Assembly: GCA_018241505.1 (NCBI GenBank)
Contig: JAFEDS010000013.1
Location: forward strand, 311,417 to 375,416
DNA length: 64,000 bases
Origin: Pseudomonadota bacterium
Lineage (GTDB): Bacteria; Pseudomonadota; Gammaproteobacteria; Steroidobacterales; Steroidobacteraceae
Direction: 5' to 3'
The notes under the pieces are model-generated. The model was not told where the DNA came from. It saw only the letters and a program-made list of their open reading frames with translations, and made no database searches. A program made the translations under genes and the position numbers. How positions within the stretch are numbered: the stretch's first letter is position 1; every line of letters begins with the position of its first letter. Positions 1 through 64,000 of this stretch are shown here, piece by piece.

Positions 1-86
1 TAAAGCTGCTCGGCATGGGTCTCGACCCCACCCTGAACGGAGGGGATGCCCCGAATACCCAGAACCATGACTTTCAGTGGTCGCAT
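1..86 (-). CDS. Glycosyltransferase, N-terminal fragment (DUF1972/GT4 type)
   Basis: Reading leftward from an ATG at 86, the first 28 codons encode MRPLKVMVLGIRGIP, followed by a GGVETHAEQL stretch, and the frame runs off the window. The GIRGIP...GGVET pattern is what I associate with the N-terminal Rossmann half of DUF1972-type GT4 glycosyltransferases that extend polysaccharide repeat units. The gene begins two bases after the stop of the preceding GT4 gene (89-1357), so it is almost certainly the next gene of the same operon. Only the donor/acceptor domain start is visible, so specificity cannot be given. Confidence 0.75.
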   Translation of the reverse strand, partial: MRPLKVMVLGIRGIPSVQGGVETHAEQL

Positions 87-88
87 AC

Positions 89-1357
89 TCAAGACGAAGC
101 ACTCACTGGCTCGCGACCGGCGGCGCCTGCCGCGGCCGGTACACCCAGATCCCTGTAAACCGACATGATTCTCTGGCGATACATGGCAACAGTGAAGTCC
201 TCCGCCACCCAACGCCGGCCTGCAGCGCCCATGTCCCGCAGCTTCTCGCCGGGTCGGCCCATGAAATCCTCCAGCACGCCACGCAGCGATTCGGCCTGGC
301 CACTGGCAAAGGTCGCGCCCGTCTCGTTTTCGCGGATCATCTCCGGAATCCCGCCAATGCGCGCGCCGATGACAGGTTTACCTAACGCATAGGCTTCGAG
401 CAAGCTGACCGGGGCGTTCTCGTACCATTCCGAGGGCAACACGACAGCGCGGCAGCGTCCAATGACATCATGCAGCGTTTGACCGCCCAAATGGCCGAGG
501 AAGGTGACGTCGGCCTTCAGTGTAGCCGCCAGCGTCTGCATCTGCGCCATTTCGGGCCCGGTCCCCGCAATCAGCAGCTTGGCCCGGGCCGCGGCCGCGG
601 CCTGGATGAGCGTGGCAACTCCCTTTTGACGGATCACACGTCCAAAGTACAGAAAGGCGTCCCCTGTTTCGTATTTGGGTGAGTAGCGTCCCACGTCCAC
701 AAAGTTCGGTACATACCGAAACATCGAGGCGGGCATGCCCCACTCACTGAACTTTTCGATGTAGAACCGGCTGGGGACCACGAAAGCGTCCACGTAACGC
801 TTGTACGAACCAAGCATCTTGTGCACCGCGGCTTCCAGCATGATGACGAAGCTCATTGCCGCCGAGCCGTTGATGCATCGGTTGCGCACCACGTTGTGGA
901 TCCTGCCGCCCTTGCAGCGCTCGCAGACGCCATCGGGCGCGAGCATGTTGTAGGCAGGGCAGGCGATCTTCAGGTCGTGGAGAGTCAGTACGGTCGGAAT
1001 TCCGCGTCCCTTCAACAAGCTGAGCACGGATGGCGAAATGTGGTGATAGATGTTGTGCCCGTGCGCAATGTCCGGCTGTATAACTTGGATTAACTTTTCG
1101 AGCTTGCGGCGGGCCTCAAATGAATAGATGACCTTGGGAATACGTGACGCTTTCTGCCACAGCGAGTATTTGCCGTGCGCATCCAGGTCCTCAATGAAGT
1201 ACTTTGCATATGGCGTTGCATGATTCTGCGGATGCTGCATCGAGAACGGCACGATGTCCCAGCCGAGATCCTCCAACATGCGGTTGTGCGCAAAGAAGAT
1301 CGCCTCGGAGCCCCCGCGATCGTAGTAGTAATTGTTGATTGCAAGCAGGCGGGGCAT
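89..1357 (-). CDS. GT4 glycosyltransferase with four-cysteine insert
   Basis: This 422-residue cytoplasmic protein is a GT-B fold retaining glycosyltransferase that would add a sugar to a growing lipid-linked repeat unit. The N-terminal half begins with a beta strand and glycine-rich loop (NYYYDRGGSE, residues 9-18). The donor-binding half has FGRVIRQKG and the E-x7-E region PSEWYENAPVSLLEAYALG. Residues 133-161 contain four cysteines (C133, C145, C148, C161) that could bind a metal; I have seen this insert in other exopolysaccharide GT4 proteins. It lies in a leftward run of GT4 genes, two bases before the next one. The ATG at 1357 has only a weak purine stretch before it. The donor sugar is unknown. 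Confidence 0.88.
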   Translation of the reverse strand: MPRLLAINNYYYDRGGSEAIFFAHNRMLEDLGWDIVPFSMQHPQNHATPYAKYFIEDLDAHGKYSLWQKASRIPKVIYSFEARRKLEKLIQVIQPDIAHGHNIYHHISPSVLSLLKGRGIPTVLTLHDLKIACPAYNMLAPDGVCERCKGGRIHNVVRNRCINGSAAMSFVIMLEAAVHKMLGSYKRYVDAFVVPSRFYIEKFSEWGMPASMFRYVPNFVDVGRYSPKYETGDAFLYFGRVIRQKGVATLIQAAAAARAKLLIAGTGPEMAQMQTLAATLKADVTFLGHLGGQTLHDVIGRCRAVVLPSEWYENAPVSLLEAYALGKPVIGARIGGIPEMIRENETGATFASGQAESLRGVLEDFMGRPGEKLRDMGAAGRRWVAEDFTVAMYRQRIMSVYRDLGVPAAAGAAGREPVSASS

Positions 1358-1411
1358 GTTTCAGCTCAATCTCAACGGTTGACCGCCGCGGGCCGGTGTT
1401 TTTACCTTATT

Positions 1412-1499
1412 GTGTTCCGGCGCGGCGCTATAGGTTGTTGGAAGGATAGCATAGGATCGGGTGGCAGGACGTCCGTCGCCCCGCGTGTTCCGGCGCGGC
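1412..1499. repeat. Pair of 15-bp direct repeats in the spacer between two GT4 genes
   Basis: The 193-base spacer 1358-1550 separates two leftward GT4 genes that are otherwise tightly packed. It contains GTGTTCCGGCGCGGC twice, at 1412-1426 and 1485-1499, 73 bases apart start to start (seven helical turns). The spacing on one face of DNA would suit a regulator, but a chance duplication is equally possible. No convincing promoter or terminator is visible in the spacer. Confidence 0.45.
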
Positions 1500-1550
1500 T
1501 GCGCAAACTGCGCCATCCGCCGGATCCAGGGTAGTAGCACCGATTTGCGT

Positions 1551-2666
1551 TCAGGCAGCCGCGGCACAGGCATCAATCATCTCCGTCAGCTTGCCAATGT
1601 TCCGTACCGAGTGCGTCGATTTCGCATAGTCGCGCGCACGCTGTGCGTAGCCCGCGCGCGCTGCCGGATCGGTCAGCAAGCGCCGTACCGCCGTCTGGAG
1701 GGCTGTTTCCGTGCCGGCATGCACGCCGATATTCTTGCCATCCAGGACCCCATCGGGATTCACTGTAAGACTAACAACAACCGCATCCCGCAGCCACGCC
1801 TGTACGAAGGTGTTGGGAAAGCCCTCGTGAACGCTCGTGTTCACACAAAGGCTGGCCTGGGCAAGGATTTGATTGACCTCGGCCCCGCTCCGCTGTCCCA
1901 GGTATTGGAGGTTGGGAGTGGCTTCGATGCTCCGCCGTAGCTGCGTCCACCACGTCTGGTCGGCGGCCGGCGCTTCTCCCAACATGAGAAACTGCACGCC
2001 GCTCAAGTCCTGCAGGGCCTGAGCGAGACGTACGAACACGTCCGGACGCTTCCACAGTTTCAGGTTGGCAATCCACACGACGGTCAAAGGACCGGACTTG
2101 TCGGGCCGCTCGGCTGCCTCTGGATGGAAGTTGGGAATGACCGCGTCAGCCTGGCGGCCGTAGTTCTGCGCCAGCAGGCGGCCCTGGTCCTCGGTCTGCA
2201 CCACGATCCGGTCAGTTCTGCGGATGGCATATTCAACGCTGCATTTTTCCAATCGACGCCGCACGACGTTGCGTCCGGTATCGAGCGATTCAGGTGTCAC
2301 GTCTGTGTTGTGGGCGACGTGCCAGATCATGCGGGTGCGGCGATGGTGATTGCGGGTGTAGAGCGCACAGATTCCCGTATATCCACCGGCAACGCGCTGA
2401 TAGATCACATGCGGATTTAACGCACTCAGTGCCCGGTACAAAGGGATGACGTCTGTCACGTAACCGAAGCGTGGAACCCGCGCGTTGTCGCCAATACGGA
2501 CGACCTCATAGCCCTGCGGGTTGATATCCGCCGCAACATGGTGCGTCAGGTAATAGACATCGAAGCGATTCGCTTCACGCAGCGCGGCCGTCAGGAGGCT
2601 GATCTGGAACTCGGCACCCCCTCCGTGCTGGAAGGGATTCACGATGCAGACGCGTGTTCTGCTCAC
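1551..2666 (-). CDS. GT4 glycosyltransferase
   Basis: The 371-residue protein starts with CIVNPFQHGGGAEFQ, the N-terminal nucleotide-sugar transferase loop of GT4 enzymes, and has the C-terminal signature CVNTSVHEGFPNTFVQAW, where the conserved E-x7-E acidic pair contacts the donor in GT-B enzymes. It is predicted to be cytoplasmic and to act on the membrane-linked exopolysaccharide repeat. Its start (ATG at 2666) overlaps the end of the upstream GT4 gene by four bases, so the two are translationally coupled. A 190-base spacer follows it, the only loose joint in this part of the operon. Specificity is not deducible. Confidence 0.87.
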   Translation of the reverse strand: MSRTRVCIVNPFQHGGGAEFQISLLTAALREANRFDVYYLTHHVAADINPQGYEVVRIGDNARVPRFGYVTDVIPLYRALSALNPHVIYQRVAGGYTGICALYTRNHHRRTRMIWHVAHNTDVTPESLDTGRNVVRRRLEKCSVEYAIRRTDRIVVQTEDQGRLLAQNYGRQADAVIPNFHPEAAERPDKSGPLTVVWIANLKLWKRPDVFVRLAQALQDLSGVQFLMLGEAPAADQTWWTQLRRSIEATPNLQYLGQRSGAEVNQILAQASLCVNTSVHEGFPNTFVQAWLRDAVVVSLTVNPDGVLDGKNIGVHAGTETALQTAVRRLLTDPAARAGYAQRARDYAKSTHSVRNIGKLTEMIDACAAAA

Positions 2667-3904
2667 GCTGCCACCACTTGCAACATTGCGCGTTCTACTG
2701 TTGTCGCGATTGCGCCGTACGAACGGTGCTCGACCACATACCGTCGACCGCGCTCTCCCATGCTGCGAGCGAGCTCCGGTGCGCGCATCAGCGCGAGGAT
2801 CGCATCCGCGAACGCTTCCTCATCCCAAGGCACGCAATAGCCGCAGCCGCTCTCGTCGATGAGCAGCTTCTGGTCGGGGATCGTGTTGGCGACTACGGCC
2901 TTGCCCATGGCCATGTATTCCACCAACTTGGTCGGCGAGGACAAGTTGAAAATCGGGGTCGGAAAAATCGGGGACACGCAGACATCCGCATCCTGTACGT
3001 ATTCAAAAGCGGCCTGTCGCGGTAGTTGCCCCGTGAACAGCACCGAGCCGCTCACGCCGAGACGGTCGGCTTCCTGTTTGATGAAATCCTCATCCCCCGG
3101 CAGGTCGCCCTTGCCCACGAGATAGAGCTTCGCATCCGGCGCGTGGCGTAACACGCGCTCGAGCACCCGCAGCAGAAAGTCGATACGCCGCTCCCGGTTC
3201 AGTGAGCCGAGATACAGGAAGCAAGGTTGACCCGCGGGGATGCGCCTGCGCGCTGTGGCGACCGGGGCGCTCGAGCCGCCATCCATCTTGATCCCCATGG
3301 GGACCGCGGTCAGCTTCGCGAGCGCAATGCCCTGCGCCGCGACCTGGCGCCGCATCTCTTCGCTCTGCACAAAGACATGATCCGCCGCGGGCAGCAGGAT
3401 CCGATACAACATGAACTGAAAGCCCAGGCCGCGCAGCCGATACAGCAGGGGGTAGGGGGCGAGGCCGTCCCGGGCTTGGGTGAGATAAAACTCCGGAAAC
3501 GGAAACGACAGCCAGTACACAAAGCGCTTGCGGAACAGCCGGGCGGCCACGACGGCAAAGACACCGCCTATGAACTTGTCCTTGACCTCGATGGCATCAT
3601 ACCGGTCGCCGCTCAACAGCTTGAACACACGAGCGTCATTCCAGATGGCCGCCGCGTGCTTGGCCAATCGGGACAGCAGGGAGTTGCGGCTGTTGGTGCG
3701 CGCGACCCAGACGGTGCCGCCACCCCACTGAGTGACGTAACCGCGATCGCAGTCAGCTTCACTCTGCAGAATGTAATCTATCTGGTGCCCGCGCCCGGCG
3801 AGCTCTTCGCCAAATAGGACGGCGACGTCGACCCGGGTCGGCGGAAAGGAGTCCGATGAGAGCACCAGGAGCCGGAACTTCGGGTGCGCGCGCGGCTCGA
3901 TCAT
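2663..3904 (-). CDS. GT4 glycosyltransferase
   Basis: The 413-residue protein has GT-B features: an N-terminal strand LLVLSSDSFPPTRVDVAVL, a donor domain beginning FLYLGSLNRERRIDFLL, and a C-terminal IFNLSSPTKLVEYMAMGKAV segment typical of GT4 enzymes whose usual E is replaced by PTKLVEYM. It overlaps the tyrosine kinase gene upstream by four bases (ATGA at 3901-3904) and the next GT4 gene by four bases. This three-gene coupling ties sugar addition to the Wzz/kinase assembly machinery. The donor and acceptor are unknown. Confidence 0.87.
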   Translation of the reverse strand: MIEPRAHPKFRLLVLSSDSFPPTRVDVAVLFGEELAGRGHQIDYILQSEADCDRGYVTQWGGGTVWVARTNSRNSLLSRLAKHAAAIWNDARVFKLLSGDRYDAIEVKDKFIGGVFAVVAARLFRKRFVYWLSFPFPEFYLTQARDGLAPYPLLYRLRGLGFQFMLYRILLPAADHVFVQSEEMRRQVAAQGIALAKLTAVPMGIKMDGGSSAPVATARRRIPAGQPCFLYLGSLNRERRIDFLLRVLERVLRHAPDAKLYLVGKGDLPGDEDFIKQEADRLGVSGSVLFTGQLPRQAAFEYVQDADVCVSPIFPTPIFNLSSPTKLVEYMAMGKAVVANTIPDQKLLIDESGCGYCVPWDEEAFADAILALMRAPELARSMGERGRRYVVEHRSYGAIATTVERAMLQVVAA

Positions 3905-4815
3905 GTCTGACCGCTTCCGCTCCTCTGTCCGTACCCGTAGCCGTAGCCATATCCCTGGACGGTTTCACTGGATCGGTTGAGCACCAGCCCCACGATGGGG
4001 AAATCGGCGAGCAGCTCGCCTGCCTTCTGGATATCGGCACGGGGTGTCTTGCCCTCGCAGGCGACCAGTACCAGCGAGTCGATCCGGGGCGCCACCACCA
4101 GAGTGTCATCCGGGCTCAATACCGGCGGCAGATCAATCAGGATCAGCGGATTGGTGGTCGTGCGGCGGATGAACTCCAGCAGCTCTTCGAGCTTGGCGGA
4201 GGCCAGCAGCTCGGCCGAGTTGTCGGTGGGGGTGACATTTCCGGCAATCAACAAGTTATCGATGCCAATGGACATGAAGAGGTCTTCCGGCGTTTCGACC
4301 CGCGACTCGAAGAAGTCACGCAACTCCGTGGGCGGCGTGATGCCCAGAGTCCGGCAGACACTGGGATTGCGCATGTCGAGGTCCAGAAGCACGACCGAGC
4401 TGTTCTTCTCGCGCGCGAGGCTCAACGCCAGGTTCACGGCGGTCAGCGATTTGCCGTCTTGCGGCGCGGCGCTCGTCATTCCAACAGTTCGCCAGCCGTT
4501 GGTGCGGGTGCGATGCAGAATGCGAGTGCGCAGCATGCCGTAAGCGGCGATCGTGCCGTGATCCTCGGGAAGCGAAGCTGTCAACAACAAGCGGTTCTCG
4601 CGGGCCGTTTCGGGATCGAACGCAACGCGATGGGGTTGGATCTGGGTGGTGGGCGGAACCGCCGCCGGTATCGTGTCATTGGCACGGTCCGCCGGGGCGC
4701 GATCCGCCGCACGGCGCGAATAATCGTGTTGGATGCCGCCGGGCGGGTTCAGCGGCTCCGGCCGCTGACCGCGCAGTGCCTTCGTCTTCTCGAGAGCTGC
4801 TTCGATGATAGTCAT
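3901..4815 (-). CDS. Bacterial tyrosine autokinase (CpsD/XrtA-associated type)
   Basis: This 304-residue BY-kinase would phosphorylate its own C-terminal tyrosines and so control cycles of assembly with the Wzz-like co-polymerase. It has a Walker A motif at 114-123 (TSAAPQDGKS), Walker A' at 141-149 (VVLLDLDMR) and Walker B near 225-229 (LILID). The tail contains alternating glycine and tyrosine, with Y289, Y291, Y293 and Y295. It is a free kinase rather than fused to the co-polymerase, as in Gram-positive and XrtA-type systems. The partner Wzz gene ends six bases upstream. The first 85 residues are a variable linker ending just before the core. Family assignment is strong; the XrtA link is inference from arrangement. 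Confidence 0.9.
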   Translation of the reverse strand: MTIIEAALEKTKALRGQRPEPLNPPGGIQHDYSRRAADRAPADRANDTIPAAVPPTTQIQPHRVAFDPETARENRLLLTASLPEDHGTIAAYGMLRTRILHRTRTNGWRTVGMTSAAPQDGKSLTAVNLALSLAREKNSSVVLLDLDMRNPSVCRTLGITPPTELRDFFESRVETPEDLFMSIGIDNLLIAGNVTPTDNSAELLASAKLEELLEFIRRTTTNPLILIDLPPVLSPDDTLVVAPRIDSLVLVACEGKTPRADIQKAGELLADFPIVGLVLNRSSETVQGYGYGYGYGQRSGSGQT

Positions 4816-4821
4816 ATTGAT

Positions 4822-6336
4822 TCAACTTACGGCGTGAATGACGACGATACCCACGAAGCATATCGCCACACAGTAGGCGGCAGCCCAGGACACCAGTCTG
4901 AGTCGACGCACGCGCCGGTCCCTGGAGGTGTTGATGAGCGGAATCGTTGCCAGCACCGGGGCATTGCCCAACAAGGGCAGGTCGCCGGTGTCGCGCACGT
5001 TCGAGTCGCTTGCCTCCGCCATGGCCACGGCGATTCCGGCAAAGAGACTCCCCAGCACCACGCCGAGCAGGATCAGGCCGATGCGATTAGGGTACACCGG
5101 CAGCTTGGCGCGCGACGGTGAACGCAGCAGCGTGAAGCGCTCGCCACCCTGCTCGGATTCGAAGTTGACCGCGACCTGGGCATTCTGCAGCTTGTCCTGG
5201 ATGCCCTGGTAGGTGTTCTGCAGGGCGGTCCGGCGGCGCATGATGTCCGAATACTCGCGCTCGACGCCGGGGGTCTTGCGCAGGAACGCCTCATACTGTT
5301 GAGCCTCAGCCTGCTTGCGGGTCATCTGAGCGCGCAGGCTCGCCAATTCCTTGCGAGTCGACAGCAGTTGACTGGCCGTGGTGGCATACACCGGGTTGTT
5401 GGCATTCTGCACGATTCCGCCGGAAGTAGCGGCCTTCTGCGCTTCGGAGGCTACTCGGATAGCCTCTTTCAGACGCTTCACTTCAGGGTGATCCGGCGTA
5501 TAGCGTTGCTGTGCCAGGGCATACTGCGACCGCAAAGTCGCCAGGTCGGTCAGGTCGCCCGTAGCGGTCACCATGTTCGGGCTGGTGGCACTGAGTGTCA
5601 CCGCCAAGGTTCCTTCCTTCTCTTCAGATTGCAGGATCTGCTGTTGCAGGTTCTCGATCTCGTGCTGGACGCGATCCAGGGAAGCCTCGTTGCGCTGAAC
5701 GTATTCCGGCAGGGCATCGCCGTGCTGGTTCTTGAAGATGCGGATTTCCTCGTCAATGGCCCGCATCTGCCGGCTGACGTCCTCGGCCTGGGCGCCCAGG
5801 AACTTGGCGGCGCCCTCGGCGGCCTGTTCGCGGGTCTTCTGGTTGTAGGTGAGGAACAGCTTCGCCAGGCGGCTGGTGACTTCCGACGCCCGCTCCTTGT
5901 CCGGGTTGCGGTAGTGCAGGGAAAAGGCGTTCGAGTCCAACAACGGCTTCAGGGTGACCGGGTCCACGCGCTCGAGCGAGGTATCCTCCAGGATCTGCTG
6001 AGCCTTCTCGCTCGTGCTCATCGGCGTGCCCGGATACGGGTCAAACTCCTTGACCAGGTCCTTCAGGATGCCGAGGGTCATGACCCGGCCCTGCACGATC
6101 TCGATCTGGTCGTTGGCGCCGCTCATGACGGTGCTCTGCACCACCTTCTGATCCACCGTGGAGGCTTCCATGAGAATGGTCGCCGTCGACTGGTACAACG
6201 GTGTGATTGCGAAGGACACGTACACCGCCAGCAGGATGAAAAGCGGCAGGATGATGGCGATGTAACGTGAGCGCCGCCGAAGGATGGGCAGGTAGCCCGT
6301 GATTCCGCCTGCTGGCGCTGCTGCTGTGGTGTTCAT
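4822..6336 (-). CDS. Wzz-type polysaccharide co-polymerase (chain length determinant)
   Basis: The 504-residue inner-membrane protein sets polysaccharide chain length together with the kinase encoded next. A first membrane segment lies at about 25-45 and a second at about 419-441, enclosing a large periplasmic region with long helical coiled-coil stretches at roughly 170-280. A third hydrophobic segment at about 480-500 gives an odd C-terminal extension after the usual proline-rich end. The protein is longer than classic O-antigen Wzz (about 330 residues) and is close in size to the XrtA-associated chain length proteins. The start at 6336 has a good AGGACGGAAC leader. It sits between the outer-membrane barrel and the kinase genes. 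Confidence 0.9.
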   Translation of the reverse strand: MNTTAAAPAGGITGYLPILRRRSRYIAIILPLFILLAVYVSFAITPLYQSTATILMEASTVDQKVVQSTVMSGANDQIEIVQGRVMTLGILKDLVKEFDPYPGTPMSTSEKAQQILEDTSLERVDPVTLKPLLDSNAFSLHYRNPDKERASEVTSRLAKLFLTYNQKTREQAAEGAAKFLGAQAEDVSRQMRAIDEEIRIFKNQHGDALPEYVQRNEASLDRVQHEIENLQQQILQSEEKEGTLAVTLSATSPNMVTATGDLTDLATLRSQYALAQQRYTPDHPEVKRLKEAIRVASEAQKAATSGGIVQNANNPVYATTASQLLSTRKELASLRAQMTRKQAEAQQYEAFLRKTPGVEREYSDIMRRRTALQNTYQGIQDKLQNAQVAVNFESEQGGERFTLLRSPSRAKLPVYPNRIGLILLGVVLGSLFAGIAVAMAEASDSNVRDTGDLPLLGNAPVLATIPLINTSRDRRVRRLRLVSWAAAYCVAICFVGIVVIHAVS

Positions 6337-6352
6337 GTTCCGTCCTGAAGAA

Positions 6353-7603
6353 TCAGTGCTGCCGTTCGAGCCCGCGATAGCCGATGCTCACGTTGACTAC
6401 GCTGGCGTCGGCCGATGCCGGATCGAACTTGTATTTCTGGTAAACGTAAGTGAACGAACTGGCGATGAAAATCCGCCGGGTCAACATGTACTGGCCGCGA
6501 ACGCTGGCCGTCGCGTAGTTGCGATAGTTGGGATCGGCGATGCCGGAAACGGTTCGATCGCGGAACACGCGCACGGCGCCGGTGAAGTGCAGGCGTTCCG
6601 ACAGGTCGTGGTCGTATTGCGCGCGCGCCTGGTCGATCTGGGCCAGTCCGCCGACGCTGCTCGGAAAAATCGCGCGCCCCAGGTAAATACTGTATTTCGT
6701 GGTCGCGCCGGCATCGTAGACCGTGTTGAGCACCACCGACCAGGGATGGCTGGTGAGGCTGACGTTGCCGCTGTCCCGGGTTTCCTTGAAGTCGGTCTGC
6801 TGGACCGAGGCCGACAGGTTGGAATGCAGCACCTGCGTCCAGTTGTAACCCACATTGCCCTGCGCACCCCCGGAATTGGAGCGGGCATCGCCGAAGCGGG
6901 CCGTGTAGTGATTGCCGAACACGCCGAACGAGAAATCGGTCCGCAGGTCCACCGTCTTCGAATAGAACATCCGGGCCTGGTAGAAGTCGAAGCCGATGTG
7001 ACCGGAATCCTCCCGGCTGTAGCCCATGAACTGGTACTCGCCGGCAACGCCGATTCCCGACAGCGGCGTCAGCGAATGCGTGTAGGTGGGGTCCACGATC
7101 AGGTAGTCGCGCGTGACGCCTATGGCGGGATGACCCGTCGTCGGCGTGTTGGTACCGGTTCCGGGATTCACCGTGTTCTGGTCGGCCGCCCCGGGTTGTT
7201 CGGCATTGACGTCGTCGCGATGATCGAAGGTGCCGTACCAGGAGAAGCGGTCGCGCTGGCCGCTATAACGGCCGTTGCCGTTCAGGAAGGCTTCCAGGCG
7301 ATTGCGGTCGGTTGCGCTCGGGTAGTAGTTGTACAACACCCGCGGTTGCAACGTTGTTTCGGCTGTGGGTGTCGCGATACCGACGGTCGTGGCCGCATCG
7401 GCGTAGTAGCCTTCCGTGCTGCGCTTCTCCGCAGGAATCGGCGACAGGTCCAGGTTGGTGTTGTATTGGGTCGAGAGCTGCAGCAGCGGCTGATAATAGA
7501 CTTCAGCGGCGCCCGCGGGGGCGAGCGCGCACAGCATTGCGACCGTGGTGGCGACCGTCAGGCCGGCGCCGGCCGGACTACGGGACAACAACGACATCTC
7601 CAC
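6353..7603 (-). CDS. Outer-membrane beta-barrel protein of the polysaccharide locus
   Basis: A signal peptide (about residues 1-33, ending ALAPAGAAE) precedes alternating polar and aromatic strands typical of a porin-like barrel, with a C-terminal stretch ending in aromatic and hydrophobic residues (SIGYRGLERQH). At 416 residues it matches the size of the outer-membrane proteins that accompany XrtA-type polysaccharide exporters. A role as an outer-membrane channel or anchor for the polymer is inferred from position. The ATG at 7603 overlaps the upstream export gene by 26 bases; an internal ATG at 7597 is equally possible. It reads into the wzz-like gene after 16 bases. Confidence 0.8.
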   Translation of the reverse strand: MEMSLLSRSPAGAGLTVATTVAMLCALAPAGAAEVYYQPLLQLSTQYNTNLDLSPIPAEKRSTEGYYADAATTVGIATPTAETTLQPRVLYNYYPSATDRNRLEAFLNGNGRYSGQRDRFSWYGTFDHRDDVNAEQPGAADQNTVNPGTGTNTPTTGHPAIGVTRDYLIVDPTYTHSLTPLSGIGVAGEYQFMGYSREDSGHIGFDFYQARMFYSKTVDLRTDFSFGVFGNHYTARFGDARSNSGGAQGNVGYNWTQVLHSNLSASVQQTDFKETRDSGNVSLTSHPWSVVLNTVYDAGATTKYSIYLGRAIFPSSVGGLAQIDQARAQYDHDLSERLHFTGAVRVFRDRTVSGIADPNYRNYATASVRGQYMLTRRIFIASSFTYVYQKYKFDPASADASVVNVSIGYRGLERQH

Positions 7604-8189
7604 TCTCCAACTGTACGTTCTGCTCGAGGTTCTTGCCGGAGCTCACCTCGCTGTAATGGAACTTCATCGTGCGCTGGCCGGCCGTCGTGTTGCGGATCAC
7701 GATGACGCTGTCCATCTTGGCGTAGGCGTTGCCACCGCCCGCGATACTGAGTGCCTGCAGGACGTTGACCGCCGGGTTCATGACAATGGCGCCGGGCTTG
7801 GCAACCTGACCGATGACATACGCGACGTTGCCCTTGACCTCCACAATCGAGCAGGTCACCACCGGCTCGGATACGTACTTGCGCAGCTTGGTTTCCATCT
7901 CAACACGCACCTGCTCGGGGGTCTTGCCGCCGGCCACGATGATGCCGATGAGAGGAAACGAGAATTTGCCGTCCGGGGTAACCGTGACGGTGATGGGGGG
8001 CATTTTCGGGTCGTCATAAACGCCGACCAGCAGGTTGTCCCCGGCGTGGATTTTATAATCAGTCTGGGTGGCTACCAGGGCGGGCCCGGCAGGTGCATCG
8101 GCCGCCTGGGCGCTCAGAGCCGCTCCCAGTGCCAGAAATACCGACGACAGAGCCAAAACCGCGGCACCCGTACGCTCACGCATATTCAT
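7578..8189 (-). CDS. Polysaccharide export protein (Wza-like, short form)
   Basis: This 203-residue exported protein has a signal peptide (about 1-29, ALSAQA|ADAP), an export domain beginning YKIHAGDNLLVGVYDDP and one SLBB-like fold (VAYVIGQVAKPGAIVMNP). It is about half the length of E. coli Wza and lacks the lipobox and the C-terminal outer-membrane helix. It probably forms a periplasmic ring that works with the barrel protein encoded next. It is the first gene of the leftward export operon. Two start codons lie close together (8189 and 8183); the upstream one has an AAGG...GGGG leader. Confidence 0.88.
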   Translation of the reverse strand: MNMRERTGAAVLALSSVFLALGAALSAQAADAPAGPALVATQTDYKIHAGDNLLVGVYDDPKMPPITVTVTPDGKFSFPLIGIIVAGGKTPEQVRVEMETKLRKYVSEPVVTCSIVEVKGNVAYVIGQVAKPGAIVMNPAVNVLQALSIAGGGNAYAKMDSVIVIRNTTAGQRTMKFHYSEVSSGKNLEQNVQLESGDVVVVP

Positions 8190-8496
8190 CCCCTACCTTC
8201 CCATTGAACAATAAGGCGCCATAATACCAAGAGATTTCCGCGGCCGCCGGGCCTGGCGCCGCCGCCCCTGCACGTCGTGCGCTGCAGGCTTCGTGCCTGA
8301 ACTGCAGCCGGGCGGATACTTTCCATCCCCTTTCATGTTTTCGGCCCGCCGTGCGTGCCATTTATACGCTGCCCGCGCGTGCGCTATCACACCCAAACGC
8401 CCGGTTGAAAGCAAGGCGGATTTGACAAGAGTCCGAAGCAAATCGCGCTGTGGTTATTCAACATCACGCGTGCTCGCTGCACTGCCCAACAACGCA
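8190..8496. other. Non-coding spacer and probable leader of the export operon
   Basis: This 307-base stretch is the only gap above 300 bases. It lies upstream of the leftward export operon and downstream of the GT-C gene. On the minus strand a TATTAT box at 8226-8221 could be a -10 element, but no matching -35 is visible. A TGGCAC at 8360-8355 resembles half of a sigma-54 promoter without the -12 part. I see no repeat, RNA gene or convincing small ORF. Confidence 0.4.
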
Positions 8497-10482
8497 TCAA
8501 TGCGGTGCGCGAACTGACACAATGACAATATCGTGTTCCCTGGAGGTCCACTCCAACGTCCAGTGCCCAGGTGGCAATGTGGCCAGTATCGGTTGCATGC
8601 GGGAAGGCTCCAGGACCATCCATACACGCCTTGCGCCCGTGAGCTTCGCTTGCAGCGCCGCGTAGGAGTGGATCATGGGCAGATTGCTCCACCGCTGAAC
8701 CGTACCCCGGCTGCACGCCCATGACTCGAAGCGCGGATCCGAGTCCGCCACAAAGTAGTAATCGCTTTTCGGATAGTAGAAGTCGACACCGGGGTAGCTG
8801 ATGATCACCCGATCCTCGCCCGGAACCGCATGTGCCTGCAGCCACGTGGCGGCCGCGCGGGTGTCGCTGCGGGGGTGATAGTGGCTGGAAAGCCGGGCTC
8901 CCATGCCGATCCGGAAGTTGACGGCTTCGCTGTCGATGTTCCACAGGTGCTGCGGACGAAAGTCTTCACTCAACACGAACGCAACCAGACACACGGCTAC
9001 GGCCGCCCGGGCTCCCAGGGGTGAGTCACCCAGCAGCGCGCGCATGAGGCGTCCAAAGGTCACGATCGAGAACAGGAGGGCGAGCGGGTACAGGAAGAAC
9101 ACATAGCGTGTTTCCTGACGGGGCGGGTTGGAGGCGGCCGCGGCAAGAATCAACACCACAAACAGCGCGAGCAGGATGCGCTCGACCGGCGATGTATTGC
9201 GGTAGCGCAGCACGCCACGCAGGATGTTGGCTCCGACGAGGATCAACAGTCCCAGTGACAGCAATGGCACGGTCCGGGCCCACGGCATCGCAACTTGGCG
9301 CGCGGTATCGGGAAAACGTACAAACTCGTAGCCGAGCAGGAAGAGGGTCTGCAGCGGCGAAAGCCCCGGTGCGTGCCAATCGTGGGTGGAAATGCCGAAA
9401 ACCACCCAGAACACCGCACACACCAGCACGGCGATGTACAAAGGCCGCGCGGTGGCGGGCGACAGGGACTCTGTGGTGAGCACCCCCAGCAACACCATGA
9501 TTACGAGCAACCCGACGGCGAGCTCGAATTGTTGCAGTGCCGCACACCCGAGTACGAACACGACCCCAAGCGCCGCCAACGGCTGTGCCCGAGGTTGTAG
9601 ACGGGTGCGTACCTGGCGCACCGCGGCCCAAATTACAAAGCCCAGCGGAACCAGGAACGCGGCTGCCCACCCCAGATGCGATTTGAGCGTTTTGAACGGG
9701 GGGATGGCCGCATCCAGGCGGCTCTGTGATGGGGTGTCGGTGGCGTCGACATAGTCCGCGGGCAAGTCCGTGTCGCTCGTGCGCAGGTCCGCCATCGTCA
9801 GGTAATACGCGGGGATCAGGAGCAGCGAGCAGCCCACGAGATAGGCAATGTCGCGTCCGCTCAGGCGCCCGTCGGGATGGCGGATGAATGGCGGCAGCAG
9901 GTTGGTGACCACCAGGAAAATGCCGCCCTCCCAGACTGCGAGGCCTGCGGCTGACAGCACCAGCATAGGCAGCAGGGCGCGCCGCCGGCCGTCGATCACA
10001 TACTGCAGGAAGAAAAAGACATACCAGAGAAAAACGGCCTGAAACGGCGCATACATCCGCCCGAACCGTCCAATCTCGACCTCCCACACGGACAGCGCGA
10101 GCACGGCCACCGCCAGCAGGGCGACATCCCGGCCGCCCAGCCGGCGTCCGATCTGATACGCGGCCGGTAGTGTCACGAGCGTACAGACCGCGGCAATCAG
10201 CCTGGGCGCAAGCTCGGCTGACAACCCGGCAAGCTGCAATCCGGCACTGGCGTACTGCAGCAACAAGCCCCGCACGTAGTAGCCGCCACAGGCGAATTTC
10301 GGAAAGCCGAAGTGCAGCAGGTTCTGGACGGACTGGGCGAAGTAGTACTCGTCAATGGCGAGCGGCCATTTGCCCAGGTGCCAGAAGCGCGCCAACACGC
10401 CGACGCCGATGCAGGCCATCGTGAGCAACCCGAGCGGGCTCAGCCACGCGGAGCGTGACTCTGAAGTACTGTCGGAGGCCAC
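8497..10482 (-). CDS. GT39-like integral membrane glycosyltransferase (GT-C)
   Basis: The 661-residue protein has many membrane segments and an acidic pair in the first periplasmic loop (PLAIDEYYFAQ, near residues 41-51), the hallmark of PMT/ArnT-type GT-C enzymes that use polyprenyl-phosphate sugars. The C-terminal 150 residues form a soluble domain. It starts with GTG and lies 11 bases after a pair of GT2 genes related to polyprenyl-phosphate glycosyltransferases. The three genes together could add a side sugar from the periplasmic face, as in Gtr modification systems. Substrate and sugar are not deducible, and a Wzy-like polymerase role cannot be wholly excluded. Confidence 0.82.
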   Translation of the reverse strand: MASDSTSESRSAWLSPLGLLTMACIGVGVLARFWHLGKWPLAIDEYYFAQSVQNLLHFGFPKFACGGYYVRGLLLQYASAGLQLAGLSAELAPRLIAAVCTLVTLPAAYQIGRRLGGRDVALLAVAVLALSVWEVEIGRFGRMYAPFQAVFLWYVFFFLQYVIDGRRRALLPMLVLSAAGLAVWEGGIFLVVTNLLPPFIRHPDGRLSGRDIAYLVGCSLLLIPAYYLTMADLRTSDTDLPADYVDATDTPSQSRLDAAIPPFKTLKSHLGWAAAFLVPLGFVIWAAVRQVRTRLQPRAQPLAALGVVFVLGCAALQQFELAVGLLVIMVLLGVLTTESLSPATARPLYIAVLVCAVFWVVFGISTHDWHAPGLSPLQTLFLLGYEFVRFPDTARQVAMPWARTVPLLSLGLLILVGANILRGVLRYRNTSPVERILLALFVVLILAAAASNPPRQETRYVFFLYPLALLFSIVTFGRLMRALLGDSPLGARAAVAVCLVAFVLSEDFRPQHLWNIDSEAVNFRIGMGARLSSHYHPRSDTRAAATWLQAHAVPGEDRVIISYPGVDFYYPKSDYYFVADSDPRFESWACSRGTVQRWSNLPMIHSYAALQAKLTGARRVWMVLEPSRMQPILATLPPGHWTLEWTSREHDIVIVSVRAPH

Positions 10483-10493
10483 GGGTGCTGAGT

Positions 10494-11504
10494 CTAAAGC
10501 GCTGCCGTTTTCTCGGTGCGCCCCTCGCGCGCCTTGCGAGGCAATTCCGCACGTGGGTACTGGATTATCTCAGCACCCTGGTAGTCCTTGATGTGCCGGG
10601 CGTGGGTGAAAATGATCAGCTCGGCCAGCAGGCCCAGCGCGAACAACTGCAGTCCCAACACCACGACGAGGGCCGACAACAGCAGCGCCGGACGATCCGA
10701 CAGGCTGGTGTTGAATGCCAGCCGCTCCACGACGAGCCACAACACCAGCAGTGCACCGAGACCGAACATGCTGGCGCCCAGCATGCCGAAGAAGCGCAAC
10801 GGCTTCTTGGTGAAGCGGACGAGGAAGAAAACTGTGAATACATCGAGGACGAAATGCGCGTACTCGCGGGGCTTGTACATGCCCTGGAAGCGGTCGCGCT
10901 CCGACTGGCGCATCTCCACTTCGACGACCCCGAAGCCCTGGCGATTGGCCAACACGGGCAGGAGGCGATGTTGGTCGCCGTAGAGTGACAGCTCCTGCAG
11001 CACGGCGCGCTTCATGGCGCGGGCGCCGCAGCCGAGATCGTGCAGGCGCATGCCGGTGAAGCGACCGACGAACCCGTGGAACATCGAGCGGCGAAGGCGC
11101 TCCAGCCCGCCGCCTTTGCGCGGCCAACGCCAGCCTTGCGCCAGGTCCTTGGTTTCCAGGGGCGCAATCAACTTCGGAATGTCTTCCGCATTGATCTGGT
11201 GGTAGGCGGGCAAGGTCATGATGATGTCGCCGTCGGCACGTTCGAAACCCGCCATGATGGCGGTCGACTCGCCGAAGGCGCGATTCAACACGACCATCTG
11301 CACATTCGGTTGTCCCTCGTCGATCAGCGCGCCGACTTCGGCCATGGCCTCCCGGTGCGGACCGTCCATGACAAACACGAACTCGTAGGGCAGCCCTACG
11401 GCTTCCAGACCGGCGCGGTACTGTTCATACAGCTCGCGCAGCGTCTCGTGGCGGCGCCCGACGGGGATGATGACGGAGATTCGGTTCAGGTTGCGTTCAC
11501 TCAT
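10494..11504 (-). CDS. GT2 family DPM1/GtrB-like protein lacking the DxD motif
   Basis: The 336-residue protein has the GT-A fold start VIIPVGRRHETL and two C-terminal membrane segments near 240-300, like the neighbouring GtrB-type enzyme. Its key motifs are altered: the DDGS motif is MDGP (46-49), and the metal-binding DxDLQ motif is TLPAYHQ (97-103). It is therefore either catalytically divergent or a regulatory partner of the intact paralogue, with which it overlaps by four bases (ATGA). It precedes a GT-C gene by 11 bases. A scaffolding role is inference; the missing acidic residues are visible in the sequence. Confidence 0.82.
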   Translation of the reverse strand: MSERNLNRISVIIPVGRRHETLRELYEQYRAGLEAVGLPYEFVFVMDGPHREAMAEVGALIDEGQPNVQMVVLNRAFGESTAIMAGFERADGDIIMTLPAYHQINAEDIPKLIAPLETKDLAQGWRWPRKGGGLERLRRSMFHGFVGRFTGMRLHDLGCGARAMKRAVLQELSLYGDQHRLLPVLANRQGFGVVEVEMRQSERDRFQGMYKPREYAHFVLDVFTVFFLVRFTKKPLRFFGMLGASMFGLGALLVLWLVVERLAFNTSLSDRPALLLSALVVVLGLQLFALGLLAELIIFTHARHIKDYQGAEIIQYPRAELPRKAREGRTEKTAAL

Positions 11505-12508
11505 TGCGCTTGGGTCTCGACGTGGGCCGGCCGCATCCGCAGCTTCTGGGTCAGGCGGGCAAATTCGTGGTCGCGCATGTCGCCGAGGTTATAGACCAAC
11601 TCGCCGAGCGCGCCGCTGCACACCATCATGAAGGCGGACGTGAGGAAAATGACTCCGCAACCCGCGATGGGCAGGGAGATGGGGGCACCCACCAGCAGTG
11701 TGTGCATGAAAACATAGCCGAGCAGACTGGTGCCGGCCAGCAGGAGCGGAATCGCCAGCATTCCGAACCACAACAGCGGGCTGCTGGCGAAGGAGGCCAG
11801 TGTCTTAATCACCAGCATGTCCAGCAGGACCTTGTAGATACGGGACAGGCCGTACTTCGACTTGCCGAAGCGCCGCGCGTGATGCCTGGCCTTGACCTCG
11901 GCAATACGCGGGGCCGCAATCGAGGCCATGGCGGGAATGAAGCGGTGCATTTCCGAATACAACGGAATCTGTTTGATCACGGAGGCCCGGTAGGCTTTCA
12001 ACGAGCAGCCGTTGTCCTTGATGGGCACCCCGGTCACCCTGGCAATGAGCCAGTTGGCGATCTTGGACGGAATCTTGCGCGTAATGAGTTTGTCCTGGCG
12101 CTGAAATCGCCAGCCCACCACGATGTCGTAGCCGGAATCGATGGTCTCCAGGAACATCGGGATATCCAGCGGATCGTTCTGTAGATCGCCATCCATGGTC
12201 ACGAGGACGTCACCGGCGGCGTATTCGATCCCAGCGGCCATTGCCGCGGTCTGGCCACAGTTGCGGCGGAACTTGACCACCTTGACCCGCGGGTCGTTCT
12301 GCGCAATCTGAATGGCCTTGGCCAGCGTGGAGTCCTTGCTGCCGTCATCCACGAAGACCATTTCATAATTCAGGCCGGTGGGATCCAACGCCTCCGTCAG
12401 AGCCGCGTACAACGGGTCAACGTTGTCCTCTTCATTGTAAAGCGGCGCGATTACCGACAAATGCGGGACGGGCAGATCCGCTCGCTGGTTAGGGTGCTCA
12501 ATCAGCAT
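11501..12508 (-). CDS. Polyprenyl-phosphate glycosyltransferase, GT2 (GtrB/DPM1-like)
   Basis: The 335-residue enzyme would load a sugar onto undecaprenyl phosphate at the cytoplasmic face. It carries intact VDDGSKDST and TMDGDLQNDP motifs for nucleotide and metal binding, and two membrane helices at roughly 235-265 and 275-305. It heads a leftward trio with the degenerate paralogue and the GT-C protein, which together resemble a three-part glycan-decoration system. The sugar is not deducible from the sequence. The ATG at 12508 is preceded by a GGGGATATGGCC leader. Confidence 0.88.
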   Translation of the reverse strand: MLIEHPNQRADLPVPHLSVIAPLYNEEDNVDPLYAALTEALDPTGLNYEMVFVDDGSKDSTLAKAIQIAQNDPRVKVVKFRRNCGQTAAMAAGIEYAAGDVLVTMDGDLQNDPLDIPMFLETIDSGYDIVVGWRFQRQDKLITRKIPSKIANWLIARVTGVPIKDNGCSLKAYRASVIKQIPLYSEMHRFIPAMASIAAPRIAEVKARHHARRFGKSKYGLSRIYKVLLDMLVIKTLASFASSPLLWFGMLAIPLLLAGTSLLGYVFMHTLLVGAPISLPIAGCGVIFLTSAFMMVCSGALGELVYNLGDMRDHEFARLTQKLRMRPAHVETQAQ

Positions 12509-12568
12509 CGATGGCCATATCCCCTGGCTTGACAGTCACAATGATAACGCCGCGCTCGTCTTGGAGTT

Positions 12569-12591
12569 GCCCGCATCTGGCGGGCTTTTTT
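12569..12591 (+). terminator. Intrinsic terminator in + orientation (orphan)
   Basis: A stem GCCCGC (12569-12574) and GCGGGC (12580-12585) with a five-base loop is followed by six T residues at 12586-12591. It would end transcription running rightward, but the nearest genes on both sides read leftward. It may block antisense transcription or end an unannotated rightward RNA. Confidence 0.6.
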
Positions 12592-12638
12592 ATCGCGAGG
12601 GCGCCGCGGCGCGAAGTCCACTAGATACCCTCCTATGA

Positions 12639-12657
12639 TACCGCCGTACGTGCGGTA
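12639..12657. terminator. Hairpin downstream of the PIG-L deacetylase gene
   Basis: TACCGC (12639-12644) and GCGGTA (12652-12657) flank a seven-base loop that is itself palindromic (CGTACGT). It lies 40 bases past the stop of the leftward deacetylase gene. No U-tract follows on either strand, so it is at best a weak or factor-dependent terminator. Confidence 0.3.
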
Positions 12658-12696
12658 CGTCACACAAACCGCCTACGGTGAGGGAACGCCGTTTCG

Positions 12697-13428
12697 TTAT
12701 GTTGCGTTGGGCCAGGCAATCGTCTCGCCACCCAGGCGCGCTTCCTGCCATAACATGCGGCGCAGCCGCAGATGCCCGAGCTGGCGCAAGCCGAGCTGGG
12801 GGAGCTGTGAAACATATTGTTTTACCGCTCTTAACTTCAACTGGCGGTGCCTGTGCGCGGCGCACGCGCGTTGCCAGGTGAGAGTGCCGCTGCGAATGCG
12901 CGCCGCGGGCATGTCTGGGACCGACCCGTTGGGTGTGGCGCTGCGGTCAAACGAATAGGGCTGCTCGGCATACAGCCCCACACGCCGACAGCTCAACCCG
13001 TGAGATAACAGCCCGTTGGTCAGCGCGGCATGGTCCGCATGGGCGAGAGGAAATCCCGGCATGAGCACGATGTCGGCATCGGCTGTCGCGGACGCGACGG
13101 CTGTTACAACTTCCTGCATGCTGCCGTGGCGCTCGTAGGGTTCCGCACCAAAATCAAACCAACGCGGCGCGACGCCGAGAATGGCGCAGGCGGTTTCATC
13201 TTCGCGGCGCCGTTGTTGGGCAGCTTCGCCTTCGGTAGCGAAGCCGGACTTTCGGTCCCACTCATCGGTGGGGGCGTTGGAGTCCGGTGCGCAGGCAAAC
13301 ACCGTCAGGATTTGAACGTCAGATCCGGACTCGACGGCGTGTGCGAGAGTTGCACCCAACGACAACACGGCGTCGTCCAAATGGGGTGAGACCACCACCA
13401 GGCGGCCCTTCAGGCGTTCATCCAGCAA
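12697..13428 (-). CDS. PIG-L family deacetylase
   Basis: The 243-residue protein is a zinc-dependent GlcNAc-type deacetylase by family. The zinc-site motif PHLDD occupies residues 15-19 and the second ligand region AHADH has H130 and H133. In a polysaccharide locus it would remove an N-acetyl group from a sugar, probably on a lipid-linked precursor or nucleotide sugar. The start appears to be TTG at 13428: it follows the flippase stop by four bases, has GAAGGG seven bases before it, and leads directly into the first beta strand. The nearest ATG is out of frame. Confidence 0.87.
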   Translation of the reverse strand: MLDERLKGRLVVVSPHLDDAVLSLGATLAHAVESGSDVQILTVFACAPDSNAPTDEWDRKSGFATEGEAAQQRRREDETACAILGVAPRWFDFGAEPYERHGSMQEVVTAVASATADADIVLMPGFPLAHADHAALTNGLLSHGLSCRRVGLYAEQPYSFDRSATPNGSVPDMPAARIRSGTLTWQRACAAHRHRQLKLRAVKQYVSQLPQLGLRQLGHLRLRRMLWQEARLGGETIAWPNAT

Positions 13429-13432
13429 TGTT

Positions 13433-14938
13433 TTAGCCCTTCGCGAGTACCGGAAAGAACAACGCCAAGGCCCGGCGTACCCCCAGGTTGAAAGGCTGAT
13501 CCGTCAGCAATACGAGCAGGAAATAGCCGATGCCGCCGGCGACGAGCCCGACGGCGACTCCCGCTGTACCGGGTACGACCGAGGCACCGAACCACGCCGC
13601 GGCGCCGGCAAGCGACGAAAGAATGACGAGCGCCACCGCGGTTCGGAACGTTCTGCCCAGTATCTTAACAAACCACGGCGGCGCTGCCTTGGCTCCCGCG
13701 ATGGCTACCACAATGGCCGTCAATATCCGGGCCGCACCGATACCGATCAGGCCGTAGGGGCCGGCGAGCAGGGCCACGGATGTGATGAGCACGATGTACT
13801 GGGTGAGCTCCGCCGCGAACAGCCGCCCGCCCCAGCCAAGGGACTGCAGCAGGAAATACACGACGTTGAAAGAAACTTCACACGCGTAGCCGATCGCCAA
13901 CAGGATGATCATGAGCGAAGTGCCTTTCCAGGCTGGGCCGAGCACATCGTTTTCCAGGGACGGCGCGAGACCGATGATCAGACCGGTGGCCGGCAACAGC
14001 AGGAACATGAGACCGGTCAGGTGCGCCTGCACGGCTGTCTCGAGGCGCGGCGGATCGGACTTGAGGCGCGCATAGAGCGGGAAGGCCACGGCGCCAATGG
14101 ATTCATTCGCCGACTGGGTGGGCGTCTCCGCCAGGCGGTCGCCCAGGGAGAACAGCCCCAGCCCGCTCACACTCAGGCTGCGGGCGACCACGACCTTGAT
14201 GAAGAAGTCGGCAATGACTGCGGTGAGGCCAATGGCAAACAACCAGCGGCCGAAGGCGATGAGTTGCCGGGCCGAGGCGAATCGCGGCCGGAAGCGCGGT
14301 ACGTAGGGAGCGACCACGTAGCTCAAGAGCATTGTTGTCAGCGCCCCCGCCAGTTTGCCGATGATGATGGCGGCACCCCCGAGCGAGCTGGCAAGGGTGA
14401 TGGAGGTAGCGACCTCCACAATGACCGCCGCGATTGCAACGACTGCAATGCGCGAGAATTTCAGCTCCCGCATCAGGTCGGTCATGTGCGGGCTGTTGAT
14501 TGAGTTGAGCAGTGGCAGGAACGCCATCATTCGCACTAGCGGCGTGGCCCGCGCGTCGCCGAACAGCGCTGCCACGTACGGCGCGGCAATGCAAAGGACT
14601 GCACAGACGAGTGAGCCCCGGATGAGTCCGATCGTCCAGGCAACATCGTAATGCTCGCGCTCGCGTTCAGTTGCCTGCACGAGGGCGTTGGTCATGCCGG
14701 TCTCGGTCGCCGTCATGACCGTGGTGATCGCAACCGTGGCAATGGCAACGAGCCCGAAGTCGGCAGGTGTGAGCAGGCGGCCAAGGACCAGCGTGCCGAG
14801 CAGGTACAGGAGCTTGCTGGAGCCGAGTTGGGCCGCCTTCCACAGCAGGGCCTTGCCGGCGCGCTTCTCGTCGTTGGCGACTGTGGTTACGGTTTTTTCG
14901 TGAGGGGTCGCGGCGGCTTCAGCGGTCTCAATGTCCAT
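13433..14938 (-). CDS. Wzx-like lipid-linked oligosaccharide flippase
   Basis: The 501-residue integral membrane protein has about fourteen hydrophobic helices spread over its length and belongs to the MVF/MATE polysaccharide transporter superfamily. It would move the completed undecaprenyl-linked repeat unit across the inner membrane. The N-terminal 30 residues are soluble and charged. It overlaps the upstream GT2 gene by 11 bases and is followed after four bases by the PIG-L deacetylase. A matching Wzy polymerase gene is not obvious in the window. Confidence 0.88.
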   Translation of the reverse strand: MDIETAEAAATPHEKTVTTVANDEKRAGKALLWKAAQLGSSKLLYLLGTLVLGRLLTPADFGLVAIATVAITTVMTATETGMTNALVQATEREREHYDVAWTIGLIRGSLVCAVLCIAAPYVAALFGDARATPLVRMMAFLPLLNSINSPHMTDLMRELKFSRIAVVAIAAVIVEVATSITLASSLGGAAIIIGKLAGALTTMLLSYVVAPYVPRFRPRFASARQLIAFGRWLFAIGLTAVIADFFIKVVVARSLSVSGLGLFSLGDRLAETPTQSANESIGAVAFPLYARLKSDPPRLETAVQAHLTGLMFLLLPATGLIIGLAPSLENDVLGPAWKGTSLMIILLAIGYACEVSFNVVYFLLQSLGWGGRLFAAELTQYIVLITSVALLAGPYGLIGIGAARILTAIVVAIAGAKAAPPWFVKILGRTFRTAVALVILSSLAGAAAWFGASVVPGTAGVAVGLVAGGIGYFLLVLLTDQPFNLGVRRALALFFPVLAKG

Positions 14939-15794
14939 TCAAGCCCGCCGCCACGCCTCGCAAAAGATCGATCACGAACGCACGGCCGTTGACCTTGCGC
15001 AGCAGATCACCCTGCAACGATCCCACACACCAGCGCTTTGCGCCTCTGGCGAGCTCGTAGCCGAGCCTCACGAGGAAACCGGCATCGAAGCGGCGGAGGC
15101 GCCGCCCGAACCAACCCCCCTGCGAATAGGCGTACTGTGAATACAACTGGGTCATATCGGCGTTGCCGCGCCAGTGCAGGTGGATCACCGTGACTTCAGG
15201 GATGTAGTGGATCTCGTGACCCTTCACGAGCGCGCGATAGGACCACTCGGGGTCCTCGCAATAGCGCAGCAGCTCCGTCTCATCGAATGGCCCCGAATCC
15301 TCGAAGGTCGACACGGCCGTGCCGAAATTGCCGCCCGCGAAGTGATCGCCTTTGAGGGGTAACGTGCGGAACACCTTGTTGGCATTTGCGGTGTTCACCG
15401 ACGGCGCGCCTTCTTCGCTCGCCAGCACGCGTCCGGACACGATGGCGCGCGGATACTGTTTGAGCCCCTGGACGATTTCCTCCAACCAGCGGGGTGCCAC
15501 CGTGCAGTCATCGTCTGTAGAGGCAAAGAACGGCGTTTTGACTTGCCGGATGCCCGTGTTGCGTCCAGCAGCCGCGCCGCGTTGGTTGGAATGTATGTAA
15601 GTGACTTTGACAGGAAGCTGGCTGAACTCGGCCATCATGGCGTCCATGCTGCCGGGGACACCCTGGTGTGACAGGATGATCTCAGCCGGGACCACGCTGC
15701 CCGCGACTATGGACAGGACCGAATCCCGCAGACAGGCCCGGCCCAGCGTGGGAATCACGACAGAGAAGTCTGCGGCAATGGGCTTGTCCGTCAT
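14928..15794 (-). CDS. GT2 glycosyltransferase
   Basis: The 288-residue protein is a soluble GT-A enzyme with VVIPTLGRACLRDSV at the nucleotide-binding start, STDDDCTVAPRWLEE carrying the DxD-type acidic cluster, and a FAGGN...EDPEW acceptor loop ending in the catalytic-base region. It would add a sugar to the lipid-linked repeat. It is coupled to the flippase gene by an 11-base overlap. A 108-base spacer separates it from the upstream lipoprotein gene; I see no promoter there that I would call. Confidence 0.86.
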   Translation of the reverse strand: MTDKPIAADFSVVIPTLGRACLRDSVLSIVAGSVVPAEIILSHQGVPGSMDAMMAEFSQLPVKVTYIHSNQRGAAAGRNTGIRQVKTPFFASTDDDCTVAPRWLEEIVQGLKQYPRAIVSGRVLASEEGAPSVNTANANKVFRTLPLKGDHFAGGNFGTAVSTFEDSGPFDETELLRYCEDPEWSYRALVKGHEIHYIPEVTVIHLHWRGNADMTQLYSQYAYSQGGWFGRRLRRFDAGFLVRLGYELARGAKRWCVGSLQGDLLRKVNGRAFVIDLLRGVAAGLNGH

Positions 15795-15902
15795 CGGTTT
15801 CGGGCCTGTTATTGGAATGGGGCGGGGCGCAGTTTAGCGGCCTCAAATTCGCCCGTCCAAGGACTCGCGCCGAATTGCGAGGTGTCGCCAGAAGAAGTCA
15901 AA

Positions 15903-17414
15903 TCAGTGGCTTGCGGAGCTCCGCGGCATCAGTTGCGCGTGCACCAGGTTGAATGAGTCCAGCATTGTCCCCGGCGGCGGGAACAGGGCACCGGCCGGAG
16001 CTTTACCGTCCGATGAATACGTCATCCACAAGGACAGCCCGTCCTTGCTCGTCCAGGCATTGACAACGTGAACACCCAGAGTGCCACCGCCCGCCTTGCC
16101 GAGGTTGGCCCAACCGCCGTTCCCTGTCTGCGGGTCGATGTTGTTGTATGAAACGGTCGTCCAGGGCCCCCACGGCTGCGGCGCGTCATAAAATGATGTT
16201 TGTCCGATCCAGGACCCTTGCGCGACGGCGATATAACGGCGAATGCCCGGGATGTAGTACGCGCTCTCCAGGCTGGTACCCGCCCGATCGGTAAACACCG
16301 GTTGCATGTGCTGTTGCTCCCGGGTCCAGGCAGGCCGGCCTTTCGCATCGAGGCCCGCGAAATATTCATACGCATCGTGTTCCAGCACGTGCCGCTTCGA
16401 TACCCGAGCGAGATAGGTGTTGGCAAACGACGTGGCGGGCGCGGCGTCGGGGGGGGCTGTCGTGCTTCCCTGCTCGGCAGCCACTTCCGGGCCATCATCG
16501 CCTGCCCAGTAGTCGCGCGAGTTGGCCACTCCAAGCAGGTACACGTAGCCATCGGGAGCACCGTGGTTACCGCGGCCGAAGTTGATGAAGCCGCCGGCAC
16601 AAAAGCCGCCCGGCGGGGAGTCGGGTGTACAGAAGCTCCACTGGGACGCCTGCCAGGAGTGGGCATTGCCCTTGGAGTAGCCGAGTTGGTTGCGCCGCGG
16701 CGCACCTGATTTGTGGCCCTTCACGCCTTGCAGTTCGCGCGCATTCCACAGGCCGCCAATCGTGTAGAAGTCGTTGTCCACCGCAATGATCGATCCGGCC
16801 TTGCCATCCAGGATCGAGGGGTACTCGGACTCATAACCGCCATAGATGTTCTTACCGGATTGCGGCGTAAAAGGCGGTGGCGATAGCAGCTTGGCCACAC
16901 CGAAGCTGACCCGGCCGCGGTGGTTGTCCCCGCCGAAGCCGCCACCATCACCGAAGAAGGCATACACGCCCCCGTCCTTGGCCCAGGTGACGGGCCAAAG
17001 GTCGCTGCCATTGGGTTCGGTATAGCCGCCGGCCCAATCGAAGCTCATGGATTGGAGGTGGGGACTTTGACAATACGGCGGGTCACCGGCCGGCGCCGCG
17101 GCCGGCGTGTTGACGACCAACGCAGCACCGCCATTGACAGAGTACGAATAGCTCTTTGAGGCGGCTACGGTCGTGTCGACGAAGTTGTTTGCCAGGGTCG
17201 CACCCATCGGTACTCCGTTGCGGGTGACAGCGTACTGCGATGAGCGCCGCCACCAACTGGCGCCCAGCGGCGGCTCCCAACGCAGACTGACCACGACTGC
17301 ATTGGCGCAATCGACTCGTAGCTGCGTTGGCGCCGATCGGTCGCCGGAACCGCCGAGAGATGCGCAACCCGTCATCATCAGGGCACATGCGGCCCATGGA
17401 ACCAGGCGTCTCAT
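15903..17414 (-). CDS. Secreted beta-propeller-like lipoprotein (DUF4185-like)
   Basis: The start is the ATG at 17414, which overlaps the upstream gene by four bases and opens a lipoprotein signal peptide with lipobox MTGC at about residue 16-19; the open frame extends further upstream but that part reads as noise. The 503-residue product has an Fn3-like segment (about 30-110), then a long repetitive region rich in aromatic and glycine motifs such as YAFFGDGGGFGGDNHRG. This resembles DUF4185 five-bladed propellers, some of which are glycoside hydrolases. In this locus a polymer-trimming or surface-binding role is plausible. The domain assignment is by eye and moderate. Confidence 0.65.
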   Translation of the reverse strand: MRRLVPWAACALMMTGCASLGGSGDRSAPTQLRVDCANAVVVSLRWEPPLGASWWRRSSQYAVTRNGVPMGATLANNFVDTTVAASKSYSYSVNGGAALVVNTPAAAPAGDPPYCQSPHLQSMSFDWAGGYTEPNGSDLWPVTWAKDGGVYAFFGDGGGFGGDNHRGRVSFGVAKLLSPPPFTPQSGKNIYGGYESEYPSILDGKAGSIIAVDNDFYTIGGLWNARELQGVKGHKSGAPRRNQLGYSKGNAHSWQASQWSFCTPDSPPGGFCAGGFINFGRGNHGAPDGYVYLLGVANSRDYWAGDDGPEVAAEQGSTTAPPDAAPATSFANTYLARVSKRHVLEHDAYEYFAGLDAKGRPAWTREQQHMQPVFTDRAGTSLESAYYIPGIRRYIAVAQGSWIGQTSFYDAPQPWGPWTTVSYNNIDPQTGNGGWANLGKAGGGTLGVHVVNAWTSKDGLSLWMTYSSDGKAPAGALFPPPGTMLDSFNLVHAQLMPRSSASH

Positions 17415-18844
17415 CGATTTGCACCGTGCATCAGAAGTTGGCCGAAGTTGGATTCGCGGACCGGATGGTAACGGCTCGTGATGAGCGCATCGCAGTCGTG
17501 CGGCAGCAGCTTGGCGCGGTAGCGGAGGTTGGACTCGAGTTGCACCAGGGCAATCTTGCCGTGCTCGAACGTGTCCGCGCACGCGGTCGGCGGCAACAGC
17601 CCGGTTTTGAGCTTCTGACCGAAGTAGAAAAAATCCATCAAGAAAGCACTCTTTGCCCAGTAGCACAGATTCAGGTTCTCACAGGCTGCCCGATTGTGAC
17701 CGTCGGCTTTGATAATCGCGATGTCACGCAGGGCGGATCGTTCATTGGCGGCGATGTTGCGGATGGCTTCGATCTCGGCCGGCGCCAGGGCGGCCATGTA
17801 TCCCACGAGCCAGACTGCCAGGCCCAGGCCTGCCGGCGGACCCCAGTCGAGCGGGGGCGTCCAGAGACTCTCAACCGTCAGGCCCGCGGCCAGGCACAGG
17901 GCGATCAGGCAATCGAAAAACACATTGACGTCGACACCCGCACCGCCGGCCGCGAACAGGGCTACGATCCCGGAGATGAGCAGATAGAGGCTGATGAAGG
18001 CGAGCCGCTCACTTTGCCGCCGCGTTGCCAGGGCCCACAGCCAGAGCACCACCAGGGGGGCAAAGCACCGCAGGGCGGCCCAGGCCTCGGTGATCGCCTT
18101 TGAGCGCAGGTACTCGCGAGGCTCGTGGAAGCTCGCAAAAAATCTCATGCCGTACAACCAACCCGACAGCACGGCCGCCAGTGCCAAGGCAACCGCTGCG
18201 CTGAGCGCAAACCGGGCAAAGGCCGGTCGCGAACGCCACAGCAGCCACAGCGACACAGCCAGGGGCAGGGGAATCAGCAGGTGCTTGGTCCAACCCCCGG
18301 CTACCATCAGGACCCCACCCAGAATGAGGTGCCGCGCGTCGTCCTTGCCTGTCCAGATGACGAGTAGGCCACCCATCATCAACGCGTGCGCCAGCCATTG
18401 TGGATCGTCCATGGCAACGTACCCGCGCGCGTAAGTTACAACGTACGCAAGGAAAGTTAGGGCGGCGAGCAGTCCGATCCGGGCCGCGGAGCCGGTGATC
18501 CTCAGCCAGTAGTAGAGGCTCCAAACTACAAACAGCAGACTGGCGAGAGCGACAACCCGGCCGGCGAAAATTGTGTCGCCGGTCAGATGCCCGACTGCGC
18601 CGACGACGTAGAACGACAGCGGTGGATAGTTGTTGGTGATCAGCGCGTCCGCTGGCGGATATAGCGTGCCGCCTGTCACGGCCGCATCGGCGAAATACGC
18701 GTTCCAACCTTCATTGGGGTCGAGTGGCAAGTAGCGACCGATCGACAGCAGCGGCCGGACCGATCCGAATACAACAACGCCCGCCAGGAGCGCGCAGGCG
18801 CTCCAGTACAGGGCGGTGCGCCTATTGTGTCCCGTGCCGGTCAT
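17411..18844 (-). CDS. GT-C-like integral membrane protein
   Basis: The ATG at 18844 gives a 477-residue protein with about ten to twelve hydrophobic segments and a periplasmic-loop acidic residue in PLDPNEGWNAY (near residues 42-52), similar to GT39/ArnT-type enzymes. The longer open frame upstream has no membrane or family character and crosses the divergent gene, so it is rejected. A C-terminal soluble domain of about 120 residues contains five or six cysteines. It is coupled to the downstream lipoprotein by ATGA. It could add a periplasmic sugar or, less likely, polymerise repeats. Confidence 0.78.
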   Translation of the reverse strand: MTGTGHNRRTALYWSACALLAGVVVFGSVRPLLSIGRYLPLDPNEGWNAYFADAAVTGGTLYPPADALITNNYPPLSFYVVGAVGHLTGDTIFAGRVVALASLLFVVWSLYYWLRITGSAARIGLLAALTFLAYVVTYARGYVAMDDPQWLAHALMMGGLLVIWTGKDDARHLILGGVLMVAGGWTKHLLIPLPLAVSLWLLWRSRPAFARFALSAAVALALAAVLSGWLYGMRFFASFHEPREYLRSKAITEAWAALRCFAPLVVLWLWALATRRQSERLAFISLYLLISGIVALFAAGGAGVDVNVFFDCLIALCLAAGLTVESLWTPPLDWGPPAGLGLAVWLVGYMAALAPAEIEAIRNIAANERSALRDIAIIKADGHNRAACENLNLCYWAKSAFLMDFFYFGQKLKTGLLPPTACADTFEHGKIALVQLESNLRYRAKLLPHDCDALITSRYHPVRESNFGQLLMHGANR

Positions 18845-18883
18845 CCATAAACTGCCGGCGCGGCAAACCGCCCGACGCGACCT

Positions 18884-20524
18884 ATGAAAAACGAGCCGCA
18901 AGCCACCATGCATTTCGGAGTTCTGTGCGACGGACGGCAATTGCAACTGTGGCAACGCAATTGCCTGGAGCAGTTGCAGGCGCTGGCCGGTGTCGTCCCG
19001 GTTGTTTTGTTGATCAATCGTCCTCCGCTCGACAGCACCGCCGGCCGCCTGTTTCGTCACCTGGACGAGGCCGTTCCCGGCAGTCCGGCGAGCCTGACCG
19101 AGCTTCCCACAAACTGCGCCAGTTTGCCTTGCATAGAGCTGCAGGCACGGGACGCCGCCGCGCAAATCAGCGCTCTGCGGCTCGATTTCGTAATCAGCTT
19201 CAGCGCGGCCTCGCTGCATGAGCTTCATGCAATTGCATATTACGGTCTGTGGCGCTTCGAATTCGGCGACTGGACGCAGTTCCGCGGCTCACCGCCGGGC
19301 TTCTGGGAGGTGTATCGGAATGCACCGGTCTCGGCCGCCATGTTGTGTCGTGTGACCGGGGACCGCGACGAGGTCATTCCCCTGCGCCGTGGCAGCCTGA
19401 GCACGCGGCCGTTTTCCTACCCGCGCAACCGTGACCAGCTTTTGAGTCGTTTCACTCACTGGCCGGCGCAGGTCTGCCGGGATATCGCCAGCGGGGATGC
19501 ACAGTACCTGGCGGCCGCACCGCTGCGCGGCCGCTCGACACTCAACACGGCGCCGTGTAATAAAGGTGTGCTGCGCTATTGCTTGCGCCTCGCCTGGTAT
19601 GTTGTGAGCCGCGGCATGCGGCCCTGGTTCCTGCACGATCACTGGAACATCGGCATCATCGAGCAGCCGGTCGAGGATTTCGTGCATCCGCAACGCGCGC
19701 GCCGGCCAATCCGCTGGTTACCAACACCGGCGCCGGGCGAGTTTGTCGCGGACCCGTTCGGCCTGATTCGCGACGGACAGCTCACCGTGTTCTGTGAGCA
19801 CCTGGACTATGGTGGCGATGCGGTCGGGACCATTGCCGCGATTCAGCCCAACGGTGACAGTTCCCGCGTGCCGGTGTCGATTGGTCCTGTGCCGCGCGTC
19901 CATCTGTCGTATCCCGCGGTTTTCGAGCATGAAGGCCGGCTGTTGTGTATTCCGGAGACGCAGGGTGCGCGGGAAGTTGCGTTGTATGAGTTGCAGCGCT
20001 TTCCCGATCGCTGGACCAGAGTGGCCATCCTGATTCCGGACTGCCTGATTGTGGATGCCACATTGTTTCGGCACGGCGAGCGATGGTGGCTGGCCGGCGC
20101 TTCGGATCCGGGCGGCGCGCATCTCGGCGCGGACTTGCACCTGTGGTACGCGACTGACATCAGGGGGCCCTGGACGCCTCATGCATCCAACCCGGTCAAG
20201 ACCGACGTGAGCTCGGCACGCCCGGCCGGACCAACTTTTGTGTCAGAGGGCGTGTTGTATCGGCCCGCGCAGGACTCCTCTGCGACCTACGGCGCTCGGG
20301 TCGTCATCAATCGCGTCGTGGCCCTGACCCCTACGACCTTCCGCGAGGAGCCCGCTGCGTTCGTAGCTCCGGATGCCGGCGGGCCTTACCCCGATGGTCT
20401 GCATACCCTGTCGGGAGTTGGCAACGTGACGCTCGTGGATGGCAAGCGGCTCGCGTTTTCCGGAGCGGAATTTCGCAGAGTGCTACGGCGAATGGTGATG
20501 CGCCGTGTGCGGAAACTGTTCTGA
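18884..20524 (+). CDS. Formyltransferase-like domain fused to GINT1-like glycosidase-fold domain
   Basis: The 546-residue protein has two parts. Residues 9 to about 190 resemble a formyltransferase Rossmann domain (FGVLCDGRQLQLWQ, then LDFVISFSAA and FRGSPPGFWE). Residues about 265-520 resemble the five-bladed propeller called GINT1_N, with PGEFVADPFGL, FCEHLDYGG and HLSYPAVFEHEGRLLCIPET. Plant GINT1 acts in glycolipid glucosaminyl transfer; the bacterial role is unknown. A sugar-modifying role is suggested by the locus. An ATG at 18908 is an alternative start. The divergent neighbour starts only 39 bases away, and the end overlaps the convergent GT4 gene by 42 bases. Confidence 0.72.
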   Translation: MKNEPQATMHFGVLCDGRQLQLWQRNCLEQLQALAGVVPVVLLINRPPLDSTAGRLFRHLDEAVPGSPASLTELPTNCASLPCIELQARDAAAQISALRLDFVISFSAASLHELHAIAYYGLWRFEFGDWTQFRGSPPGFWEVYRNAPVSAAMLCRVTGDRDEVIPLRRGSLSTRPFSYPRNRDQLLSRFTHWPAQVCRDIASGDAQYLAAAPLRGRSTLNTAPCNKGVLRYCLRLAWYVVSRGMRPWFLHDHWNIGIIEQPVEDFVHPQRARRPIRWLPTPAPGEFVADPFGLIRDGQLTVFCEHLDYGGDAVGTIAAIQPNGDSSRVPVSIGPVPRVHLSYPAVFEHEGRLLCIPETQGAREVALYELQRFPDRWTRVAILIPDCLIVDATLFRHGERWWLAGASDPGGAHLGADLHLWYATDIRGPWTPHASNPVKTDVSSARPAGPTFVSEGVLYRPAQDSSATYGARVVINRVVALTPTTFREEPAAFVAPDAGGPYPDGLHTLSGVGNVTLVDGKRLAFSGAEFRRVLRRMVMRRVRKLF

Positions 20525-21757
20525 CAGCGAACGGCACAGTTCCGCGTATCGTCCGGCAATCAGATCGAGGTCGTAGGGTGTTACCGCCTCGCGTGCGGCG
20601 GCACCAATCGCCGGCCACTGATCGCGGGCGGCCAGCGCCTCGTCGAATACATCGATCAGCGCCTGCGTTTCCAACGGTGGGAACAGGAACCCGCTGCAGC
20701 CTTGCTGAATCAACTGCGGTGCGGCGCCGACGGAGGTTGCGAGCACGGTGCAGCCACAGCCCATCGCCTCGGCGAGCGCGAGACTGAAGCCTTCATACTC
20801 GGTGGGAAAGACCCAGGCGTCGGTGGCCTGCAGGTAGTCAACGACGGCATCGGTTTCGGGAAAGAACGCAATGTCGCCTTCCAGGCCCAACTGTTTGACC
20901 CGCTCCTTGACCTGGGCTTCGCAATCATCGAAGGAGCGGTTGCCCGAGCCCACAATCACCAGGTAGAGCCGCGGATGCTTCGCGAAAATGGTGGGCCACG
21001 CATCCACCAGCAGCGGCACCCCTTTGGCTCGTGCCAGGCGGCCGGCATACAACACGACGATGCGATCGTCGGGAATGGACAGTTTGGCGCGCAGCGCGCG
21101 GCGCTCGGGAAGTGAAACAGGGCGGAATTTCCGCAGGCTCACCCCGTTCGGCAGGGAAACGATGCGCGCCGCGGAAACGCCGCGCTTGAGCAGCTCTTCG
21201 TTGATTTGCGCCGAAATCGCTATGACAGCGTCAGCTTTGCGCAGCACATGGTTGCGCGCGTTCTCCAGGAAGTTGAACACGAGCTTGCCCTTGCGCGAGC
21301 CCATGGTGCGCATGCTTTCAGTGGAAATCGTTTCGTGCAGCTCGAAATACGACTCGGCGCGAATGATGCACTTCTTGCGCAACAGCGCGCACAGCGGCAC
21401 CACCACCAGGGGCATGATCTTTGCGCCCGATACGATTACGATGTCGTAGCGGAACATGTCCTTGAACAGAATCCAGACCAGCTTCGCCAGGAAGATCAAA
21501 ACAGGGAACAACGCCGCAAAGCCTTTGCCCTTGAGCATTCCGCCCGGGCGCAGGCGCCGGACATCGACACCGTCCACATTTTCGCGTGCCGGGCTCGGCG
21601 GCAGGGTCTGCCGGGTGATGACCTGCACCTGGAAGCCGCGCCCATAGAGTCCTTGGGCCAGGTGGGCGGCAATCAGCTCCTGGCCACCCACCAGGGGCGG
21701 GAAAAAGGCCTCGGTGAGCCAGTACACAACAGGGGCGGGTCGCGGTGATTCCTTCAT
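20483..21757 (-). CDS. GT4 glycosyltransferase
   Basis: The ATG at 21757 opens directly into the GT-B start VVYWLTEAFFPPLVGGQE; the longer frame upstream is unrelated. The 424-residue protein has VLYAGRLARAKGVPLLV in the donor domain and FPTEYEGFSLALAEAMGCG with the E-x7-E signature. It belongs to the exopolysaccharide GT set, but is transcribed alone, diverging from the next GT4 gene. Its last 14 codons overlap the end of the rightward fusion gene (20483-20524). Specificity is unknown. Confidence 0.86.
   Translation of the reverse strand: MKESPRPAPVVYWLTEAFFPPLVGGQELIAAHLAQGLYGRGFQVQVITRQTLPPSPARENVDGVDVRRLRPGGMLKGKGFAALFPVLIFLAKLVWILFKDMFRYDIVIVSGAKIMPLVVVPLCALLRKKCIIRAESYFELHETISTESMRTMGSRKGKLVFNFLENARNHVLRKADAVIAISAQINEELLKRGVSAARIVSLPNGVSLRKFRPVSLPERRALRAKLSIPDDRIVVLYAGRLARAKGVPLLVDAWPTIFAKHPRLYLVIVGSGNRSFDDCEAQVKERVKQLGLEGDIAFFPETDAVVDYLQATDAWVFPTEYEGFSLALAEAMGCGCTVLATSVGAAPQLIQQGCSGFLFPPLETQALIDVFDEALAARDQWPAIGAAAREAVTPYDLDLIAGRYAELCRSLSEQFPHTAHHHSP
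20509..20545 (+). terminator. Inverted repeat with stop codon in loop (fusion gene 3' end)
   Basis: GCGGAAACTGT (20509-20519) pairs with ACAGTTCCGC (20536-20545) apart from one bulged A. The 16-base loop holds the TGA stop of the rightward gene at 20522-20524. There is no U-tract. The structure lies inside the 3' coding part of the opposing GT4 gene. Confidence 0.4.
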
Positions 21758-21822
21758 GAAAGATTGTCGAAAGGTTGTGCGGTTTTGTTGTTGAGGTCCC
21801 AGTCGGAGCCGGCGAATCAATT

Positions 21823-21828
21823 TATAAT
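21823..21828 (+). promoter_or_regulatory. Consensus -10 box ahead of the rightward GT4 gene
   Basis: TATAAT at 21823-21828 lies in the 98-base divergent spacer, 28 bases before the ATG at 21856. No good -35 is seen at the usual distance. The reverse strand of the same AT-rich patch offers TATAAA with TTGCAG 16 bases upstream, so both GT4 genes may fire from here. Confidence 0.5.
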
Positions 21829-21855
21829 GTGCTGCAATATGACTGCAATTCAATC

Positions 21856-23004
21856 ATGAAAATCGGAGTAATGCTCCGAAGTCTGACCGATGTCGGCGGA
21901 CCGGGCGAATATACTCGCAGCCTGCTCAATGCCTTGTTGCGCATCGACCGGGTGAACGAGTACTACCTGTTTATTGCGAATGCGGCCCTGGGGGAGCGCT
22001 TCAAGGAGTTCCCCAATGCCCATCCCGTTGTTCTGAACAGTCCGTCGAAGCTCATTTTCGATCAAGTCCAGGTGCCGCGCGCGCTGCGGCAATACGATTG
22101 TGACGTAGTTATCAATCTCAAACACTCCGTGCCGCTGCTGGCCCCCGTGCCGGCCATCTTTGTCATGCACGGCGCCGATTGGCTGGCATTCCCGCAGAAC
22201 TATTACTTATTCGATCGCCTGTACCACGCGATTTCGCTGCCCCTGTTCTGTCGCAAGGCAGCGCGCATCATCTCCGTCTCCCACGACGCCACCCGGATTG
22301 CCATTGAGAAGGCCAGCCTGTCCCCGTCGCAGCTTGCGACGGTCTACCACGGCTTTCGAACCGACTTTCGCCGGGTGGAAGACCCGGAACGCCGGGCGCG
22401 TGCCCGTGAGCGGTACAAGTTGCCTGAGAAATTCATCCTGTACGTCGGACGCATCTACCCGATGAAGAATGTCCGCGGACTGGTGGAGGCATTCGCCAAG
22501 CTACGCGATCGCGTGCCGCACAGCCTCGTCATCTCCGGTATCAAGCACTACAAGACCGAGCCGGACTTCGCGGCGATCGACAAATACTCCCTGCACGACC
22601 GCGTCATTCCAACAGGTTTCGTGGAGGAAGAGGATCTGCCGGTGTTGTATAGCATGGCGGATGCGTTTGTATTGCCGTCACTGTATGAGGGATTCGGCAT
22701 TCCGCTCCTGGAGGCAATGGCGTGCGGCGCGCCGATCGTCACTTCCACGCAGGGATCCTGCCCCGAGGTCGTGGATGGCGCCGGCGTATTGGTGAACCCG
22801 TATGACACTTCGGATATCGCCGAAGGCATCTACAAGGTGCTGACCGACCGCAAGCTGGCCGAAGATAACGTGCGCAAGGGCTTTCAACGCGTCGCGCAGT
22901 TCAGTTGGGAGAAATGTGCCCGGGAGACGCTGGATGTCATCGCCTCCGTCGCCCGAACACGTCAGGCAACGGAAGCGAGCTTGCCTCGCAGGGACCCGAG
23001 CTGA
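21856..23004 (+). CDS. GT4 glycosyltransferase
   Basis: The start is the ATG at 21856, which leads into KIGVMLRSLTDVGGPGEYTRSLL, the N-terminal acceptor domain of a GT4 enzyme; the frame upstream is leaderless noise. The 382-residue protein has FILYVGRIYPMKNVRGLVEA in the donor domain and LPSLYEGFGIPLLEAMACG with the acidic pair. It is a single rightward gene between two leftward ones, and its final 43 bases overlap the asparagine synthase gene. It probably adds one residue of the exopolysaccharide repeat. Confidence 0.87.
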   Translation: MKIGVMLRSLTDVGGPGEYTRSLLNALLRIDRVNEYYLFIANAALGERFKEFPNAHPVVLNSPSKLIFDQVQVPRALRQYDCDVVINLKHSVPLLAPVPAIFVMHGADWLAFPQNYYLFDRLYHAISLPLFCRKAARIISVSHDATRIAIEKASLSPSQLATVYHGFRTDFRRVEDPERRARARERYKLPEKFILYVGRIYPMKNVRGLVEAFAKLRDRVPHSLVISGIKHYKTEPDFAAIDKYSLHDRVIPTGFVEEEDLPVLYSMADAFVLPSLYEGFGIPLLEAMACGAPIVTSTQGSCPEVVDGAGVLVNPYDTSDIAEGIYKVLTDRKLAEDNVRKGFQRVAQFSWEKCARETLDVIASVARTRQATEASLPRRDPS

Positions 23005-24902
23005 AGATCCTTGCGCTGCTGGCCGAGGATCATCATCCGATACCACAGTTCCGCATTAATCAACAGCCAGAGCCGGTTACCGTGATCGGCGCGCTGCGCC
23101 AGATGTTCTGCCAACAGGGCATCGATCGGAGCGCGGCGCAGGATCCCGGCCTCCACCAACTTTGAGTCCGGCAGGAAGCGCTCGTAGAGCGCCCGGTATT
23201 CGTCCTTGAGAATGTAGGGCAGGGCGGAGGAAAACCCCTGCTTGGGACGATCCAGGATGGCCGCCGGCAGGTAGCGCCCGGCCAGCTTGCGCTGTGCCCA
23301 GCGCAAGGAGCGGCCGCGGATCTTGAGGCTCGAGGGCAGGCGGGCGGTGAATTCCGCCAGCCGATGATCCATGAACGGACTGCGGGCCTCGAGGCCGTGG
23401 CTCATGGACATGCGGTCCGTGATCATGACCGGGTGATCGGGCAGCCGTACCTGGCTGTCCGCGGCCAACATGTGATCCAACGGGTCGCCGGTGGCGGCAT
23501 CGAAGGGATTGCGGATGGCATCTTCGGCGTGCACGCCCCTGAGTTGTTCCAACGCGGCCGGTGTGAACAACGACTGGCGCATCGCTGCTTCGAAATAGAA
23601 GTAACTCAGGCTCGCGGCGTAGCGGTCGGAACCTGACAGGAACGAGAGGCGCTGCATCCACCGCAATTGGTGCCCCACGCTCTTGTACCAGCCGGCCTCG
23701 GGGATCAACGACAGCGCAGGACCCAGAACGTGACGCCGGAGAGCGGCGGGGACGCGAGCGTAGTGGTTGGCGTACAGGTTTCCGTAGTAGCGATCGTAGC
23801 CACCAAACAGTTCATCGCCACCGTCGCCGCCAATGACTACCTTGACCGTCTGCTTCGCGAGCTCGGATACATGGTAAGTGCACAGTGACAACGGATCGGA
23901 AGGCTCATCCAAGTGATAGATCAGGTCCGGCAGTAACGTGACGAGCGACGGTGACAGGCTGCGCTCGTGATGGTTTGTGCCGAACAACTGTGCCACGGCG
24001 CGGGCGGCCGGGGCCTCATCGAAGCGTGCGTGCGGCAACCCAACAGTGAACGTGTTGAGGTCCTTCACGCCGATACGCTTCACGAGCATCGCGACGAGCA
24101 GGCTCGAGTCGAGCCCCCCACTCAACAACGCGCCCACGGGCACATCGCTGACGAGATGCAGCCGCAAAGATTCTTCGACCTTGGCTTCCAGCTCATCCAG
24201 CAACTGCTCGTCGGAACCTTCCAGCTTCGGCTGGTAGCTCAGGTTCCAGAACCGGCTGATGACGGGCTCACGGCCTTCCTCCAGCACCAATGTGTGCGCC
24301 GGAGGCAGCTTGAGAATCCCCTGGAACATGGAGATCGGGGGTGCAATCAGGCGCAGGCCGAGGTACTGGTCGAGGCCGGCCAGGTTCAGCTCGCGCAGCT
24401 TTGGGTCGAACGCCAGCAGCGCTTTGATCTCGGATGCGAACGCAAACCCACGTGCGGTCTTCGCGTAGTACAGGGGTTTCTGACCGAGGTGGTCGCGCGC
24501 GATCAACAGGCGGCGCTTGCGAGAATCCCACAGGCCGAACGCAAACATGCCACGCAGATGATCCACGAGCTCGTCGCCGTACTCCTGGTACAGGCCGATG
24601 ATGACCTCGCAGTCGCTGTGAGTCAGGAACCGATGCCCGCGTGCCTCGAGGTCCGCGCGCAGTTCCTTGTAGTTGTAGATCTCGCCGTTACAAACCAACA
24701 GTATGGATTTGTCGGCATTGAACAGCGGCTGCCGGCCCCCTTCCAGGTCGATGATGGACAGGCGGCGATGCCCGAGGATGGCGTGCGAGTCGTATTCCAC
24801 GCCTTCGCCATCCGGGCCGCGATGTCGCAGGGCGTACAGCATGTCCTGCATGCCTTGGTGCAACACCGAGCTCGCGCCGACGATTCCCGCAATTCCACAC
24901 AT
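22962..24902 (-). CDS. asnB: Asparagine synthase-type glutamine amidotransferase
   Basis: Starting at the ATG at 24902 exposes the N-terminal cysteine nucleophile (MCGIAG, C2 after methionine removal). The 646-residue protein has a class II glutaminase domain (about 2-200) followed by the synthetase domain with the PP-loop SGGLDSS at 261-267. It transfers glutamine nitrogen to a carboxylate activated by ATP. In polysaccharide loci, including XrtA types, such enzymes are thought to amidate a sugar acid rather than make free asparagine. It is preceded after one base by a GT4 gene. General asparagine synthesis remains possible. Confidence 0.9.
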   Translation of the reverse strand: MCGIAGIVGASSVLHQGMQDMLYALRHRGPDGEGVEYDSHAILGHRRLSIIDLEGGRQPLFNADKSILLVCNGEIYNYKELRADLEARGHRFLTHSDCEVIIGLYQEYGDELVDHLRGMFAFGLWDSRKRRLLIARDHLGQKPLYYAKTARGFAFASEIKALLAFDPKLRELNLAGLDQYLGLRLIAPPISMFQGILKLPPAHTLVLEEGREPVISRFWNLSYQPKLEGSDEQLLDELEAKVEESLRLHLVSDVPVGALLSGGLDSSLLVAMLVKRIGVKDLNTFTVGLPHARFDEAPAARAVAQLFGTNHHERSLSPSLVTLLPDLIYHLDEPSDPLSLCTYHVSELAKQTVKVVIGGDGGDELFGGYDRYYGNLYANHYARVPAALRRHVLGPALSLIPEAGWYKSVGHQLRWMQRLSFLSGSDRYAASLSYFYFEAAMRQSLFTPAALEQLRGVHAEDAIRNPFDAATGDPLDHMLAADSQVRLPDHPVMITDRMSMSHGLEARSPFMDHRLAEFTARLPSSLKIRGRSLRWAQRKLAGRYLPAAILDRPKQGFSSALPYILKDEYRALYERFLPDSKLVEAGILRRAPIDALLAEHLAQRADHGNRLWLLINAELWYRMMILGQQRKDLQLGSLRGKLASVA

Positions 24903-24903
24903 G

Positions 24904-26067
24904 CTACTGTTGCTCCGCTGGTCGCGCCGCGAGAGCGTCGGAAAAAACCCGCTCGTAGCGTTCGGCGCAACGCTCAATAAAATAATCTTCAACCTTGTCG
25001 AGATTGTGGCGGCCCACCGCCTGGCAGCGCTCGGGCGAGTCGCGCAGCGCCCGGACCGCCTCATTGAAGGCCGCCTGGTCATTCAACTGGATCACAAAGC
25101 CGGTGTCCGGTGTCGACAGAAAGTCCGTCTGGCCGCCGCGGTTGTAGCAGACAACGGGCAGGCCGAACGACATGGCTTCCAGGAACACGAGCCCGAATCC
25201 TTCGTGCTGTGCGGTTGAAACAAACACATGGGCCGCCGAGTAGGCCTTGTATTTGACCTCATCCGTCACGTATCCCAGCATCCGCAGGCGGTTGTAGACG
25301 CCGAGCTCCATGGCCTTCTGTTTCACGGCAGCCGCTTCCGGTCCATCGCCGACCACGAGCAGAAAGGCATCCGGCAAGGCCGCCAGGGTGTCAACGAGCT
25401 GCGTGCTCGCCTTGCGCGGCACGATGCGCCCCGCGGTCACCATGACGAAGGCGTTCTCGGGAATGTCGAATTCAGATCGTTGCGCGCGAATGTTCTGCGG
25501 CGGGCGGTCGATTCCGAGCGGAATGAGGTCGACCTTGCGGTCGACGCCATAGATTTTCTCAACGTTGTTCGCGGTGTCGCGCGACTGTGCTACCACGCCA
25601 TCCGCTTTCACCAACAGGCGGGCAACCGCGCGGCGCAGGAAGGCATGGCGGTGGGGCGAGCTCTTCTTCGAAGGGTCGTAGAGGTCACCGCCATGCACCG
25701 ACAGGATGTTGGGAATTCCCATGCGCCTGGACAGCCAGTCCCCGAGCGGGCCGGAGGGCACCGCGAAGTGGGTATTGATGATGTCGAAGCGCTGTTTGCG
25801 GCCAAGCTGCAGGCCCCGCCACAAGCCCATGGGCAGGTACGCCGCCATGGAGGGAAAGTTCGCTGTAGCCAGGGCCTTGCGAAAGAAAACCGGCACGCGC
25901 ACGACCTTCACATTCGCGTCCATTCCTTCGTATGGCAGGTCTACGGCCTGGGATGTCAGTACCGTCACGTCGTGTCGTTCCGCCAGCGAGCGGGCCATGG
26001 CGGCCATCACGACGCCGCCCCCACCGCCCAAGGGTGGGTATTCGTAGTTACAGAATAAAATCCGCAA
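24904..26067 (-). CDS. GT4 glycosyltransferase
   Basis: The 387-residue protein begins at a TTG (26067) with RILFCNYEYPPLGGGGGVV, a typical glycine-rich GT4 start, so the rare start codon is well supported. The donor half has VFVSTAQHEGFGLVFLEAMSFG with the E-x7-E pair. It is followed after a single base by the amidotransferase gene and diverges from a methyltransferase gene across a 67-base spacer. It would act on the exopolysaccharide repeat; the sugar is not known. Confidence 0.86.
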   Translation of the reverse strand: MRILFCNYEYPPLGGGGGVVMAAMARSLAERHDVTVLTSQAVDLPYEGMDANVKVVRVPVFFRKALATANFPSMAAYLPMGLWRGLQLGRKQRFDIINTHFAVPSGPLGDWLSRRMGIPNILSVHGGDLYDPSKKSSPHRHAFLRRAVARLLVKADGVVAQSRDTANNVEKIYGVDRKVDLIPLGIDRPPQNIRAQRSEFDIPENAFVMVTAGRIVPRKASTQLVDTLAALPDAFLLVVGDGPEAAAVKQKAMELGVYNRLRMLGYVTDEVKYKAYSAAHVFVSTAQHEGFGLVFLEAMSFGLPVVCYNRGGQTDFLSTPDTGFVIQLNDQAAFNEAVRALRDSPERCQAVGRHNLDKVEDYFIERCAERYERVFSDALAARPAEQQ

Positions 26068-26134
26068 TGTGTAATGAAGGTCCCGCGTGTCCCGGATCGC
26101 GTGTATTCTACGGAAAACACTGGGGATACGTAGG

Positions 26135-26908
26135 ATGAATGCTAATTTTCGCCGGGCCGAATCTTATGACAAGGGCAGCCTTGCGGGGCGCTCGGAACGC
26201 CTGGCCGCCAGGCTCGAGCCGTTCGACTCCTATTGGCAGGCGCCGAAGGATGTCGAGAAGGGCTTTACCTCGTTCACGGCCTATTACCGCGCCAACTATC
26301 TGCCGCACATGCCGGCCGACAAGCAGGCCCGGATCCTGGTCGTGAGCTGCGGTCCGGGCTACCTGGTGAAGATGTTGCGCGATTGTGGCTACAACTCGGT
26401 CCTGGGCATCGATTCGGACGCGGCCAAGGTTGAAACGGCGCAGCGTCACCAGTTGCCTTGCGAAGTGGCGCGTGCGTTCGAGTTCCTCGGCGACAAGGAA
26501 GGCCAGTACGATGTCATCATCCCGGAGCAGGAGCTGAACCACCTGACTCTGGATGAGACTGTGGAGTTTCTGAGCCTGTGCCGGCGTGCGTTGCGGCCGG
26601 GTGGCGAGGTCGTGGTCTATGCCATGAACGCCGCCAATCCGATGGTCGGTTCCGAGAACCTTTCACATAACATCGATCACTTCTACCTGGTGACCGAATA
26701 CAGCCTGGGCCAGATCCTGGAGCTGGCGGGCTTTCGCGACTACCGGCCGTTCGCCTTGAAGTTGTATGTGTTCTGGAAGAACCCGCTCAACTATGTGGGT
26801 CTGGCGGTGACTTCCACCCTGGAGGCCATCTTCCGGGTCATGTTCATGCTGTACGGCAAGAAGGTCAAAATCCTCAGCAAGAAGGTTGCGGCCACAGCGA
26901 GCGTCTGA
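26135..26908 (+). CDS. SAM-dependent methyltransferase (class I)
   Basis: The ATG at 26135 gives a 257-residue protein. The SAM-binding motif I is ILVVSCGPGYLVKML (near residues 70-84), followed by VLGIDSDAAKVETA as the acidic ribose-binding loop and the CRRALRPGGEVVVYAM segment common to Methyltransf_11/25 members. Near the C-terminus is a hydrophobic stretch (VFWKNPLNYVGLAVTSTLEA), which may touch the membrane. It heads a rightward run with the acetylation genes, the next one starting immediately after its stop. It likely methylates a sugar or its precursor; this is inference. Confidence 0.82.
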   Translation: MNANFRRAESYDKGSLAGRSERLAARLEPFDSYWQAPKDVEKGFTSFTAYYRANYLPHMPADKQARILVVSCGPGYLVKMLRDCGYNSVLGIDSDAAKVETAQRHQLPCEVARAFEFLGDKEGQYDVIIPEQELNHLTLDETVEFLSLCRRALRPGGEVVVYAMNAANPMVGSENLSHNIDHFYLVTEYSLGQILELAGFRDYRPFALKLYVFWKNPLNYVGLAVTSTLEAIFRVMFMLYGKKVKILSKKVAATASV

Positions 26909-26909
26909 G

Positions 26910-28385
26910 TTGCTGTTCAACTCCGCCGACTACGTTCTATTCCTGCCTCTCGTTCTGCTCGTATACGTCCTGCTGCGGCGGGCCGGCCTGCGTGCGCAGA
27001 ACGCCTGGATGTTGATTGCCAGTTACGTGTTCTATGGCTGGTGGGACTGGCGCTTTCTCGGCCTTCTGTTCGGCACCACCCTCAATGACTACCTGGTGGG
27101 CCTCGGCCTCGAGCGTACCGACAATCCGCGGAGCCGCCGCCTGCTGATCCTGCTCAGCATCGGCGTCAATCTCGGCGTACTGGGCTTCTTCAAGTACTAC
27201 AACTTCTTCGTGTCCTCGTTCATTGAGGCCTTTGCCGGCATCGGCGTGCACCTGGAGGCGCCCACTCTGAAGGTGATCCTGCCGGTGGGCATCAGCTTCT
27301 ACACCTTCCAGGCCCTGACCTACACCATTGCCGTGTATCGGCGCGAGATGCGCGCGGTACACGATCCGATCGGATTCTTCGCCTATGTGGCGTTCTTTCC
27401 GCAGCTCGTGGCAGGGCCCATTGAGCGGGCGCGGCACCTGTTGCCGCAGTTTTTCGTGCCGCGGGTCATCGAGCCCGAAAGCTTCGCCAGCGGTCTGCGC
27501 CAGATGTTGTGGGGCTTTTTCTGCAAGCTGGTGGTCGCCGACAACTGCGCGACCGTGGTCAACAGCATTTTCGCGCAGCACACCATCCCCGGCGGGGACA
27601 CACTGTCGGGCAGCATGGCGTTGCTGGGCTCGGTGTTGTTTGCATTCCAGATCTACGCGGATTTCTCGGGGTATTCACACATCGCTCTCGGTACCGCGCG
27701 CCTGTTCGGCTTTGAGCTGATGCAGAACTTCGCGACGCCGTATTTCTCCCAGAGCCATCCGGAGTTCTGGCGCCGTTGGCACATCTCGCTGTCCTCGTGG
27801 TTTCGCGACTACGTCTACATTCCGTTGGGCGGCAACCGCGCCTCCAGGCCTCGCCAGGCATTCAACCTGCTCGTCACATTCACCCTGAGCGGCCTGTGGC
27901 ACGGAGCGAACTGGACGTTCATTGTCTGGGGTGTACTCAACGGGCTGTATGTTATTCCCAGGGTCTTCATTGGCGAGCCGCTGGCGCCGGCCGCGAGCTC
28001 GCCCAACTGGCTGGTGCGGGTGCCGACCGTCACATTTCGCATCCTGTTTACCTTCTCGCTGACTGTGCTCGCGTGGATCTTCTTCCGCTCGCCGACGATT
28101 GCCGGCGCCTGGAAGGTGCTCGGGGAGATTGCCTCGCGGTCATTGTTCACCAGTCCGCTGCCGGTGTTGCGGTCAATGGGTCTGCTGACTACAGTTGCGT
28201 ACGCCATGCTCGCAATCACGTTCCTTCTGGCCATGGAATGGTGGCAGCGCGACAAGCGCTACGCGCTCGAGCTGGGCGAGCGGGCGGCGTTGATTACCTG
28301 GCCCGCCTGCGCCACGGTCTTTGCCGTGATTGTGTTGTTCCGGTATACCGGCGCATCGCTGGATTTCATCTACTTCCAGTTCTAG
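26910..28385 (+). CDS. MBOAT family O-acyltransferase (AlgI-like)
   Basis: The TTG at 26910 gives MLFNSADYVLFLPLV, the family's usual N-terminus, so I prefer it to the in-frame TTG at 26886 that would overlap the methyltransferase. The 491-residue protein has about ten membrane segments and the catalytic histidine in SGLWHGANWTF (H331). MBOAT proteins of this type move an acyl group across the membrane to a periplasmic transferase, as AlgI does in alginate acetylation. The next gene encodes such a periplasmic partner, and the start codons are two bases from the preceding stop. The polymer acetylated would be the exopolysaccharide. Confidence 0.88.
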   Translation: MLFNSADYVLFLPLVLLVYVLLRRAGLRAQNAWMLIASYVFYGWWDWRFLGLLFGTTLNDYLVGLGLERTDNPRSRRLLILLSIGVNLGVLGFFKYYNFFVSSFIEAFAGIGVHLEAPTLKVILPVGISFYTFQALTYTIAVYRREMRAVHDPIGFFAYVAFFPQLVAGPIERARHLLPQFFVPRVIEPESFASGLRQMLWGFFCKLVVADNCATVVNSIFAQHTIPGGDTLSGSMALLGSVLFAFQIYADFSGYSHIALGTARLFGFELMQNFATPYFSQSHPEFWRRWHISLSSWFRDYVYIPLGGNRASRPRQAFNLLVTFTLSGLWHGANWTFIVWGVLNGLYVIPRVFIGEPLAPAASSPNWLVRVPTVTFRILFTFSLTVLAWIFFRSPTIAGAWKVLGEIASRSLFTSPLPVLRSMGLLTTVAYAMLAITFLLAMEWWQRDKRYALELGERAALITWPACATVFAVIVLFRYTGASLDFIYFQF

Positions 28386-28387
28386 AA

Positions 28388-29365
28388 ATGGCCACTACGC
28401 CCGATATCGCCACGGTTGCAATGACCCGTTCGTTCTCCTGGACGCGGCTCATTTCACAGCTCCTGGTGGCCGTGCTGTTGTTTGTCGTGGCGAATGTAGT
28501 GACGTATGAGACGTCGGGATTCTTTCAGAAAGAGCACGAATACCAGGAGATTGTGGCGGGCATCGCGCGGCATCGCGACGTGCGCCTGGTGTTTGCAGGC
28601 GATTCGCACTTTGCCGTGCCGCTGAATGACTACCTGGATGAGTACGTGGCGGCGCCGGGCTATAGCGTTGCCGCCGGCGGCGACTCCCTGCGAGAGTCGT
28701 TCGCGAAGGTGCGCCATGTCCTGAATGACACTCCGGGGATCGACACGCTGATTCTGACAGCCGACCCCCACATGTTTGGCAAGGGCCGCCTCGAGTCATC
28801 CAACCGCTCGTTCGCTGATCGGTATTTCATTGAGGCGTGGGACTCGTCCGGGCTGCAGAAAAACATCTGGTCGGCCCTGCTGCAGCAGGTGCCGCTGTTC
28901 AACGAGGACTTCCTGCAGTACTTCCGGAAAGACCTGGGGACGCTGTTTTCACGCACTAAAACCAAGGCGCGTGGTGCCGGCGACCCGTTGGCGTGGAGTC
29001 GTCTGACTGACGAGCAGAGGCTTGCCAGCGCGACCGAAACGGGCCAGGGCGATCACGCCGGAGTAGGGGACTCGCAGGTACCCTACATGTGGTACCAGCG
29101 CATATTGGATGTTGCCCGCGAGCACCATGTGAAAGTCATCGGTGTGCGCTTCCCGGTTCATCCGGGGTACTCGGCACAGATCTCGCCGGACAAGGTGGCA
29201 GAGCTCAACACGTGGCTGACGAGCCACGGTGTGAGCCAAGTAATCGATCTACGTAACGAGTTGACGGATCCCCGGGACTTCGAGGACGAGGATCATCTCA
29301 ATGACACCGGAGCCGCCAAGATCGTGAAGGTGCTGGAAGAACGCCTGCACCGACGCATCCACTAG
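28388..29365 (+). CDS. AlgX/AlgJ-like SGNH polysaccharide acetyltransferase
   Basis: The ATG at 28388 gives 325 residues with one membrane anchor near 20-40 (LLVAVLLFVVANVV) and a periplasmic SGNH domain. The serine-containing motif GDSH is at residues 71-74, and the Asp-His pair is EDEDHL with D300 and H303. Such proteins transfer acetyl groups to polymer after an MBOAT protein supplies them, which fits the gene directly upstream two bases away. A second ATG at 28421 is possible. The end overlaps the convergent epimerase gene by four bases. Confidence 0.84.
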   Translation: MATTPDIATVAMTRSFSWTRLISQLLVAVLLFVVANVVTYETSGFFQKEHEYQEIVAGIARHRDVRLVFAGDSHFAVPLNDYLDEYVAAPGYSVAAGGDSLRESFAKVRHVLNDTPGIDTLILTADPHMFGKGRLESSNRSFADRYFIEAWDSSGLQKNIWSALLQQVPLFNEDFLQYFRKDLGTLFSRTKTKARGAGDPLAWSRLTDEQRLASATETGQGDHAGVGDSQVPYMWYQRILDVAREHHVKVIGVRFPVHPGYSAQISPDKVAELNTWLTSHGVSQVIDLRNELTDPRDFEDEDHLNDTGAAKIVKVLEERLHRRIH

Positions 29366-30351
29366 ATCAGTCCATTCGTCTGATACCACTCGGCGCTTTT
29401 GCGCGCGCCTTCGCGGAACGGCACCTGCGGCCGGAAATTCAACACGTTCTCAGCCCGCGCATTGGAGAAGTAGAACGACTTCTTGAAAAAGTCGAGCCGG
29501 CGGCGGTGCAGCGGCGGCTTCAAGCCCAACGGGCTGAAGGTCGCCTCAAAGACCCTGGCTGCCAACATGAACGGCCACAGGGGCACGTGCGGGGGCTTCT
29601 TCGGGTTGCCGACGGCATCGCTCACCGCGGCCACCATGTCGTTGGTGGTGATCTTCTCGGAGCCGGCCAACACCACGGTCTGCTTGTTGGCCGCGGCTTG
29701 CGTACAGGCAGCCAGCAGGCCGCGCGACAGGTCCTCGACATAGATGACCTGGTGCAGGTTCCGGCCGCCCCCGATGATGGGAAAGCGGCCTTTCTTCACG
29801 CCTTTGAACAGCTTCAGCAGGCGCATGTCGCCGGGCCCGTAGGTTTCCGAAATCCGGATGATGGTCCATTCCAGGGGGGAGACAAATTCCCGCACGACCT
29901 TCTCGGCGGCCATCTTCGTGCGGCCGTAGGGATTGTCAGGCGCGAGCGGCGAGTCTTCATCCAGGCTGCCGTCGGCCGCGCTGCCATAAACACCGATGGT
30001 GCTGCCGTGAACGAAGCGGCGCACACCGGCTTTGGCCGCGGCTTCCAACAGGCTGCGCGTGCCGTCGACATTGATGCGATGAAAATAACTCTCGGGTTGT
30101 TCCGCTTCGTGTTGGGCGGCCGCGAGATGAATGACCGCGTCCTTGCCTTGCAGCTCGCGGGCGATGACCGCGGAATCCTCCAGGGGGGCAATGACGAGCT
30201 TGATGCCGGCCTGGGTCAGGGCCTCGCAGCGCGCTTTTTCGGTCGGCGTGTTGATGGGAGTCACCACGGTCACTTCGTGGCCTGCGTTCACGGCAAGGGG
30301 GGCGAGCCGGCTGCCAATGAAGCCGGAGCCGCCCGTCAGAAAGATTTTCAT
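29362..30351 (-). CDS. NAD(P)-dependent sugar epimerase/dehydratase (SDR family)
   Basis: The 329-residue enzyme is an extended short-chain dehydrogenase with FLTGGSGFIGSRL (the TGxxGxxG loop at about 6-13) and the catalytic YGRTK (YxxxK). It would alter the sugar part of a nucleotide sugar or a related carbonyl. It is coupled by an ATGA overlap to the upstream GlpD-like gene (30348-30351), which suggests that the two act on one substrate path. The exact product is not predictable by eye. Confidence 0.82.
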   Translation of the reverse strand: MKIFLTGGSGFIGSRLAPLAVNAGHEVTVVTPINTPTEKARCEALTQAGIKLVIAPLEDSAVIARELQGKDAVIHLAAAQHEAEQPESYFHRINVDGTRSLLEAAAKAGVRRFVHGSTIGVYGSAADGSLDEDSPLAPDNPYGRTKMAAEKVVREFVSPLEWTIIRISETYGPGDMRLLKLFKGVKKGRFPIIGGGRNLHQVIYVEDLSRGLLAACTQAAANKQTVVLAGSEKITTNDMVAAVSDAVGNPKKPPHVPLWPFMLAARVFEATFSPLGLKPPLHRRRLDFFKKSFYFSNARAENVLNFRPQVPFREGARKSAEWYQTNGLI

Positions 30352-32066
30352 GCAATGGCTTTTTGTTGGGTTTGTGTGGCCGGTGGGGTTGCCAGGTAGC
30401 GTGCGAATTCCCGTTCGACGAGCGCACGCTCTTCCGCAGTGCGCTGCGCCGACCAGCCGAGCTCCTGGCTGAGAAGCATCTGCAGCTCATCCAGTGCGGC
30501 AGTGCCCGGATGGCCGTCTGTGCCGAGCTCAGTACGGCGGAAGACGATGTCCCCCATACGTTGAGCTGTCTCACTCCGGACGGCGTAGACGGCTTCAGCG
30601 AGGCTCACATGGCTGCCCGTAAAGCAGCGCCCCAAGTTCGGCTCGTGCTCTGCCAGTTGCAGCACACGCACGGCGTCGGTGCCGTAGTTGCGCAGCATCC
30701 CGTCAGCAGATTTCTCCGTGAGCCAGGGCGGGCGCCGCGACTGGAACTCGTGGGCGGCTGAATTGAAGTCCGCAATATCACCGCCCATGAGCGGGGCTGT
30801 GGTGGAGTCATCCCCGGAGCGGCGCGCATCGAGTTGCGCAATCGCCATGTCGAGCGCTTCAACCGCGTCTCGGCGCGCGACGGTGTAGCGCACGCTGATG
30901 ACCGACAAGAGTCCGGACTGGCCGAGACTGCGATGATCGATCATACGGGACTGTTTGCCAAAGCTCAGGCCGCCGTGCTGCTTCTTGGCTTCGCCAAACG
31001 GGACGAGTCCGAAGTCAGCGCGCCGTACATCCGACTCCTGCAACTGCAAGTTGGGATAGCACGTGTTGAACTCTTCGATGAACGTGCGCAACTCCTCGCG
31101 TGGCAGCCCGACAGCATCCGGATCGCGCGGTACGATCGAATGCCAGACTCCGACCAACGTACTGTTGCGCCAGGGAACGAGAAACAGATGACGGCTGTTG
31201 CGAGCCAGGAGCGCATCCGAGTCCTTCACCTGCCCCTGGACCGCCAACGCCATCGGAGTGGCGAACCTGCGGTCCACCATGAAGCATGCATCGCGAGAGT
31301 AGGTACCCGGTTGGCCGTAACCGGATGGCAGGAGGCCTTCGGCCCACGGTCCCGCGGCGTTGATGACGAGTCTTGAGCGAATGTCGAAACGCTCGCCTGT
31401 GAGCCGGTCAATCGCCTGGACACCCGTGACGCGCGATCCTTCAGTCAACAGCTTGGCGGCTTCCACATAGTTGCCGATCGCGGCGCCCATGGCGGCGGCG
31501 GCGCCAACAAAGGCGAGTACCAGCCGGGGCGGACTGTACATCTGCCCATCTTCGAACGCCGCGGCGCCCGTGAGGCTGCCGCTGGCGATGTCAGGAAACA
31601 ATTCGAGCGTTTCGGCCCGACTCAGGAAACGCGTTCCCCGAACGCGGCGTGCAGGGTCCACTACGTGCCGATTTACATCTGCGCTCAACGCGTCGTACAG
31701 CAACATTCCCGTGCCGAGAAACCAGCGGCTGCTTTTGCCTCTGCCGTAGGTAGGAATTACGAAGGGGAGGGGAGATACGAGATGAGGGGCGATCCTAAGC
31801 ATCACCGCGCGCTCGAAACAGGATGCGCGCAGGCGCCGGACATCACCGTGTTGCACATAGCGTATGCCACCGTGCACCACTTTGAAGCAGTGCGCCGAGG
31901 CACCGGCTGAAAAATCCTCACGTTCGATCAGCGCGGTATTGAAGCCACGCAGCGCAGCCTCGCGGGCCGCGGCGGCGCCGGAGGCTCCTCCACCCACCAC
32001 GAGTACATCGAACAATTCGCTATTGAGGCGGCGGAGGTCGCGGCCTATGCTATGTGACTGTTCCAC
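30348..32066 (-). CDS. FAD-dependent glycerol-3-phosphate dehydrogenase-like protein
   Basis: The protein has an N-terminal FAD-binding motif DVLVVGGGASGAAAARE, then LRGFNTALIEREDFSAGAS and the substrate-domain strings typical of GlpD. I place the start at a GTG (32066), 18 codons before the dinucleotide fold, because GlpD proteins begin about there and this leaves a divergent promoter space; an ATG at 32117 or GTG at 32147 in the same frame is possible. The product, 572 residues, would pass electrons to quinones. In this locus it may instead oxidise a glycerol-phosphate or sugar-phosphate linked to the polymer. It is coupled to the downstream SDR gene. Confidence 0.8.
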   Translation of the reverse strand: MEQSHSIGRDLRRLNSELFDVLVVGGGASGAAAAREAALRGFNTALIEREDFSAGASAHCFKVVHGGIRYVQHGDVRRLRASCFERAVMLRIAPHLVSPLPFVIPTYGRGKSSRWFLGTGMLLYDALSADVNRHVVDPARRVRGTRFLSRAETLELFPDIASGSLTGAAAFEDGQMYSPPRLVLAFVGAAAAMGAAIGNYVEAAKLLTEGSRVTGVQAIDRLTGERFDIRSRLVINAAGPWAEGLLPSGYGQPGTYSRDACFMVDRRFATPMALAVQGQVKDSDALLARNSRHLFLVPWRNSTLVGVWHSIVPRDPDAVGLPREELRTFIEEFNTCYPNLQLQESDVRRADFGLVPFGEAKKQHGGLSFGKQSRMIDHRSLGQSGLLSVISVRYTVARRDAVEALDMAIAQLDARRSGDDSTTAPLMGGDIADFNSAAHEFQSRRPPWLTEKSADGMLRNYGTDAVRVLQLAEHEPNLGRCFTGSHVSLAEAVYAVRSETAQRMGDIVFRRTELGTDGHPGTAALDELQMLLSQELGWSAQRTAEERALVEREFARYLATPPATQTQQKAIA

Positions 32067-32165
32067 CGGCCAATGATAGCCAAAATCATTCCTGCCGGTG
32101 GGTTCGGGCACGCACATTGCTGCGAGCCGGCCGGAGAGCCATCCCACAAGAAGGACTCGTGCGCA

Positions 32166-32876
32166 ATGACTGGAGCAACCTCCCTCTCGACACTGGGCGC
32201 ATCAATCGCGCCTCGCCGTTTCCTCGAGGCCTACCGGACTGCCAAGGTAGTCATAGGCAACCGGATGCGGCATTTCGACGTCCCCACCGAGCCACATTTT
32301 GATGACGAAAGCACCGAATATTTTCGCCAGGAACTGGCGAACGTCCGCAACTACCTCGAATACGGTAGCGGCGGATCGACGGTGCTCGCCAACCAGATAG
32401 TAACCAACCTCGTGAGCGTGGATAGTGACGCGAGCTTCCTTGCGGACGTGCGCGAGAAACTGTCCCACTCCGACCGCCGTGCCATGTCGAAGCTCATTCA
32501 CGTCAACATCGGACTGACGGTTGACTGGGGCATGCCGGTGTTCACCAAGCCCACCCGGCGGCGGGTGCGGCGATGGGAGGAATACGCCAAGGCGCCCTGG
32601 CGCTACTTCCGGACCATCGGCCAACAACCTGACCTGATTCTCGTGGACGGCCGGTTCAGGGTGGCGTGTGTACTGGAGAGCCTGCTCAGCCTGTCGCCTT
32701 TGAGCGAGACGAAGATATTGCTCGATGACTATGTGAGCCGGCCGGAGTATTCGGTGGTCGAGCAGTTCGCCGACGTGAAGCTGGTCGGGCGCATGGCGGT
32801 GATGCAGCCACGGCGGTTGGTCGACAGGATCCAGGTCCGCCGCCTCGTCAAACAGTACTGTGCCGATCCCCGCTAG
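32166..32876 (+). CDS. Class I methyltransferase-like protein of unknown function
   Basis: The ATG at 32166 follows an AAGGA sequence. The 236-residue product has ANVRNYLEYGSGGSTVLAN, which reads as a SAM-binding motif I with glycine loop, and VSVDSDASFLADV as its acidic loop, but the rest does not match a methyltransferase family I recognise. The C-terminal part (PEYSVVEQFADVKLVGRMAVM) suggests an all-alpha/beta sugar-handling fold. It diverges from the GlpD-like gene and converges on glrR. Function is unknown. Confidence 0.62.
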   Translation: MTGATSLSTLGASIAPRRFLEAYRTAKVVIGNRMRHFDVPTEPHFDDESTEYFRQELANVRNYLEYGSGGSTVLANQIVTNLVSVDSDASFLADVREKLSHSDRRAMSKLIHVNIGLTVDWGMPVFTKPTRRRVRRWEEYAKAPWRYFRTIGQQPDLILVDGRFRVACVLESLLSLSPLSETKILLDDYVSRPEYSVVEQFADVKLVGRMAVMQPRRLVDRIQVRRLVKQYCADPR

Positions 32877-32886
32877 GATCGGCACA
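32859..32886 (+). terminator. Inverted repeat with stop codon in loop (between convergent genes)
   Basis: An 11-base perfect stem (32859-32869 with 32876-32886) encloses a six-base loop, and the rightward gene's TAG stop (32874-32876) runs from the loop into the first base of the 3' arm. There is no U-tract, and the leftward glrR stop is nine bases away, so it could work as a bidirectional terminator or RNA 3'-end stabiliser. Confidence 0.5.
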
Positions 32887-32894
32887 CGTGTTGA

Positions 32895-34292
32895 TTAGCG
32901 CTGCTTGAATTCCTCAGGCGTCAACTGGTGGCGCGCCAGCAGCTTGTAGAAATCAGTACGGTTGCGTTTCGCCAGGCGCGCTGCCTGACTCACATTGCCG
33001 CCCGTGATCTGCAGGATCTGCGACAGGTAGCTGCGCGTAAACTCGTCGCGGGCCTCGTCGAACGAGGGCAGGCGGCCGGGGCCGCCGCCGAGCGACTGTT
33101 GGACCAACTCGACGGGAATGATCGGCGTCTGTGACAACGCCACGTTCTGGCGCACGACATTCTGCAACTGCCGGATGTTGCCCGGCCAGTCGGCCGTAGC
33201 CAGCAACTCGACCGCTTCCGGCGCGTAGATCTTGCGCACGCCGCTTTCTTTCGCAATCTGCGCAAGGAAGTGCGCCACGAGCAACGGGATATCCTCACGC
33301 CGCCGGTTCAGTGCCGGCATCTCGATGTGCACGACGTTCAAACGGTAGTACAGGTCCTCGCGGAACTGGCCGGCCGTCATCAGGTTCTGCAGGTCGCGGT
33401 GCGTGGCGGAAATCACGCGCACATTGACCGGGATCGCATCGGTACTGCCCACCGGCCGGATCACATTCTCCTGCAACACCCGCAGCAGTTTCACCTGCAG
33501 GCGCATCGGCATGTCGCCGATCTCATCCAACATGAGGGTGCCGCCGTCGGCGGCCATGAAGAGCCCGCGGTGCGCGCGCGTGGCCCCCGTGAAGGAGCCC
33601 TTCTCGTGGCCGAACAATTCGGATTCCAACAGGTTCTCGGCCATCGCGCTGCAGTTGATGGCCACGAACGGCTTGTTCTTACGCGGGCTGGCGTGGTGGA
33701 TGGCGCGCGCCAGCAGCTCCTTGCCCGTGCCGCTCTCACCGGTAATCAACACGCGCGCATCGGTGCCGGCCACCATGTGCGCCTGCGCGAGCTTTTCCTC
33801 CATGACCGAGCTGCGCGTGACAATCTCCGCGCGCCAGTCTTCGTCGGAGGCGCCGAAGCCGGAGATACGCAACGCCTTCTGGACCTGGTCGAGCAGCTCC
33901 TGTTTGTCCACCGGCTTGGTCAGGAAGCCGAAGGCCCCCATCTGCGTGGCCTGCACCGCATCCGGAATCGTGCCGTGGGCCGTGAGAATGATGACTTTCA
34001 GGCCCGGCCAGCGATTCTGCAGCTCCTTGAGCAGACCGATCCCGTCCATGTGGTCCATGCGCAGGTCGGTGATCACCAGGTCCGGACGGAAGCGGCTGGC
34101 GGCCGCCAGGGCCAGGACCGCGCTTTCGACCGCTTCAACATCGTAACTCTCGGCGCGCAGGCGGATGGTCAGCAGGCGCAGCAGGCCCGGATCGTCATCC
34201 ACGACCAGGATGCGGGCTTTGCGTTTACCTGTCTGATTCAAGTGCCTGGTCCTCAACTGCTCGGGTTGCAACAGCGTCGCGGGAATCGTCAC
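32895..34292 (-). CDS. glrR: GlrR-type sigma-54 activating response regulator
   Basis: The 465-residue protein has a receiver domain with D32-D34, phospho-acceptor D76 and K126. This is followed by an AAA+ domain with Walker A GESGTGKE (175-182), a GSFTGA sigma-54-contacting loop at 222-227 and Walker B LMLDEIGD (243-250), and a Fis-type helix-turn-helix at the C-terminus (NVSQAARLAKRNRTDFYKLL). The loop is GSFTGA rather than GAFTGA. The order glrK, a small lipoprotein, glrR matches the enterobacterial glrK-qseG-glrR operon, and it overlaps the lipoprotein gene by four bases. It would activate sigma-54 promoters in response to cell-envelope stress. Confidence 0.93.
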   Translation of the reverse strand: MTIPATLLQPEQLRTRHLNQTGKRKARILVVDDDPGLLRLLTIRLRAESYDVEAVESAVLALAAASRFRPDLVITDLRMDHMDGIGLLKELQNRWPGLKVIILTAHGTIPDAVQATQMGAFGFLTKPVDKQELLDQVQKALRISGFGASDEDWRAEIVTRSSVMEEKLAQAHMVAGTDARVLITGESGTGKELLARAIHHASPRKNKPFVAINCSAMAENLLESELFGHEKGSFTGATRAHRGLFMAADGGTLMLDEIGDMPMRLQVKLLRVLQENVIRPVGSTDAIPVNVRVISATHRDLQNLMTAGQFREDLYYRLNVVHIEMPALNRRREDIPLLVAHFLAQIAKESGVRKIYAPEAVELLATADWPGNIRQLQNVVRQNVALSQTPIIPVELVQQSLGGGPGRLPSFDEARDEFTRSYLSQILQITGGNVSQAARLAKRNRTDFYKLLARHQLTPEEFKQR

Positions 34293-34924
34293 GGTTGGCG
34301 TCCTTCATTGCTCGGTTTGCGCTCGTTCAGCGAGCGCTCGATGTTGGCTATGGCATCGAGCTTGGCTCGGGCTTCCTCGAGCTCCTTGCGCAAGCGGGCA
34401 TTCTCATCTGTCTCCAACTGCAGACGGCGATTGCTCGTGCTCAGGCGCTCGCGATCGGCGCGAACGGCGTCCCCCTGCAGCCTGCGATTTTCCGCATCCA
34501 ACGTCAAATGGTCGTCAATTTGCTGCAGTTCCAAAAAAGCAAGGGCACGTTCTCCAGAAAGCAACATTTCCGGGTTGGCCATCAGCTCGCGCAACAGGCG
34601 TTGGGCCCGCGGGAGGTCGGTTGCGGGGTGTCCGGTGGTCGCCAGCACCAGTGCGTAGCGCAATTGGCGGCTCGGAGTGGGCGCCGTCTCGAAATCTCGC
34701 TGCACTGCGGTCGTCATTTCCGCCTGTTCGGCCGCCGGTGCCTGCACGAGTTTTTGCAACAACTGCAGGTCTTCGGTCAAAACTGCGACAGAGGCCGCAT
34801 TTTTGTCCACCACGGGCGGGGGCGGCCGCGGCTCGCGCTCGCGCGCGTTGTAGTCGGATGCACAGGCGGTCAGCAGCACGCTCAACACGGCGCCCGCCAG
34901 GGTTCTCGCGATGTTATGCGGCAT
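34289..34924 (-). CDS. QseG-like outer-membrane lipoprotein
   Basis: The ATG at 34924 starts a 211-residue protein with lipobox LLTAC (about residues 14-18) and a long alpha-helical body (charged, rich in E, R and Q in the last 60 residues). It occupies the same position as QseG between glrK and glrR, where it is thought to help the sensor kinase signal. The open frame continues upstream to 35173, but that part lies inside glrK and has no lipoprotein leader. The start overlaps glrK by 11 bases. Identification rests on synteny and the lipoprotein architecture more than on motifs. Confidence 0.75.
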   Translation of the reverse strand: MPHNIARTLAGAVLSVLLTACASDYNAREREPRPPPPVVDKNAASVAVLTEDLQLLQKLVQAPAAEQAEMTTAVQRDFETAPTPSRQLRYALVLATTGHPATDLPRAQRLLRELMANPEMLLSGERALAFLELQQIDDHLTLDAENRRLQGDAVRADRERLSTSNRRLQLETDENARLRKELEEARAKLDAIANIERSLNERKPSNEGRQP

Positions 34925-36389
34925 GCGCGCGTTCTTTGGGTTCAATGGTGTTGACAGGTCGGCTGGGCATTCTGATGCGGAAGTGGGCACCCGGGAATTC
35001 GCCGTCAATGATCTGCACGGTGCCGCCGTGCGCGGAGACGAATTCGAGCACGACGGACAGTCCGATGCCGGTGCCTTTGACCGCCGAGGTCTTGGCGGCC
35101 CGTCCTGTGTAGAAAGCTTCAAACACATGGGCGCGGTCCTCGACCGGAATGCCCGGACCGCTGTCGGCCACATCCAGCTCCAGCATCTCGCCCGCGGTCC
35201 GTGCGCGAAGGTGGATAGTACCGCCCTTGGGCGAGTACTTCACGGCGTTGGATATCAGGTTTTCCAGTATCAGCCGAACCTTGCTCCGATCCGCGATGAG
35301 CGTCACATCTTCAATGCGCACATCGAGGCGGACGCGTTGCGACAGCAGCGTGAGCTGCTGGTTTTCCAGGACCTGCTTCACCACCGGCCGCAGCCGGAAC
35401 TGCGTGGCTTCCAGGCCCACGCTGGAGGTCTGCCAGGCGCTGAAGGACAGAAGGTTTTCAATCATGCGTTGTAGTTTGATTCCGTTCTCGCGCAGGATGC
35501 CCGCCACTTCCCGCTGATTGGAGTCGAGCTCGCCGACGGCCCCATCCATGAGCAGCTCGGTGCCCTCACGGATGTTCGCGAGCGGTGTCTTCAACTCGTG
35601 CGACATGTGGCGCAGAAAGCGGTTGCGCTCCTGCGCCAGGTCCAGCAGCCGCTGCCGCAGCCATTCCAACTGGCCGCCGAGCCGTTCCAGGTCGTGGGGT
35701 CCCGCCACCGCGATCTGGTTGGAGAAGGTACCTTCGCCCAACTCGCTGATGGCGCGGTCGAGCTGGCGCAACGGCCTGCCGACAGCCACTGTCAGCACAA
35801 TGATGGCAATGATCGTGAGTGGCACCAGCAGTCCTGCCTGCCACAACAGCCGGCGCCGCGCCTGTTGAGTCTGGGCCTCGAGAGCCGCGACCTCGGTGTC
35901 GATCTGGGCGTTGCTTTGTTCCGCCACCGTATCGGCGAGCGCGCCGAGCTCCGTGAAGCGGCGTGACATGCCCGATGCGTTGGCGGCTCCCTTCCCCGCC
36001 TGCATGGACACCACAGACTGGCCGATGTTCCGTTGCAGGTCGCCGAGCTCCCCGAGCGTCTTGCGCGAAGTGGGCGACTGGTTGCGGCGCTCGAGTTGGA
36101 TCCGTGTTGCAGTGAGGCGTGCGTCCTGGCGCCGGTACAGCTCCAGCAGGTTGGAGTCGTTCAGTACGTCATACAGGCGCGCCGTGCGCTCCAACGAGGA
36201 GATTTCGCTGAACAGCTCCTGGCTCGCCCGCGCCGCGGTGACGCCTTCGACAACAATCTTCTGACCGGTATCGGCGAGCTGGCGGATTTGCAGCGCCGCG
36301 GTCAGAACCGCGACGAGCAACGGCACGGCAATCAGTGCCAGGCCGAGTAGCATCAATCCGCTCAATGACTTGGGTCGTGCCCATTGCAT
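34914..36389 (-). CDS. glrK: GlrK-type sensor histidine kinase
   Basis: The 491-residue protein has two membrane helices (about 9-32 and 184-204) enclosing a 150-residue periplasmic sensor rich in coiled-coil, then HAMP (about 205-260) and the HisKA phospho-acceptor helix FLRHMSHELKTPLANI with H264. An ATP-binding domain follows with ENLISNAVKYSP, DSGPGIP and GTGIGLS motifs. It pairs with the GlrR protein encoded downstream. The ATG at 36389 is unambiguous. Its target signal in enterobacteria relates to cell-envelope status; here that is unknown. Confidence 0.92.
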   Translation of the reverse strand: MQWARPKSLSGLMLLGLALIAVPLLVAVLTAALQIRQLADTGQKIVVEGVTAARASQELFSEISSLERTARLYDVLNDSNLLELYRRQDARLTATRIQLERRNQSPTSRKTLGELGDLQRNIGQSVVSMQAGKGAANASGMSRRFTELGALADTVAEQSNAQIDTEVAALEAQTQQARRRLLWQAGLLVPLTIIAIIVLTVAVGRPLRQLDRAISELGEGTFSNQIAVAGPHDLERLGGQLEWLRQRLLDLAQERNRFLRHMSHELKTPLANIREGTELLMDGAVGELDSNQREVAGILRENGIKLQRMIENLLSFSAWQTSSVGLEATQFRLRPVVKQVLENQQLTLLSQRVRLDVRIEDVTLIADRSKVRLILENLISNAVKYSPKGGTIHLRARTAGEMLELDVADSGPGIPVEDRAHVFEAFYTGRAAKTSAVKGTGIGLSVVLEFVSAHGGTVQIIDGEFPGAHFRIRMPSRPVNTIEPKERAHAA

Positions 36390-36412
36390 GGCACATTCTA
36401 GCCGGAAGGGCT

Positions 36413-36450
36413 GAGCCGTGTCGGCGCGCGCTGTGTCCTCACCACGGCTC
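36413..36450 (-). terminator. Long-loop inverted repeat around the galE stop codon
   Basis: GAGCCGTG (36413-36420) pairs with CACGGCTC (36443-36450) across a 22-base loop that contains the leftward galE stop at 36439-36441. It is a weaker member of the stop-in-loop hairpins seen at other gene ends here. There is no U-tract. Confidence 0.3.
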
Positions 36451-37431
36451 GCGAACGAGCCGCTGCTCCCACTGGAGGGCCGTCTTCACAATGGTATCCA
36501 GGTCGTCGAGCTTCGGGCGCCAGCCCAGCTCCGAACGGATCCGCTCGGCACGCGCAATCAGAATGGGCGGATCCCCCGGTCGCCGCGGCTCCTCCCGGAT
36601 ATCCAGGCTGCGTCCCGCAACTCGTTCGACGCTTTTCAGCACTTCCCGAACGCTATATCCCCGACCATAGCCGACGTTCAGGACCTGCGGCCCACCGCCC
36701 TTGCGCAGATACTGCAGCGCGTCGAGATGTGCCATGGCGAGATCTTCAACGTGGATGTAATCACGGACGCCCGTGCCGTCTTTCGTTTCGAAGTCCGTAC
36801 CGTAGACGGACACGTGAGAGCGTTTGCCCACCGCTGCCTCGCAAGCCACTTTGATCAGCAGGGTGGCCTTGGCCGTTGCCTGGCCGATCCGGCCCTGGGT
36901 ATCCGAGCCCGCCACATTGAAATATCGCAGGGCAACGTATCGCAGGGGGGACGAAGCGGCGACATCCCGCAGCATCCATTCGGACATGAGCTTGGATGTC
37001 CCGTAGGCGTTGATGGGCGCCGTGGGGGCGGTCTCCGAGGCGGAGCTGTCGGCCGGGATACCGTAGACCGCCGCGGTCGACGAGAATACGAAATGCTTCA
37101 CGCCGGCCTCCACGCAACACTGCAGCAGGTTGCGGGTCGAGCAGGTGTTGTTGCCGTAGTACTTCAGCGGGTTGGCAACGGATTCCGGCACGATCGTGTG
37201 CGCCGCGAAGTGCAGAACGGTGTCGACGCCATGGGTGCGGAGCACCTCCATCACGAGGTCGCGGTCGCCGACCTTGCCAACGACCAGCGGCGTGTCGAGG
37301 ACTGCCTGCCTGAACCCGGTGGACAGATCGTCCAGCACCACCACCTGCTCACCCCGAGCTTTGAGCTGCAAAACGGTGTGACTTCCGATATATCCGGCGC
37401 CGCCGGTGACTAAGATCGACGCGCGACTCAT
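36439..37431 (-). CDS. galE: UDP-glucose 4-epimerase
   Basis: The 330-residue SDR enzyme interconverts UDP-glucose and UDP-galactose (or the N-acetyl forms), supplying sugars for the exopolysaccharide. It has the NAD-binding VTGGAGYIGSHTV loop at 8-20 and the catalytic YGTSK (YxxxK) motif, plus VVVLDDLSTGF, typical of GalE. The start at 37431 is preceded by AAAGGAGC, a strong ribosome-binding site. It diverges from srkA with 42 bases between the starts and lies next to glrK, so its link to polysaccharide is by proximity. Confidence 0.93.
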   Translation of the reverse strand: MSRASILVTGGAGYIGSHTVLQLKARGEQVVVLDDLSTGFRQAVLDTPLVVGKVGDRDLVMEVLRTHGVDTVLHFAAHTIVPESVANPLKYYGNNTCSTRNLLQCCVEAGVKHFVFSSTAAVYGIPADSSASETAPTAPINAYGTSKLMSEWMLRDVAASSPLRYVALRYFNVAGSDTQGRIGQATAKATLLIKVACEAAVGKRSHVSVYGTDFETKDGTGVRDYIHVEDLAMAHLDALQYLRKGGGPQVLNVGYGRGYSVREVLKSVERVAGRSLDIREEPRRPGDPPILIARAERIRSELGWRPKLDDLDTIVKTALQWEQRLVREPW

Positions 37432-37473
37432 GCGAGAGCGGCTCCTTTCAGTAGACTCAATGATGAACTTGGC

Positions 37474-38472
37474 ATGATAAACAAAAGCGATTCGCCCGAT
37501 GTGAAGCCCTTCACCGGGTTGTCACCAGATGTGGTGATGGATGCGGCCGCATCAGTGGGCCTCGACGTCGATGGCCGCCTTTTTGCACTCAACAGCTACG
37601 AGAACCGGGTTTACCAACTCGGCAGTCCCGGTGGCAACCTCGTCCTCAAATTCTATCGTCCGGAACGCTGGACCGATGACCAGATTGCCGAAGAGCACGA
37701 GTTTACAGCAGAGATGGCCGCGGCTGAGCTGCCCGTCGCCGCGCCAGTGCGCATTGAAGGCAAGACGCTGTTTGAGTTCAATGATTTTCGCTTTGCAGCG
37801 TTCCCGTGGATGCGGGGCCGCGCTCCTGAGCTCGACGCGACGGACGCACGGCAACTGCTCGGGCGCAGCCTCGCGCGCGTGCATCAGATCGGTGCACTGC
37901 GGCCGTTCCGCGTGCGGCCAAGAGTGGGGCTGCAGCGTTTGGGAATCGATGCGTGTCATCAGGTTCTGGCGAGCGACTTGTTGCCGGAGGTCCTGCGCGA
38001 TCGCTATGTCGACACGAGTGAAGCGCTGCTGGGCCGCGTGGAACAGGCGTTTGAGCACGCCGCTCCCATTCGCGAGATTCGCATTCACGGGGATTGTCAC
38101 CTCGGAAATCTGCTGTGGAACGAGCAGGGGCCCGCGTTTGTCGATCTCGATGACTGCGCCACAGGACCGCGCATCCAGGACCTGTGGATGCTGTTGGCGG
38201 GATCGCGCTCGGACCAGCGACGACAGTGGGCCGAGCTGTTGGAGGGCTATACCCAGTTCGCTGATTTCGATTTCCGGGAGGTGACGCTCATCGAGCCGCT
38301 GCGGGCTTTGCGCATGCTCCACCATGCCGCGTGGGTGTCGCATCGTTGGCAGGATCCCGCGTTTCCGCGGGCGTTTCCGTGGTTCGGCGAGCATCGCTAC
38401 TGGGAGGGTTATGTCGCGGACTTGCGCGAACAGCTCGAAGCGCTGGATGACCCTCCGTTGGGAGGCTCTTGA
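37474..38472 (+). CDS. srkA: SrkA (YihE)-like stress-response protein kinase
   Basis: The 332-residue cytoplasmic protein has an aminoglycoside-phosphotransferase-like fold with the Brenner motif HGDCHLGNLLW (catalytic Asp and Asn) and the metal-binding VDLDDCATGPRIQDLWML motif. These match SrkA of enterobacteria, a Ser/Thr kinase that protects against stress-induced death. It begins at ATG 37474 in a very short divergent spacer with galE. Gene context gives no partner. An aminoglycoside-modifying role is unlikely because the fingerprint is SrkA's. Confidence 0.88.
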   Translation: MINKSDSPDVKPFTGLSPDVVMDAAASVGLDVDGRLFALNSYENRVYQLGSPGGNLVLKFYRPERWTDDQIAEEHEFTAEMAAAELPVAAPVRIEGKTLFEFNDFRFAAFPWMRGRAPELDATDARQLLGRSLARVHQIGALRPFRVRPRVGLQRLGIDACHQVLASDLLPEVLRDRYVDTSEALLGRVEQAFEHAAPIREIRIHGDCHLGNLLWNEQGPAFVDLDDCATGPRIQDLWMLLAGSRSDQRRQWAELLEGYTQFADFDFREVTLIEPLRALRMLHHAAWVSHRWQDPAFPRAFPWFGEHRYWEGYVADLREQLEALDDPPLGGS

Positions 38473-38608
38473 CGCCCACTGGCGTGAGAGGACCCGGGGT
38501 CCGCGCGGCCAGTGCCGCGCCCATCACAAAAGAGGCATTGATACGTGCGCTGCCCCGCTCAGACGCGGTACATTTCGCCATTCTGCGTCGCTGGAGCTAC
38601 TCGAAGTA

Positions 38609-39184
38609 ATGCACCGAGCCATCCGGAAAACTGGCGATTTTTGGGGTGTCGGCTGGCTGGCGCTGCTGGCGTCGGCCGCGCTGCTGTGCGCGCCGGGCTG
38701 CGGCTCGGGCGATTCGGCTCCGAAGTCCGCCGTAACCAGAGCTCACAAGGGTAGAAAGGCGGCCGAGTCGGCGGCCCTCCCAGGCGAGCAGCCGCTGAAT
38801 GAGATGGTGGCCGCTGTCACGCCTGCCAAGGGTCCACCGGTCGAGCTCAAATTCGCACTGCCGGTGCGACCGGAAGTGGGGCAGGTGACCGAGCTGGATG
38901 TGGCCCTCGTACCGAGCCAGCCCGTTCCCGACAGTGTCTCGATTTCGTTCCAGGTGGCTGAGGGCCTCGAAATCGTCGCAGGTTCGCAGATGGACCGGGT
39001 AGAGAAGCTGACGGCGGGCACACCGATACGCCACGTCCTGAAGGTCCTCCCGAAGCGGGACGGCATCTTCACCATCTCCGCGGTCGTGTCCTTCACGGCG
39101 GGGAACATCGAGTCGACGCGGGCATTTTCCATTCCAGTCATCTCAGGCGTTGGATTGCCTGATCAGGTGGCGAAAGGACCGTGA
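38609..39184 (+). CDS. Small secreted lipoprotein of unknown function
   Basis: The ATG at 38609 starts a 191-residue protein with a hydrophobic signal segment (WLALLASAALLCAPGCGSG) whose PGCGSG lipobox fits a lipoprotein. The body has beta-sandwich-like alternating stretches (PVELKFALPVRPEVGQVTELDV, about 75-96) but no recognised motif. It overlaps the following cyclic-di-GMP gene by four bases (GTGA), so it may be the envelope partner of that signalling protein. The signature is too thin to assign a family. Confidence 0.72.
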   Translation: MHRAIRKTGDFWGVGWLALLASAALLCAPGCGSGDSAPKSAVTRAHKGRKAAESAALPGEQPLNEMVAAVTPAKGPPVELKFALPVRPEVGQVTELDVALVPSQPVPDSVSISFQVAEGLEIVAGSQMDRVEKLTAGTPIRHVLKVLPKRDGIFTISAVVSFTAGNIESTRAFSIPVISGVGLPDQVAKGP

Positions 39185-42100
39185 AGCCGGGCAGGCTGTC
39201 AGGCGAGGCGACAATCGCCCCGGCCACTGAAAGCGCCACGACCACTGTCGTCCGCGCCGATGATGCGTTTTGCGCGGAAGACAGTCCCGAGTTGCACAAC
39301 CAGCTTCGGGCGCAGTTGAAAGAGCTGCGGCTGCGTAATCCGTTGGCGGCGACACCCGATCTCGCGATGCTGCTGCGCGTGGTCAGCGCGCACTACGAAG
39401 CCATTGATGAAGAGCGGCGCGGCATCGTTCAGTCCATGCGGCTCATGGCCGATGAAGCGCGCGCCATGGCGCACGAAGTGCGCGAACAGAGCTCCGAGCA
39501 CCTGCAGGTCATTCTCGACCACATCAAGGACGTCGTCATCACGGTGGACGAGGACGGCGTCATCCAGACATTCAATCCAACAGGCGAGCGCGTCTTCGGC
39601 CATGCGGAGGCTGAAGTGGTCGGCCAGCGCATCGACCTGCTGGTTCCAAAAATCGCCCAGCACGAAACCATCACCCAGGCGTTGTATCGCCTGGCCGCCA
39701 GCACCGGTGACACGGCCCTCGATCTCGCCTCGCGCGAGTCGTGGGGTCAGCGCAAGGACGGTGAATTCTTTCCGGCCGAGATTGCCGTCAGCAAGGCGCG
39801 CCTGTCGCGCCGCGAAGTGTTTGTTCTGTGTCTGCGCGACATTACCGACCGGCGCGAGTCGGAGCAGGCCATGCGCGAAAGCGAGGCACGCTACCGCCTG
39901 CTCGTGAATCACGCGCCCGAGGCGATTGTTGTGTTTGATGTCGACGCCGAACGGTTTGTCGACGCCAATGAGAACGCGGAACGGTTCTTCGGCCTCGACC
40001 GGGCGCGGCTGCTGCAGGTAGGGCCGGTCGACTTGAGCCCGCCGCTGCAACCGGACGGCAGCCCTTCTGCCGAACGAGCCCGCGAATACGTCCAACGCGC
40101 CCTGGACGGCGAGCCTCAGGTGCACGAGTGGATGCATCGCGACTCCTTCGGCAAGGACCTGATCTGCGAAGTGCGCCTGGTGCGCATGCCGAGCGGCAGC
40201 CATCGGCTGGTCCGCGGCAGTATCGCGGATATCTCGGATCGCAAGCGAACCGAACGCGTGGCCGCGGCCGAGCGCCAGGTCTTCGAGCAGCTCACGAGCA
40301 ATGCGCCGCTGGAGGAAGTGCTCGCATCCATCACGCGCCTCATCGAGTCGGTCGGCATCGGCACGGTCTGTTCAGTCAGCATGCTCGCCGAGGACGGCCT
40401 CGCATTCTCGTCCATGGTCGCGCCACACCTGCCGGAGAAGCTGCGGGCGGTGCTCGAACGCTCCGCAATCGACATCCGCAATGGCTCCTGTGCCGCGGCC
40501 GTGTATCTCGGCCGGCAGGTTCTGGTTGCGGACGTGGGCAAGGATCCTTTCTGGGAGCAGAGACGCGAAGCCGCGCTCGAGGCGCGACTGCGCGCCGCGT
40601 GGTCGACACCGGTGAAATCTTCGAGCGGCAAGCTGCTCGGATCGCTCGGTGTGTACCGGCGTGAGCCGGGGCTGCCAACCTATCGCGAGTCGGAAATCAT
40701 TGCCCACGCCGCACAACTCGCCGGAATTGCCATTCAACGCCGCCTGGCGGAGAAGGCGCTGCGGGCCAGTGAGTCCAAGTTCCGCGGGCTGTTCGAAAGC
40801 ATTGCCGAAGGCGTGTATCAAAGCTCATCGGATGGGCGGCTGCTGTCGGTCAATCCCGCGTTCGTTGCCATTATGGGCTATGGCAGCGCAGCGGAACTCT
40901 ATGCGCTGCCGAGCGTTGCCATGCTCTATTGGAATGCCGAGGATCGCGCGGAGTTCGTGCGTCTCGTGGAATCCGAAGGCGAGATTCGAAACGCCGAGTT
41001 CAGGATGCGCCGGCGCGACGGGCAACAGGTCGTGATCCTGGAGAACGCACGCGCGGTCCGCGCTGCCGGGAACCAGATCATCGGATATGAGGGTACGATT
41101 GCCGACATCACTGAACGCAAACGCGCCGAGCAGGCGGTATTCGCCGAAAAGGAGCGGGCGCAAGTGACGCTGCAGTCGATCGGTGACGCGGTGATCAGTA
41201 CCGATGCCGATGGTCGCATCGAGTACATCAATCCGGTTGCCGAGACACTGACCGCCTGGAGCCTCGATGAGGCGCGCGGCCGTCCGATTGCCGATGTGTT
41301 GAATCTCGTCAACGAAATCACCCGCGAGCCGATCGAGAATCCGCTCATGTGCGCGTTGGGTCGCGGCGAAGCCGGGGTACCGGCCGATCACTCCGTGCTC
41401 ATTACCCGATCCGGCCAGGAAGTTGCCATCCAGGAGTCCGCGGCGCCCATCTGCGACCGGCAAGGGCGGGTGATCGGCGCCGTGATCGTTTTCCACGATG
41501 TCACCAAGGAGCGCCGCCTGAAGCGCGCGCTGTCCTATCAGGCGAGCCACGACGCGCTGACCGGACTGATCAACCGCCGAGAATTCGATAATCGCCTGCA
41601 CGCAGCGGTGCAGACCGCGCAACGTGGGGAAGGTGCGTACGCGCTGCTTTATATCGACCTCGACAACTTCAAGGTCGTGAATGACACCTGCGGTCACCAG
41701 GCCGGCGACCGGCTCCTGCGGGATGTAACCGGCCTTCTGCAGACCCGGGTGCGCGCGTCGGACACTATCGCGCGCCTGGGTGGCGATGAGTTCGGGGTGT
41801 TGTTGGAAGACTGCAAGTTGGAGCAGGCCACCCGAATTGCCGAAGGCGTGCGCCAGGCCATCCGTGACTACCGTTTCATGTGGGGCGCCAGCACTCTGTC
41901 GGTGGGCGCAAGCGTCGGCGTCGTGCAGATCAAGCCTGACACGCAGAGTGTGGCCAGCATCATGAGTGCCGCCGACATTGCCTGTTATGCCGCCAAGGAC
42001 GAGGGCCGCAATCGTATCCACGTCTACGAGCAGGAAGGTGTTTCGCATCGCCATCGGGAAATGCATTGGGTGGCCCGGGTCACTCGCGCTGTCGAGGAAA

Positions 42101-42822
42101 ACCGGCTGGAGCTGTACTTTCAGCCCATCGTGTCCACGGACGTTGCCGCCGGCAGCGTTAGCCAACAACCTGATTTCCACGAGTTGACGGTTCGCTTGCG
42201 CGACGATGACGGACAGTTGGTCCCGCCCAGCGAGTTCATTCCCGCGGCGGAACGCTACAACGTCATGTCGATCATCGACCGCTGGGTCGTGACCCGCGCG
42301 GTGCAGTTGCTGAAGGATCGGCAAGGTAGTGGCGCGCCTCTACCGCTGCTCGCCGTCAATCTCTCCGGCACCTCCCTCAACGAACAATCGTTCGCCGAGT
42401 TTGTGCTGCAGAACGTGGGCGAGTCGTCCGTTGCGGGGGCGCTGTGCTTCGAGATCACCGAGACTGCCGCGGTCACCAACCTGTCCAATGCCATCTACTT
42501 CATGCGCGAGCTCAAAGGCCGCGGCTGCAAGTTCTCGCTGGATGATTTCGGCAGCGGCCTGTCCTCATTCATGTACCTGAAGACTCTGCCGGTGGATTTC
42601 CTGAAAATCGACGGTCAGTTCATCAGTCACATCGCGGAGGATCCGGTGGACCGGAGCATGGTGGAAGCCATCAGCAAGGTTGGGCGGGCACTGGGGATTG
42701 CCACGGTGGCCGAATGCGTCGAGTCGCAGGCCGTACTGGATGAGCTGAAGCGGCTCGGCGTGGATTTCGCACAGGGATTTTTTGTTGCCGCACCGTTACC
42801 GATAGCGCAACTAACAGCGTGA
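39181..42822 (+). CDS. Multi-PAS/GAF GGDEF-EAL cyclic-di-GMP protein
   Basis: This 1213-residue cytoplasmic protein starts at GTG 39181, overlapping the upstream lipoprotein. By eye the order is PAS (about 110-220), PAS (about 235-350), GAF (about 360-515), PAS (about 530-645), PAS (about 660-775), GGDEF and EAL. The GGDEF signature is intact (RLGGDEF, residues 865-871). The EAL signature is ELT (E1001), and other phosphodiesterase motifs are present: NLSG, FEITE, LDDFGSG, LKIDGQF, TVAECVE and QGFF, so both activities may be possible. No membrane segment is evident. It would set cyclic-di-GMP level and may steer exopolysaccharide production. Confidence 0.92.
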   Translation: MKPGRLSGEATIAPATESATTTVVRADDAFCAEDSPELHNQLRAQLKELRLRNPLAATPDLAMLLRVVSAHYEAIDEERRGIVQSMRLMADEARAMAHEVREQSSEHLQVILDHIKDVVITVDEDGVIQTFNPTGERVFGHAEAEVVGQRIDLLVPKIAQHETITQALYRLAASTGDTALDLASRESWGQRKDGEFFPAEIAVSKARLSRREVFVLCLRDITDRRESEQAMRESEARYRLLVNHAPEAIVVFDVDAERFVDANENAERFFGLDRARLLQVGPVDLSPPLQPDGSPSAERAREYVQRALDGEPQVHEWMHRDSFGKDLICEVRLVRMPSGSHRLVRGSIADISDRKRTERVAAAERQVFEQLTSNAPLEEVLASITRLIESVGIGTVCSVSMLAEDGLAFSSMVAPHLPEKLRAVLERSAIDIRNGSCAAAVYLGRQVLVADVGKDPFWEQRREAALEARLRAAWSTPVKSSSGKLLGSLGVYRREPGLPTYRESEIIAHAAQLAGIAIQRRLAEKALRASESKFRGLFESIAEGVYQSSSDGRLLSVNPAFVAIMGYGSAAELYALPSVAMLYWNAEDRAEFVRLVESEGEIRNAEFRMRRRDGQQVVILENARAVRAAGNQIIGYEGTIADITERKRAEQAVFAEKERAQVTLQSIGDAVISTDADGRIEYINPVAETLTAWSLDEARGRPIADVLNLVNEITREPIENPLMCALGRGEAGVPADHSVLITRSGQEVAIQESAAPICDRQGRVIGAVIVFHDVTKERRLKRALSYQASHDALTGLINRREFDNRLHAAVQTAQRGEGAYALLYIDLDNFKVVNDTCGHQAGDRLLRDVTGLLQTRVRASDTIARLGGDEFGVLLEDCKLEQATRIAEGVRQAIRDYRFMWGASTLSVGASVGVVQIKPDTQSVASIMSAADIACYAAKDEGRNRIHVYEQEGVSHRHREMHWVARVTRAVEENRLELYFQPIVSTDVAAGSVSQQPDFHELTVRLRDDDGQLVPPSEFIPAAERYNVMSIIDRWVVTRAVQLLKDRQGSGAPLPLLAVNLSGTSLNEQSFAEFVLQNVGESSVAGALCFEITETAAVTNLSNAIYFMRELKGRGCKFSLDDFGSGLSSFMYLKTLPVDFLKIDGQFISHIAEDPVDRSMVEAISKVGRALGIATVAECVESQAVLDELKRLGVDFAQGFFVAAPLPIAQLTA

Positions 42823-42835
42823 GGGGGCTCCAGCC

Positions 42836-43990
42836 GTGAGCAACAATGAGCCACCTTTCACGGTGGGTGTCGAAGAAGAATACCTGCTCGTTGACCTGCA
42901 GACGCGCGACGTCGACGAAAATCCGCCGTCGACGTTGCTTCAGGTTTGCACCGAGCGCAGCGGCGGGCACATCAACCCGGAATTCCTGCGCTCGCAGCTC
43001 GAAGTGAGCACGCGTGTCTGCCACTCCATCGCGGAAGTGCGCACCGATCTCACGAAGCTGCGCAAGATCATTGTGGACGTTGGAGCCGACTATGGCCTCG
43101 CTCCGGTGGCCGCATCGACCCATCCTTTCGCGCGCTCCACGCGGCAGATGCCGACTGAGAAGGAGCAATTTTTCGCGCTGGCTCGCGAGATGCAGACGGC
43201 AGCCCGCCGGATGATGGTCAATGGAATGCACGTGCACATCGGTATCGACGACGATGACCTGCGCGTCGATCTGATGAACCAGTTGTCGTATTTCGTGCCG
43301 CACCTGGTGGCCTTGTCGTGCTCGTCCCCGTTCTGGGAAGGGGAGCTCACCGGGCTGATGTCATTTCGCCTGAATGCCTTCAGCTCCCTGCCGCGCACCG
43401 GCTTGCCCGAGCGCTTCGCGAGCTACAGCGAGTTGCGCCGGCACCTGGACATGCTCATTCGCAACGGGGTGATCGAGAACACCACCAAGATGTGGTGGGA
43501 TGTGCGGCCCAATCCCCGCTATCCGACGGTGGAAGTGCGGGTGATGGACTGCTGCACCTGTATCGATGACTCCATGTGCCTGGCGGCCCTGGTCGTGTGC
43601 CTCGCCCGCATGTTGTATCGGTTGCGGCGGAGCAATCAGAGCTGGCGCTGGTACAAGAACGTACTGATTGCCGAAAACCGCTGGCGTGCCATGCGCTACA
43701 GCTTTGATGAGAATCTGCTCGACCTGGCGCGCGGCGAGCTGGTCCCGTTCGCACAGATGGTCGAAGAGCTGATCGCGCTGGTGCGCGAGGATGCCGAAGC
43801 GCTGGGCTGTCTGCGGGAAGTCGAATACAGCCGCACCATCCTCGAGCGCGGCACGAGCGCTCACCGGCAGATCCGCACGTACAACGAGGCTCGGGAGGCG
43901 GGAGCCAGCGAGCGCGAGGCGCTGGTGGCCGTGGTGGACTTCCTCACTCGCGAAACCGCCCGCGCGCCCACACCCGACCCAGCCGTATAG
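42836..43990 (+). CDS. ybdK: YbdK-type carboxylate-amine ligase
   Basis: This 384-residue protein starts at GTG 42836, 14 bases after the cyclic-di-GMP gene. It has the GCS2 family fingerprint GVEEEY (11-16), then VNGMHVHIGID and RFASYSELRRHLD. The family includes weak gamma-glutamylcysteine ligases that join glutamate to an amine. The true substrate of YbdK-like proteins is not settled. It is likely co-transcribed with the preceding gene, though that link may be only positional. I see no domain missing. Confidence 0.9.
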   Translation: MSNNEPPFTVGVEEEYLLVDLQTRDVDENPPSTLLQVCTERSGGHINPEFLRSQLEVSTRVCHSIAEVRTDLTKLRKIIVDVGADYGLAPVAASTHPFARSTRQMPTEKEQFFALAREMQTAARRMMVNGMHVHIGIDDDDLRVDLMNQLSYFVPHLVALSCSSPFWEGELTGLMSFRLNAFSSLPRTGLPERFASYSELRRHLDMLIRNGVIENTTKMWWDVRPNPRYPTVEVRVMDCCTCIDDSMCLAALVVCLARMLYRLRRSNQSWRWYKNVLIAENRWRAMRYSFDENLLDLARGELVPFAQMVEELIALVREDAEALGCLREVEYSRTILERGTSAHRQIRTYNEAREAGASEREALVAVVDFLTRETARAPTPDPAV

Positions 43991-44023
43991 CTACCCCACC
44001 GCCATAGCCAAGTGAGCGCCGAC

Positions 44024-44062
44024 TTGACAGCTACGCGGTCTTCTGGGAAAGGTAGCGCTACC
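44024..44062 (+). promoter_or_regulatory. Promoter-like TTGACA with LacI-type operator palindrome
   Basis: TTGACA at 44024-44029 is a consensus -35, with a poor -10 region at about 44047-44052. The perfect 12-base palindrome GGTAGCGCTACC at 44051-44062 sits where RNA polymerase would bind, 90 bases ahead of the sugar porter start. It looks like a LacI-family operator (AGCGCT core). No LacI gene is in the window. Confidence 0.5.
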
Positions 44063-44151
44063 ATAAACGCCGTTGATGCGGTGGCGGCAGCACGGAATGA
44101 TAGGCTGGCCGCTGGATCGTGGAACGGCCTCACTCGAGGGGGTTCGCGCAA

Positions 44152-45621
44152 ATGAACGATGGACGAGATACCGGGGTCAATACGTCGCTCATGATCGGGC
44201 TGACGTTCGTCGCCACGCTTGGCGGGCTACTGTTCGGCTACGACACGGCCGTGATTTCAGGCGCGGTGAGCTCGATTGATGCGTATTTCATCGACCCGTT
44301 GAAACTGCCGGAGCTCGCTCGCGGCAGCCTCTCCGGTTGGACCATCGGCAGCGCGATCATCGGCTGCATTCTCGGTGCCGCGATCGCCGGTTGGGTCTCC
44401 ACGGTGATGGGGCGCAAAGGCGGCCTCATGCTGGCGGGCCTGCTCTTTCTATTGGGCTCCCTGGGTTCCGCGTGGCCCGAGTTTGGCTTCGGGACCATTG
44501 GCCAGATGGGTCCGAAGGCCCTGAATCAATTTGTCGCGTACCGGATTCTGGGCGGCGTCGGCGTCGGCGTGGCCTCGATGCTGTCACCGCTGTATATCGC
44601 TGAGATCTCGCCCAGCGCCATCCGCGGACGGCTCGTTTCCTTCAACCAGCTCGCGATTGTCGGTGGCATCCTGCTCGTGTACTTCGTCAACTACTTCGTA
44701 GCCTCCCAAGGCGACGATGCGTGGATCAAGTCCACCGGATGGCGCTACATGTTGGCCTCGGAAGCCATCCCGTCCGCCATTTTGCTGATTCTGCTGCTGT
44801 TTGTGCCGGATACGCCGCGGTGGCTCGTGTTGCGCGGACGCAGTGAGGATGCGCTCGTGCAGTTGCGCAGGGTCATGGGCGAGAACGATGCCCGCAGTAT
44901 CCTGTCAGAGATCCAGAAGTCGCTGGCGGAGAAGTCCGGCAAGCTGCTGTCATTCGGTTTGCCGGTACTCATCATTGGTATCCTGATTTCGGTGTTTCAA
45001 CAGCTCGTGGGTATCAATGCCGTGCTGTATTACGCGCCCCTCATGTTTTCCAACATGGGTGCTTCGACCGATACCGCGCTGCTCCAGACGGTGATTGTAG
45101 GCGGTGCTAACGTGATCTTCACGGTGGTCGCCATCGTTACGGTCGACAAGTGGGGTCGCAAGCCGCTGCTGATCACCGGAGCGGTGATCATGGCGGTTGC
45201 GATGATTACGCTCGGGAGCCTCTTCAATGCGCACGTGGTGGGCCTGGTTGCTCTGGTGGCGGTGGTTGTCTACATCGCCGGCTTCGCACTGTCCTGGGGG
45301 CCCGTGGCGTGGGTCATGCTGTCGGAAATGTTCCCGAATGCCATCAAGGGCAAGGCGATGGGGATCGCGGTGGCGGCCCAGTGGATTGCCAACTGGGTCG
45401 TGTCCACGTCTTTCAAGGTCATTGACGGCAGCTCCGTGTTGAACGGCCTGTTCAATCACGGCTTTGCCTATTGGATTTATGGCGGCTTCAGCGTCCTCGC
45501 GGCGCTGTTTGTGATCCGGTACGTACCGGAAACCAAGGGCCGCAGCCTGGAGGCCATCCAGGAGTTGTGGAGTAAACCTGAGGCGACGGCGGCCACTGTC
45601 GCGAGTCATCCCCATCCATGA
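44152..45621 (+). CDS. MFS sugar:proton symporter
   Basis: The ATG at 44152 has a GAGGGGG leader and gives 489 residues with twelve membrane segments. It has the family signatures FGYDTAVISGA, GRKGG, QQLVGINAVLYYAP, DKWGRKPL and VPETKGRS that place it in the sugar porter group. It would take up a hexose or pentose. It is first in a cluster with an aldehyde dehydrogenase and a lactonase, which suggests an oxidative sugar-acid route. The dehydrogenase gene overlaps its end by four bases. Confidence 0.92.
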   Translation: MNDGRDTGVNTSLMIGLTFVATLGGLLFGYDTAVISGAVSSIDAYFIDPLKLPELARGSLSGWTIGSAIIGCILGAAIAGWVSTVMGRKGGLMLAGLLFLLGSLGSAWPEFGFGTIGQMGPKALNQFVAYRILGGVGVGVASMLSPLYIAEISPSAIRGRLVSFNQLAIVGGILLVYFVNYFVASQGDDAWIKSTGWRYMLASEAIPSAILLILLLFVPDTPRWLVLRGRSEDALVQLRRVMGENDARSILSEIQKSLAEKSGKLLSFGLPVLIIGILISVFQQLVGINAVLYYAPLMFSNMGASTDTALLQTVIVGGANVIFTVVAIVTVDKWGRKPLLITGAVIMAVAMITLGSLFNAHVVGLVALVAVVVYIAGFALSWGPVAWVMLSEMFPNAIKGKAMGIAVAAQWIANWVVSTSFKVIDGSSVLNGLFNHGFAYWIYGGFSVLAALFVIRYVPETKGRSLEAIQELWSKPEATAATVASHPHP

Positions 45622-47057
45622 GTGTTCCCAGTCTTTCTCACTACATCAATGGCGAGCGTGTTTCGGCCAAGGCCGAGCACGCCAGCGAAAACCCTTCGGA
45701 CACGCGCGACATTGTCGCGCGTTTCCCCGACGGGAGAGCTTCTGAGGTGGATGCCGCCGTCGCGGCGGCCCGCAAAGCATTCCCCGCGTGGGCCGAGAGC
45801 TCGCCCGAGGTGCGCTCGGATTTCCTGGATCGCATCGGCAACATCATCCTGGAGCGGCGCGAGCAGCTCGGACGTTTATTGTCACGGGAGGAGGGCAAGA
45901 CACTCCCCGAAGGCATCGGCGAAGTCGCGCGTGCGGGCCGGATCTTCAAATATTTCGCCGGCGAGGCATTACGTCGTCATGGGCAAAACCTGGCCTCCAC
46001 CCGCCCCGGTGTCGATGCCAGCACCACACGCGAAGCAGTGGGTGTGTTCGGACTCATTACACCGTGGAACTTCCCTATTGCCATTCCGGCGTGGAAATCT
46101 GCGCCGGCCCTGGCTTTCGGCAACACGGTGGTGTTGAAACCCGCTGATCCCACACCGGCGACGGCAGCCGCTCTCGCCGACATCATTTACGAAGTGGGTG
46201 TGCCGCCGGGCGTGTTCAACATGGTATTTGGTGGCGCCGCGGTCGGTGAGGCGATTGTCAAACATCCTGGCGTGGACGGCATTTCATTCACGGGCTCGCA
46301 GGCGACCGGCGCCAAGGTGGGGATGGGCGCCATGGCCCGCCAGGCGCGCGTGCAGTTGGAAATGGGCGGCAAGAACCCGCTGGTTGTACTCGATGATGCG
46401 GATCTCGACCGGGCTGTCATGTGTGCGTTGGATGGATCGTTCTTCGCGACAGGACAACGCTGCACCGCCTCCAGCCGTCTGATTGTCACCAACGGTATTC
46501 ACGACAAGTTTGTGGAGGCGTTGGCGGCAAAGGCGGCAGCTCTCAAGGTGGGCGATGCGTTGGAAACCGGCTCGCAGGTCGGTCCCCTGGTCAACCAGGT
46601 GCAGATGGAAAAGACGCTCTCGTACCTCGAGATCGCCGGCAAGGAGGGTGGGCGGTTGCTCACCGGTGGCAAGCAACTGAAGTTGGACAAACCCGGTTGG
46701 TACGTCAGTCCGGCCGTGATTGCCGACACATCGCAGGATATGCGCGTGAATCGGGAAGAAATCTTCGGCCCCGTGGCCAGTACCGTGCGGGTGAAAAACT
46801 ACGAGGAAGCGCTGCAGATCGCCAACAGCGGCGAGTTCGGGCTGTCAGCCGGGATTGTGACCACCTCGTTGAAGTATGCGCGTCACTTTCAGCACAACAT
46901 TCGCGCCGGCATGGTGATGGTCAACCTGCCGACGGCCGGGGTTGACTATCATGTGCCGTTCGGCGGCACCCGGCGCTCGAGCTATGGTGCGCGCGAGCAG
47001 GGATTTGCCGCAGTCGAGTTCTACACACAAGTGAAGACCGCCTACGTATGGGGATGA
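45618..47057 (+). CDS. Aldehyde dehydrogenase, ketoglutarate-semialdehyde type
   Basis: The 479-residue enzyme has the catalytic cysteine C282 (GQRCTASS), general-base E248 (LEMGGKNP) and N151 (PWNFPIA) of ALDH enzymes. Its sequence matches the group that oxidises 2,5-dioxopentanoate to 2-oxoglutarate in non-phosphorylating sugar catabolism; other aldehydes are possible. It is coupled to the sugar porter before it (ATGA) and overlaps the lactonase after it by ten bases. The upstream sugar dehydrogenase and dehydratases needed for the Weimberg-like route are not in the window. Confidence 0.88.
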
Positions 47058-47938
47058 GCAAGGACGTTTCCCTGGCTGCCAAAGTCGGCGCCGAGCTCGG
47101 CGAGGGGCCTGTCTGGATCGAGCGTGACGCGGCGTTGTGGTTCGTCGATATCAAGGGCCCGCGTGTGCATCGCTTCGATCCGGTCACCGGCGAGCGGCGC
47201 TGCTGGGATGCGCCGGAACAGTGCGGATTTGTTCTACCCATTCGGCGCACGGGACTGCAATTGCTGGCCGGCTTGAAAACAGGCCTGCACGAGTTTGATC
47301 CGGCGACCGGCCGATTCACCTTGTTTGCCACGGTGGAACCGCATCTGCCGGACAACCGGCTGAATGACGGTGTCGTCTGCCCTGATGGCACTTTGTGGTT
47401 CGGCTCAATGGACGATCACGCCAAGCGGCCGAGCGGATCGCTGTACCGGCTGAATCCCGGTGGCCGGTGTGTGCCGCTGGACAGTGGTTATATTGTCAGC
47501 AACGGTCCGGCCTTTTCGCCGGACGCCCGGACTTTCTATCACACGGACACCCTCGAGCGGCGTGTGTATGCATTCGATCGCGACGGGTCGGGTGCGCTCA
47601 CAAACCGGCGGGTGTGGCTCGAAATCGAGGCGGAGGGCGGCTATCCCGATGGCTCCGCAGTAGATGCGGAAGGTTGCCTGTGGATTGCCATGTGGGGCGG
47701 ATGGGGCGTGCGGCGCTATTCGCCCGGGGGTGAGTTGCTGTCACAGATTCGACTGCCGTGCGCGAACGTCACCAAGGTGGCCTTCGGCGGTGCCGATTAT
47801 TCCAGCATGTTTGTGACGACCGCGTGGCATGGCCTGACGGCCGTGCAACGCGCCGAGCAGCCCCTCGCAGGTGATTTGTTCTGCTTTGACGCCGCGGTGC
47901 CGGGTCAGAAGCCAACCGAGCTGCGCTTGCAGCTTTAG
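47048..47938 (+). CDS. SMP-30/gluconolactonase family lactonase
   Basis: This 296-residue beta-propeller protein has metal ligand candidates E19 (ELGEGPVW), an asparagine in LPDNRLNDG and an aspartate in GYPDGSAVD, as in regucalcin-type sugar lactonases. It would open a sugar lactone made by a sugar dehydrogenase. The ATG at 47048 overlaps the dehydrogenase gene; the ATG at 47054 is an alternative. It ends four bases into the opposing regulator gene. Its substrate could be arabinonolactone, xylonolactone or a related lactone. Confidence 0.88.
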   Translation: MGMSKDVSLAAKVGAELGEGPVWIERDAALWFVDIKGPRVHRFDPVTGERRCWDAPEQCGFVLPIRRTGLQLLAGLKTGLHEFDPATGRFTLFATVEPHLPDNRLNDGVVCPDGTLWFGSMDDHAKRPSGSLYRLNPGGRCVPLDSGYIVSNGPAFSPDARTFYHTDTLERRVYAFDRDGSGALTNRRVWLEIEAEGGYPDGSAVDAEGCLWIAMWGGWGVRRYSPGGELLSQIRLPCANVTKVAFGGADYSSMFVTTAWHGLTAVQRAEQPLAGDLFCFDAAVPGQKPTELRLQL

Positions 47939-48720
47939 CCCTTCGCGCGGCTCTTTTTGGTGGAGTCGTTGATCCGGCGGTAGCCAATGTCGATGGCTTC
48001 GAGCATCGCTGTGGCGGCCGCCTGTTCATCGCGGGCTTCGATGGCATCCACAATGGCCGCATGAGTGTTCACGGTTCTCTCGTGATCGCTCCAGTCATCC
48101 ACCGGCGAGCTCTGGGAAAAAGAGGCGACCAGCGCTGCCTCGATGACTCCGGCCATTGAGCGCATCAATGGGTTCCCGGAAGCAGTGCCGATTGTCAGGT
48201 GAAAATCGAGGTCTGCTTCCGCGAAGCTCTGACGCGTATGGCCCGAACGCCCCATCAATGCAACGGTGTCGCGCAACGTGACGACATCGGCCTCGGTCCG
48301 TCGCCGCGCTGCGAGCCCGGCCGCGACCGGTTCGATTGCGCGCCGGACTTCGGTGAGCCGCTGCCGGAATTCATCGTCCAAGCCCATCCTGACTCGCCAT
48401 GCGAGCACATCGGCATCAAAGTAGTTCCAGTTCCCGGGATCGAGAACGCGCGTGCCAATACGCGTCTTGGAGGCAACGAAGCCCTTGGCGGTCAGGGTCT
48501 TCATGACTTCGCGCATGACCGTGCGTGAGACCTGGAATCGCTCTATGAGCTCAGGCTCGGGCGGCATGTTCGCGCCCGGACGATGGATGCCCTTGAGGAT
48601 CTCCGTACCCAGGACCGCGGCAATCTGATCGTGGCTGGACAACGTCCGTTCGACGGCGAGCCGGCTCAGGCGTGCGACATTGCGGGTCATGGGTAATATT
48701 ATGGTCTGCGTTGATTCCAT
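47935..48720 (-). CDS. FadR-type GntR transcriptional regulator
   Basis: The 261-residue protein has an N-terminal winged helix (GANMPPEPELIERFQVSRTVMREVMKTL region, about 40-85) and a C-terminal FCD all-helical ligand domain that usually binds a small organic acid or sugar acid. It would repress or activate the sugar cluster converging on it and perhaps the enoyl-CoA hydratase diverging from it. I chose the ATG at 48720, but an ATG at 48690 is possible and would leave TAATATTA at 48694-48701 as a promoter or operator. No ligand is predictable. Confidence 0.85.
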   Translation of the reverse strand: MESTQTIILPMTRNVARLSRLAVERTLSSHDQIAAVLGTEILKGIHRPGANMPPEPELIERFQVSRTVMREVMKTLTAKGFVASKTRIGTRVLDPGNWNYFDADVLAWRVRMGLDDEFRQRLTEVRRAIEPVAAGLAARRRTEADVVTLRDTVALMGRSGHTRQSFAEADLDFHLTIGTASGNPLMRSMAGVIEAALVASFSQSSPVDDWSDHERTVNTHAAIVDAIEARDEQAAATAMLEAIDIGYRRINDSTKKSRAKG

Positions 48721-48735
48721 GGAAGAGATCCCGCA

Positions 48736-49485
48736 ATGACAGACCTAGTCCTAGTATCCACCTCCGGCGGCGTGTGCGAATTGCGTCTCAACCGCCCGGA
48801 GAAGCGCAACGCCATCACTCTTGCGATGTACGACATGCTTTGGGATGCGGTCGTGCGCGCGGAAGCGGATGAAAGTGTCCGGGTCATTCTCCTGAGCGGC
48901 ACCGGAGCAAGCTTTACGGCTGGCAACGATCTCGGTGATTTTTTGAGCGGGCCCGCCCTGGGAGAAGAGCACAGTGCCGCGCGCTTCATCCGCCTGCTGC
49001 CAAAAATCCGGAAGGTTCTCATGGCGGCCGTTCACGGCTCTACCGTGGGGATCGGCGTCACGCTGTTGCTGCATTGTGACCTTGTCGTTGCCGCGCGTAG
49101 TGCGCGCATGTCGATGCCGTTCGTGAAGTTGGGGCTCGTTCCCGAAGCGGCGAGCTCGTTGCTGCTGCCACGGCTCGTAGGGCATCAGCGCGCCGCTGAG
49201 CTGTTGCTACTCGGTACGCCGCTGGATGCAGCCACGGCGTTCAACATCGGACTGGTGAATCGGGTCGTGGACGATGATGTGTTGCATGAAGAGGCGCGAG
49301 CGTTGGCGTGTGCGGTTGCCGAACAACCGGCCGGCGCGCTGCATGCCACCAAACAATTGCTGCGCAGCGAAGCCGGGGTAACGGCCCGGATTGAAGAAGA
49401 GCTGCGGGCGTTTCAGGAGCGGCTCGGGTCGGCTGAATTCAAGAGCGCGGCGCACGCGTTCTACAACAAGGGCCGGGCGGGTTGA
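48736..49485 (+). CDS. Enoyl-CoA hydratase/isomerase family protein
   Basis: The 249-residue crotonase-fold enzyme has the oxyanion-hole motifs GASFTAGNDLGDF and VHGSTVGIGVTLL. It carries one catalytic glutamate in LVPEAASS but lacks the other usual glutamate, so hydratase or isomerase activity is uncertain. It has a GGAAGAG leader eight bases before its ATG. It diverges from the GntR gene with only 15 bases between the starts and ends in a strong hairpin. Its pathway is not clear from the neighbours; it may be carried along with the sugar cluster or the amine island. Confidence 0.82.
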   Translation: MTDLVLVSTSGGVCELRLNRPEKRNAITLAMYDMLWDAVVRAEADESVRVILLSGTGASFTAGNDLGDFLSGPALGEEHSAARFIRLLPKIRKVLMAAVHGSTVGIGVTLLLHCDLVVAARSARMSMPFVKLGLVPEAASSLLLPRLVGHQRAAELLLLGTPLDAATAFNIGLVNRVVDDDVLHEEARALACAVAEQPAGALHATKQLLRSEAGVTARIEEELRAFQERLGSAEFKSAAHAFYNKGRAG

Positions 49486-49494
49486 CGCCCGGCC
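49471..49494 (+). terminator. Inverted repeat with stop codon in loop (enoyl-CoA hydratase end)
   Basis: A perfect nine-base stem, GGCCGGGCG (49471-49479) with CGCCCGGCC (49486-49494), has a six-base loop whose last three bases are the TGA stop at 49483-49485. There is no U-tract. It lies between two convergent genes. Confidence 0.5.
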
Positions 49495-49514
49495 GGCCAT
49501 GGCAGTTCCGTCAG

Positions 49515-49871
49515 TCAGGCCTTGGGACTATGGGAAGCGCACCAGCCCTTCGCGGCAACGGCTTTGCCCGGGAAGATCTGACAGGGCGCGTAGGCATCGG
49601 TCGCCTTGCCCTGGAAGAAGTTGCAGGTGGCGCAGTGGGCGCCCGGTTTGAAGGCGGGAAATTTGCTCTTGTCCACCTTGCTGGCATCTTCGGTATAGCC
49701 CAGCGCCTTGGCCGTGGGATCGGACTCCGAGAGGTGAGGCGCTGCGGCGCCTTCGGCCGCGCCGCCCAGTGACGGCCGGACGCCCGCGAGCACTGCCGCG
49801 CCCGTTACTCCCGCCAATGCTAGAAAATTGCGGCGGGACCGTTCCGGCCGCCCTGTCTTTGACGATGACAT
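49515..49871 (-). CDS. High-potential iron-sulfur protein (HiPIP)
   Basis: The 118-residue precursor has a Tat signal (RSRRNFLALAG, residues 11-21) and four cysteines C80, C83, C97 and C111, the CxxC-x13-C-x13-C pattern of HiPIPs. The mature periplasmic protein would carry one electron via its [4Fe-4S] cluster between a dehydrogenase and a terminal acceptor. It is divergent from the TonB receptor and lies beside the amine island, so it may serve the amine dehydrogenases or another periplasmic oxidase. The physical linkage is only inference. Confidence 0.9.
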   Translation of the reverse strand: MSSSKTGRPERSRRNFLALAGVTGAAVLAGVRPSLGGAAEGAAAPHLSESDPTAKALGYTEDASKVDKSKFPAFKPGAHCATCNFFQGKATDAYAPCQIFPGKAVAAKGWCASHSPKA

Positions 49872-49987
49872 CTTTGAATACTCCCGTGTGACACTAAATC
49901 GCCGGTCGGGGCTCGCAACTTATGTGCCCTCGGGCCCCCGCCCCAGCTCGATGGGTATACTCCACGCCCCATGGCGGCGGTGCAATC

Positions 49988-50005
49988 CGAGTTGATATCA
50001 ACTCG
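49988..50005. promoter_or_regulatory. Perfect 18-base palindrome between HiPIP and TonB receptor genes
   Basis: CGAGTTGAT followed by ATCAACTCG at 49988-50005 forms a perfect palindrome with no spacer, in the 253-base divergent spacer, 120 bases ahead of the receptor gene. Its length and symmetry suit a dimeric regulator's operator. I cannot assign the regulator. Confidence 0.55.
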
Positions 50006-50124
50006 CAGCCGCGTTGTGCAAATAGAACAGCCGTTGCCGCGGCGGGGGGCCTCCCATTGCTCTGGCGCGACAGCGACGGTATTGTGCAATTGAGCGCAAA
50101 TAACGCTGAACGGGGTGATTTTTC

Positions 50125-52650
50125 ATGTCAAAAACGAAAGAAGCACGCTCAATGTCCGCCATCCGCATCCAGGCAGCGGTGCGCGTGGCCCTTGCCACGA
50201 CGCTGTGTGTTTCAGCCGCAACAGGGGTTTACGCGGCGGATGCCGTGCCCGCGGAGGATTCTTCAGCTTCGGGGGCGCTGGCGGAGGTGGTCGTTACCTC
50301 ACAACGGCGCGAAGAAAGCCTGAGCAAGGTGCCGATCAGCATCACCGCCATCACTTCGCAGGATATTGATAGCAAGGGCATCAAGGACATTACGGACGTT
50401 GCGCGCTTTACCCCGGGAATTTCCGTCGATACGACGGGAACTGACAACATTGCCATTCGCGGCATTGCCTCCTCCGGCGGTTCGGGTACCACCGGCATCT
50501 ACATTGACGATACGCCCATCCAGATGCGCGGCCTGGCGTTCAACCCGGATGAAGCCTTGCCGAAAGCTTTCGACATCGAGCGTGTGGAGGTCCTGCGCGG
50601 ACCCCAGGGCACCTTGTTCGGCGCCGGCTCGGAAGGTGGCACGGTGCGTTACATCACGACCCAGCCCAGCCTCACTAAAACCAGCGTTTACAGCCGCAAC
50701 GAGGTCTCCTACACCACGCACGGCGATCCCAGCTTTGAAACCGGCATTGCAGCCGGCACACCGCTGATTGACGGCAAGCTCGGTGTTCGCGCGACCGTCT
50801 GGTATCGCCGCGATGGCGGTTGGATCGATCGCCTGGATCCGACTGCAGCCGATCCGCAGAATGCGGTGGTCGACCGCAATGCGAATCACGCCGATAACGT
50901 GATGATCCGGCTGGCCGCCTCGTGGGCTCCCGCGGACAACTGGACGGTGACCCCGAGCGTTTTCTATCAGAGGCGCGACCAGCACGACACCAACGAATAC
51001 TGGCCGCTCTATTCGAACCCGTCGAGTGACAAATACGTCAGCGCCAACCCGACCGGGCGTCCCACTCCGGATAAGTTCTATCTGCCCGCCCTGAAGATCC
51101 AGGGTGACTTCGGCGCCTTTCAGTTGATTTCCAACACCTCGTACTATCACCGTGAGGAAATTTCAGGTTACGACGGTACGCTTTACAACCTGGGCTTCTA
51201 TCAGACATTCGGAGTCCAGGACGGCGTGCCATACCCGCTGTTGGATTCGACCGGCATCCATCTGCCGGCGGACATTGCCAACTACCGCTCGCCGGCCACC
51301 GTCGCCAATGATCAACAGAACTTCACGCAGGAAATCCGGCTCCAGTCCAGTGATCCGAGTTCGAAGCTGCTGTGGACCGGCGGCCTGTTCTTCAGCAGCA
51401 ACCGCCAGCAGTACCTGGAAGAGATCCACGATCCGCAGCTCGAGGCCTTCAGCCAGTCGGTGTTCGGAGTGGGTTATCTCGATGAATTTACGTTCACGGA
51501 TACGGACGGCAACACCGTCTCGGTACCTTACGATCCACGGTACCCCAATGACTCCTACTTCCTCCACACGCACGCGCGCGACAAACAGTACGCCGCCTTC
51601 GGCGAAGCGACCTATGCGCTCACCGACAGCCTGAAGGTGACGGCCGGCATACGCTTCTCACGCACGGAATTTTCTTTCGACAGCGAAACCGGCGGCCCGC
51701 AGCTTTTCGCGCCCAACCAGGAATCGCACCCCGCCAACAAGGAAAATTCATTCACGCCGAAGTTGAACGTTTCGTATCAGATCGATCCGGGCAACATGGT
51801 GTATGCGACCTACGCCAAGGGCTTCCGTCCGGGCGGCGGCAACAATCCGTTGCCGCAAGCGGCGTGCGCGGAGGACTTCCAGAATTTCGGCATTACCAAG
51901 TCGCCGGATTCGTACGAGTCCGACAGCGTGCACAGCTTCGAGGTGGGCTCGAAGAACAGCGTCGGCGGCCGGCTGCGCCTGGCCACGAGCCTCTACTACA
52001 TCCGCTGGAACAACATCCAGCAGACCGTTGTGCCGCCGATCTGTCAGATCTCCTTCATCACCAACCTGGGCAAGGCGCTTGCCTGGGGTGGCGACGTGCA
52101 GGTTGAGTGGCAGGCGACCGACGCGCTCTCCGCTGAGCTGACTGCCGGCTACACCGATGCTCGCTTTACGCGGAATGCATCGTTCGGCTCGACTCAAGGC
52201 GGATACGGCACCGACGGTGTAACACCGATTCTGCCGATCGTGAACCGGGGCAATGCCATCGTCGGTCAAAGCGGGCAGCCAGGGGCGCCTGTGACGGTGT
52301 CAGTGGGGGCTGAGTACAAGTTCTCAGTCGCGCAACATGACTCCTTTGTGCGCTTCGACTATGAGTATGCCGGGCGCAATCACTGGACCTCGCCGCGCCA
52401 GGACCCCAACTCCGGACAGTTCAACGCCGCCAACTACACCCTTTCGGCAACGAACTTCGCCTCGCTGCGCGCGGGCGTGAAGGTCGACGCCTGGTCGATC
52501 GAGCCGTTCATTGACAATCTGTTCGACACCCACACCGTGACGAACTACGACTTCACGATCGATCCGGGAGTGCCGGGCTCTGCGCCGCTGCAGCGGCAGT
52601 TCACATTCCGTCCGCGTACTTACGGTGTGACAGCCACGTACCGGTATTGA
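50125..52650 (+). CDS. TonB-dependent outer-membrane receptor
   Basis: The 841-residue protein has a signal peptide (about 1-38), a TonB-box-like start EVVVTSQRREESL, a plug domain (about 50-170, with GIYIDDTPIQ and VEVLRGPQGTLFGAGSEGGTV) and a long C-terminal barrel ending FRPRTYGVTATYRY. It uses the proton-motive force to import a scarce or large substrate. It is next to the amine island and is read toward the convergent amidohydrolase gene, so the substrate might be an amine-containing compound, but iron or vitamin uptake is equally possible. The ATG at 50125 has a GGGGTGATTTTTC leader; an internal ATG at 50152 could also be used. Confidence 0.92.
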   Translation: MSKTKEARSMSAIRIQAAVRVALATTLCVSAATGVYAADAVPAEDSSASGALAEVVVTSQRREESLSKVPISITAITSQDIDSKGIKDITDVARFTPGISVDTTGTDNIAIRGIASSGGSGTTGIYIDDTPIQMRGLAFNPDEALPKAFDIERVEVLRGPQGTLFGAGSEGGTVRYITTQPSLTKTSVYSRNEVSYTTHGDPSFETGIAAGTPLIDGKLGVRATVWYRRDGGWIDRLDPTAADPQNAVVDRNANHADNVMIRLAASWAPADNWTVTPSVFYQRRDQHDTNEYWPLYSNPSSDKYVSANPTGRPTPDKFYLPALKIQGDFGAFQLISNTSYYHREEISGYDGTLYNLGFYQTFGVQDGVPYPLLDSTGIHLPADIANYRSPATVANDQQNFTQEIRLQSSDPSSKLLWTGGLFFSSNRQQYLEEIHDPQLEAFSQSVFGVGYLDEFTFTDTDGNTVSVPYDPRYPNDSYFLHTHARDKQYAAFGEATYALTDSLKVTAGIRFSRTEFSFDSETGGPQLFAPNQESHPANKENSFTPKLNVSYQIDPGNMVYATYAKGFRPGGGNNPLPQAACAEDFQNFGITKSPDSYESDSVHSFEVGSKNSVGGRLRLATSLYYIRWNNIQQTVVPPICQISFITNLGKALAWGGDVQVEWQATDALSAELTAGYTDARFTRNASFGSTQGGYGTDGVTPILPIVNRGNAIVGQSGQPGAPVTVSVGAEYKFSVAQHDSFVRFDYEYAGRNHWTSPRQDPNSGQFNAANYTLSATNFASLRAGVKVDAWSIEPFIDNLFDTHTVTNYDFTIDPGVPGSAPLQRQFTFRPRTYGVTATYRY

Positions 52651-52661
52651 TACCGGTACGT
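52636..52661 (+). terminator. Inverted repeat with stop codon at the loop (TonB receptor end)
   Basis: Twelve-base perfect arms (52636-52647 and 52650-52661) are separated by only TG. The TGA stop of the receptor is 52648-52650. There is no U-tract, and the leftward amidohydrolase stop is seven bases beyond, so a bidirectional function is possible. Confidence 0.5.
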
Positions 52662-52667
52662 CGCCGT

Positions 52668-54386
52668 TCACGGTGGGGCCGTGAACACGGTCGTTCCCCC
52701 CACTACGGTCATGAGCACTTTGACGTCAGCGATTTCGCGCGCCGGAATCTTTGTAATATTCCGGTCGAGCACAATCAGGTCGGCCAGCTTGCCGACCTCG
52801 AGGGATCCGACTGCCTGCTCCGCGTGCAACTCATAGGCGGCATTGGCGGTGATGGCCCGGATGGCTGTCGCGACACTGAGTCCCGGATCGGTGCTCAACC
52901 GGCCCCGGTAGGAAGGGCCGGCCGCTGCGCTGTTCTCGCGCGTCACACCCACTTTGAGAGCGAACCATTCGTCCAGGCGATCGACAGGCCAATCGCTTCC
53001 GTAGGCCACGCGGGCGCCAGCATTGGCGAGAAAGCCGGCAGGCTCCAGGTATTTGAAACGCTGCGGGCCCAGGTAGTCGCGTGCGCCTTCGATGGTGTCC
53101 GACGCCGGCTTTTCCCATTGGAAGGAGAGAACCGGGATGGCGCCGAGACTCGCGAAGCGGGGGAAATCGGCAGGCGCCACGATTTCATTGTGCGCGATGG
53201 CCGCGCGGATCTGTGATTCAGGAAACTCCTTGCGCAGGGCTTCGATGGCATCCAGGCCTTCGTGAACAGCCCGGTCGCCGTCGGCATGCATGTGCGGCTC
53301 GAGGCCGTTGCGCGCCAGTCCGAGCAACAGCGCCTTCAACACGGGAGCCGGAAAGTAGACATCGGGGCCACGGTCTTTGCCTCTCGTCAGGTAGGGTTCC
53401 AACATGGCGCCGGTGAAAGCCGGCGCGGTAATGACCCCATCGAGAAACAGCTTCGTGTTGTGAACCGAAATGCCCGGGGCGGGGCGCAGCGCTCCCTGGT
53501 CGAAGCGCCTGGCCAGCGCTTTGACCGCGGCAACCGCCGCGACGGGATCCAGATTGGCGGCGGGCTTGATGACCGGTGCGAAATGGGCTCGCACGGTGAG
53601 ATCGCCGGCGCGCTGCACAGTCGAAAACGACTCGAGGTCGATACTCTCGGCGGCCGCATCCAGGAACGTGGTGATGCCCTGTTTGCGCAGCGCCTCGAGC
53701 GCCGCGCGGGCCGCGGCAACACTTTCGGCCCGCGTCGGTGCCGGAATGAGGTCCATGACTTTTGTCTGGGCAGCGTCTTCCAGCAGCCCGGAAGGCTTGC
53801 CGTCGGCATTGTGTTGGATCTTGCCGCCGACGGGGTCAGGCGTTTTCGCGTCGATCCGCGCGAGCTGCAGTGCCCGGCTGTTGGCCAACACCGTATGGCC
53901 GAACGACGACATGACTGCGATGGGCCGGTGCGTCGGCAGTGAGTCGAGAGTCGCGCTGGTCACTGCGACGCCGGCCGGCAGCATATCCTGTTGGAACCAG
54001 TTGACCACTTCGAGCCACTGGTCCGGTTCCCGTGCGTGGGTTTGGTCCAGGCAGGCCTGGATGCGCTGTTGGAACTGGGGGACTGTCAGCTTCTCGTAGT
54101 TGAGATTGCACTTCAGCAGGACGGTTCCGCCATCCTGCGGGTGCATGTGGCCGTCGATCAGCCCAGGCATCAGCATGCGTCCGTGCAGGTCGACAATCTT
54201 GGTTGTCGGTTTTGCCAGCGCCGTGGCGCCGGCAGTGGAACCTACGTAGCTGATACGTCCATCCTTGACGGCGATGGCTTGCTGGACGCTGTTGACCTTG
54301 TCTACCGTGTAGACGTAGCCGTTCGTGTAGATTGTGTCCGGGACGTTACTGACAGCAAGTGCGGTTGCCGCTAACACAAGGAGCAT
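52668..54386 (-). CDS. Secreted amidohydrolase family 3 (YtcJ-like)
   Basis: The 572-residue enzyme has a short hydrophobic leader (MLLVLAATALAVSNV, a marginal signal peptide), the first metal-ligand motif DGHMHPQDGG, and further ligands in HMHADGDRAVHEG, IAHNEIVAP and VAYGSDWPVD. Members hydrolyse amides and related C-N bonds with two metals. It lies 15 bases after the cytochrome and amine dehydrogenase genes. If it acts in the periplasm, it may release free amines from N-acyl compounds for oxidation there. That link is a hypothesis; the fold is clear. Confidence 0.85.
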   Translation of the reverse strand: MLLVLAATALAVSNVPDTIYTNGYVYTVDKVNSVQQAIAVKDGRISYVGSTAGATALAKPTTKIVDLHGRMLMPGLIDGHMHPQDGGTVLLKCNLNYEKLTVPQFQQRIQACLDQTHAREPDQWLEVVNWFQQDMLPAGVAVTSATLDSLPTHRPIAVMSSFGHTVLANSRALQLARIDAKTPDPVGGKIQHNADGKPSGLLEDAAQTKVMDLIPAPTRAESVAAARAALEALRKQGITTFLDAAAESIDLESFSTVQRAGDLTVRAHFAPVIKPAANLDPVAAVAAVKALARRFDQGALRPAPGISVHNTKLFLDGVITAPAFTGAMLEPYLTRGKDRGPDVYFPAPVLKALLLGLARNGLEPHMHADGDRAVHEGLDAIEALRKEFPESQIRAAIAHNEIVAPADFPRFASLGAIPVLSFQWEKPASDTIEGARDYLGPQRFKYLEPAGFLANAGARVAYGSDWPVDRLDEWFALKVGVTRENSAAAGPSYRGRLSTDPGLSVATAIRAITANAAYELHAEQAVGSLEVGKLADLIVLDRNITKIPAREIADVKVLMTVVGGTTVFTAPP

Positions 54387-54401
54387 TCAGGAGACTCCGA
54401 A

Positions 54402-54851
54402 TCAATACTGGGAGGGTGGGCTGGATCCTGTTGTTGCCAGATTGTGGACTACCGCACTGCGGGTGGCGAGTACGGACAGCAACGGCTGATGGCGCAGGGC
54501 GGCCACTTCATTGGTCGTAAACGGCGAGGGTGTCTTTGCGGATGCATTGGAATCGTACTTGACCGCGAGCCAATTCAACACCGCGGCGAGTTGTTCATCC
54601 GACAAGGCCGAGTTGGCTGCGCCGGGGACCCGCAGCACGTAATTGCGGCCTTCGGCGGTACGCATGAATTGGCGCAGCGCGTTGGCGAGTGGCGGTACCT
54701 TGCCGGGAACTCCCTGTGCCTCGGTGCCATGGCAGCCCATGCAGTGGAGGGCATAGTCCTGAGAAGGATTCGCAGCGTGGGCGCCGACGGTCGTCAACAA
54801 GCTGGCCAGCGCGGCGGCTACCGCGGCGCCCGCTGCCGCGGCGCGCCTCAT
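54402..54851 (-). CDS. Small periplasmic c-type cytochrome
   Basis: A 149-residue protein with a signal peptide (about 1-26, VGAHAANP) and one heme-binding CMGCH at 37-41. M63 in LRQFMRTAEG is a possible axial ligand. The C-terminal 40 residues after SNASAKTPSPF look disordered. It overlaps the quinone-dehydrogenase subunit gene before it by four bases, so it is the natural electron acceptor for that enzyme in place of a blue copper protein. It is not a di-heme MauG-type protein. Confidence 0.85.
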   Translation of the reverse strand: MRRAAAAGAAVAAALASLLTTVGAHAANPSQDYALHCMGCHGTEAQGVPGKVPPLANALRQFMRTAEGRNYVLRVPGAANSALSDEQLAAVLNWLAVKYDSNASAKTPSPFTTNEVAALRHQPLLSVLATRSAVVHNLATTGSSPPSQY

Positions 54852-55357
54852 TTTTCAGCCACGCCCAGGATGACCGACACCGAGCAGTGGTAGTTGGATT
54901 CGGAGTTGGCCATGCACCAGTTGACGTCGTTGTTGCGCGAGAGCCGGTACATCGGCTTCTCGCCTTCGTTACGCTCGCAGAAGCAATCGCCGCAGCTCAC
55001 TTTCCCGCAACAGTCATTGTACGAAACAATGTAGTCGCGTCCGTCAGTCGGATTGTGGCAGGTGCCGATCCAGGTAATGGGCGAGGACTGCGTGCCGGGC
55101 GGACAGGACGTGGAGGTCCCGCCGCAACAGGCGCACAGGAATCCATCAATGGCACAGTATTTCCAATACTGGCAATTCTGCTCATCGGCGCTCGGCCGGG
55201 CCGGCTCCTGCGCGCGTGCCGTGCGATCGATCGGCAGCAATGGCAACAACGCGGCTCCGGTGAGCAACTGACCGAGGGATGCCAGCAGGCAGCGCCGCGA
55301 GGTGCGCTTGGCCAGGGAGCGGGCGCGGTTCTCAACCAGGCGATCGAGGTTCTTCAT
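54848..55357 (-). CDS. mauA: TTQ amine dehydrogenase light chain
   Basis: The 169-residue precursor has a long Tat-like leader (TSRRCLLASLGQ, 19-30) and a cysteine-rich mature part. The two tryptophans that become tryptophan tryptophylquinone are W96 (PITWIGTC) and W147 (DVNWCMA), 51 residues apart as in known enzymes, and D71 (CAIDG) and D115 (NDCCG) match the catalytic/biogenesis aspartates of MADH. It has 14 cysteines in the mature part rather than the 12 of Paracoccus MauA. The heavy chain gene overlaps it by four bases and the cytochrome gene follows with another such overlap. This is the catalytic subunit of a periplasmic primary amine dehydrogenase. Confidence 0.94.
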   Translation of the reverse strand: MKNLDRLVENRARSLAKRTSRRCLLASLGQLLTGAALLPLLPIDRTARAQEPARPSADEQNCQYWKYCAIDGFLCACCGGTSTSCPPGTQSSPITWIGTCHNPTDGRDYIVSYNDCCGKVSCGDCFCERNEGEKPMYRLSRNNDVNWCMANSESNYHCSVSVILGVAEK

Positions 55358-56523
55358 GGGTTCAACATCAATTGTGGAGTCTGGCCGAGGTTCTTTTCAT
55401 CGTGCCGCAACTTTCCGGTTTGGGCATCGAGGATCAGCACGTGCGATTTATCCGTGGCGACAAACAGCAACGGCGCCGGATCCTGCGATACCTGCACGGC
55501 CACCGCGCCGCCGGTTACCCGGGTGTCGATGGGCCAGCGCGCCGTGCGTTGGTGTGACTTCAGGTCGAACACCCAGATTTCGGTGCCGGGGTCCTTGTGC
55601 GAACCGTCCCCGCCTTTGTGCATGGGCACAAACAACTTGTTCAGTCCCCGATGGACTGCGCCGATCTGCACGCCGCCGGGTCGCCAGGTGCCTTTTTCGG
55701 CCGCGCTGACCAGCGACCACGCGGCTCGGGCGGCGGGCCTCTTCTGCGTGAAGTCGATTTCGTGCACCTGGCCGAGAAACGACAGGTAGGCGTAGCCGTC
55801 GGACAGAGGAACGGCCTGCGCGAAAACCGGATCCTCGTCGACGTTGAAGAACTGCTCCGAGCTCGTACGTGAGGCTTCCTTGCCCTGGGCATTCAGTGTG
55901 ACGGTCAACAGGCGCCCGCTCTCACAAATGGAAGACACCTGGTTCGGACCCCAGGGAAAAACCAGGGTACAGCCGGCCGTGTCGATCTCACTCAACACGG
56001 TCTTTTTGGCCGGATCCAACACGCCGAACGACGCCGCGGGCGTCAGGTACGGCACATAGACAAATTTGCCGTCCGAGCTGTAACCCATGGTGAACAGCAT
56101 GGACAGCGTCTGGGCGTGCTTGGGTGGAATGACAATCTCGCCGGTCTTGCCGAGCGTGTTGTTGTCGTTGAATTCGACTACGTCGGTGCGGGTGCCGTGG
56201 CCGCCCCGGGCGAAATAGGTTGTTGCCACGGCCGTCGTATGGCCGTCCGGGGAAATATTGACGGCTGGAAAGAACCCGGCGTCAATCTGGCCGATGCGCC
56301 GATGTGTATCGCCGTCAAACAGCCAGACGCGTGAGTCGATCTCGTTGTTGAACGCGTAGTCGACCACGTACACCCAATGAGGCGATTTCGGTCCGACCGT
56401 GGAGATCGTCAGATGCTCCGCTGCAAGCGGCGGCGGCTGCGGTTTGGCGGGCGCCGCACCCCAGGAGGGAGCGATGCTCGCAGCGAGCATTCCCAGCGTC
56501 ACACCTGGCCAATATTTTCTCAT
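55354..56523 (-). CDS. mauB: TTQ amine dehydrogenase heavy chain
   Basis: The ATG at 56523 has a GGGGGTAG leader and opens a signal peptide (SIAPSWGA|APAK); upstream sequence in frame reads as noise. The 389-residue seven-bladed propeller protein matches MauB/AauB heavy chains in length and in repeats such as WVYVVDYAFNNEIDSRVWLFDGD and PFGVLDPAKK-like segments. It binds the TTQ-bearing light chain and shapes the amine channel. It is first in a leftward operon (mauB, mauA, cytochrome, amidohydrolase) and is divergent from the flavoprotein operon. Methylamine versus aromatic or longer amine preference cannot be decided from the sequence by eye. Confidence 0.92.
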   Translation of the reverse strand: MRKYWPGVTLGMLAASIAPSWGAAPAKPQPPPLAAEHLTISTVGPKSPHWVYVVDYAFNNEIDSRVWLFDGDTHRRIGQIDAGFFPAVNISPDGHTTAVATTYFARGGHGTRTDVVEFNDNNTLGKTGEIVIPPKHAQTLSMLFTMGYSSDGKFVYVPYLTPAASFGVLDPAKKTVLSEIDTAGCTLVFPWGPNQVSSICESGRLLTVTLNAQGKEASRTSSEQFFNVDEDPVFAQAVPLSDGYAYLSFLGQVHEIDFTQKRPAARAAWSLVSAAEKGTWRPGGVQIGAVHRGLNKLFVPMHKGGDGSHKDPGTEIWVFDLKSHQRTARWPIDTRVTGGAVAVQVSQDPAPLLFVATDKSHVLILDAQTGKLRHDEKNLGQTPQLMLNP

Positions 56524-56541
56524 TTCTACCCCCTGGACCGT

Positions 56542-56555
56542 TCGAGCGCGCTCGA
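56542..56555. promoter_or_regulatory. 14-base palindrome in the divergent promoter of the amine island
   Basis: TCGAGCGCGCTCGA at 56542-56555 is a perfect palindrome in the 89-base spacer between mauB and the flavoprotein gene. It is placed to allow one regulator to control both directions. Note that GC-rich palindromes are more likely by chance here. Confidence 0.45.
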
Positions 56556-56612
56556 GTCTCGCATATCGCACACCGAGTCGAAAGTAGTGAGGATTCGCGC
56601 TACGCTGCCGGC

Positions 56613-58532
56613 ATGAAAGAAGCGCGTCCACCTCACTCGCGGGAGCGGAATCTCGGCGAGGACAGGCAGATTCCGCGGCGTGACTTTCTGCAAGGAGCAC
56701 TGGTCGCCGCGGCAACAACTTTAACCGGCCCCCTGCTGCAGGCACAGGCGGCGGAGAGCGTCGAGCCGCAAAATGCAGCCGGGTACTACCCTCCGGCCTC
56801 GACGGGGCTGCGGGGCAGTCATCCGGGCTCGTTCGAAACGGCGCATGCTGTGCGGGACGGCCGTCAGCCCAGCGCTCCAACCGACAGCGGCGAAGCCTAT
56901 GACCTGGTGGTCGTTGGCGGCGGCATCAGTGGGCTGTCGGCGGCCCACTTCTTCCAGGCCCGGGCGGGCCGGGCGACCCGCATCCTGATCCTGGACAATC
57001 ACGATGACTTCGGCGGCCACGCCAAGCGCAACGAGTTCCAGTTGGGCGGCCGCCTGCAGTTGCTGAACGGTGGCACCCTCGAAATCGACAGTCCGCGTCC
57101 GTACGCAGCCGTTCCAAAGGCTTTGCTCGCCGAGCTGGGCATTGATGTGCCGGCCTTGAGCCGTCAGGTCGAGCATCCGAAGTTCTATGAATCGCTCGGC
57201 ATGCGCGCCGGTGTGTTTTTCGATCGGGAGACCTTCGGAGCCGACAAACTGGTGTCGGGCTACCATTCCGTGCCAATCAGCACGCTGCTGTCGGATGCAC
57301 CGTTGTCGGCCCGCGCGCGCGAGGATATTCGGCGCATCGAAGAAGGCGCCGCCGATTTCATGCCGGGGCTCACTTCCGATGCGAAGAAACTGCAACTGTC
57401 GAAAATCAGCTACGCCGCTTATTTGCGCGACTACGTCAAAGCGGATCCGGCCGCCATTGCTTTCTACCAAGCATGGCCGCACGGTGAATGGGGCGTGGGG
57501 ATCGATGCGATATCGGCCCTTGATTGCTGGGGCTTTGGAATGGTCGGGTTCAAAGGTCTCGGGCTCACGCCCGGGATCATCCCGCGCATGGGTTACACGC
57601 CTTCCGGGTACGCTGCGACGGGCGGATCGGACACGCTGCACTTCCCCGACGGTAATGCAACCATCGCCCGGTTGTTGGTGCGCAAGCTCGTTCCGGAGGC
57701 AATTCCAGGCACGACCGCGACCGACATCGTTACCGCGCGTGCCCGCTACGACGTTCTCGACCGCGCTGGAGCGCCGACACGGATTCGACTCAACAGCACG
57801 GTCGTTCGCGCGGTCAACAGCAGCGCGGGAGTGGAAGTCACGTACGTCAACGGTGGCGGCACATTCAAGGTCCGCGCCCGCAATTGCGTGATGGCCTGTT
57901 GGAACATGATGATTCCCTACCTGTGTCCGGAGTTGCCGGAGGCGCAGAAAGCGGCTCTCCACAAACTCGTCAAGACACCGCTCGTCTACACCAGTGTGGC
58001 ATTACGCAACTGGGAGTCTTTCCACAAACTGAAGGTGAGCCGGGTGTATGCGCCGGCGGGGTATCACTCGAGCCTCGCATTGAACTGGAATATGAAAATC
58101 GGCGCCTACCACAGCCCGGACTCGCCCGCCGAGCCGATTCTGCTGCACATGACCCGGACGCCGTGCAAGCCGAATGTGGGTTTGTCGGAGCACGAGCAGA
58201 ACAAGGCCGGGCGTGCCGAATTGCTCGCCACGCCGTTCGCCACCTTTGAGCGCAACATTCGCGATCAATTGGCCCGCACGCTCGCCGGTGGCGGTTTCGA
58301 CCCAGCGCGCGACATAGAAGCAATTACCGTCAACCGGTGGCCGCACGGCTATGCGGCGGAATATAACCCGCTGTGGGATCCGGATGGACCTGAGGACCAG
58401 CGGCCAAATGTAATCGGGCGCGCCATCTTCGGCAGGATCGCCATCGCGAATTCGGATGCGGGCGGCGCTGCCTACACGGATTCGGCAATTGCGCAGGCGG
58501 ATCGGGCAGTGAACGAGTTGTTGAAGGGGTGA
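56613..58532 (+). CDS. Tat-exported flavin amine dehydrogenase (spermidine dehydrogenase-like)
   Basis: The 639-residue protein has a Tat signal with R22-R23 (IPRRDFLQGAL), an FAD-binding motif DLVVVGGGISGLSAAHF at about 97-113 and NHDDFGGHAKRNEF. Later parts such as HGEWGVGIDAISALDCWGFG resemble the Pseudomonas SpdH spermidine dehydrogenase, which cleaves spermidine in the periplasm. It heads a rightward operon and overlaps the next flavoprotein gene by four bases. Electron acceptor and exact amine are unknown; a polyamine is my best guess from family similarity. Confidence 0.8.
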   Translation: MKEARPPHSRERNLGEDRQIPRRDFLQGALVAAATTLTGPLLQAQAAESVEPQNAAGYYPPASTGLRGSHPGSFETAHAVRDGRQPSAPTDSGEAYDLVVVGGGISGLSAAHFFQARAGRATRILILDNHDDFGGHAKRNEFQLGGRLQLLNGGTLEIDSPRPYAAVPKALLAELGIDVPALSRQVEHPKFYESLGMRAGVFFDRETFGADKLVSGYHSVPISTLLSDAPLSARAREDIRRIEEGAADFMPGLTSDAKKLQLSKISYAAYLRDYVKADPAAIAFYQAWPHGEWGVGIDAISALDCWGFGMVGFKGLGLTPGIIPRMGYTPSGYAATGGSDTLHFPDGNATIARLLVRKLVPEAIPGTTATDIVTARARYDVLDRAGAPTRIRLNSTVVRAVNSSAGVEVTYVNGGGTFKVRARNCVMACWNMMIPYLCPELPEAQKAALHKLVKTPLVYTSVALRNWESFHKLKVSRVYAPAGYHSSLALNWNMKIGAYHSPDSPAEPILLHMTRTPCKPNVGLSEHEQNKAGRAELLATPFATFERNIRDQLARTLAGGGFDPARDIEAITVNRWPHGYAAEYNPLWDPDGPEDQRPNVIGRAIFGRIAIANSDAGGAAYTDSAIAQADRAVNELLKG

Positions 58533-59848
58533 GCGTGGCCGGTTCGCTGTGGTACGCAACCGCTGCTCCCGGTCCTGTGCTGGGACCACTCACCGCGAGC
58601 GTGCGCGCTGAGGTTGCGATCATCGGTGCGGGCTACACCGGCCTGTCGGCCGCCCTGCGGCTCGCCGAGGCCGGCCGGGATGTGGTCGTGTTGGAAGCCC
58701 TGGAGGTGGGCGAACGCGCATCGGGCCTCAATGGCGGGCAGGTGATTCCGGGTGTCAAACACGATCCTGACATCCTGGAGGAAATGTTCGGCCCGGTGGC
58801 CGGTTCGCGGCTCGTGGACACCGTCGCCTCCGGCCCCGATGTGGTCTTCGATCTGATCCGCAAATATGAAATTGCCTGCGCGGCCACACGTACCGGCTGG
58901 ATTCAGCCGGCTACCTCGCCCGCGACCCTGGAGGTCATTGCCGCGCGGGTGGGTCAATGGCGCCGGCGCGGGGCCGATGTTGAGTTGTTGTCGGCGGCCG
59001 AGACCGCGCGGCTGATCGGCTCGCAGCGTTATCTCGGCGCCTGGATCGACAGGCGGGGCGGCACGATTCAGCCGTTGTCGTATGTTCGGGGCCTGGCGCG
59101 CGCGGCCCGCGGTGCCGGTGCGCGGATTTTCAGCCAATCGCCCGCGACGGACCTGGAGGAAACTCACAGCGAATGGCGAATACAAACTCCGCAGGGCAGT
59201 GTCGTCAGTGCCATGGTCATCATTGCAACAGACGCCTATACGGACCGGCTCGTGGACCCGTTGCGACGAACGTTGATTCCCGTGCCTTCGTTCCAGGTGG
59301 CGACCGAGCCGATCTGCGACGAGCTGCGCCAGACGATTCTGCCGGAAGGCCAGTCGGCGTCGGACACCTGGCATCTGCTGCGTTATTTCAGACTGGATCC
59401 GACAGGGCGGCTCGTGATGGGCTCGCGCGGGACATTCGCTGACGTACCGGTTGCCGTGGCGGCCCGGCACCATTACCGTGCCGTCCGCGAGATTTTTCCG
59501 CAGCTCGAGGGGATCCGCTACGAATATCACTGGGGCGGGCTCGTGGGAATGACGCGCGACCACCTGCCTCACCTGCATGAGATCGCCCCCGGGCTGCTCA
59601 CGGGTCTGGGATACAACGGGCGCGGTGTTGCCATGGCGACGGTAATGGGCCGGATTCTGGCCGACTGGGCGCTCGGCATGCCGGGGCCGGAGTTGGCTTT
59701 TCCGGTTACGCCGCTGGCGCCGATTCCCATGCACCGCTTCAATCAATTCGGGGCCCGCATGGTCATCCAGGGGTTGCGTGCCATGGATGGGCTTGCGCGG
59801 GTGCGCGACCGCTGGTCGGCGCGATCGGCCCCAGGACTGTCACTATGA
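58529..59848 (+). CDS. FAD-dependent amine oxidase, PuuB/OrdL-like
   Basis: The 439-residue protein starts at GTG 58529, coupled to the previous gene by GTGA. It has the DAO-family FAD motif VAIIGAGYTGLSAALRLAEAG (about 29-49), the ERASGLNGGQVIPG segment typical of gamma-glutamylputrescine oxidases, and the C-terminal LLTGLGYNGRGVAMAT. It oxidises an amine or amino acid to an imine in the cytoplasm. In a cluster with periplasmic polyamine dehydrogenase it may finish amine degradation after uptake. The end overlaps mauE by four bases. Confidence 0.87.
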   Translation: MSVAGSLWYATAAPGPVLGPLTASVRAEVAIIGAGYTGLSAALRLAEAGRDVVVLEALEVGERASGLNGGQVIPGVKHDPDILEEMFGPVAGSRLVDTVASGPDVVFDLIRKYEIACAATRTGWIQPATSPATLEVIAARVGQWRRRGADVELLSAAETARLIGSQRYLGAWIDRRGGTIQPLSYVRGLARAARGAGARIFSQSPATDLEETHSEWRIQTPQGSVVSAMVIIATDAYTDRLVDPLRRTLIPVPSFQVATEPICDELRQTILPEGQSASDTWHLLRYFRLDPTGRLVMGSRGTFADVPVAVAARHHYRAVREIFPQLEGIRYEYHWGGLVGMTRDHLPHLHEIAPGLLTGLGYNGRGVAMATVMGRILADWALGMPGPELAFPVTPLAPIPMHRFNQFGARMVIQGLRAMDGLARVRDRWSARSAPGLSL

Positions 59849-60366
59849 GCATCGATCCGGCTGTCGCCTGTTTGATCGCCGCCTGCGTGGGGCTGCTGTT
59901 CCTGGTCGCGGCGATCCACAAGTTGCGCGACCTGCGCCGCTTCCGCGAGGTGTTTGCCGCTTATCGCCTGGCTCCGCCCGCCGCCGGGCGTGCCCTGGCA
60001 CCGGTAGTGCCGGCGCTGGAGCTCGCCGTTGCGGTCGGGTTGTTGTTTGATAACCTGCGCACGCCGGCGCTGTGGACCGGCATCGCACTGTTGCTCCTGT
60101 ACGTGGCGGGTATCGCCATCAACCTGGCCCGCGGGCGCCGCGATCTGGATTGCGGCTGCGCGGGTCCGTACGACCGCCGTCCGATCGCCGCCTGGATGAT
60201 CTGGCGCAATCTCGGAATCGCGATTGTGCTGGCCGCTGCGCTGCTGCCCTGGAGCGGACGGCCCATGGTGCTGACCGATGCCGTCACCATCGGCTTCGGA
60301 ACCGCCTGCTGTGCGCTGGTTTACCTCTGCCTCGACCGACTGTTGACTCCCGCCCGCGCTCCCTGA
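59845..60366 (+). CDS. mauE: MauE membrane protein for amine dehydrogenase maturation
   Basis: This 173-residue integral membrane protein has four or five hydrophobic helices and the conserved segment RGRRDLDCGCAGP with paired cysteines (about 97-109) that marks MauE. MauE and MauD help move disulfide-bonding power to the periplasm for the heavily cross-linked light chain. It overlaps the flavin oxidase gene before it (ATGA) and precedes mauD by 23 bases. Its presence on the strand opposite to mauBA is unusual. Confidence 0.9.
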   Translation: MSIDPAVACLIAACVGLLFLVAAIHKLRDLRRFREVFAAYRLAPPAAGRALAPVVPALELAVAVGLLFDNLRTPALWTGIALLLLYVAGIAINLARGRRDLDCGCAGPYDRRPIAAWMIWRNLGIAIVLAAALLPWSGRPMVLTDAVTIGFGTACCALVYLCLDRLLTPARAP

Positions 60367-60389
60367 CAATTTCTCAACGAGACTGACCG

Positions 60390-60983
60390 ATGAGTGCACT
60401 TGCCGTTTCCAATGTCGTACTGTGGATTGTTGTGTTGGGTCTGCTGGCCCTCGTGTTGGCGTTGACCCGCCAGATCGGTGTTTTGCACGAGCGGATATCG
60501 CCTGTGGGCGCGCTGATGATCAACAAGGGGCTCACCGTGGGTGAGAAGGTGCCCGTGATCGACGTCAGTGACCTGAGTGGCCAGGCGTTGCAGGTGGGCG
60601 CGCCGCGCAGCGACGGCTTGAGCACGCTGCTGCTGTTTGTATCGCCCACGTGCCCCGTGTGCGAGTCGCTTCTGCCGGTGTTGCAAGCCAGCCGCAAGCA
60701 GGAGAAAAGCTGGTTGCACATCGTACTTGCCAGCGACGGCGACCTCGCCACGCAGCGCGAGTTTGTCCGCGGCAAGGGCCTGACCGGGTTTCAATATGTT
60801 GTGTCAGCGCCGCTGGGCATGACCTATCAGGTCAGCCGCTTGCCGTTCGCGGCGCTGGTGGATGCCGCGGGGATCCTGCGGGCCCGCGGCCTCGTCAACT
60901 CGCGGGAACACCTGGAAAGTCTGTTTGAGGCGCAAAGGCTGGGCGTCGCGTCATTGCAGGAATATTTCGTTGCACACAGTTAG
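60390..60983 (+). CDS. mauD: MauD thioredoxin-like maturation factor
   Basis: The 197-residue protein has an N-terminal membrane anchor (about 8-27, VVLWIVVLGLLALVLAL) and a periplasmic thioredoxin-fold domain with CPVC at C88-C91 (SPTCPVCESLLP). It is needed to form the light chain disulfides in methylamine dehydrogenase. The sequence between anchor and thioredoxin domain (RQIGVLHERISPVGALM) is typical of MauD. It is the last gene of the rightward amine operon and ends in a hairpin. A link to the light chain encoded on the other strand is expected. Confidence 0.93.
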   Translation: MSALAVSNVVLWIVVLGLLALVLALTRQIGVLHERISPVGALMINKGLTVGEKVPVIDVSDLSGQALQVGAPRSDGLSTLLLFVSPTCPVCESLLPVLQASRKQEKSWLHIVLASDGDLATQREFVRGKGLTGFQYVVSAPLGMTYQVSRLPFAALVDAAGILRARGLVNSREHLESLFEAQRLGVASLQEYFVAHS

Positions 60984-60992
60984 TCTGCAACG
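60968..60992 (+). terminator. Inverted repeat with stop codon in loop (mauD end)
   Basis: CGTTGCA (60968-60974) pairs perfectly with TGCAACG (60986-60992), enclosing an 11-base loop that includes the TAG stop at 60981-60983. There is no U-tract. It marks the end of the amine operon. Confidence 0.4.
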
Positions 60993-61002
60993 TCAAGCCG
61001 GA

Positions 61003-61027
61003 CGCGGCTAACCGCGCCGTATACGGC
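61003..61027. other. Two small palindromes in the spacer before the efflux operon
   Basis: CGCGG (61003-61007) pairs with CCGCG (61012-61016) around a four-base loop, and GCCGTATACGGC at 61016-61027 is a perfect 12-base palindrome. They lie between the mauD hairpin and the RND efflux genes and could be a further termination element or an operator. A weak TACAAT at 61105-61110 may be the efflux promoter's -10 element. Confidence 0.35.
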
Positions 61028-61188
61028 CTACCTCTTTTGAGGGAGGGTAGGGGAACGCCCCGCCGCCCTAAGCTGCGCGCCTGCGAGACAATCGGCGCCG
61101 TTCGTACAATATTCGGTGCATCGCATTCGTCTATCAGCTTGCCGCACCGGATTTGCGACGCTTTCTTTCAAACTATAGAGTGCTCAAC

Positions 61189-62667
61189 ATGTTACGGCGC
61201 TCCACCATTGCCGGCGTGATCGCCGTGGGCTCGTTGGCTGGCTGTGCCGTTGGCCCGGACTTTCACGCGCCAGCACCGCCCACGACATCCAATTACACGC
61301 GTGGCCAACAACCGGGGGTGACCTCGGATGCGCCTGTGCCCGGCGGGGCCGCGCAGACATTGCAAACTGACAGGGACATACCGGCTGACTGGTACAGTCT
61401 TTTTCAGTCCGAGCCACTGGATGAGCTGGTTCGCAGGGCCCTGCACGACAGTCCGACGGTGGTGGCGGCAAAGGCCGCGTTACGTTCGGCGCAAGACAGC
61501 TATCGCGCCGAACGCGGCGCGCTGTTTCTGCCCCAGGCGGATGGCCAGCTCGGTGTGACGCGCCAGAAATCCCCGGGCGCGGCTTTTGGCGCCCCGAGCG
61601 CGCCCACGACCCAGTTCACTCTCTATAACGCGACGGTGAACGTTACCTATCGACTCGATATTTTCGGTGGTTCCCGCCGCCAACTCGAGCAACTGGGCGC
61701 CCAGACTGACTTTCAGCGCTGGGAGCTCGAGGCCACCAATCTGACTCTGACCGGCAATGTCGTGACGACGGCCTTCGACGTTGCGTCCCTGACCGATCAA
61801 CTGGCTGCCGTGAAGGACGTGGTCGCTGCCGAGTCCGAGCAGTACAAGGTCGTACAAAGGCAGTTCGAGGTGGGCGGAGCCTCGAAATCCGACGTTCTGT
61901 CCCAGCAGGCCCAGCTTGCCCAGGCCACCGCGGTGGTGCCGGGCTTGGAGAAGGCGCTTGCGCAGGCTCAACACCGCCTGGCTGTGTTGGCAGGGCGCAC
62001 GCCCGACGATGCAAGTGTTCCCGACTTTGCGCTGGATCGCTTCACGCTGCCGACGGAGTTGCCTGTGAGTGTGCCGGCGAAGCTGATCCGGCAGCGCCCG
62101 GATGTTCAGGCTGCGGAGGCCCAGTTGCATCAGGCGACGGCCGCGGTTGGAATCGCCACCGCGAACCTTTACCCGCAGCTCAACCTGACGGGATCGATCG
62201 CCTCGGAATCCATTACGAGTGGCGGACTGTTCGGGGCGGGCACGGGGGCGTGGAGCGCCGGTGCGTCATTGCTGCAGCCTCTGTTCCATGGCGGTGAGCT
62301 GCGCTACAAGCGGCGGGCGGCGGTGGCAGCCCTGGAGCAGGCCGATGCCAACTATCGCCAAACGGTGTTGGCCGCAATGGAGGAAGTCGCTAACACGCTG
62401 CGCGCGCTCGAGACGGATGCGCGGGCTCTGCGTGCCCAGGTCGATGCCGAGAAGGCGGCCGCGGATGCGTTCGACATTTCCAAGAAACAGTTCCGGGTCG
62501 GGGGTGTGAGTTACGTGACGGTATTGAACGCGCAGCGTTTGTTTCTCGAGGCACGCCAGAGCCGCGTCCAGGCCCAGGCGGCCCGGTATTCGGACTCCGC
62601 GGCCTTGTTCCAGGCGCTGGGGGGCGGCTGGTGGAATCGAAAGGATCAAGAGGTGGCCGGCAAATGA
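61189..62667 (+). CDS. RND efflux outer-membrane lipoprotein (NodT family)
   Basis: The ATG at 61189 opens a lipoprotein leader (IAVGSLAGC) and a 492-residue TolC-type channel with two repeats of long helices (roughly 70-230 and 290-470). The motif CAVGPDFHAPAPP after the lipobox is typical of NodT/OprM-like proteins. It forms the exit duct for a tripartite pump. It overlaps the adaptor gene by four bases. The substrate is unknown. Confidence 0.9.
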   Translation: MLRRSTIAGVIAVGSLAGCAVGPDFHAPAPPTTSNYTRGQQPGVTSDAPVPGGAAQTLQTDRDIPADWYSLFQSEPLDELVRRALHDSPTVVAAKAALRSAQDSYRAERGALFLPQADGQLGVTRQKSPGAAFGAPSAPTTQFTLYNATVNVTYRLDIFGGSRRQLEQLGAQTDFQRWELEATNLTLTGNVVTTAFDVASLTDQLAAVKDVVAAESEQYKVVQRQFEVGGASKSDVLSQQAQLAQATAVVPGLEKALAQAQHRLAVLAGRTPDDASVPDFALDRFTLPTELPVSVPAKLIRQRPDVQAAEAQLHQATAAVGIATANLYPQLNLTGSIASESITSGGLFGAGTGAWSAGASLLQPLFHGGELRYKRRAAVAALEQADANYRQTVLAAMEEVANTLRALETDARALRAQVDAEKAAADAFDISKKQFRVGGVSYVTVLNAQRLFLEARQSRVQAQAARYSDSAALFQALGGGWWNRKDQEVAGK

Positions 62668-63833
62668 GCAGCATCGTCTCGGATGACAGGGTCTACGATC
62701 GCGCCGCCTTGCGCCGCCGTATGATCTTCGTGGTACTCGGCGCCCTGCTGCTGCTGGCGTTGATTGTCGGATTCAACATCTGGAAGGCCAACCTGGTCGC
62801 CGGAATCCGCAAGAAGAACGCAGCGCCGCCGCAGACAGTCAGTGCCGCCGCCGTCGAGTACACCGACTGGCAGCCTGAGATCAGTGCGGTCGGCAGCATG
62901 CGTGCCGTGCGCGGTGTCGATGTGACGACGGAAGTCGCGGGACTGGTGCGTTCGCTGCGCTTCAAGTCCGGTGATGAGGTCAAGGCCGGCCAGGTGCTGG
63001 TTGAGTTGAATGCGGACGCGGAGCTCGCCCAGCAGCATGCGCTGGAGGCGGCCGCTGACCTGTCGGCAACGGTCTACGCACGCGACAAGGAACAGTACGA
63101 TGCCCAGGCAATCAGCCAGGCACAGTTGGATGCGGATGCCGCGGATCTGAAAAACAAGCGGGCGCAGGCGGCCGCGCAGGCCGCGCTGGTGGCGAAGAAG
63201 TTCATTCGCGCGCCCTTCGATGGCCGTCTGGGCATCACGACCGTGAATCCCGGGCAGTATCTCAACACCGGCGACAAGGTGGTGACGTTGCAGGAAGTGA
63301 ATCCCATCTACGTGGACTTCAAGCTGCCGCAACAGCAGTTGGCGGCGATTGCCAATGGCCAGTCGGTCAACCTGACCACCGACTCGTTCCCGGGTGTCAC
63401 GTTTGTCGGCAAGATCAACGCCATCGATCCGCGAGTCGATGCGAGCACCCGCAACTTCCAGGCGGAAGCGACGATTCCCAATCCTGACCGCAAGCTGCTG
63501 CCGGGCATGTTCACGCGGGTCGCGGTCATTGCCGGCGACAAGAAGCAGTACCTGACGCTGCCGCAGACCGCCATTACCTACAACCCGTACGGCGCCACCG
63601 TGTTCGTGGCACAGAAGAAACCGGGCGGTTCCGACAAGGACCTGGTTGCACAACAGAGCTTCGTGACGCTCGGTCCCACGCGCGGCGACCAGGTCGCGGT
63701 GTTGAAGGGCGTGCAGGAGGGCGAGCTCGTGGTGACCAGCGGCCAGATGAAGCTGATCAACGGCGTGCAGTTGATTATCGACAATTCGGTACTGCCGGCC
63801 AACAACCCGAATCCCAGCCCGCAAGAGCAGTGA
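62664..63833 (+). CDS. RND efflux periplasmic adaptor
   Basis: The ATG at 62664 overlaps the outer-membrane gene stop (ATGA). The 389-residue protein has a membrane anchor (about 21-44, RMIFVVLGALLLLALIVGF), lipoyl-like halves (VTTEVAGLVRSLRFKSGDEVKAGQ and FIRAPFDGRLGITTVNPGQ) and a beta-barrel with IDPRVDASTRNFQAEA. It links the inner-membrane pump to the outer-membrane channel. The short helical hairpin places it with MexA/AcrA-like or MdtA-like adaptors. Confidence 0.9.
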   Translation: MSSIVSDDRVYDRAALRRRMIFVVLGALLLLALIVGFNIWKANLVAGIRKKNAAPPQTVSAAAVEYTDWQPEISAVGSMRAVRGVDVTTEVAGLVRSLRFKSGDEVKAGQVLVELNADAELAQQHALEAAADLSATVYARDKEQYDAQAISQAQLDADAADLKNKRAQAAAQAALVAKKFIRAPFDGRLGITTVNPGQYLNTGDKVVTLQEVNPIYVDFKLPQQQLAAIANGQSVNLTTDSFPGVTFVGKINAIDPRVDASTRNFQAEATIPNPDRKLLPGMFTRVAVIAGDKKQYLTLPQTAITYNPYGATVFVAQKKPGGSDKDLVAQQSFVTLGPTRGDQVAVLKGVQEGELVVTSGQMKLINGVQLIIDNSVLPANNPNPSPQEQ

Positions 63834-63843
63834 GGCTGCCGTC

Positions 63844-64000
63844 ATGAAGTTCACGGATATCTTTGTCCAGCGGCCGGTGTTGTCACTGGTGCTCAGCATG
63901 CTGATCCTGGTGCTGGGCACGCGGGCCATTTTCCAGCTACCCGTGAGCCAATACCCCGAGACCGAGAACGCGGTCGTCACCATCTCCACCACCTACTACG
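63844..64000 (+). CDS. RND efflux pump permease, N-terminal fragment
   Basis: The frame starts at ATG 63844 with MKFTDIFVQRPVLSLVLSML, the first cytoplasmic and transmembrane segment of HAE1-type RND pumps (FxxRPV), followed by LPVSQYPE and the AVVTISTTYY motif of the porter domain start. Only about 52 codons lie in the window. It is ten bases after the adaptor gene, so it completes the tripartite operon. Confidence 0.9.
   Translation, partial: MKFTDIFVQRPVLSLVLSMLILVLGTRAIFQLPVSQYPETENAVVTISTTYY

Follow-up and report, generated by a model that had tools for sequence, protein, structure and literature searches.

A split-strand locus of an aau-type TTQ dehydrogenase and flavin amine oxidases in a Steroidobacteraceae genome with six mauBA pairs

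Methylamine and aromatic amines are established substrates of TTQ enzymes. As reference system for aromatic amines we take the aau (aralkylamine dehydrogenase) cluster of Alcaligenes faecalis, whose gene order is presumably a contiguous aauBEDA; for methylamine, the mau cluster of Paracoccus denitrificans serves for comparison. Enzymes that handle polyamines include PuuA and PuuB (gamma-glutamylputrescine oxidase) of the Escherichia coli Puu pathway and the spermidine dehydrogenase SpdH of Pseudomonas aeruginosa. According to PMC12564564, SpdH oxidizes spermidine, yielding 1,3-diaminopropane and 1-pyrroline, and uses an acceptor, for example cytochrome c. We analyzed a stretch of 64,000 nucleotides (the window) in which relatives of several of these enzymes are encoded side by side.

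Eight genes, all open frames, form two divergent operons on either side of an 89-bp gap (Table 1): mauB-mauA-cytochrome c-amidohydrolase leftward, and SpdH-like flavoprotein, DAO-family oxidase, mauE, and mauD rightward. Open frames and family scans agree with the places and strands that the original prediction, made from the letters of the DNA, had assigned to all eight. Genes overlap by 4 bp at each of mauB/mauA, mauA/cytochrome, SpdH/DAO, and DAO/mauE, and the amidohydrolase gene begins 15 bp past the cytochrome gene; because of these 4-bp overlaps, and because related arrangements recur in other genomes, we regard the arrangement as more than chance. The start of mauB is most likely the ATG at 56523 (389 aa) rather than the far-upstream TTG of the raw frame. 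A simple scan of the gap gave no match to a sigma-70-type promoter, and a Pfam scan gave no match for mauD. No description of this arrangement was seen among the titles and abstract openings covered by a literature search, most subscription journals lying outside its range.

Table 1. Features of the locus, in positions of the 64,000-nucleotide window.
Feature	Coordinates	Strand	Evidence
TonB-dependent outer-membrane receptor	50125..52650	+	Plug and beta-barrel Pfam matches
Amidohydro_3 metal-dependent hydrolase, end of leftward operon	52668..54386	-	PF07969, 268.8 bits
Small monohaem c-type cytochrome, CMGCH	54402..54851	-	PF00034, 31.6 bits
mauA/aauA, TTQ light chain	54848..55357	-	PF02975, 175.9 bits; best PDB match aromatic amine dehydrogenase
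mauB/aauB, heavy-chain beta-propeller	55354..56523	-	PF06433, 138.5 bits; best PDB match aromatic amine dehydrogenase alpha
Divergent intergenic region, 89 bp	56524..56612	.	Sequence between operons
SpdH-like FAD/heme-b amine dehydrogenase, twin-arginine leader	56613..58532	+	PDB 7d9f-7d9j, E 1.7e-140
DAO-family flavin oxidase, AmaA/PuuB-like	58529..59848	+	PF01266, 224.7 bits
mauE, membrane maturation protein	59845..60366	+	PF07291, 96.1 bits
mauD, thioredoxin-like maturation protein, CPVC motif	60390..60983	+	TIGR02661, 206.9 bits (cut-off 188.6)

As in the A. faecalis aau system, both chains have aromatic amine dehydrogenase (AADH) as their closest solved relative (E 6.4e-52 for the heavy chain against AADH alpha), a monohaem cytochrome c rather than amicyanin adjoins mauA, and no mauG is linked; unlike in that system, B and A are adjacent, mauE and mauD, instead of standing between them, follow two flavin enzyme genes on the other strand, and the mauBA operon includes an amidohydrolase. 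With P. denitrificans the locus shares homologues of mauA, mauB, mauD, and mauE and the TTQ residues, but no amicyanin, mauF, mauG, mauJ, or mauR adjoins it, its genes do not follow the mauFBEDACJG order with amicyanin and mauG (compared with locus L225), and its chains score below the methylamine dehydrogenase (MADH) equivalog cut-offs (TIGR02658, 146.4 against 454.45 bits; TIGR02659, 160.9 against 196.85). Judged by sequence, the dehydrogenase is nearer to AADH, the aau type, than to MADH.

The light chain carries TTQ tryptophans W96 and W147 and catalytic base D115, and both tryptophans and the aspartate are present in 120/120 aligned rows. For AADH/MADH, we take the functional residues to be Phe55, Asp128, and Trp109/160. 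The passages considered in PMC4949571, PMC4030948, and PMC9547800 make no mention of these roles. In the heavy chain, Glu61 lies in the loop beside the position of the MADH gate residue Phe55, two residues after it. In the window clade, Glu replaces Met/Leu here (29/30 rows with a residue at this column, against acidic residues in 0/54 canonical rows), a position spotted post hoc in a clade with two heavy-chain columns of such acid gain. A second, separate clade has Asp at the Phe55 column itself, one of ten such columns.

The SpdH-like protein resembles its P. aeruginosa relative over nearly the full length (residues 20-636), with an FAD site, a twin-arginine leader (TAT_signal score 22.0 bits, slightly below the 22.7 cut-off), and both heme-b ligand positions, H77 and H578 (His54 and His562 in SpdH); unlike P. 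aeruginosa SpdH, it is encoded in an operon with DAO, mauE, and mauD genes, beside a TTQ dehydrogenase. The second flavin enzyme is probably cytoplasmic, no leader being visible by eye. It belongs to the DAO family, and its original label, PuuB-like, is a loose one: identity to E. coli PuuB is 32%, and among NCBIfam models L-pipecolate oxidase AmaA scores best (NF050086; 347 bits against a cut-off of 600). Unlike the Puu pathway, the window has no PuuA partner for it; a tblastn search with E. coli PuuA (E 1e-10) found no such ligase in the window and, among the other loci searched, only at L019 (contig C7 of this genome) and at L046 and L084 (named relatives), where a PuuB-like oxidase accompanies it near mauBA. 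Through these three loci and the SpdH relative with its two heme-b histidines, the broader polyamine pathway first suggested for the locus appears plausible, the window itself contributing no PuuA-type ligase.

We give about an even chance to a reading in which the aau-type TTQ dehydrogenase and the SpdH-type FAD/heme-b dehydrogenase would together break down di- or polyamines in the periplasm; the substrate, the order of the route, and its regulation are what we infer. The TonB receptor, a 43% identical paralogue of which adjoins SpdH-like genes in locus L020, is a possible importer of the amine or an amine conjugate, and the amidohydrolase, first called secreted although its start is only weakly signal-like, could release the amine if it is N-acylated. 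The SpdH-like enzyme would cut the secondary amine of a polyamine, an activity established for the P. aeruginosa relative, and MauAB would deaminate terminal primary amines by TTQ chemistry predicted from the conserved residues. Electrons would pass to the small cytochrome c, the likely acceptor, a relative of which lies within 2 kb in 44/45 mauB-beside-mauA loci of related genomes, and the DAO oxidase might complete the secondary-amine product in the cytoplasm. Deamination of di- and polyamines, perhaps released from conjugates, would then be mainly periplasmic. If the clade is indeed directed at polyamines, TTQ chemistry would reach a widespread group of nitrogen compounds, by a mainly periplasmic route.

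The arrangement is not the one-off that it had seemed: mauB directly adjoins mauA (split layout) in 45 of the 68 mauA loci of related genomes. The expectation that known-type clusters often keep mauE/mauD between B and A (canonical layout) was borne out, by 21/68 relative loci, 59/82 named loci, and P. denitrificans, the window being different. Split loci repeatedly have flavin amine oxidases as partners: in relatives, 31/45 of them, against 0/21 canonical loci, have an SpdH-like or DAO gene no more than 9 kb away (Fisher 3e-8, kinship ignored). DAO genes are nearby at 18/24 window-clade, 11/12 second-clade, and 0/30 other relative loci; SpdH-like genes at 5/24 window-clade and 4/12 second-clade loci, and mauED at 1/24 window-clade loci, some contigs ending early. 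Of 49 SpdH matches, 10 lie near mauA, against 0.42 expected. The layout is labile, with 7 changes forced on the tree, and split layout and flavin oxidases were not significantly associated in a tree-aware pair test (a mean of 2.5 of 7 pairs agreeing, 0 opposing, median p 0.5); the test of DAO with a TauE-like permease had 5.4 of 8 pairs agreeing, 0 opposing, and a median p of 0.06. A molybdopterin oxidoreductase as flavin-oxidase partner was unsupported (of 11 pairs, 2.6 agree and 1.6 oppose).

Nor are the two operons one inherited unit, as the original prediction would have them: the relatives G005 (L250, L199) and G050 (L226, L202) hold the SpdH/mauED operon and mauBA on different contigs, that mauBA coming from another clade. 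This failure of strict co-inheritance, the labile layout, the nonsignificant pair test, and the AADH kinship of both chains would suit an ordinary aralkylamine (tyramine, phenylethylamine, tryptamine) dehydrogenase with loosely linked flavin enzymes as neighbors and mauED merely moved, a possible reading that we find somewhat unlikely given how flavin oxidases divide between split and canonical loci and the Glu beside the gate residue.

New here are the six mauBA pairs of this genome, with SpdH-like and Amidohydro_3 genes clustered around them beyond simple chance; among 195 relatives, those with any have one or two. The copies are divergent and lie in four supported clades, which rejects a recent tandem duplication, and they would allow TTQ substrate specificity to be compared directly between enzymes of a single genome. 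A mixture of bins is countered by the presence of three of the six copies on one contig (C7) and by tetranucleotide correlations of at least 0.98 between the C4, C7, C8, and C17 stretches and the C4/C7 mean, of which the C4/C7 stretches are themselves part (0.825-0.979 for 11 other loci). Assembly contamination of 5.67% points the other way, and the separation is not clean, the genome's own C1 stretch reaching 0.973.

Within 6.5 kb of the six mauA genes lie strong Amidohydro_3 matches at four, gamma-glutamyltranspeptidases at two, TonB plugs at five, and SpdH-like genes at four, and a carboxylesterase adjoins the C8 pair. The order mauB-mauA-cytochrome c-amidohydrolase also occurs in L154, L174, L176, and L184, with hydrolases 26-28% identical to the panel queries. 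The four Amidohydro_3 sites lend some weight to the early idea that the amidohydrolase might free the amine. They would also be expected, with the other neighbors, from general scavenging of amine conjugates, each locus combining a receptor, a hydrolase, and a dehydrogenase of differing specificity and polyamines being one case; we judge this quite unlikely, as the hydrolases differ from one another, none has a known amine-conjugate substrate, and TonB receptors are very common in the genome (150 matches scored, out of 186 candidates).

Returning to di- and polyamine breakdown, a bolder version, unlikely in our view as a whole, holds that TTQ clades were re-aimed at diamines and polyamines when their heavy-chain gate loop gained an acid, Glu in the window clade and Asp in the second, both clades having DAO-TauE-type partners and sometimes SpdH. 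In this version the family would also have spread within the genome to six loci, each combining a receptor, a hydrolase, and a TTQ enzyme for its own conjugated amine, and all sharing mauED. In the main reading too, MauE and MauD would be responsible for folding the disulfide-rich light chain at this locus and, given 6 mauA against 2 strong mauE genes in this genome, probably in trans for other mauA products. MauE (E 1e-15 or better) is found in 52/56 other mauA genomes against 9/139 remaining genomes, and many relatives carry mauED as a free-standing pair, which likewise suggests maturation in trans; such separable units let one ask what aau-type TTQ maturation needs where no mauG is linked. 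That the DAO or SpdH-like flavoprotein matures TTQ in place of MauG (PF03150, no match on the four contigs bearing mauA), much as CTQ in quinohemoprotein amine dehydrogenase requires a flavoprotein according to PMC7876137, is highly improbable, since either flavoprotein is nearby in 0/21 canonical loci of relatives, the relative SpdH is a polyamine dehydrogenase of solved structure, and the genome does encode one unlinked MauG-like protein (36% over 320 aa).

All eight genes of the original prediction lie where it had placed them, with names that now come from family scans and PDB searches. mauB, mauA, a small cytochrome c gene, and an Amidohydro_3 gene form a leftward operon (minus strand), with 4-bp overlaps among the first three genes and a 15-bp gap ahead of the fourth; 89 bp away, a divergent plus-strand operon runs from an SpdH-like flavoprotein through a DAO oxidase to mauE and mauD; two of its junctions overlap by 4 bp and the third leaves a 23-bp gap. 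We favor, at roughly even confidence, a role in mainly periplasmic di/polyamine deamination, in which SpdH would split the polyamine, MauAB would deaminate the terminal amines, the small cytochrome c would take up the electrons, and the DAO oxidase would handle a product inside the cell. The titles and abstract openings searched contain no published description of such a locus. Downstream, the two efflux genes, together with a 1,029-aa frame beyond the window end (L023), probably encode an RND pump, with no visible connection to the amine locus.

Features at and around the TTQ (tryptophan-tryptophylquinone) dehydrogenase genes of the host genome (L, fetched DNA stretches; C, contigs)
Feature	Location	Strand	Remark
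mauB	window 55354-56523	minus	corrected, most likely start
MFS sugar transporter, aldehyde dehydrogenase, SMP-30/gluconolactonase, GntR regulator	window 44119-48720		looks like a sugar-acid catabolic operon
Outer-membrane efflux protein, membrane-fusion protein	window 61153-63833		downstream of mauD
Second full locus (L019)	C7:160000-179999	one direction	mauE, mauD, amidohydrolase, TauE-like permease, cytochrome c, PuuB-like oxidase, PuuA-like ligase, mauB, mauA; twin-arginine molybdopterin oxidoreductase after mauA
GntR regulator, AmaA-like oxidase	L019	opposite	
Gamma-glutamyltranspeptidase-family gene	L020:1871-5328 (C7)	same as mauB	ends 17 bases upstream of mauB; likely shares its operon
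Gamma-glutamyltranspeptidase-like gene	L022:3020-4747		near C17 mauBA
Carboxylesterase-family gene	L021:10314-11987 (C8)		upstream of mauBA
MauG-like diheme protein, one (L222)	C1:122000-137000		matches P. denitrificans MauG at 36% across 320 aa; C1 has no mauA

The main rival, doubtful in our estimate, is an ordinary aralkylamine dehydrogenase with relocated genes. Both dehydrogenase chains have aromatic amine dehydrogenase as nearest relative and fall short of the methylamine dehydrogenase (MADH) equivalog cut-offs. The two TTQ tryptophans and the catalytic aspartate of the light chain are conserved in 120/120 aligned rows. The 639-residue flavoprotein aligns to P. aeruginosa SpdH across residues 20-636. 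In the P. aeruginosa enzyme, heme b sits between His54 and His562 (PMC12564564); by hand count on the pairwise alignment, their equivalents in the window protein are H77 and H578. Among the nine SpdH-like proteins of the host, His occupies the H77 column in 8/8 (the ninth was read in its C-terminal part alone) and the H578 column in 9/9.

The 196 genomes searched contain 68 mauA matches outside the host, and we fetched the DNA surrounding each of them: mauB directly adjoins mauA (split layout) at 45 loci and is separated from it by mauE and/or mauD (canonical layout) at 21; two without visible mauB lie close to a contig end. A gene of the SpdH-like or DAO type occurs within 9 kb of 31/45 split and 0/21 canonical loci in these relatives, of 17/23 and 1/59 in an overlapping named set (the 80 best of 573 loci, together carrying 82 mauA genes), and of 5/6 host loci, with absences overcounted because many contigs end early. 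Of 154 loci with mauB, 34 were removed as repeats; 78 of the 120 remaining rows, picked by the author, entered an IQ-TREE tree. A DAO gene is nearby in 18/24 members of the window clade, 11/12 of a second TTQ dehydrogenase clade, and 0/30 others. The split state requires seven changes on supported branches. When split layout and flavin oxidases were compared in tree-aware pairs, the trend was the same but not significant (mean 2.5/7 pairs agreeing, 0 opposing, median p 0.5).

The host genome (7.88 Mb, 46 contigs, 93.9% completeness, 5.67% contamination) holds six mauA and six mauB genes, paired at six places, and two strong mauE genes. With a limited number of candidates scored per genome, mauA was found in 57/196 genomes, host included, and was absent in 139, the remaining 56 carrying one or two copies apiece; in a class-wide sample of 369, host included, 13 have mauA, with at most three copies outside the host. 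The six copies fall into four supported clades: window plus one C7 copy, a second C7 copy, the C8 copy plus the third from C7, and the copy on C17.

By binomial estimates that assume uniform placement and were made after the fact, several families are enriched within 6.5 kb of the six host mauA genes: SpdH-like genes at four sites (nine copies genome-wide; 8e-7), the C17 neighbor being a distant relative (28%); strong Amidohydro_3 genes at four (12 genome-wide, comprising 11 with E below 1e-60 and one match in two pieces, in a broad family of 103 matches; 2e-6); gamma-glutamyltranspeptidase at two (five copies; 1e-3); and TonB plugs at five (3e-3, or ~7e-3 by hand if 186 receptors), from a very large receptor set (150 matches scored of 186 candidates). 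At the C8 locus, the carboxylesterase-family gene occupies the spot held elsewhere by flavin oxidases. Among relatives with mauA, SpdH lies within 10 kb of it in 10/49 cases vs. 0.42 expected (98 matches used, six own and five fragments left out, at most six candidates scored per genome). A PuuA-type ligase stands near mauBA only in L019, L046, and L084 among the fetched loci searched.

MauE (E 1e-15 or better) is present in 52/56 other mauA genomes vs. 9/139 without mauA. We fetched 34 mauE places away from mauA loci and scanned them with a panel of query proteins: 23 matched mauE-mauD alone (20) or mauE alone (3), three added only a TonB receptor, two had DAO without SpdH, one had a mauB, and two had no panel match. 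At the other three, mauED follows an SpdH-like gene, in G038 (L227) and G005 (L250) with DAO and in G050 (L226) with none detected. mauED also lies divergently opposite mauBA in L042, L036, and G038, all near the window on the tree. The co-inheritance check proposed with the original prediction failed in its strict form: G005 and G050 hold mauBA on a different contig from SpdH/mauED, and of another clade. Because mauED pairs stand apart from mauA loci, and given these two genomes, mauED probably acts in trans.

A more specific version of di/polyamine deamination, in which a TTQ clade would have been re-aimed at these substrates through an acidic gate-loop residue and spread into six loci served by shared mauED, appears unlikely. 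Relative to P. denitrificans MauB (mature numbering via a 31-residue offset inferred from chain lengths), window Asn59 aligns with MADH Phe55. Two positions past that column, Glu61 is Glu in 29/30 window-clade rows having a residue, and the canonical rows are acidic there in 0/54, with Met most frequent (36). In the second clade, Asp fills the Phe55 column in 10/10 rows with a residue, the eleventh (the host's own copy) being a gap. Scoring acid gain as >90% acidic within a clade and <30% in canonical rows, we find that the window clade has two such columns and the second clade ten; the second-clade Asp therefore weighs little, and our confidence in the acidic-gate reading was lowered slightly on account of those ten. 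A rough hand count puts the chance of the window-clade acid placement at ~3%.
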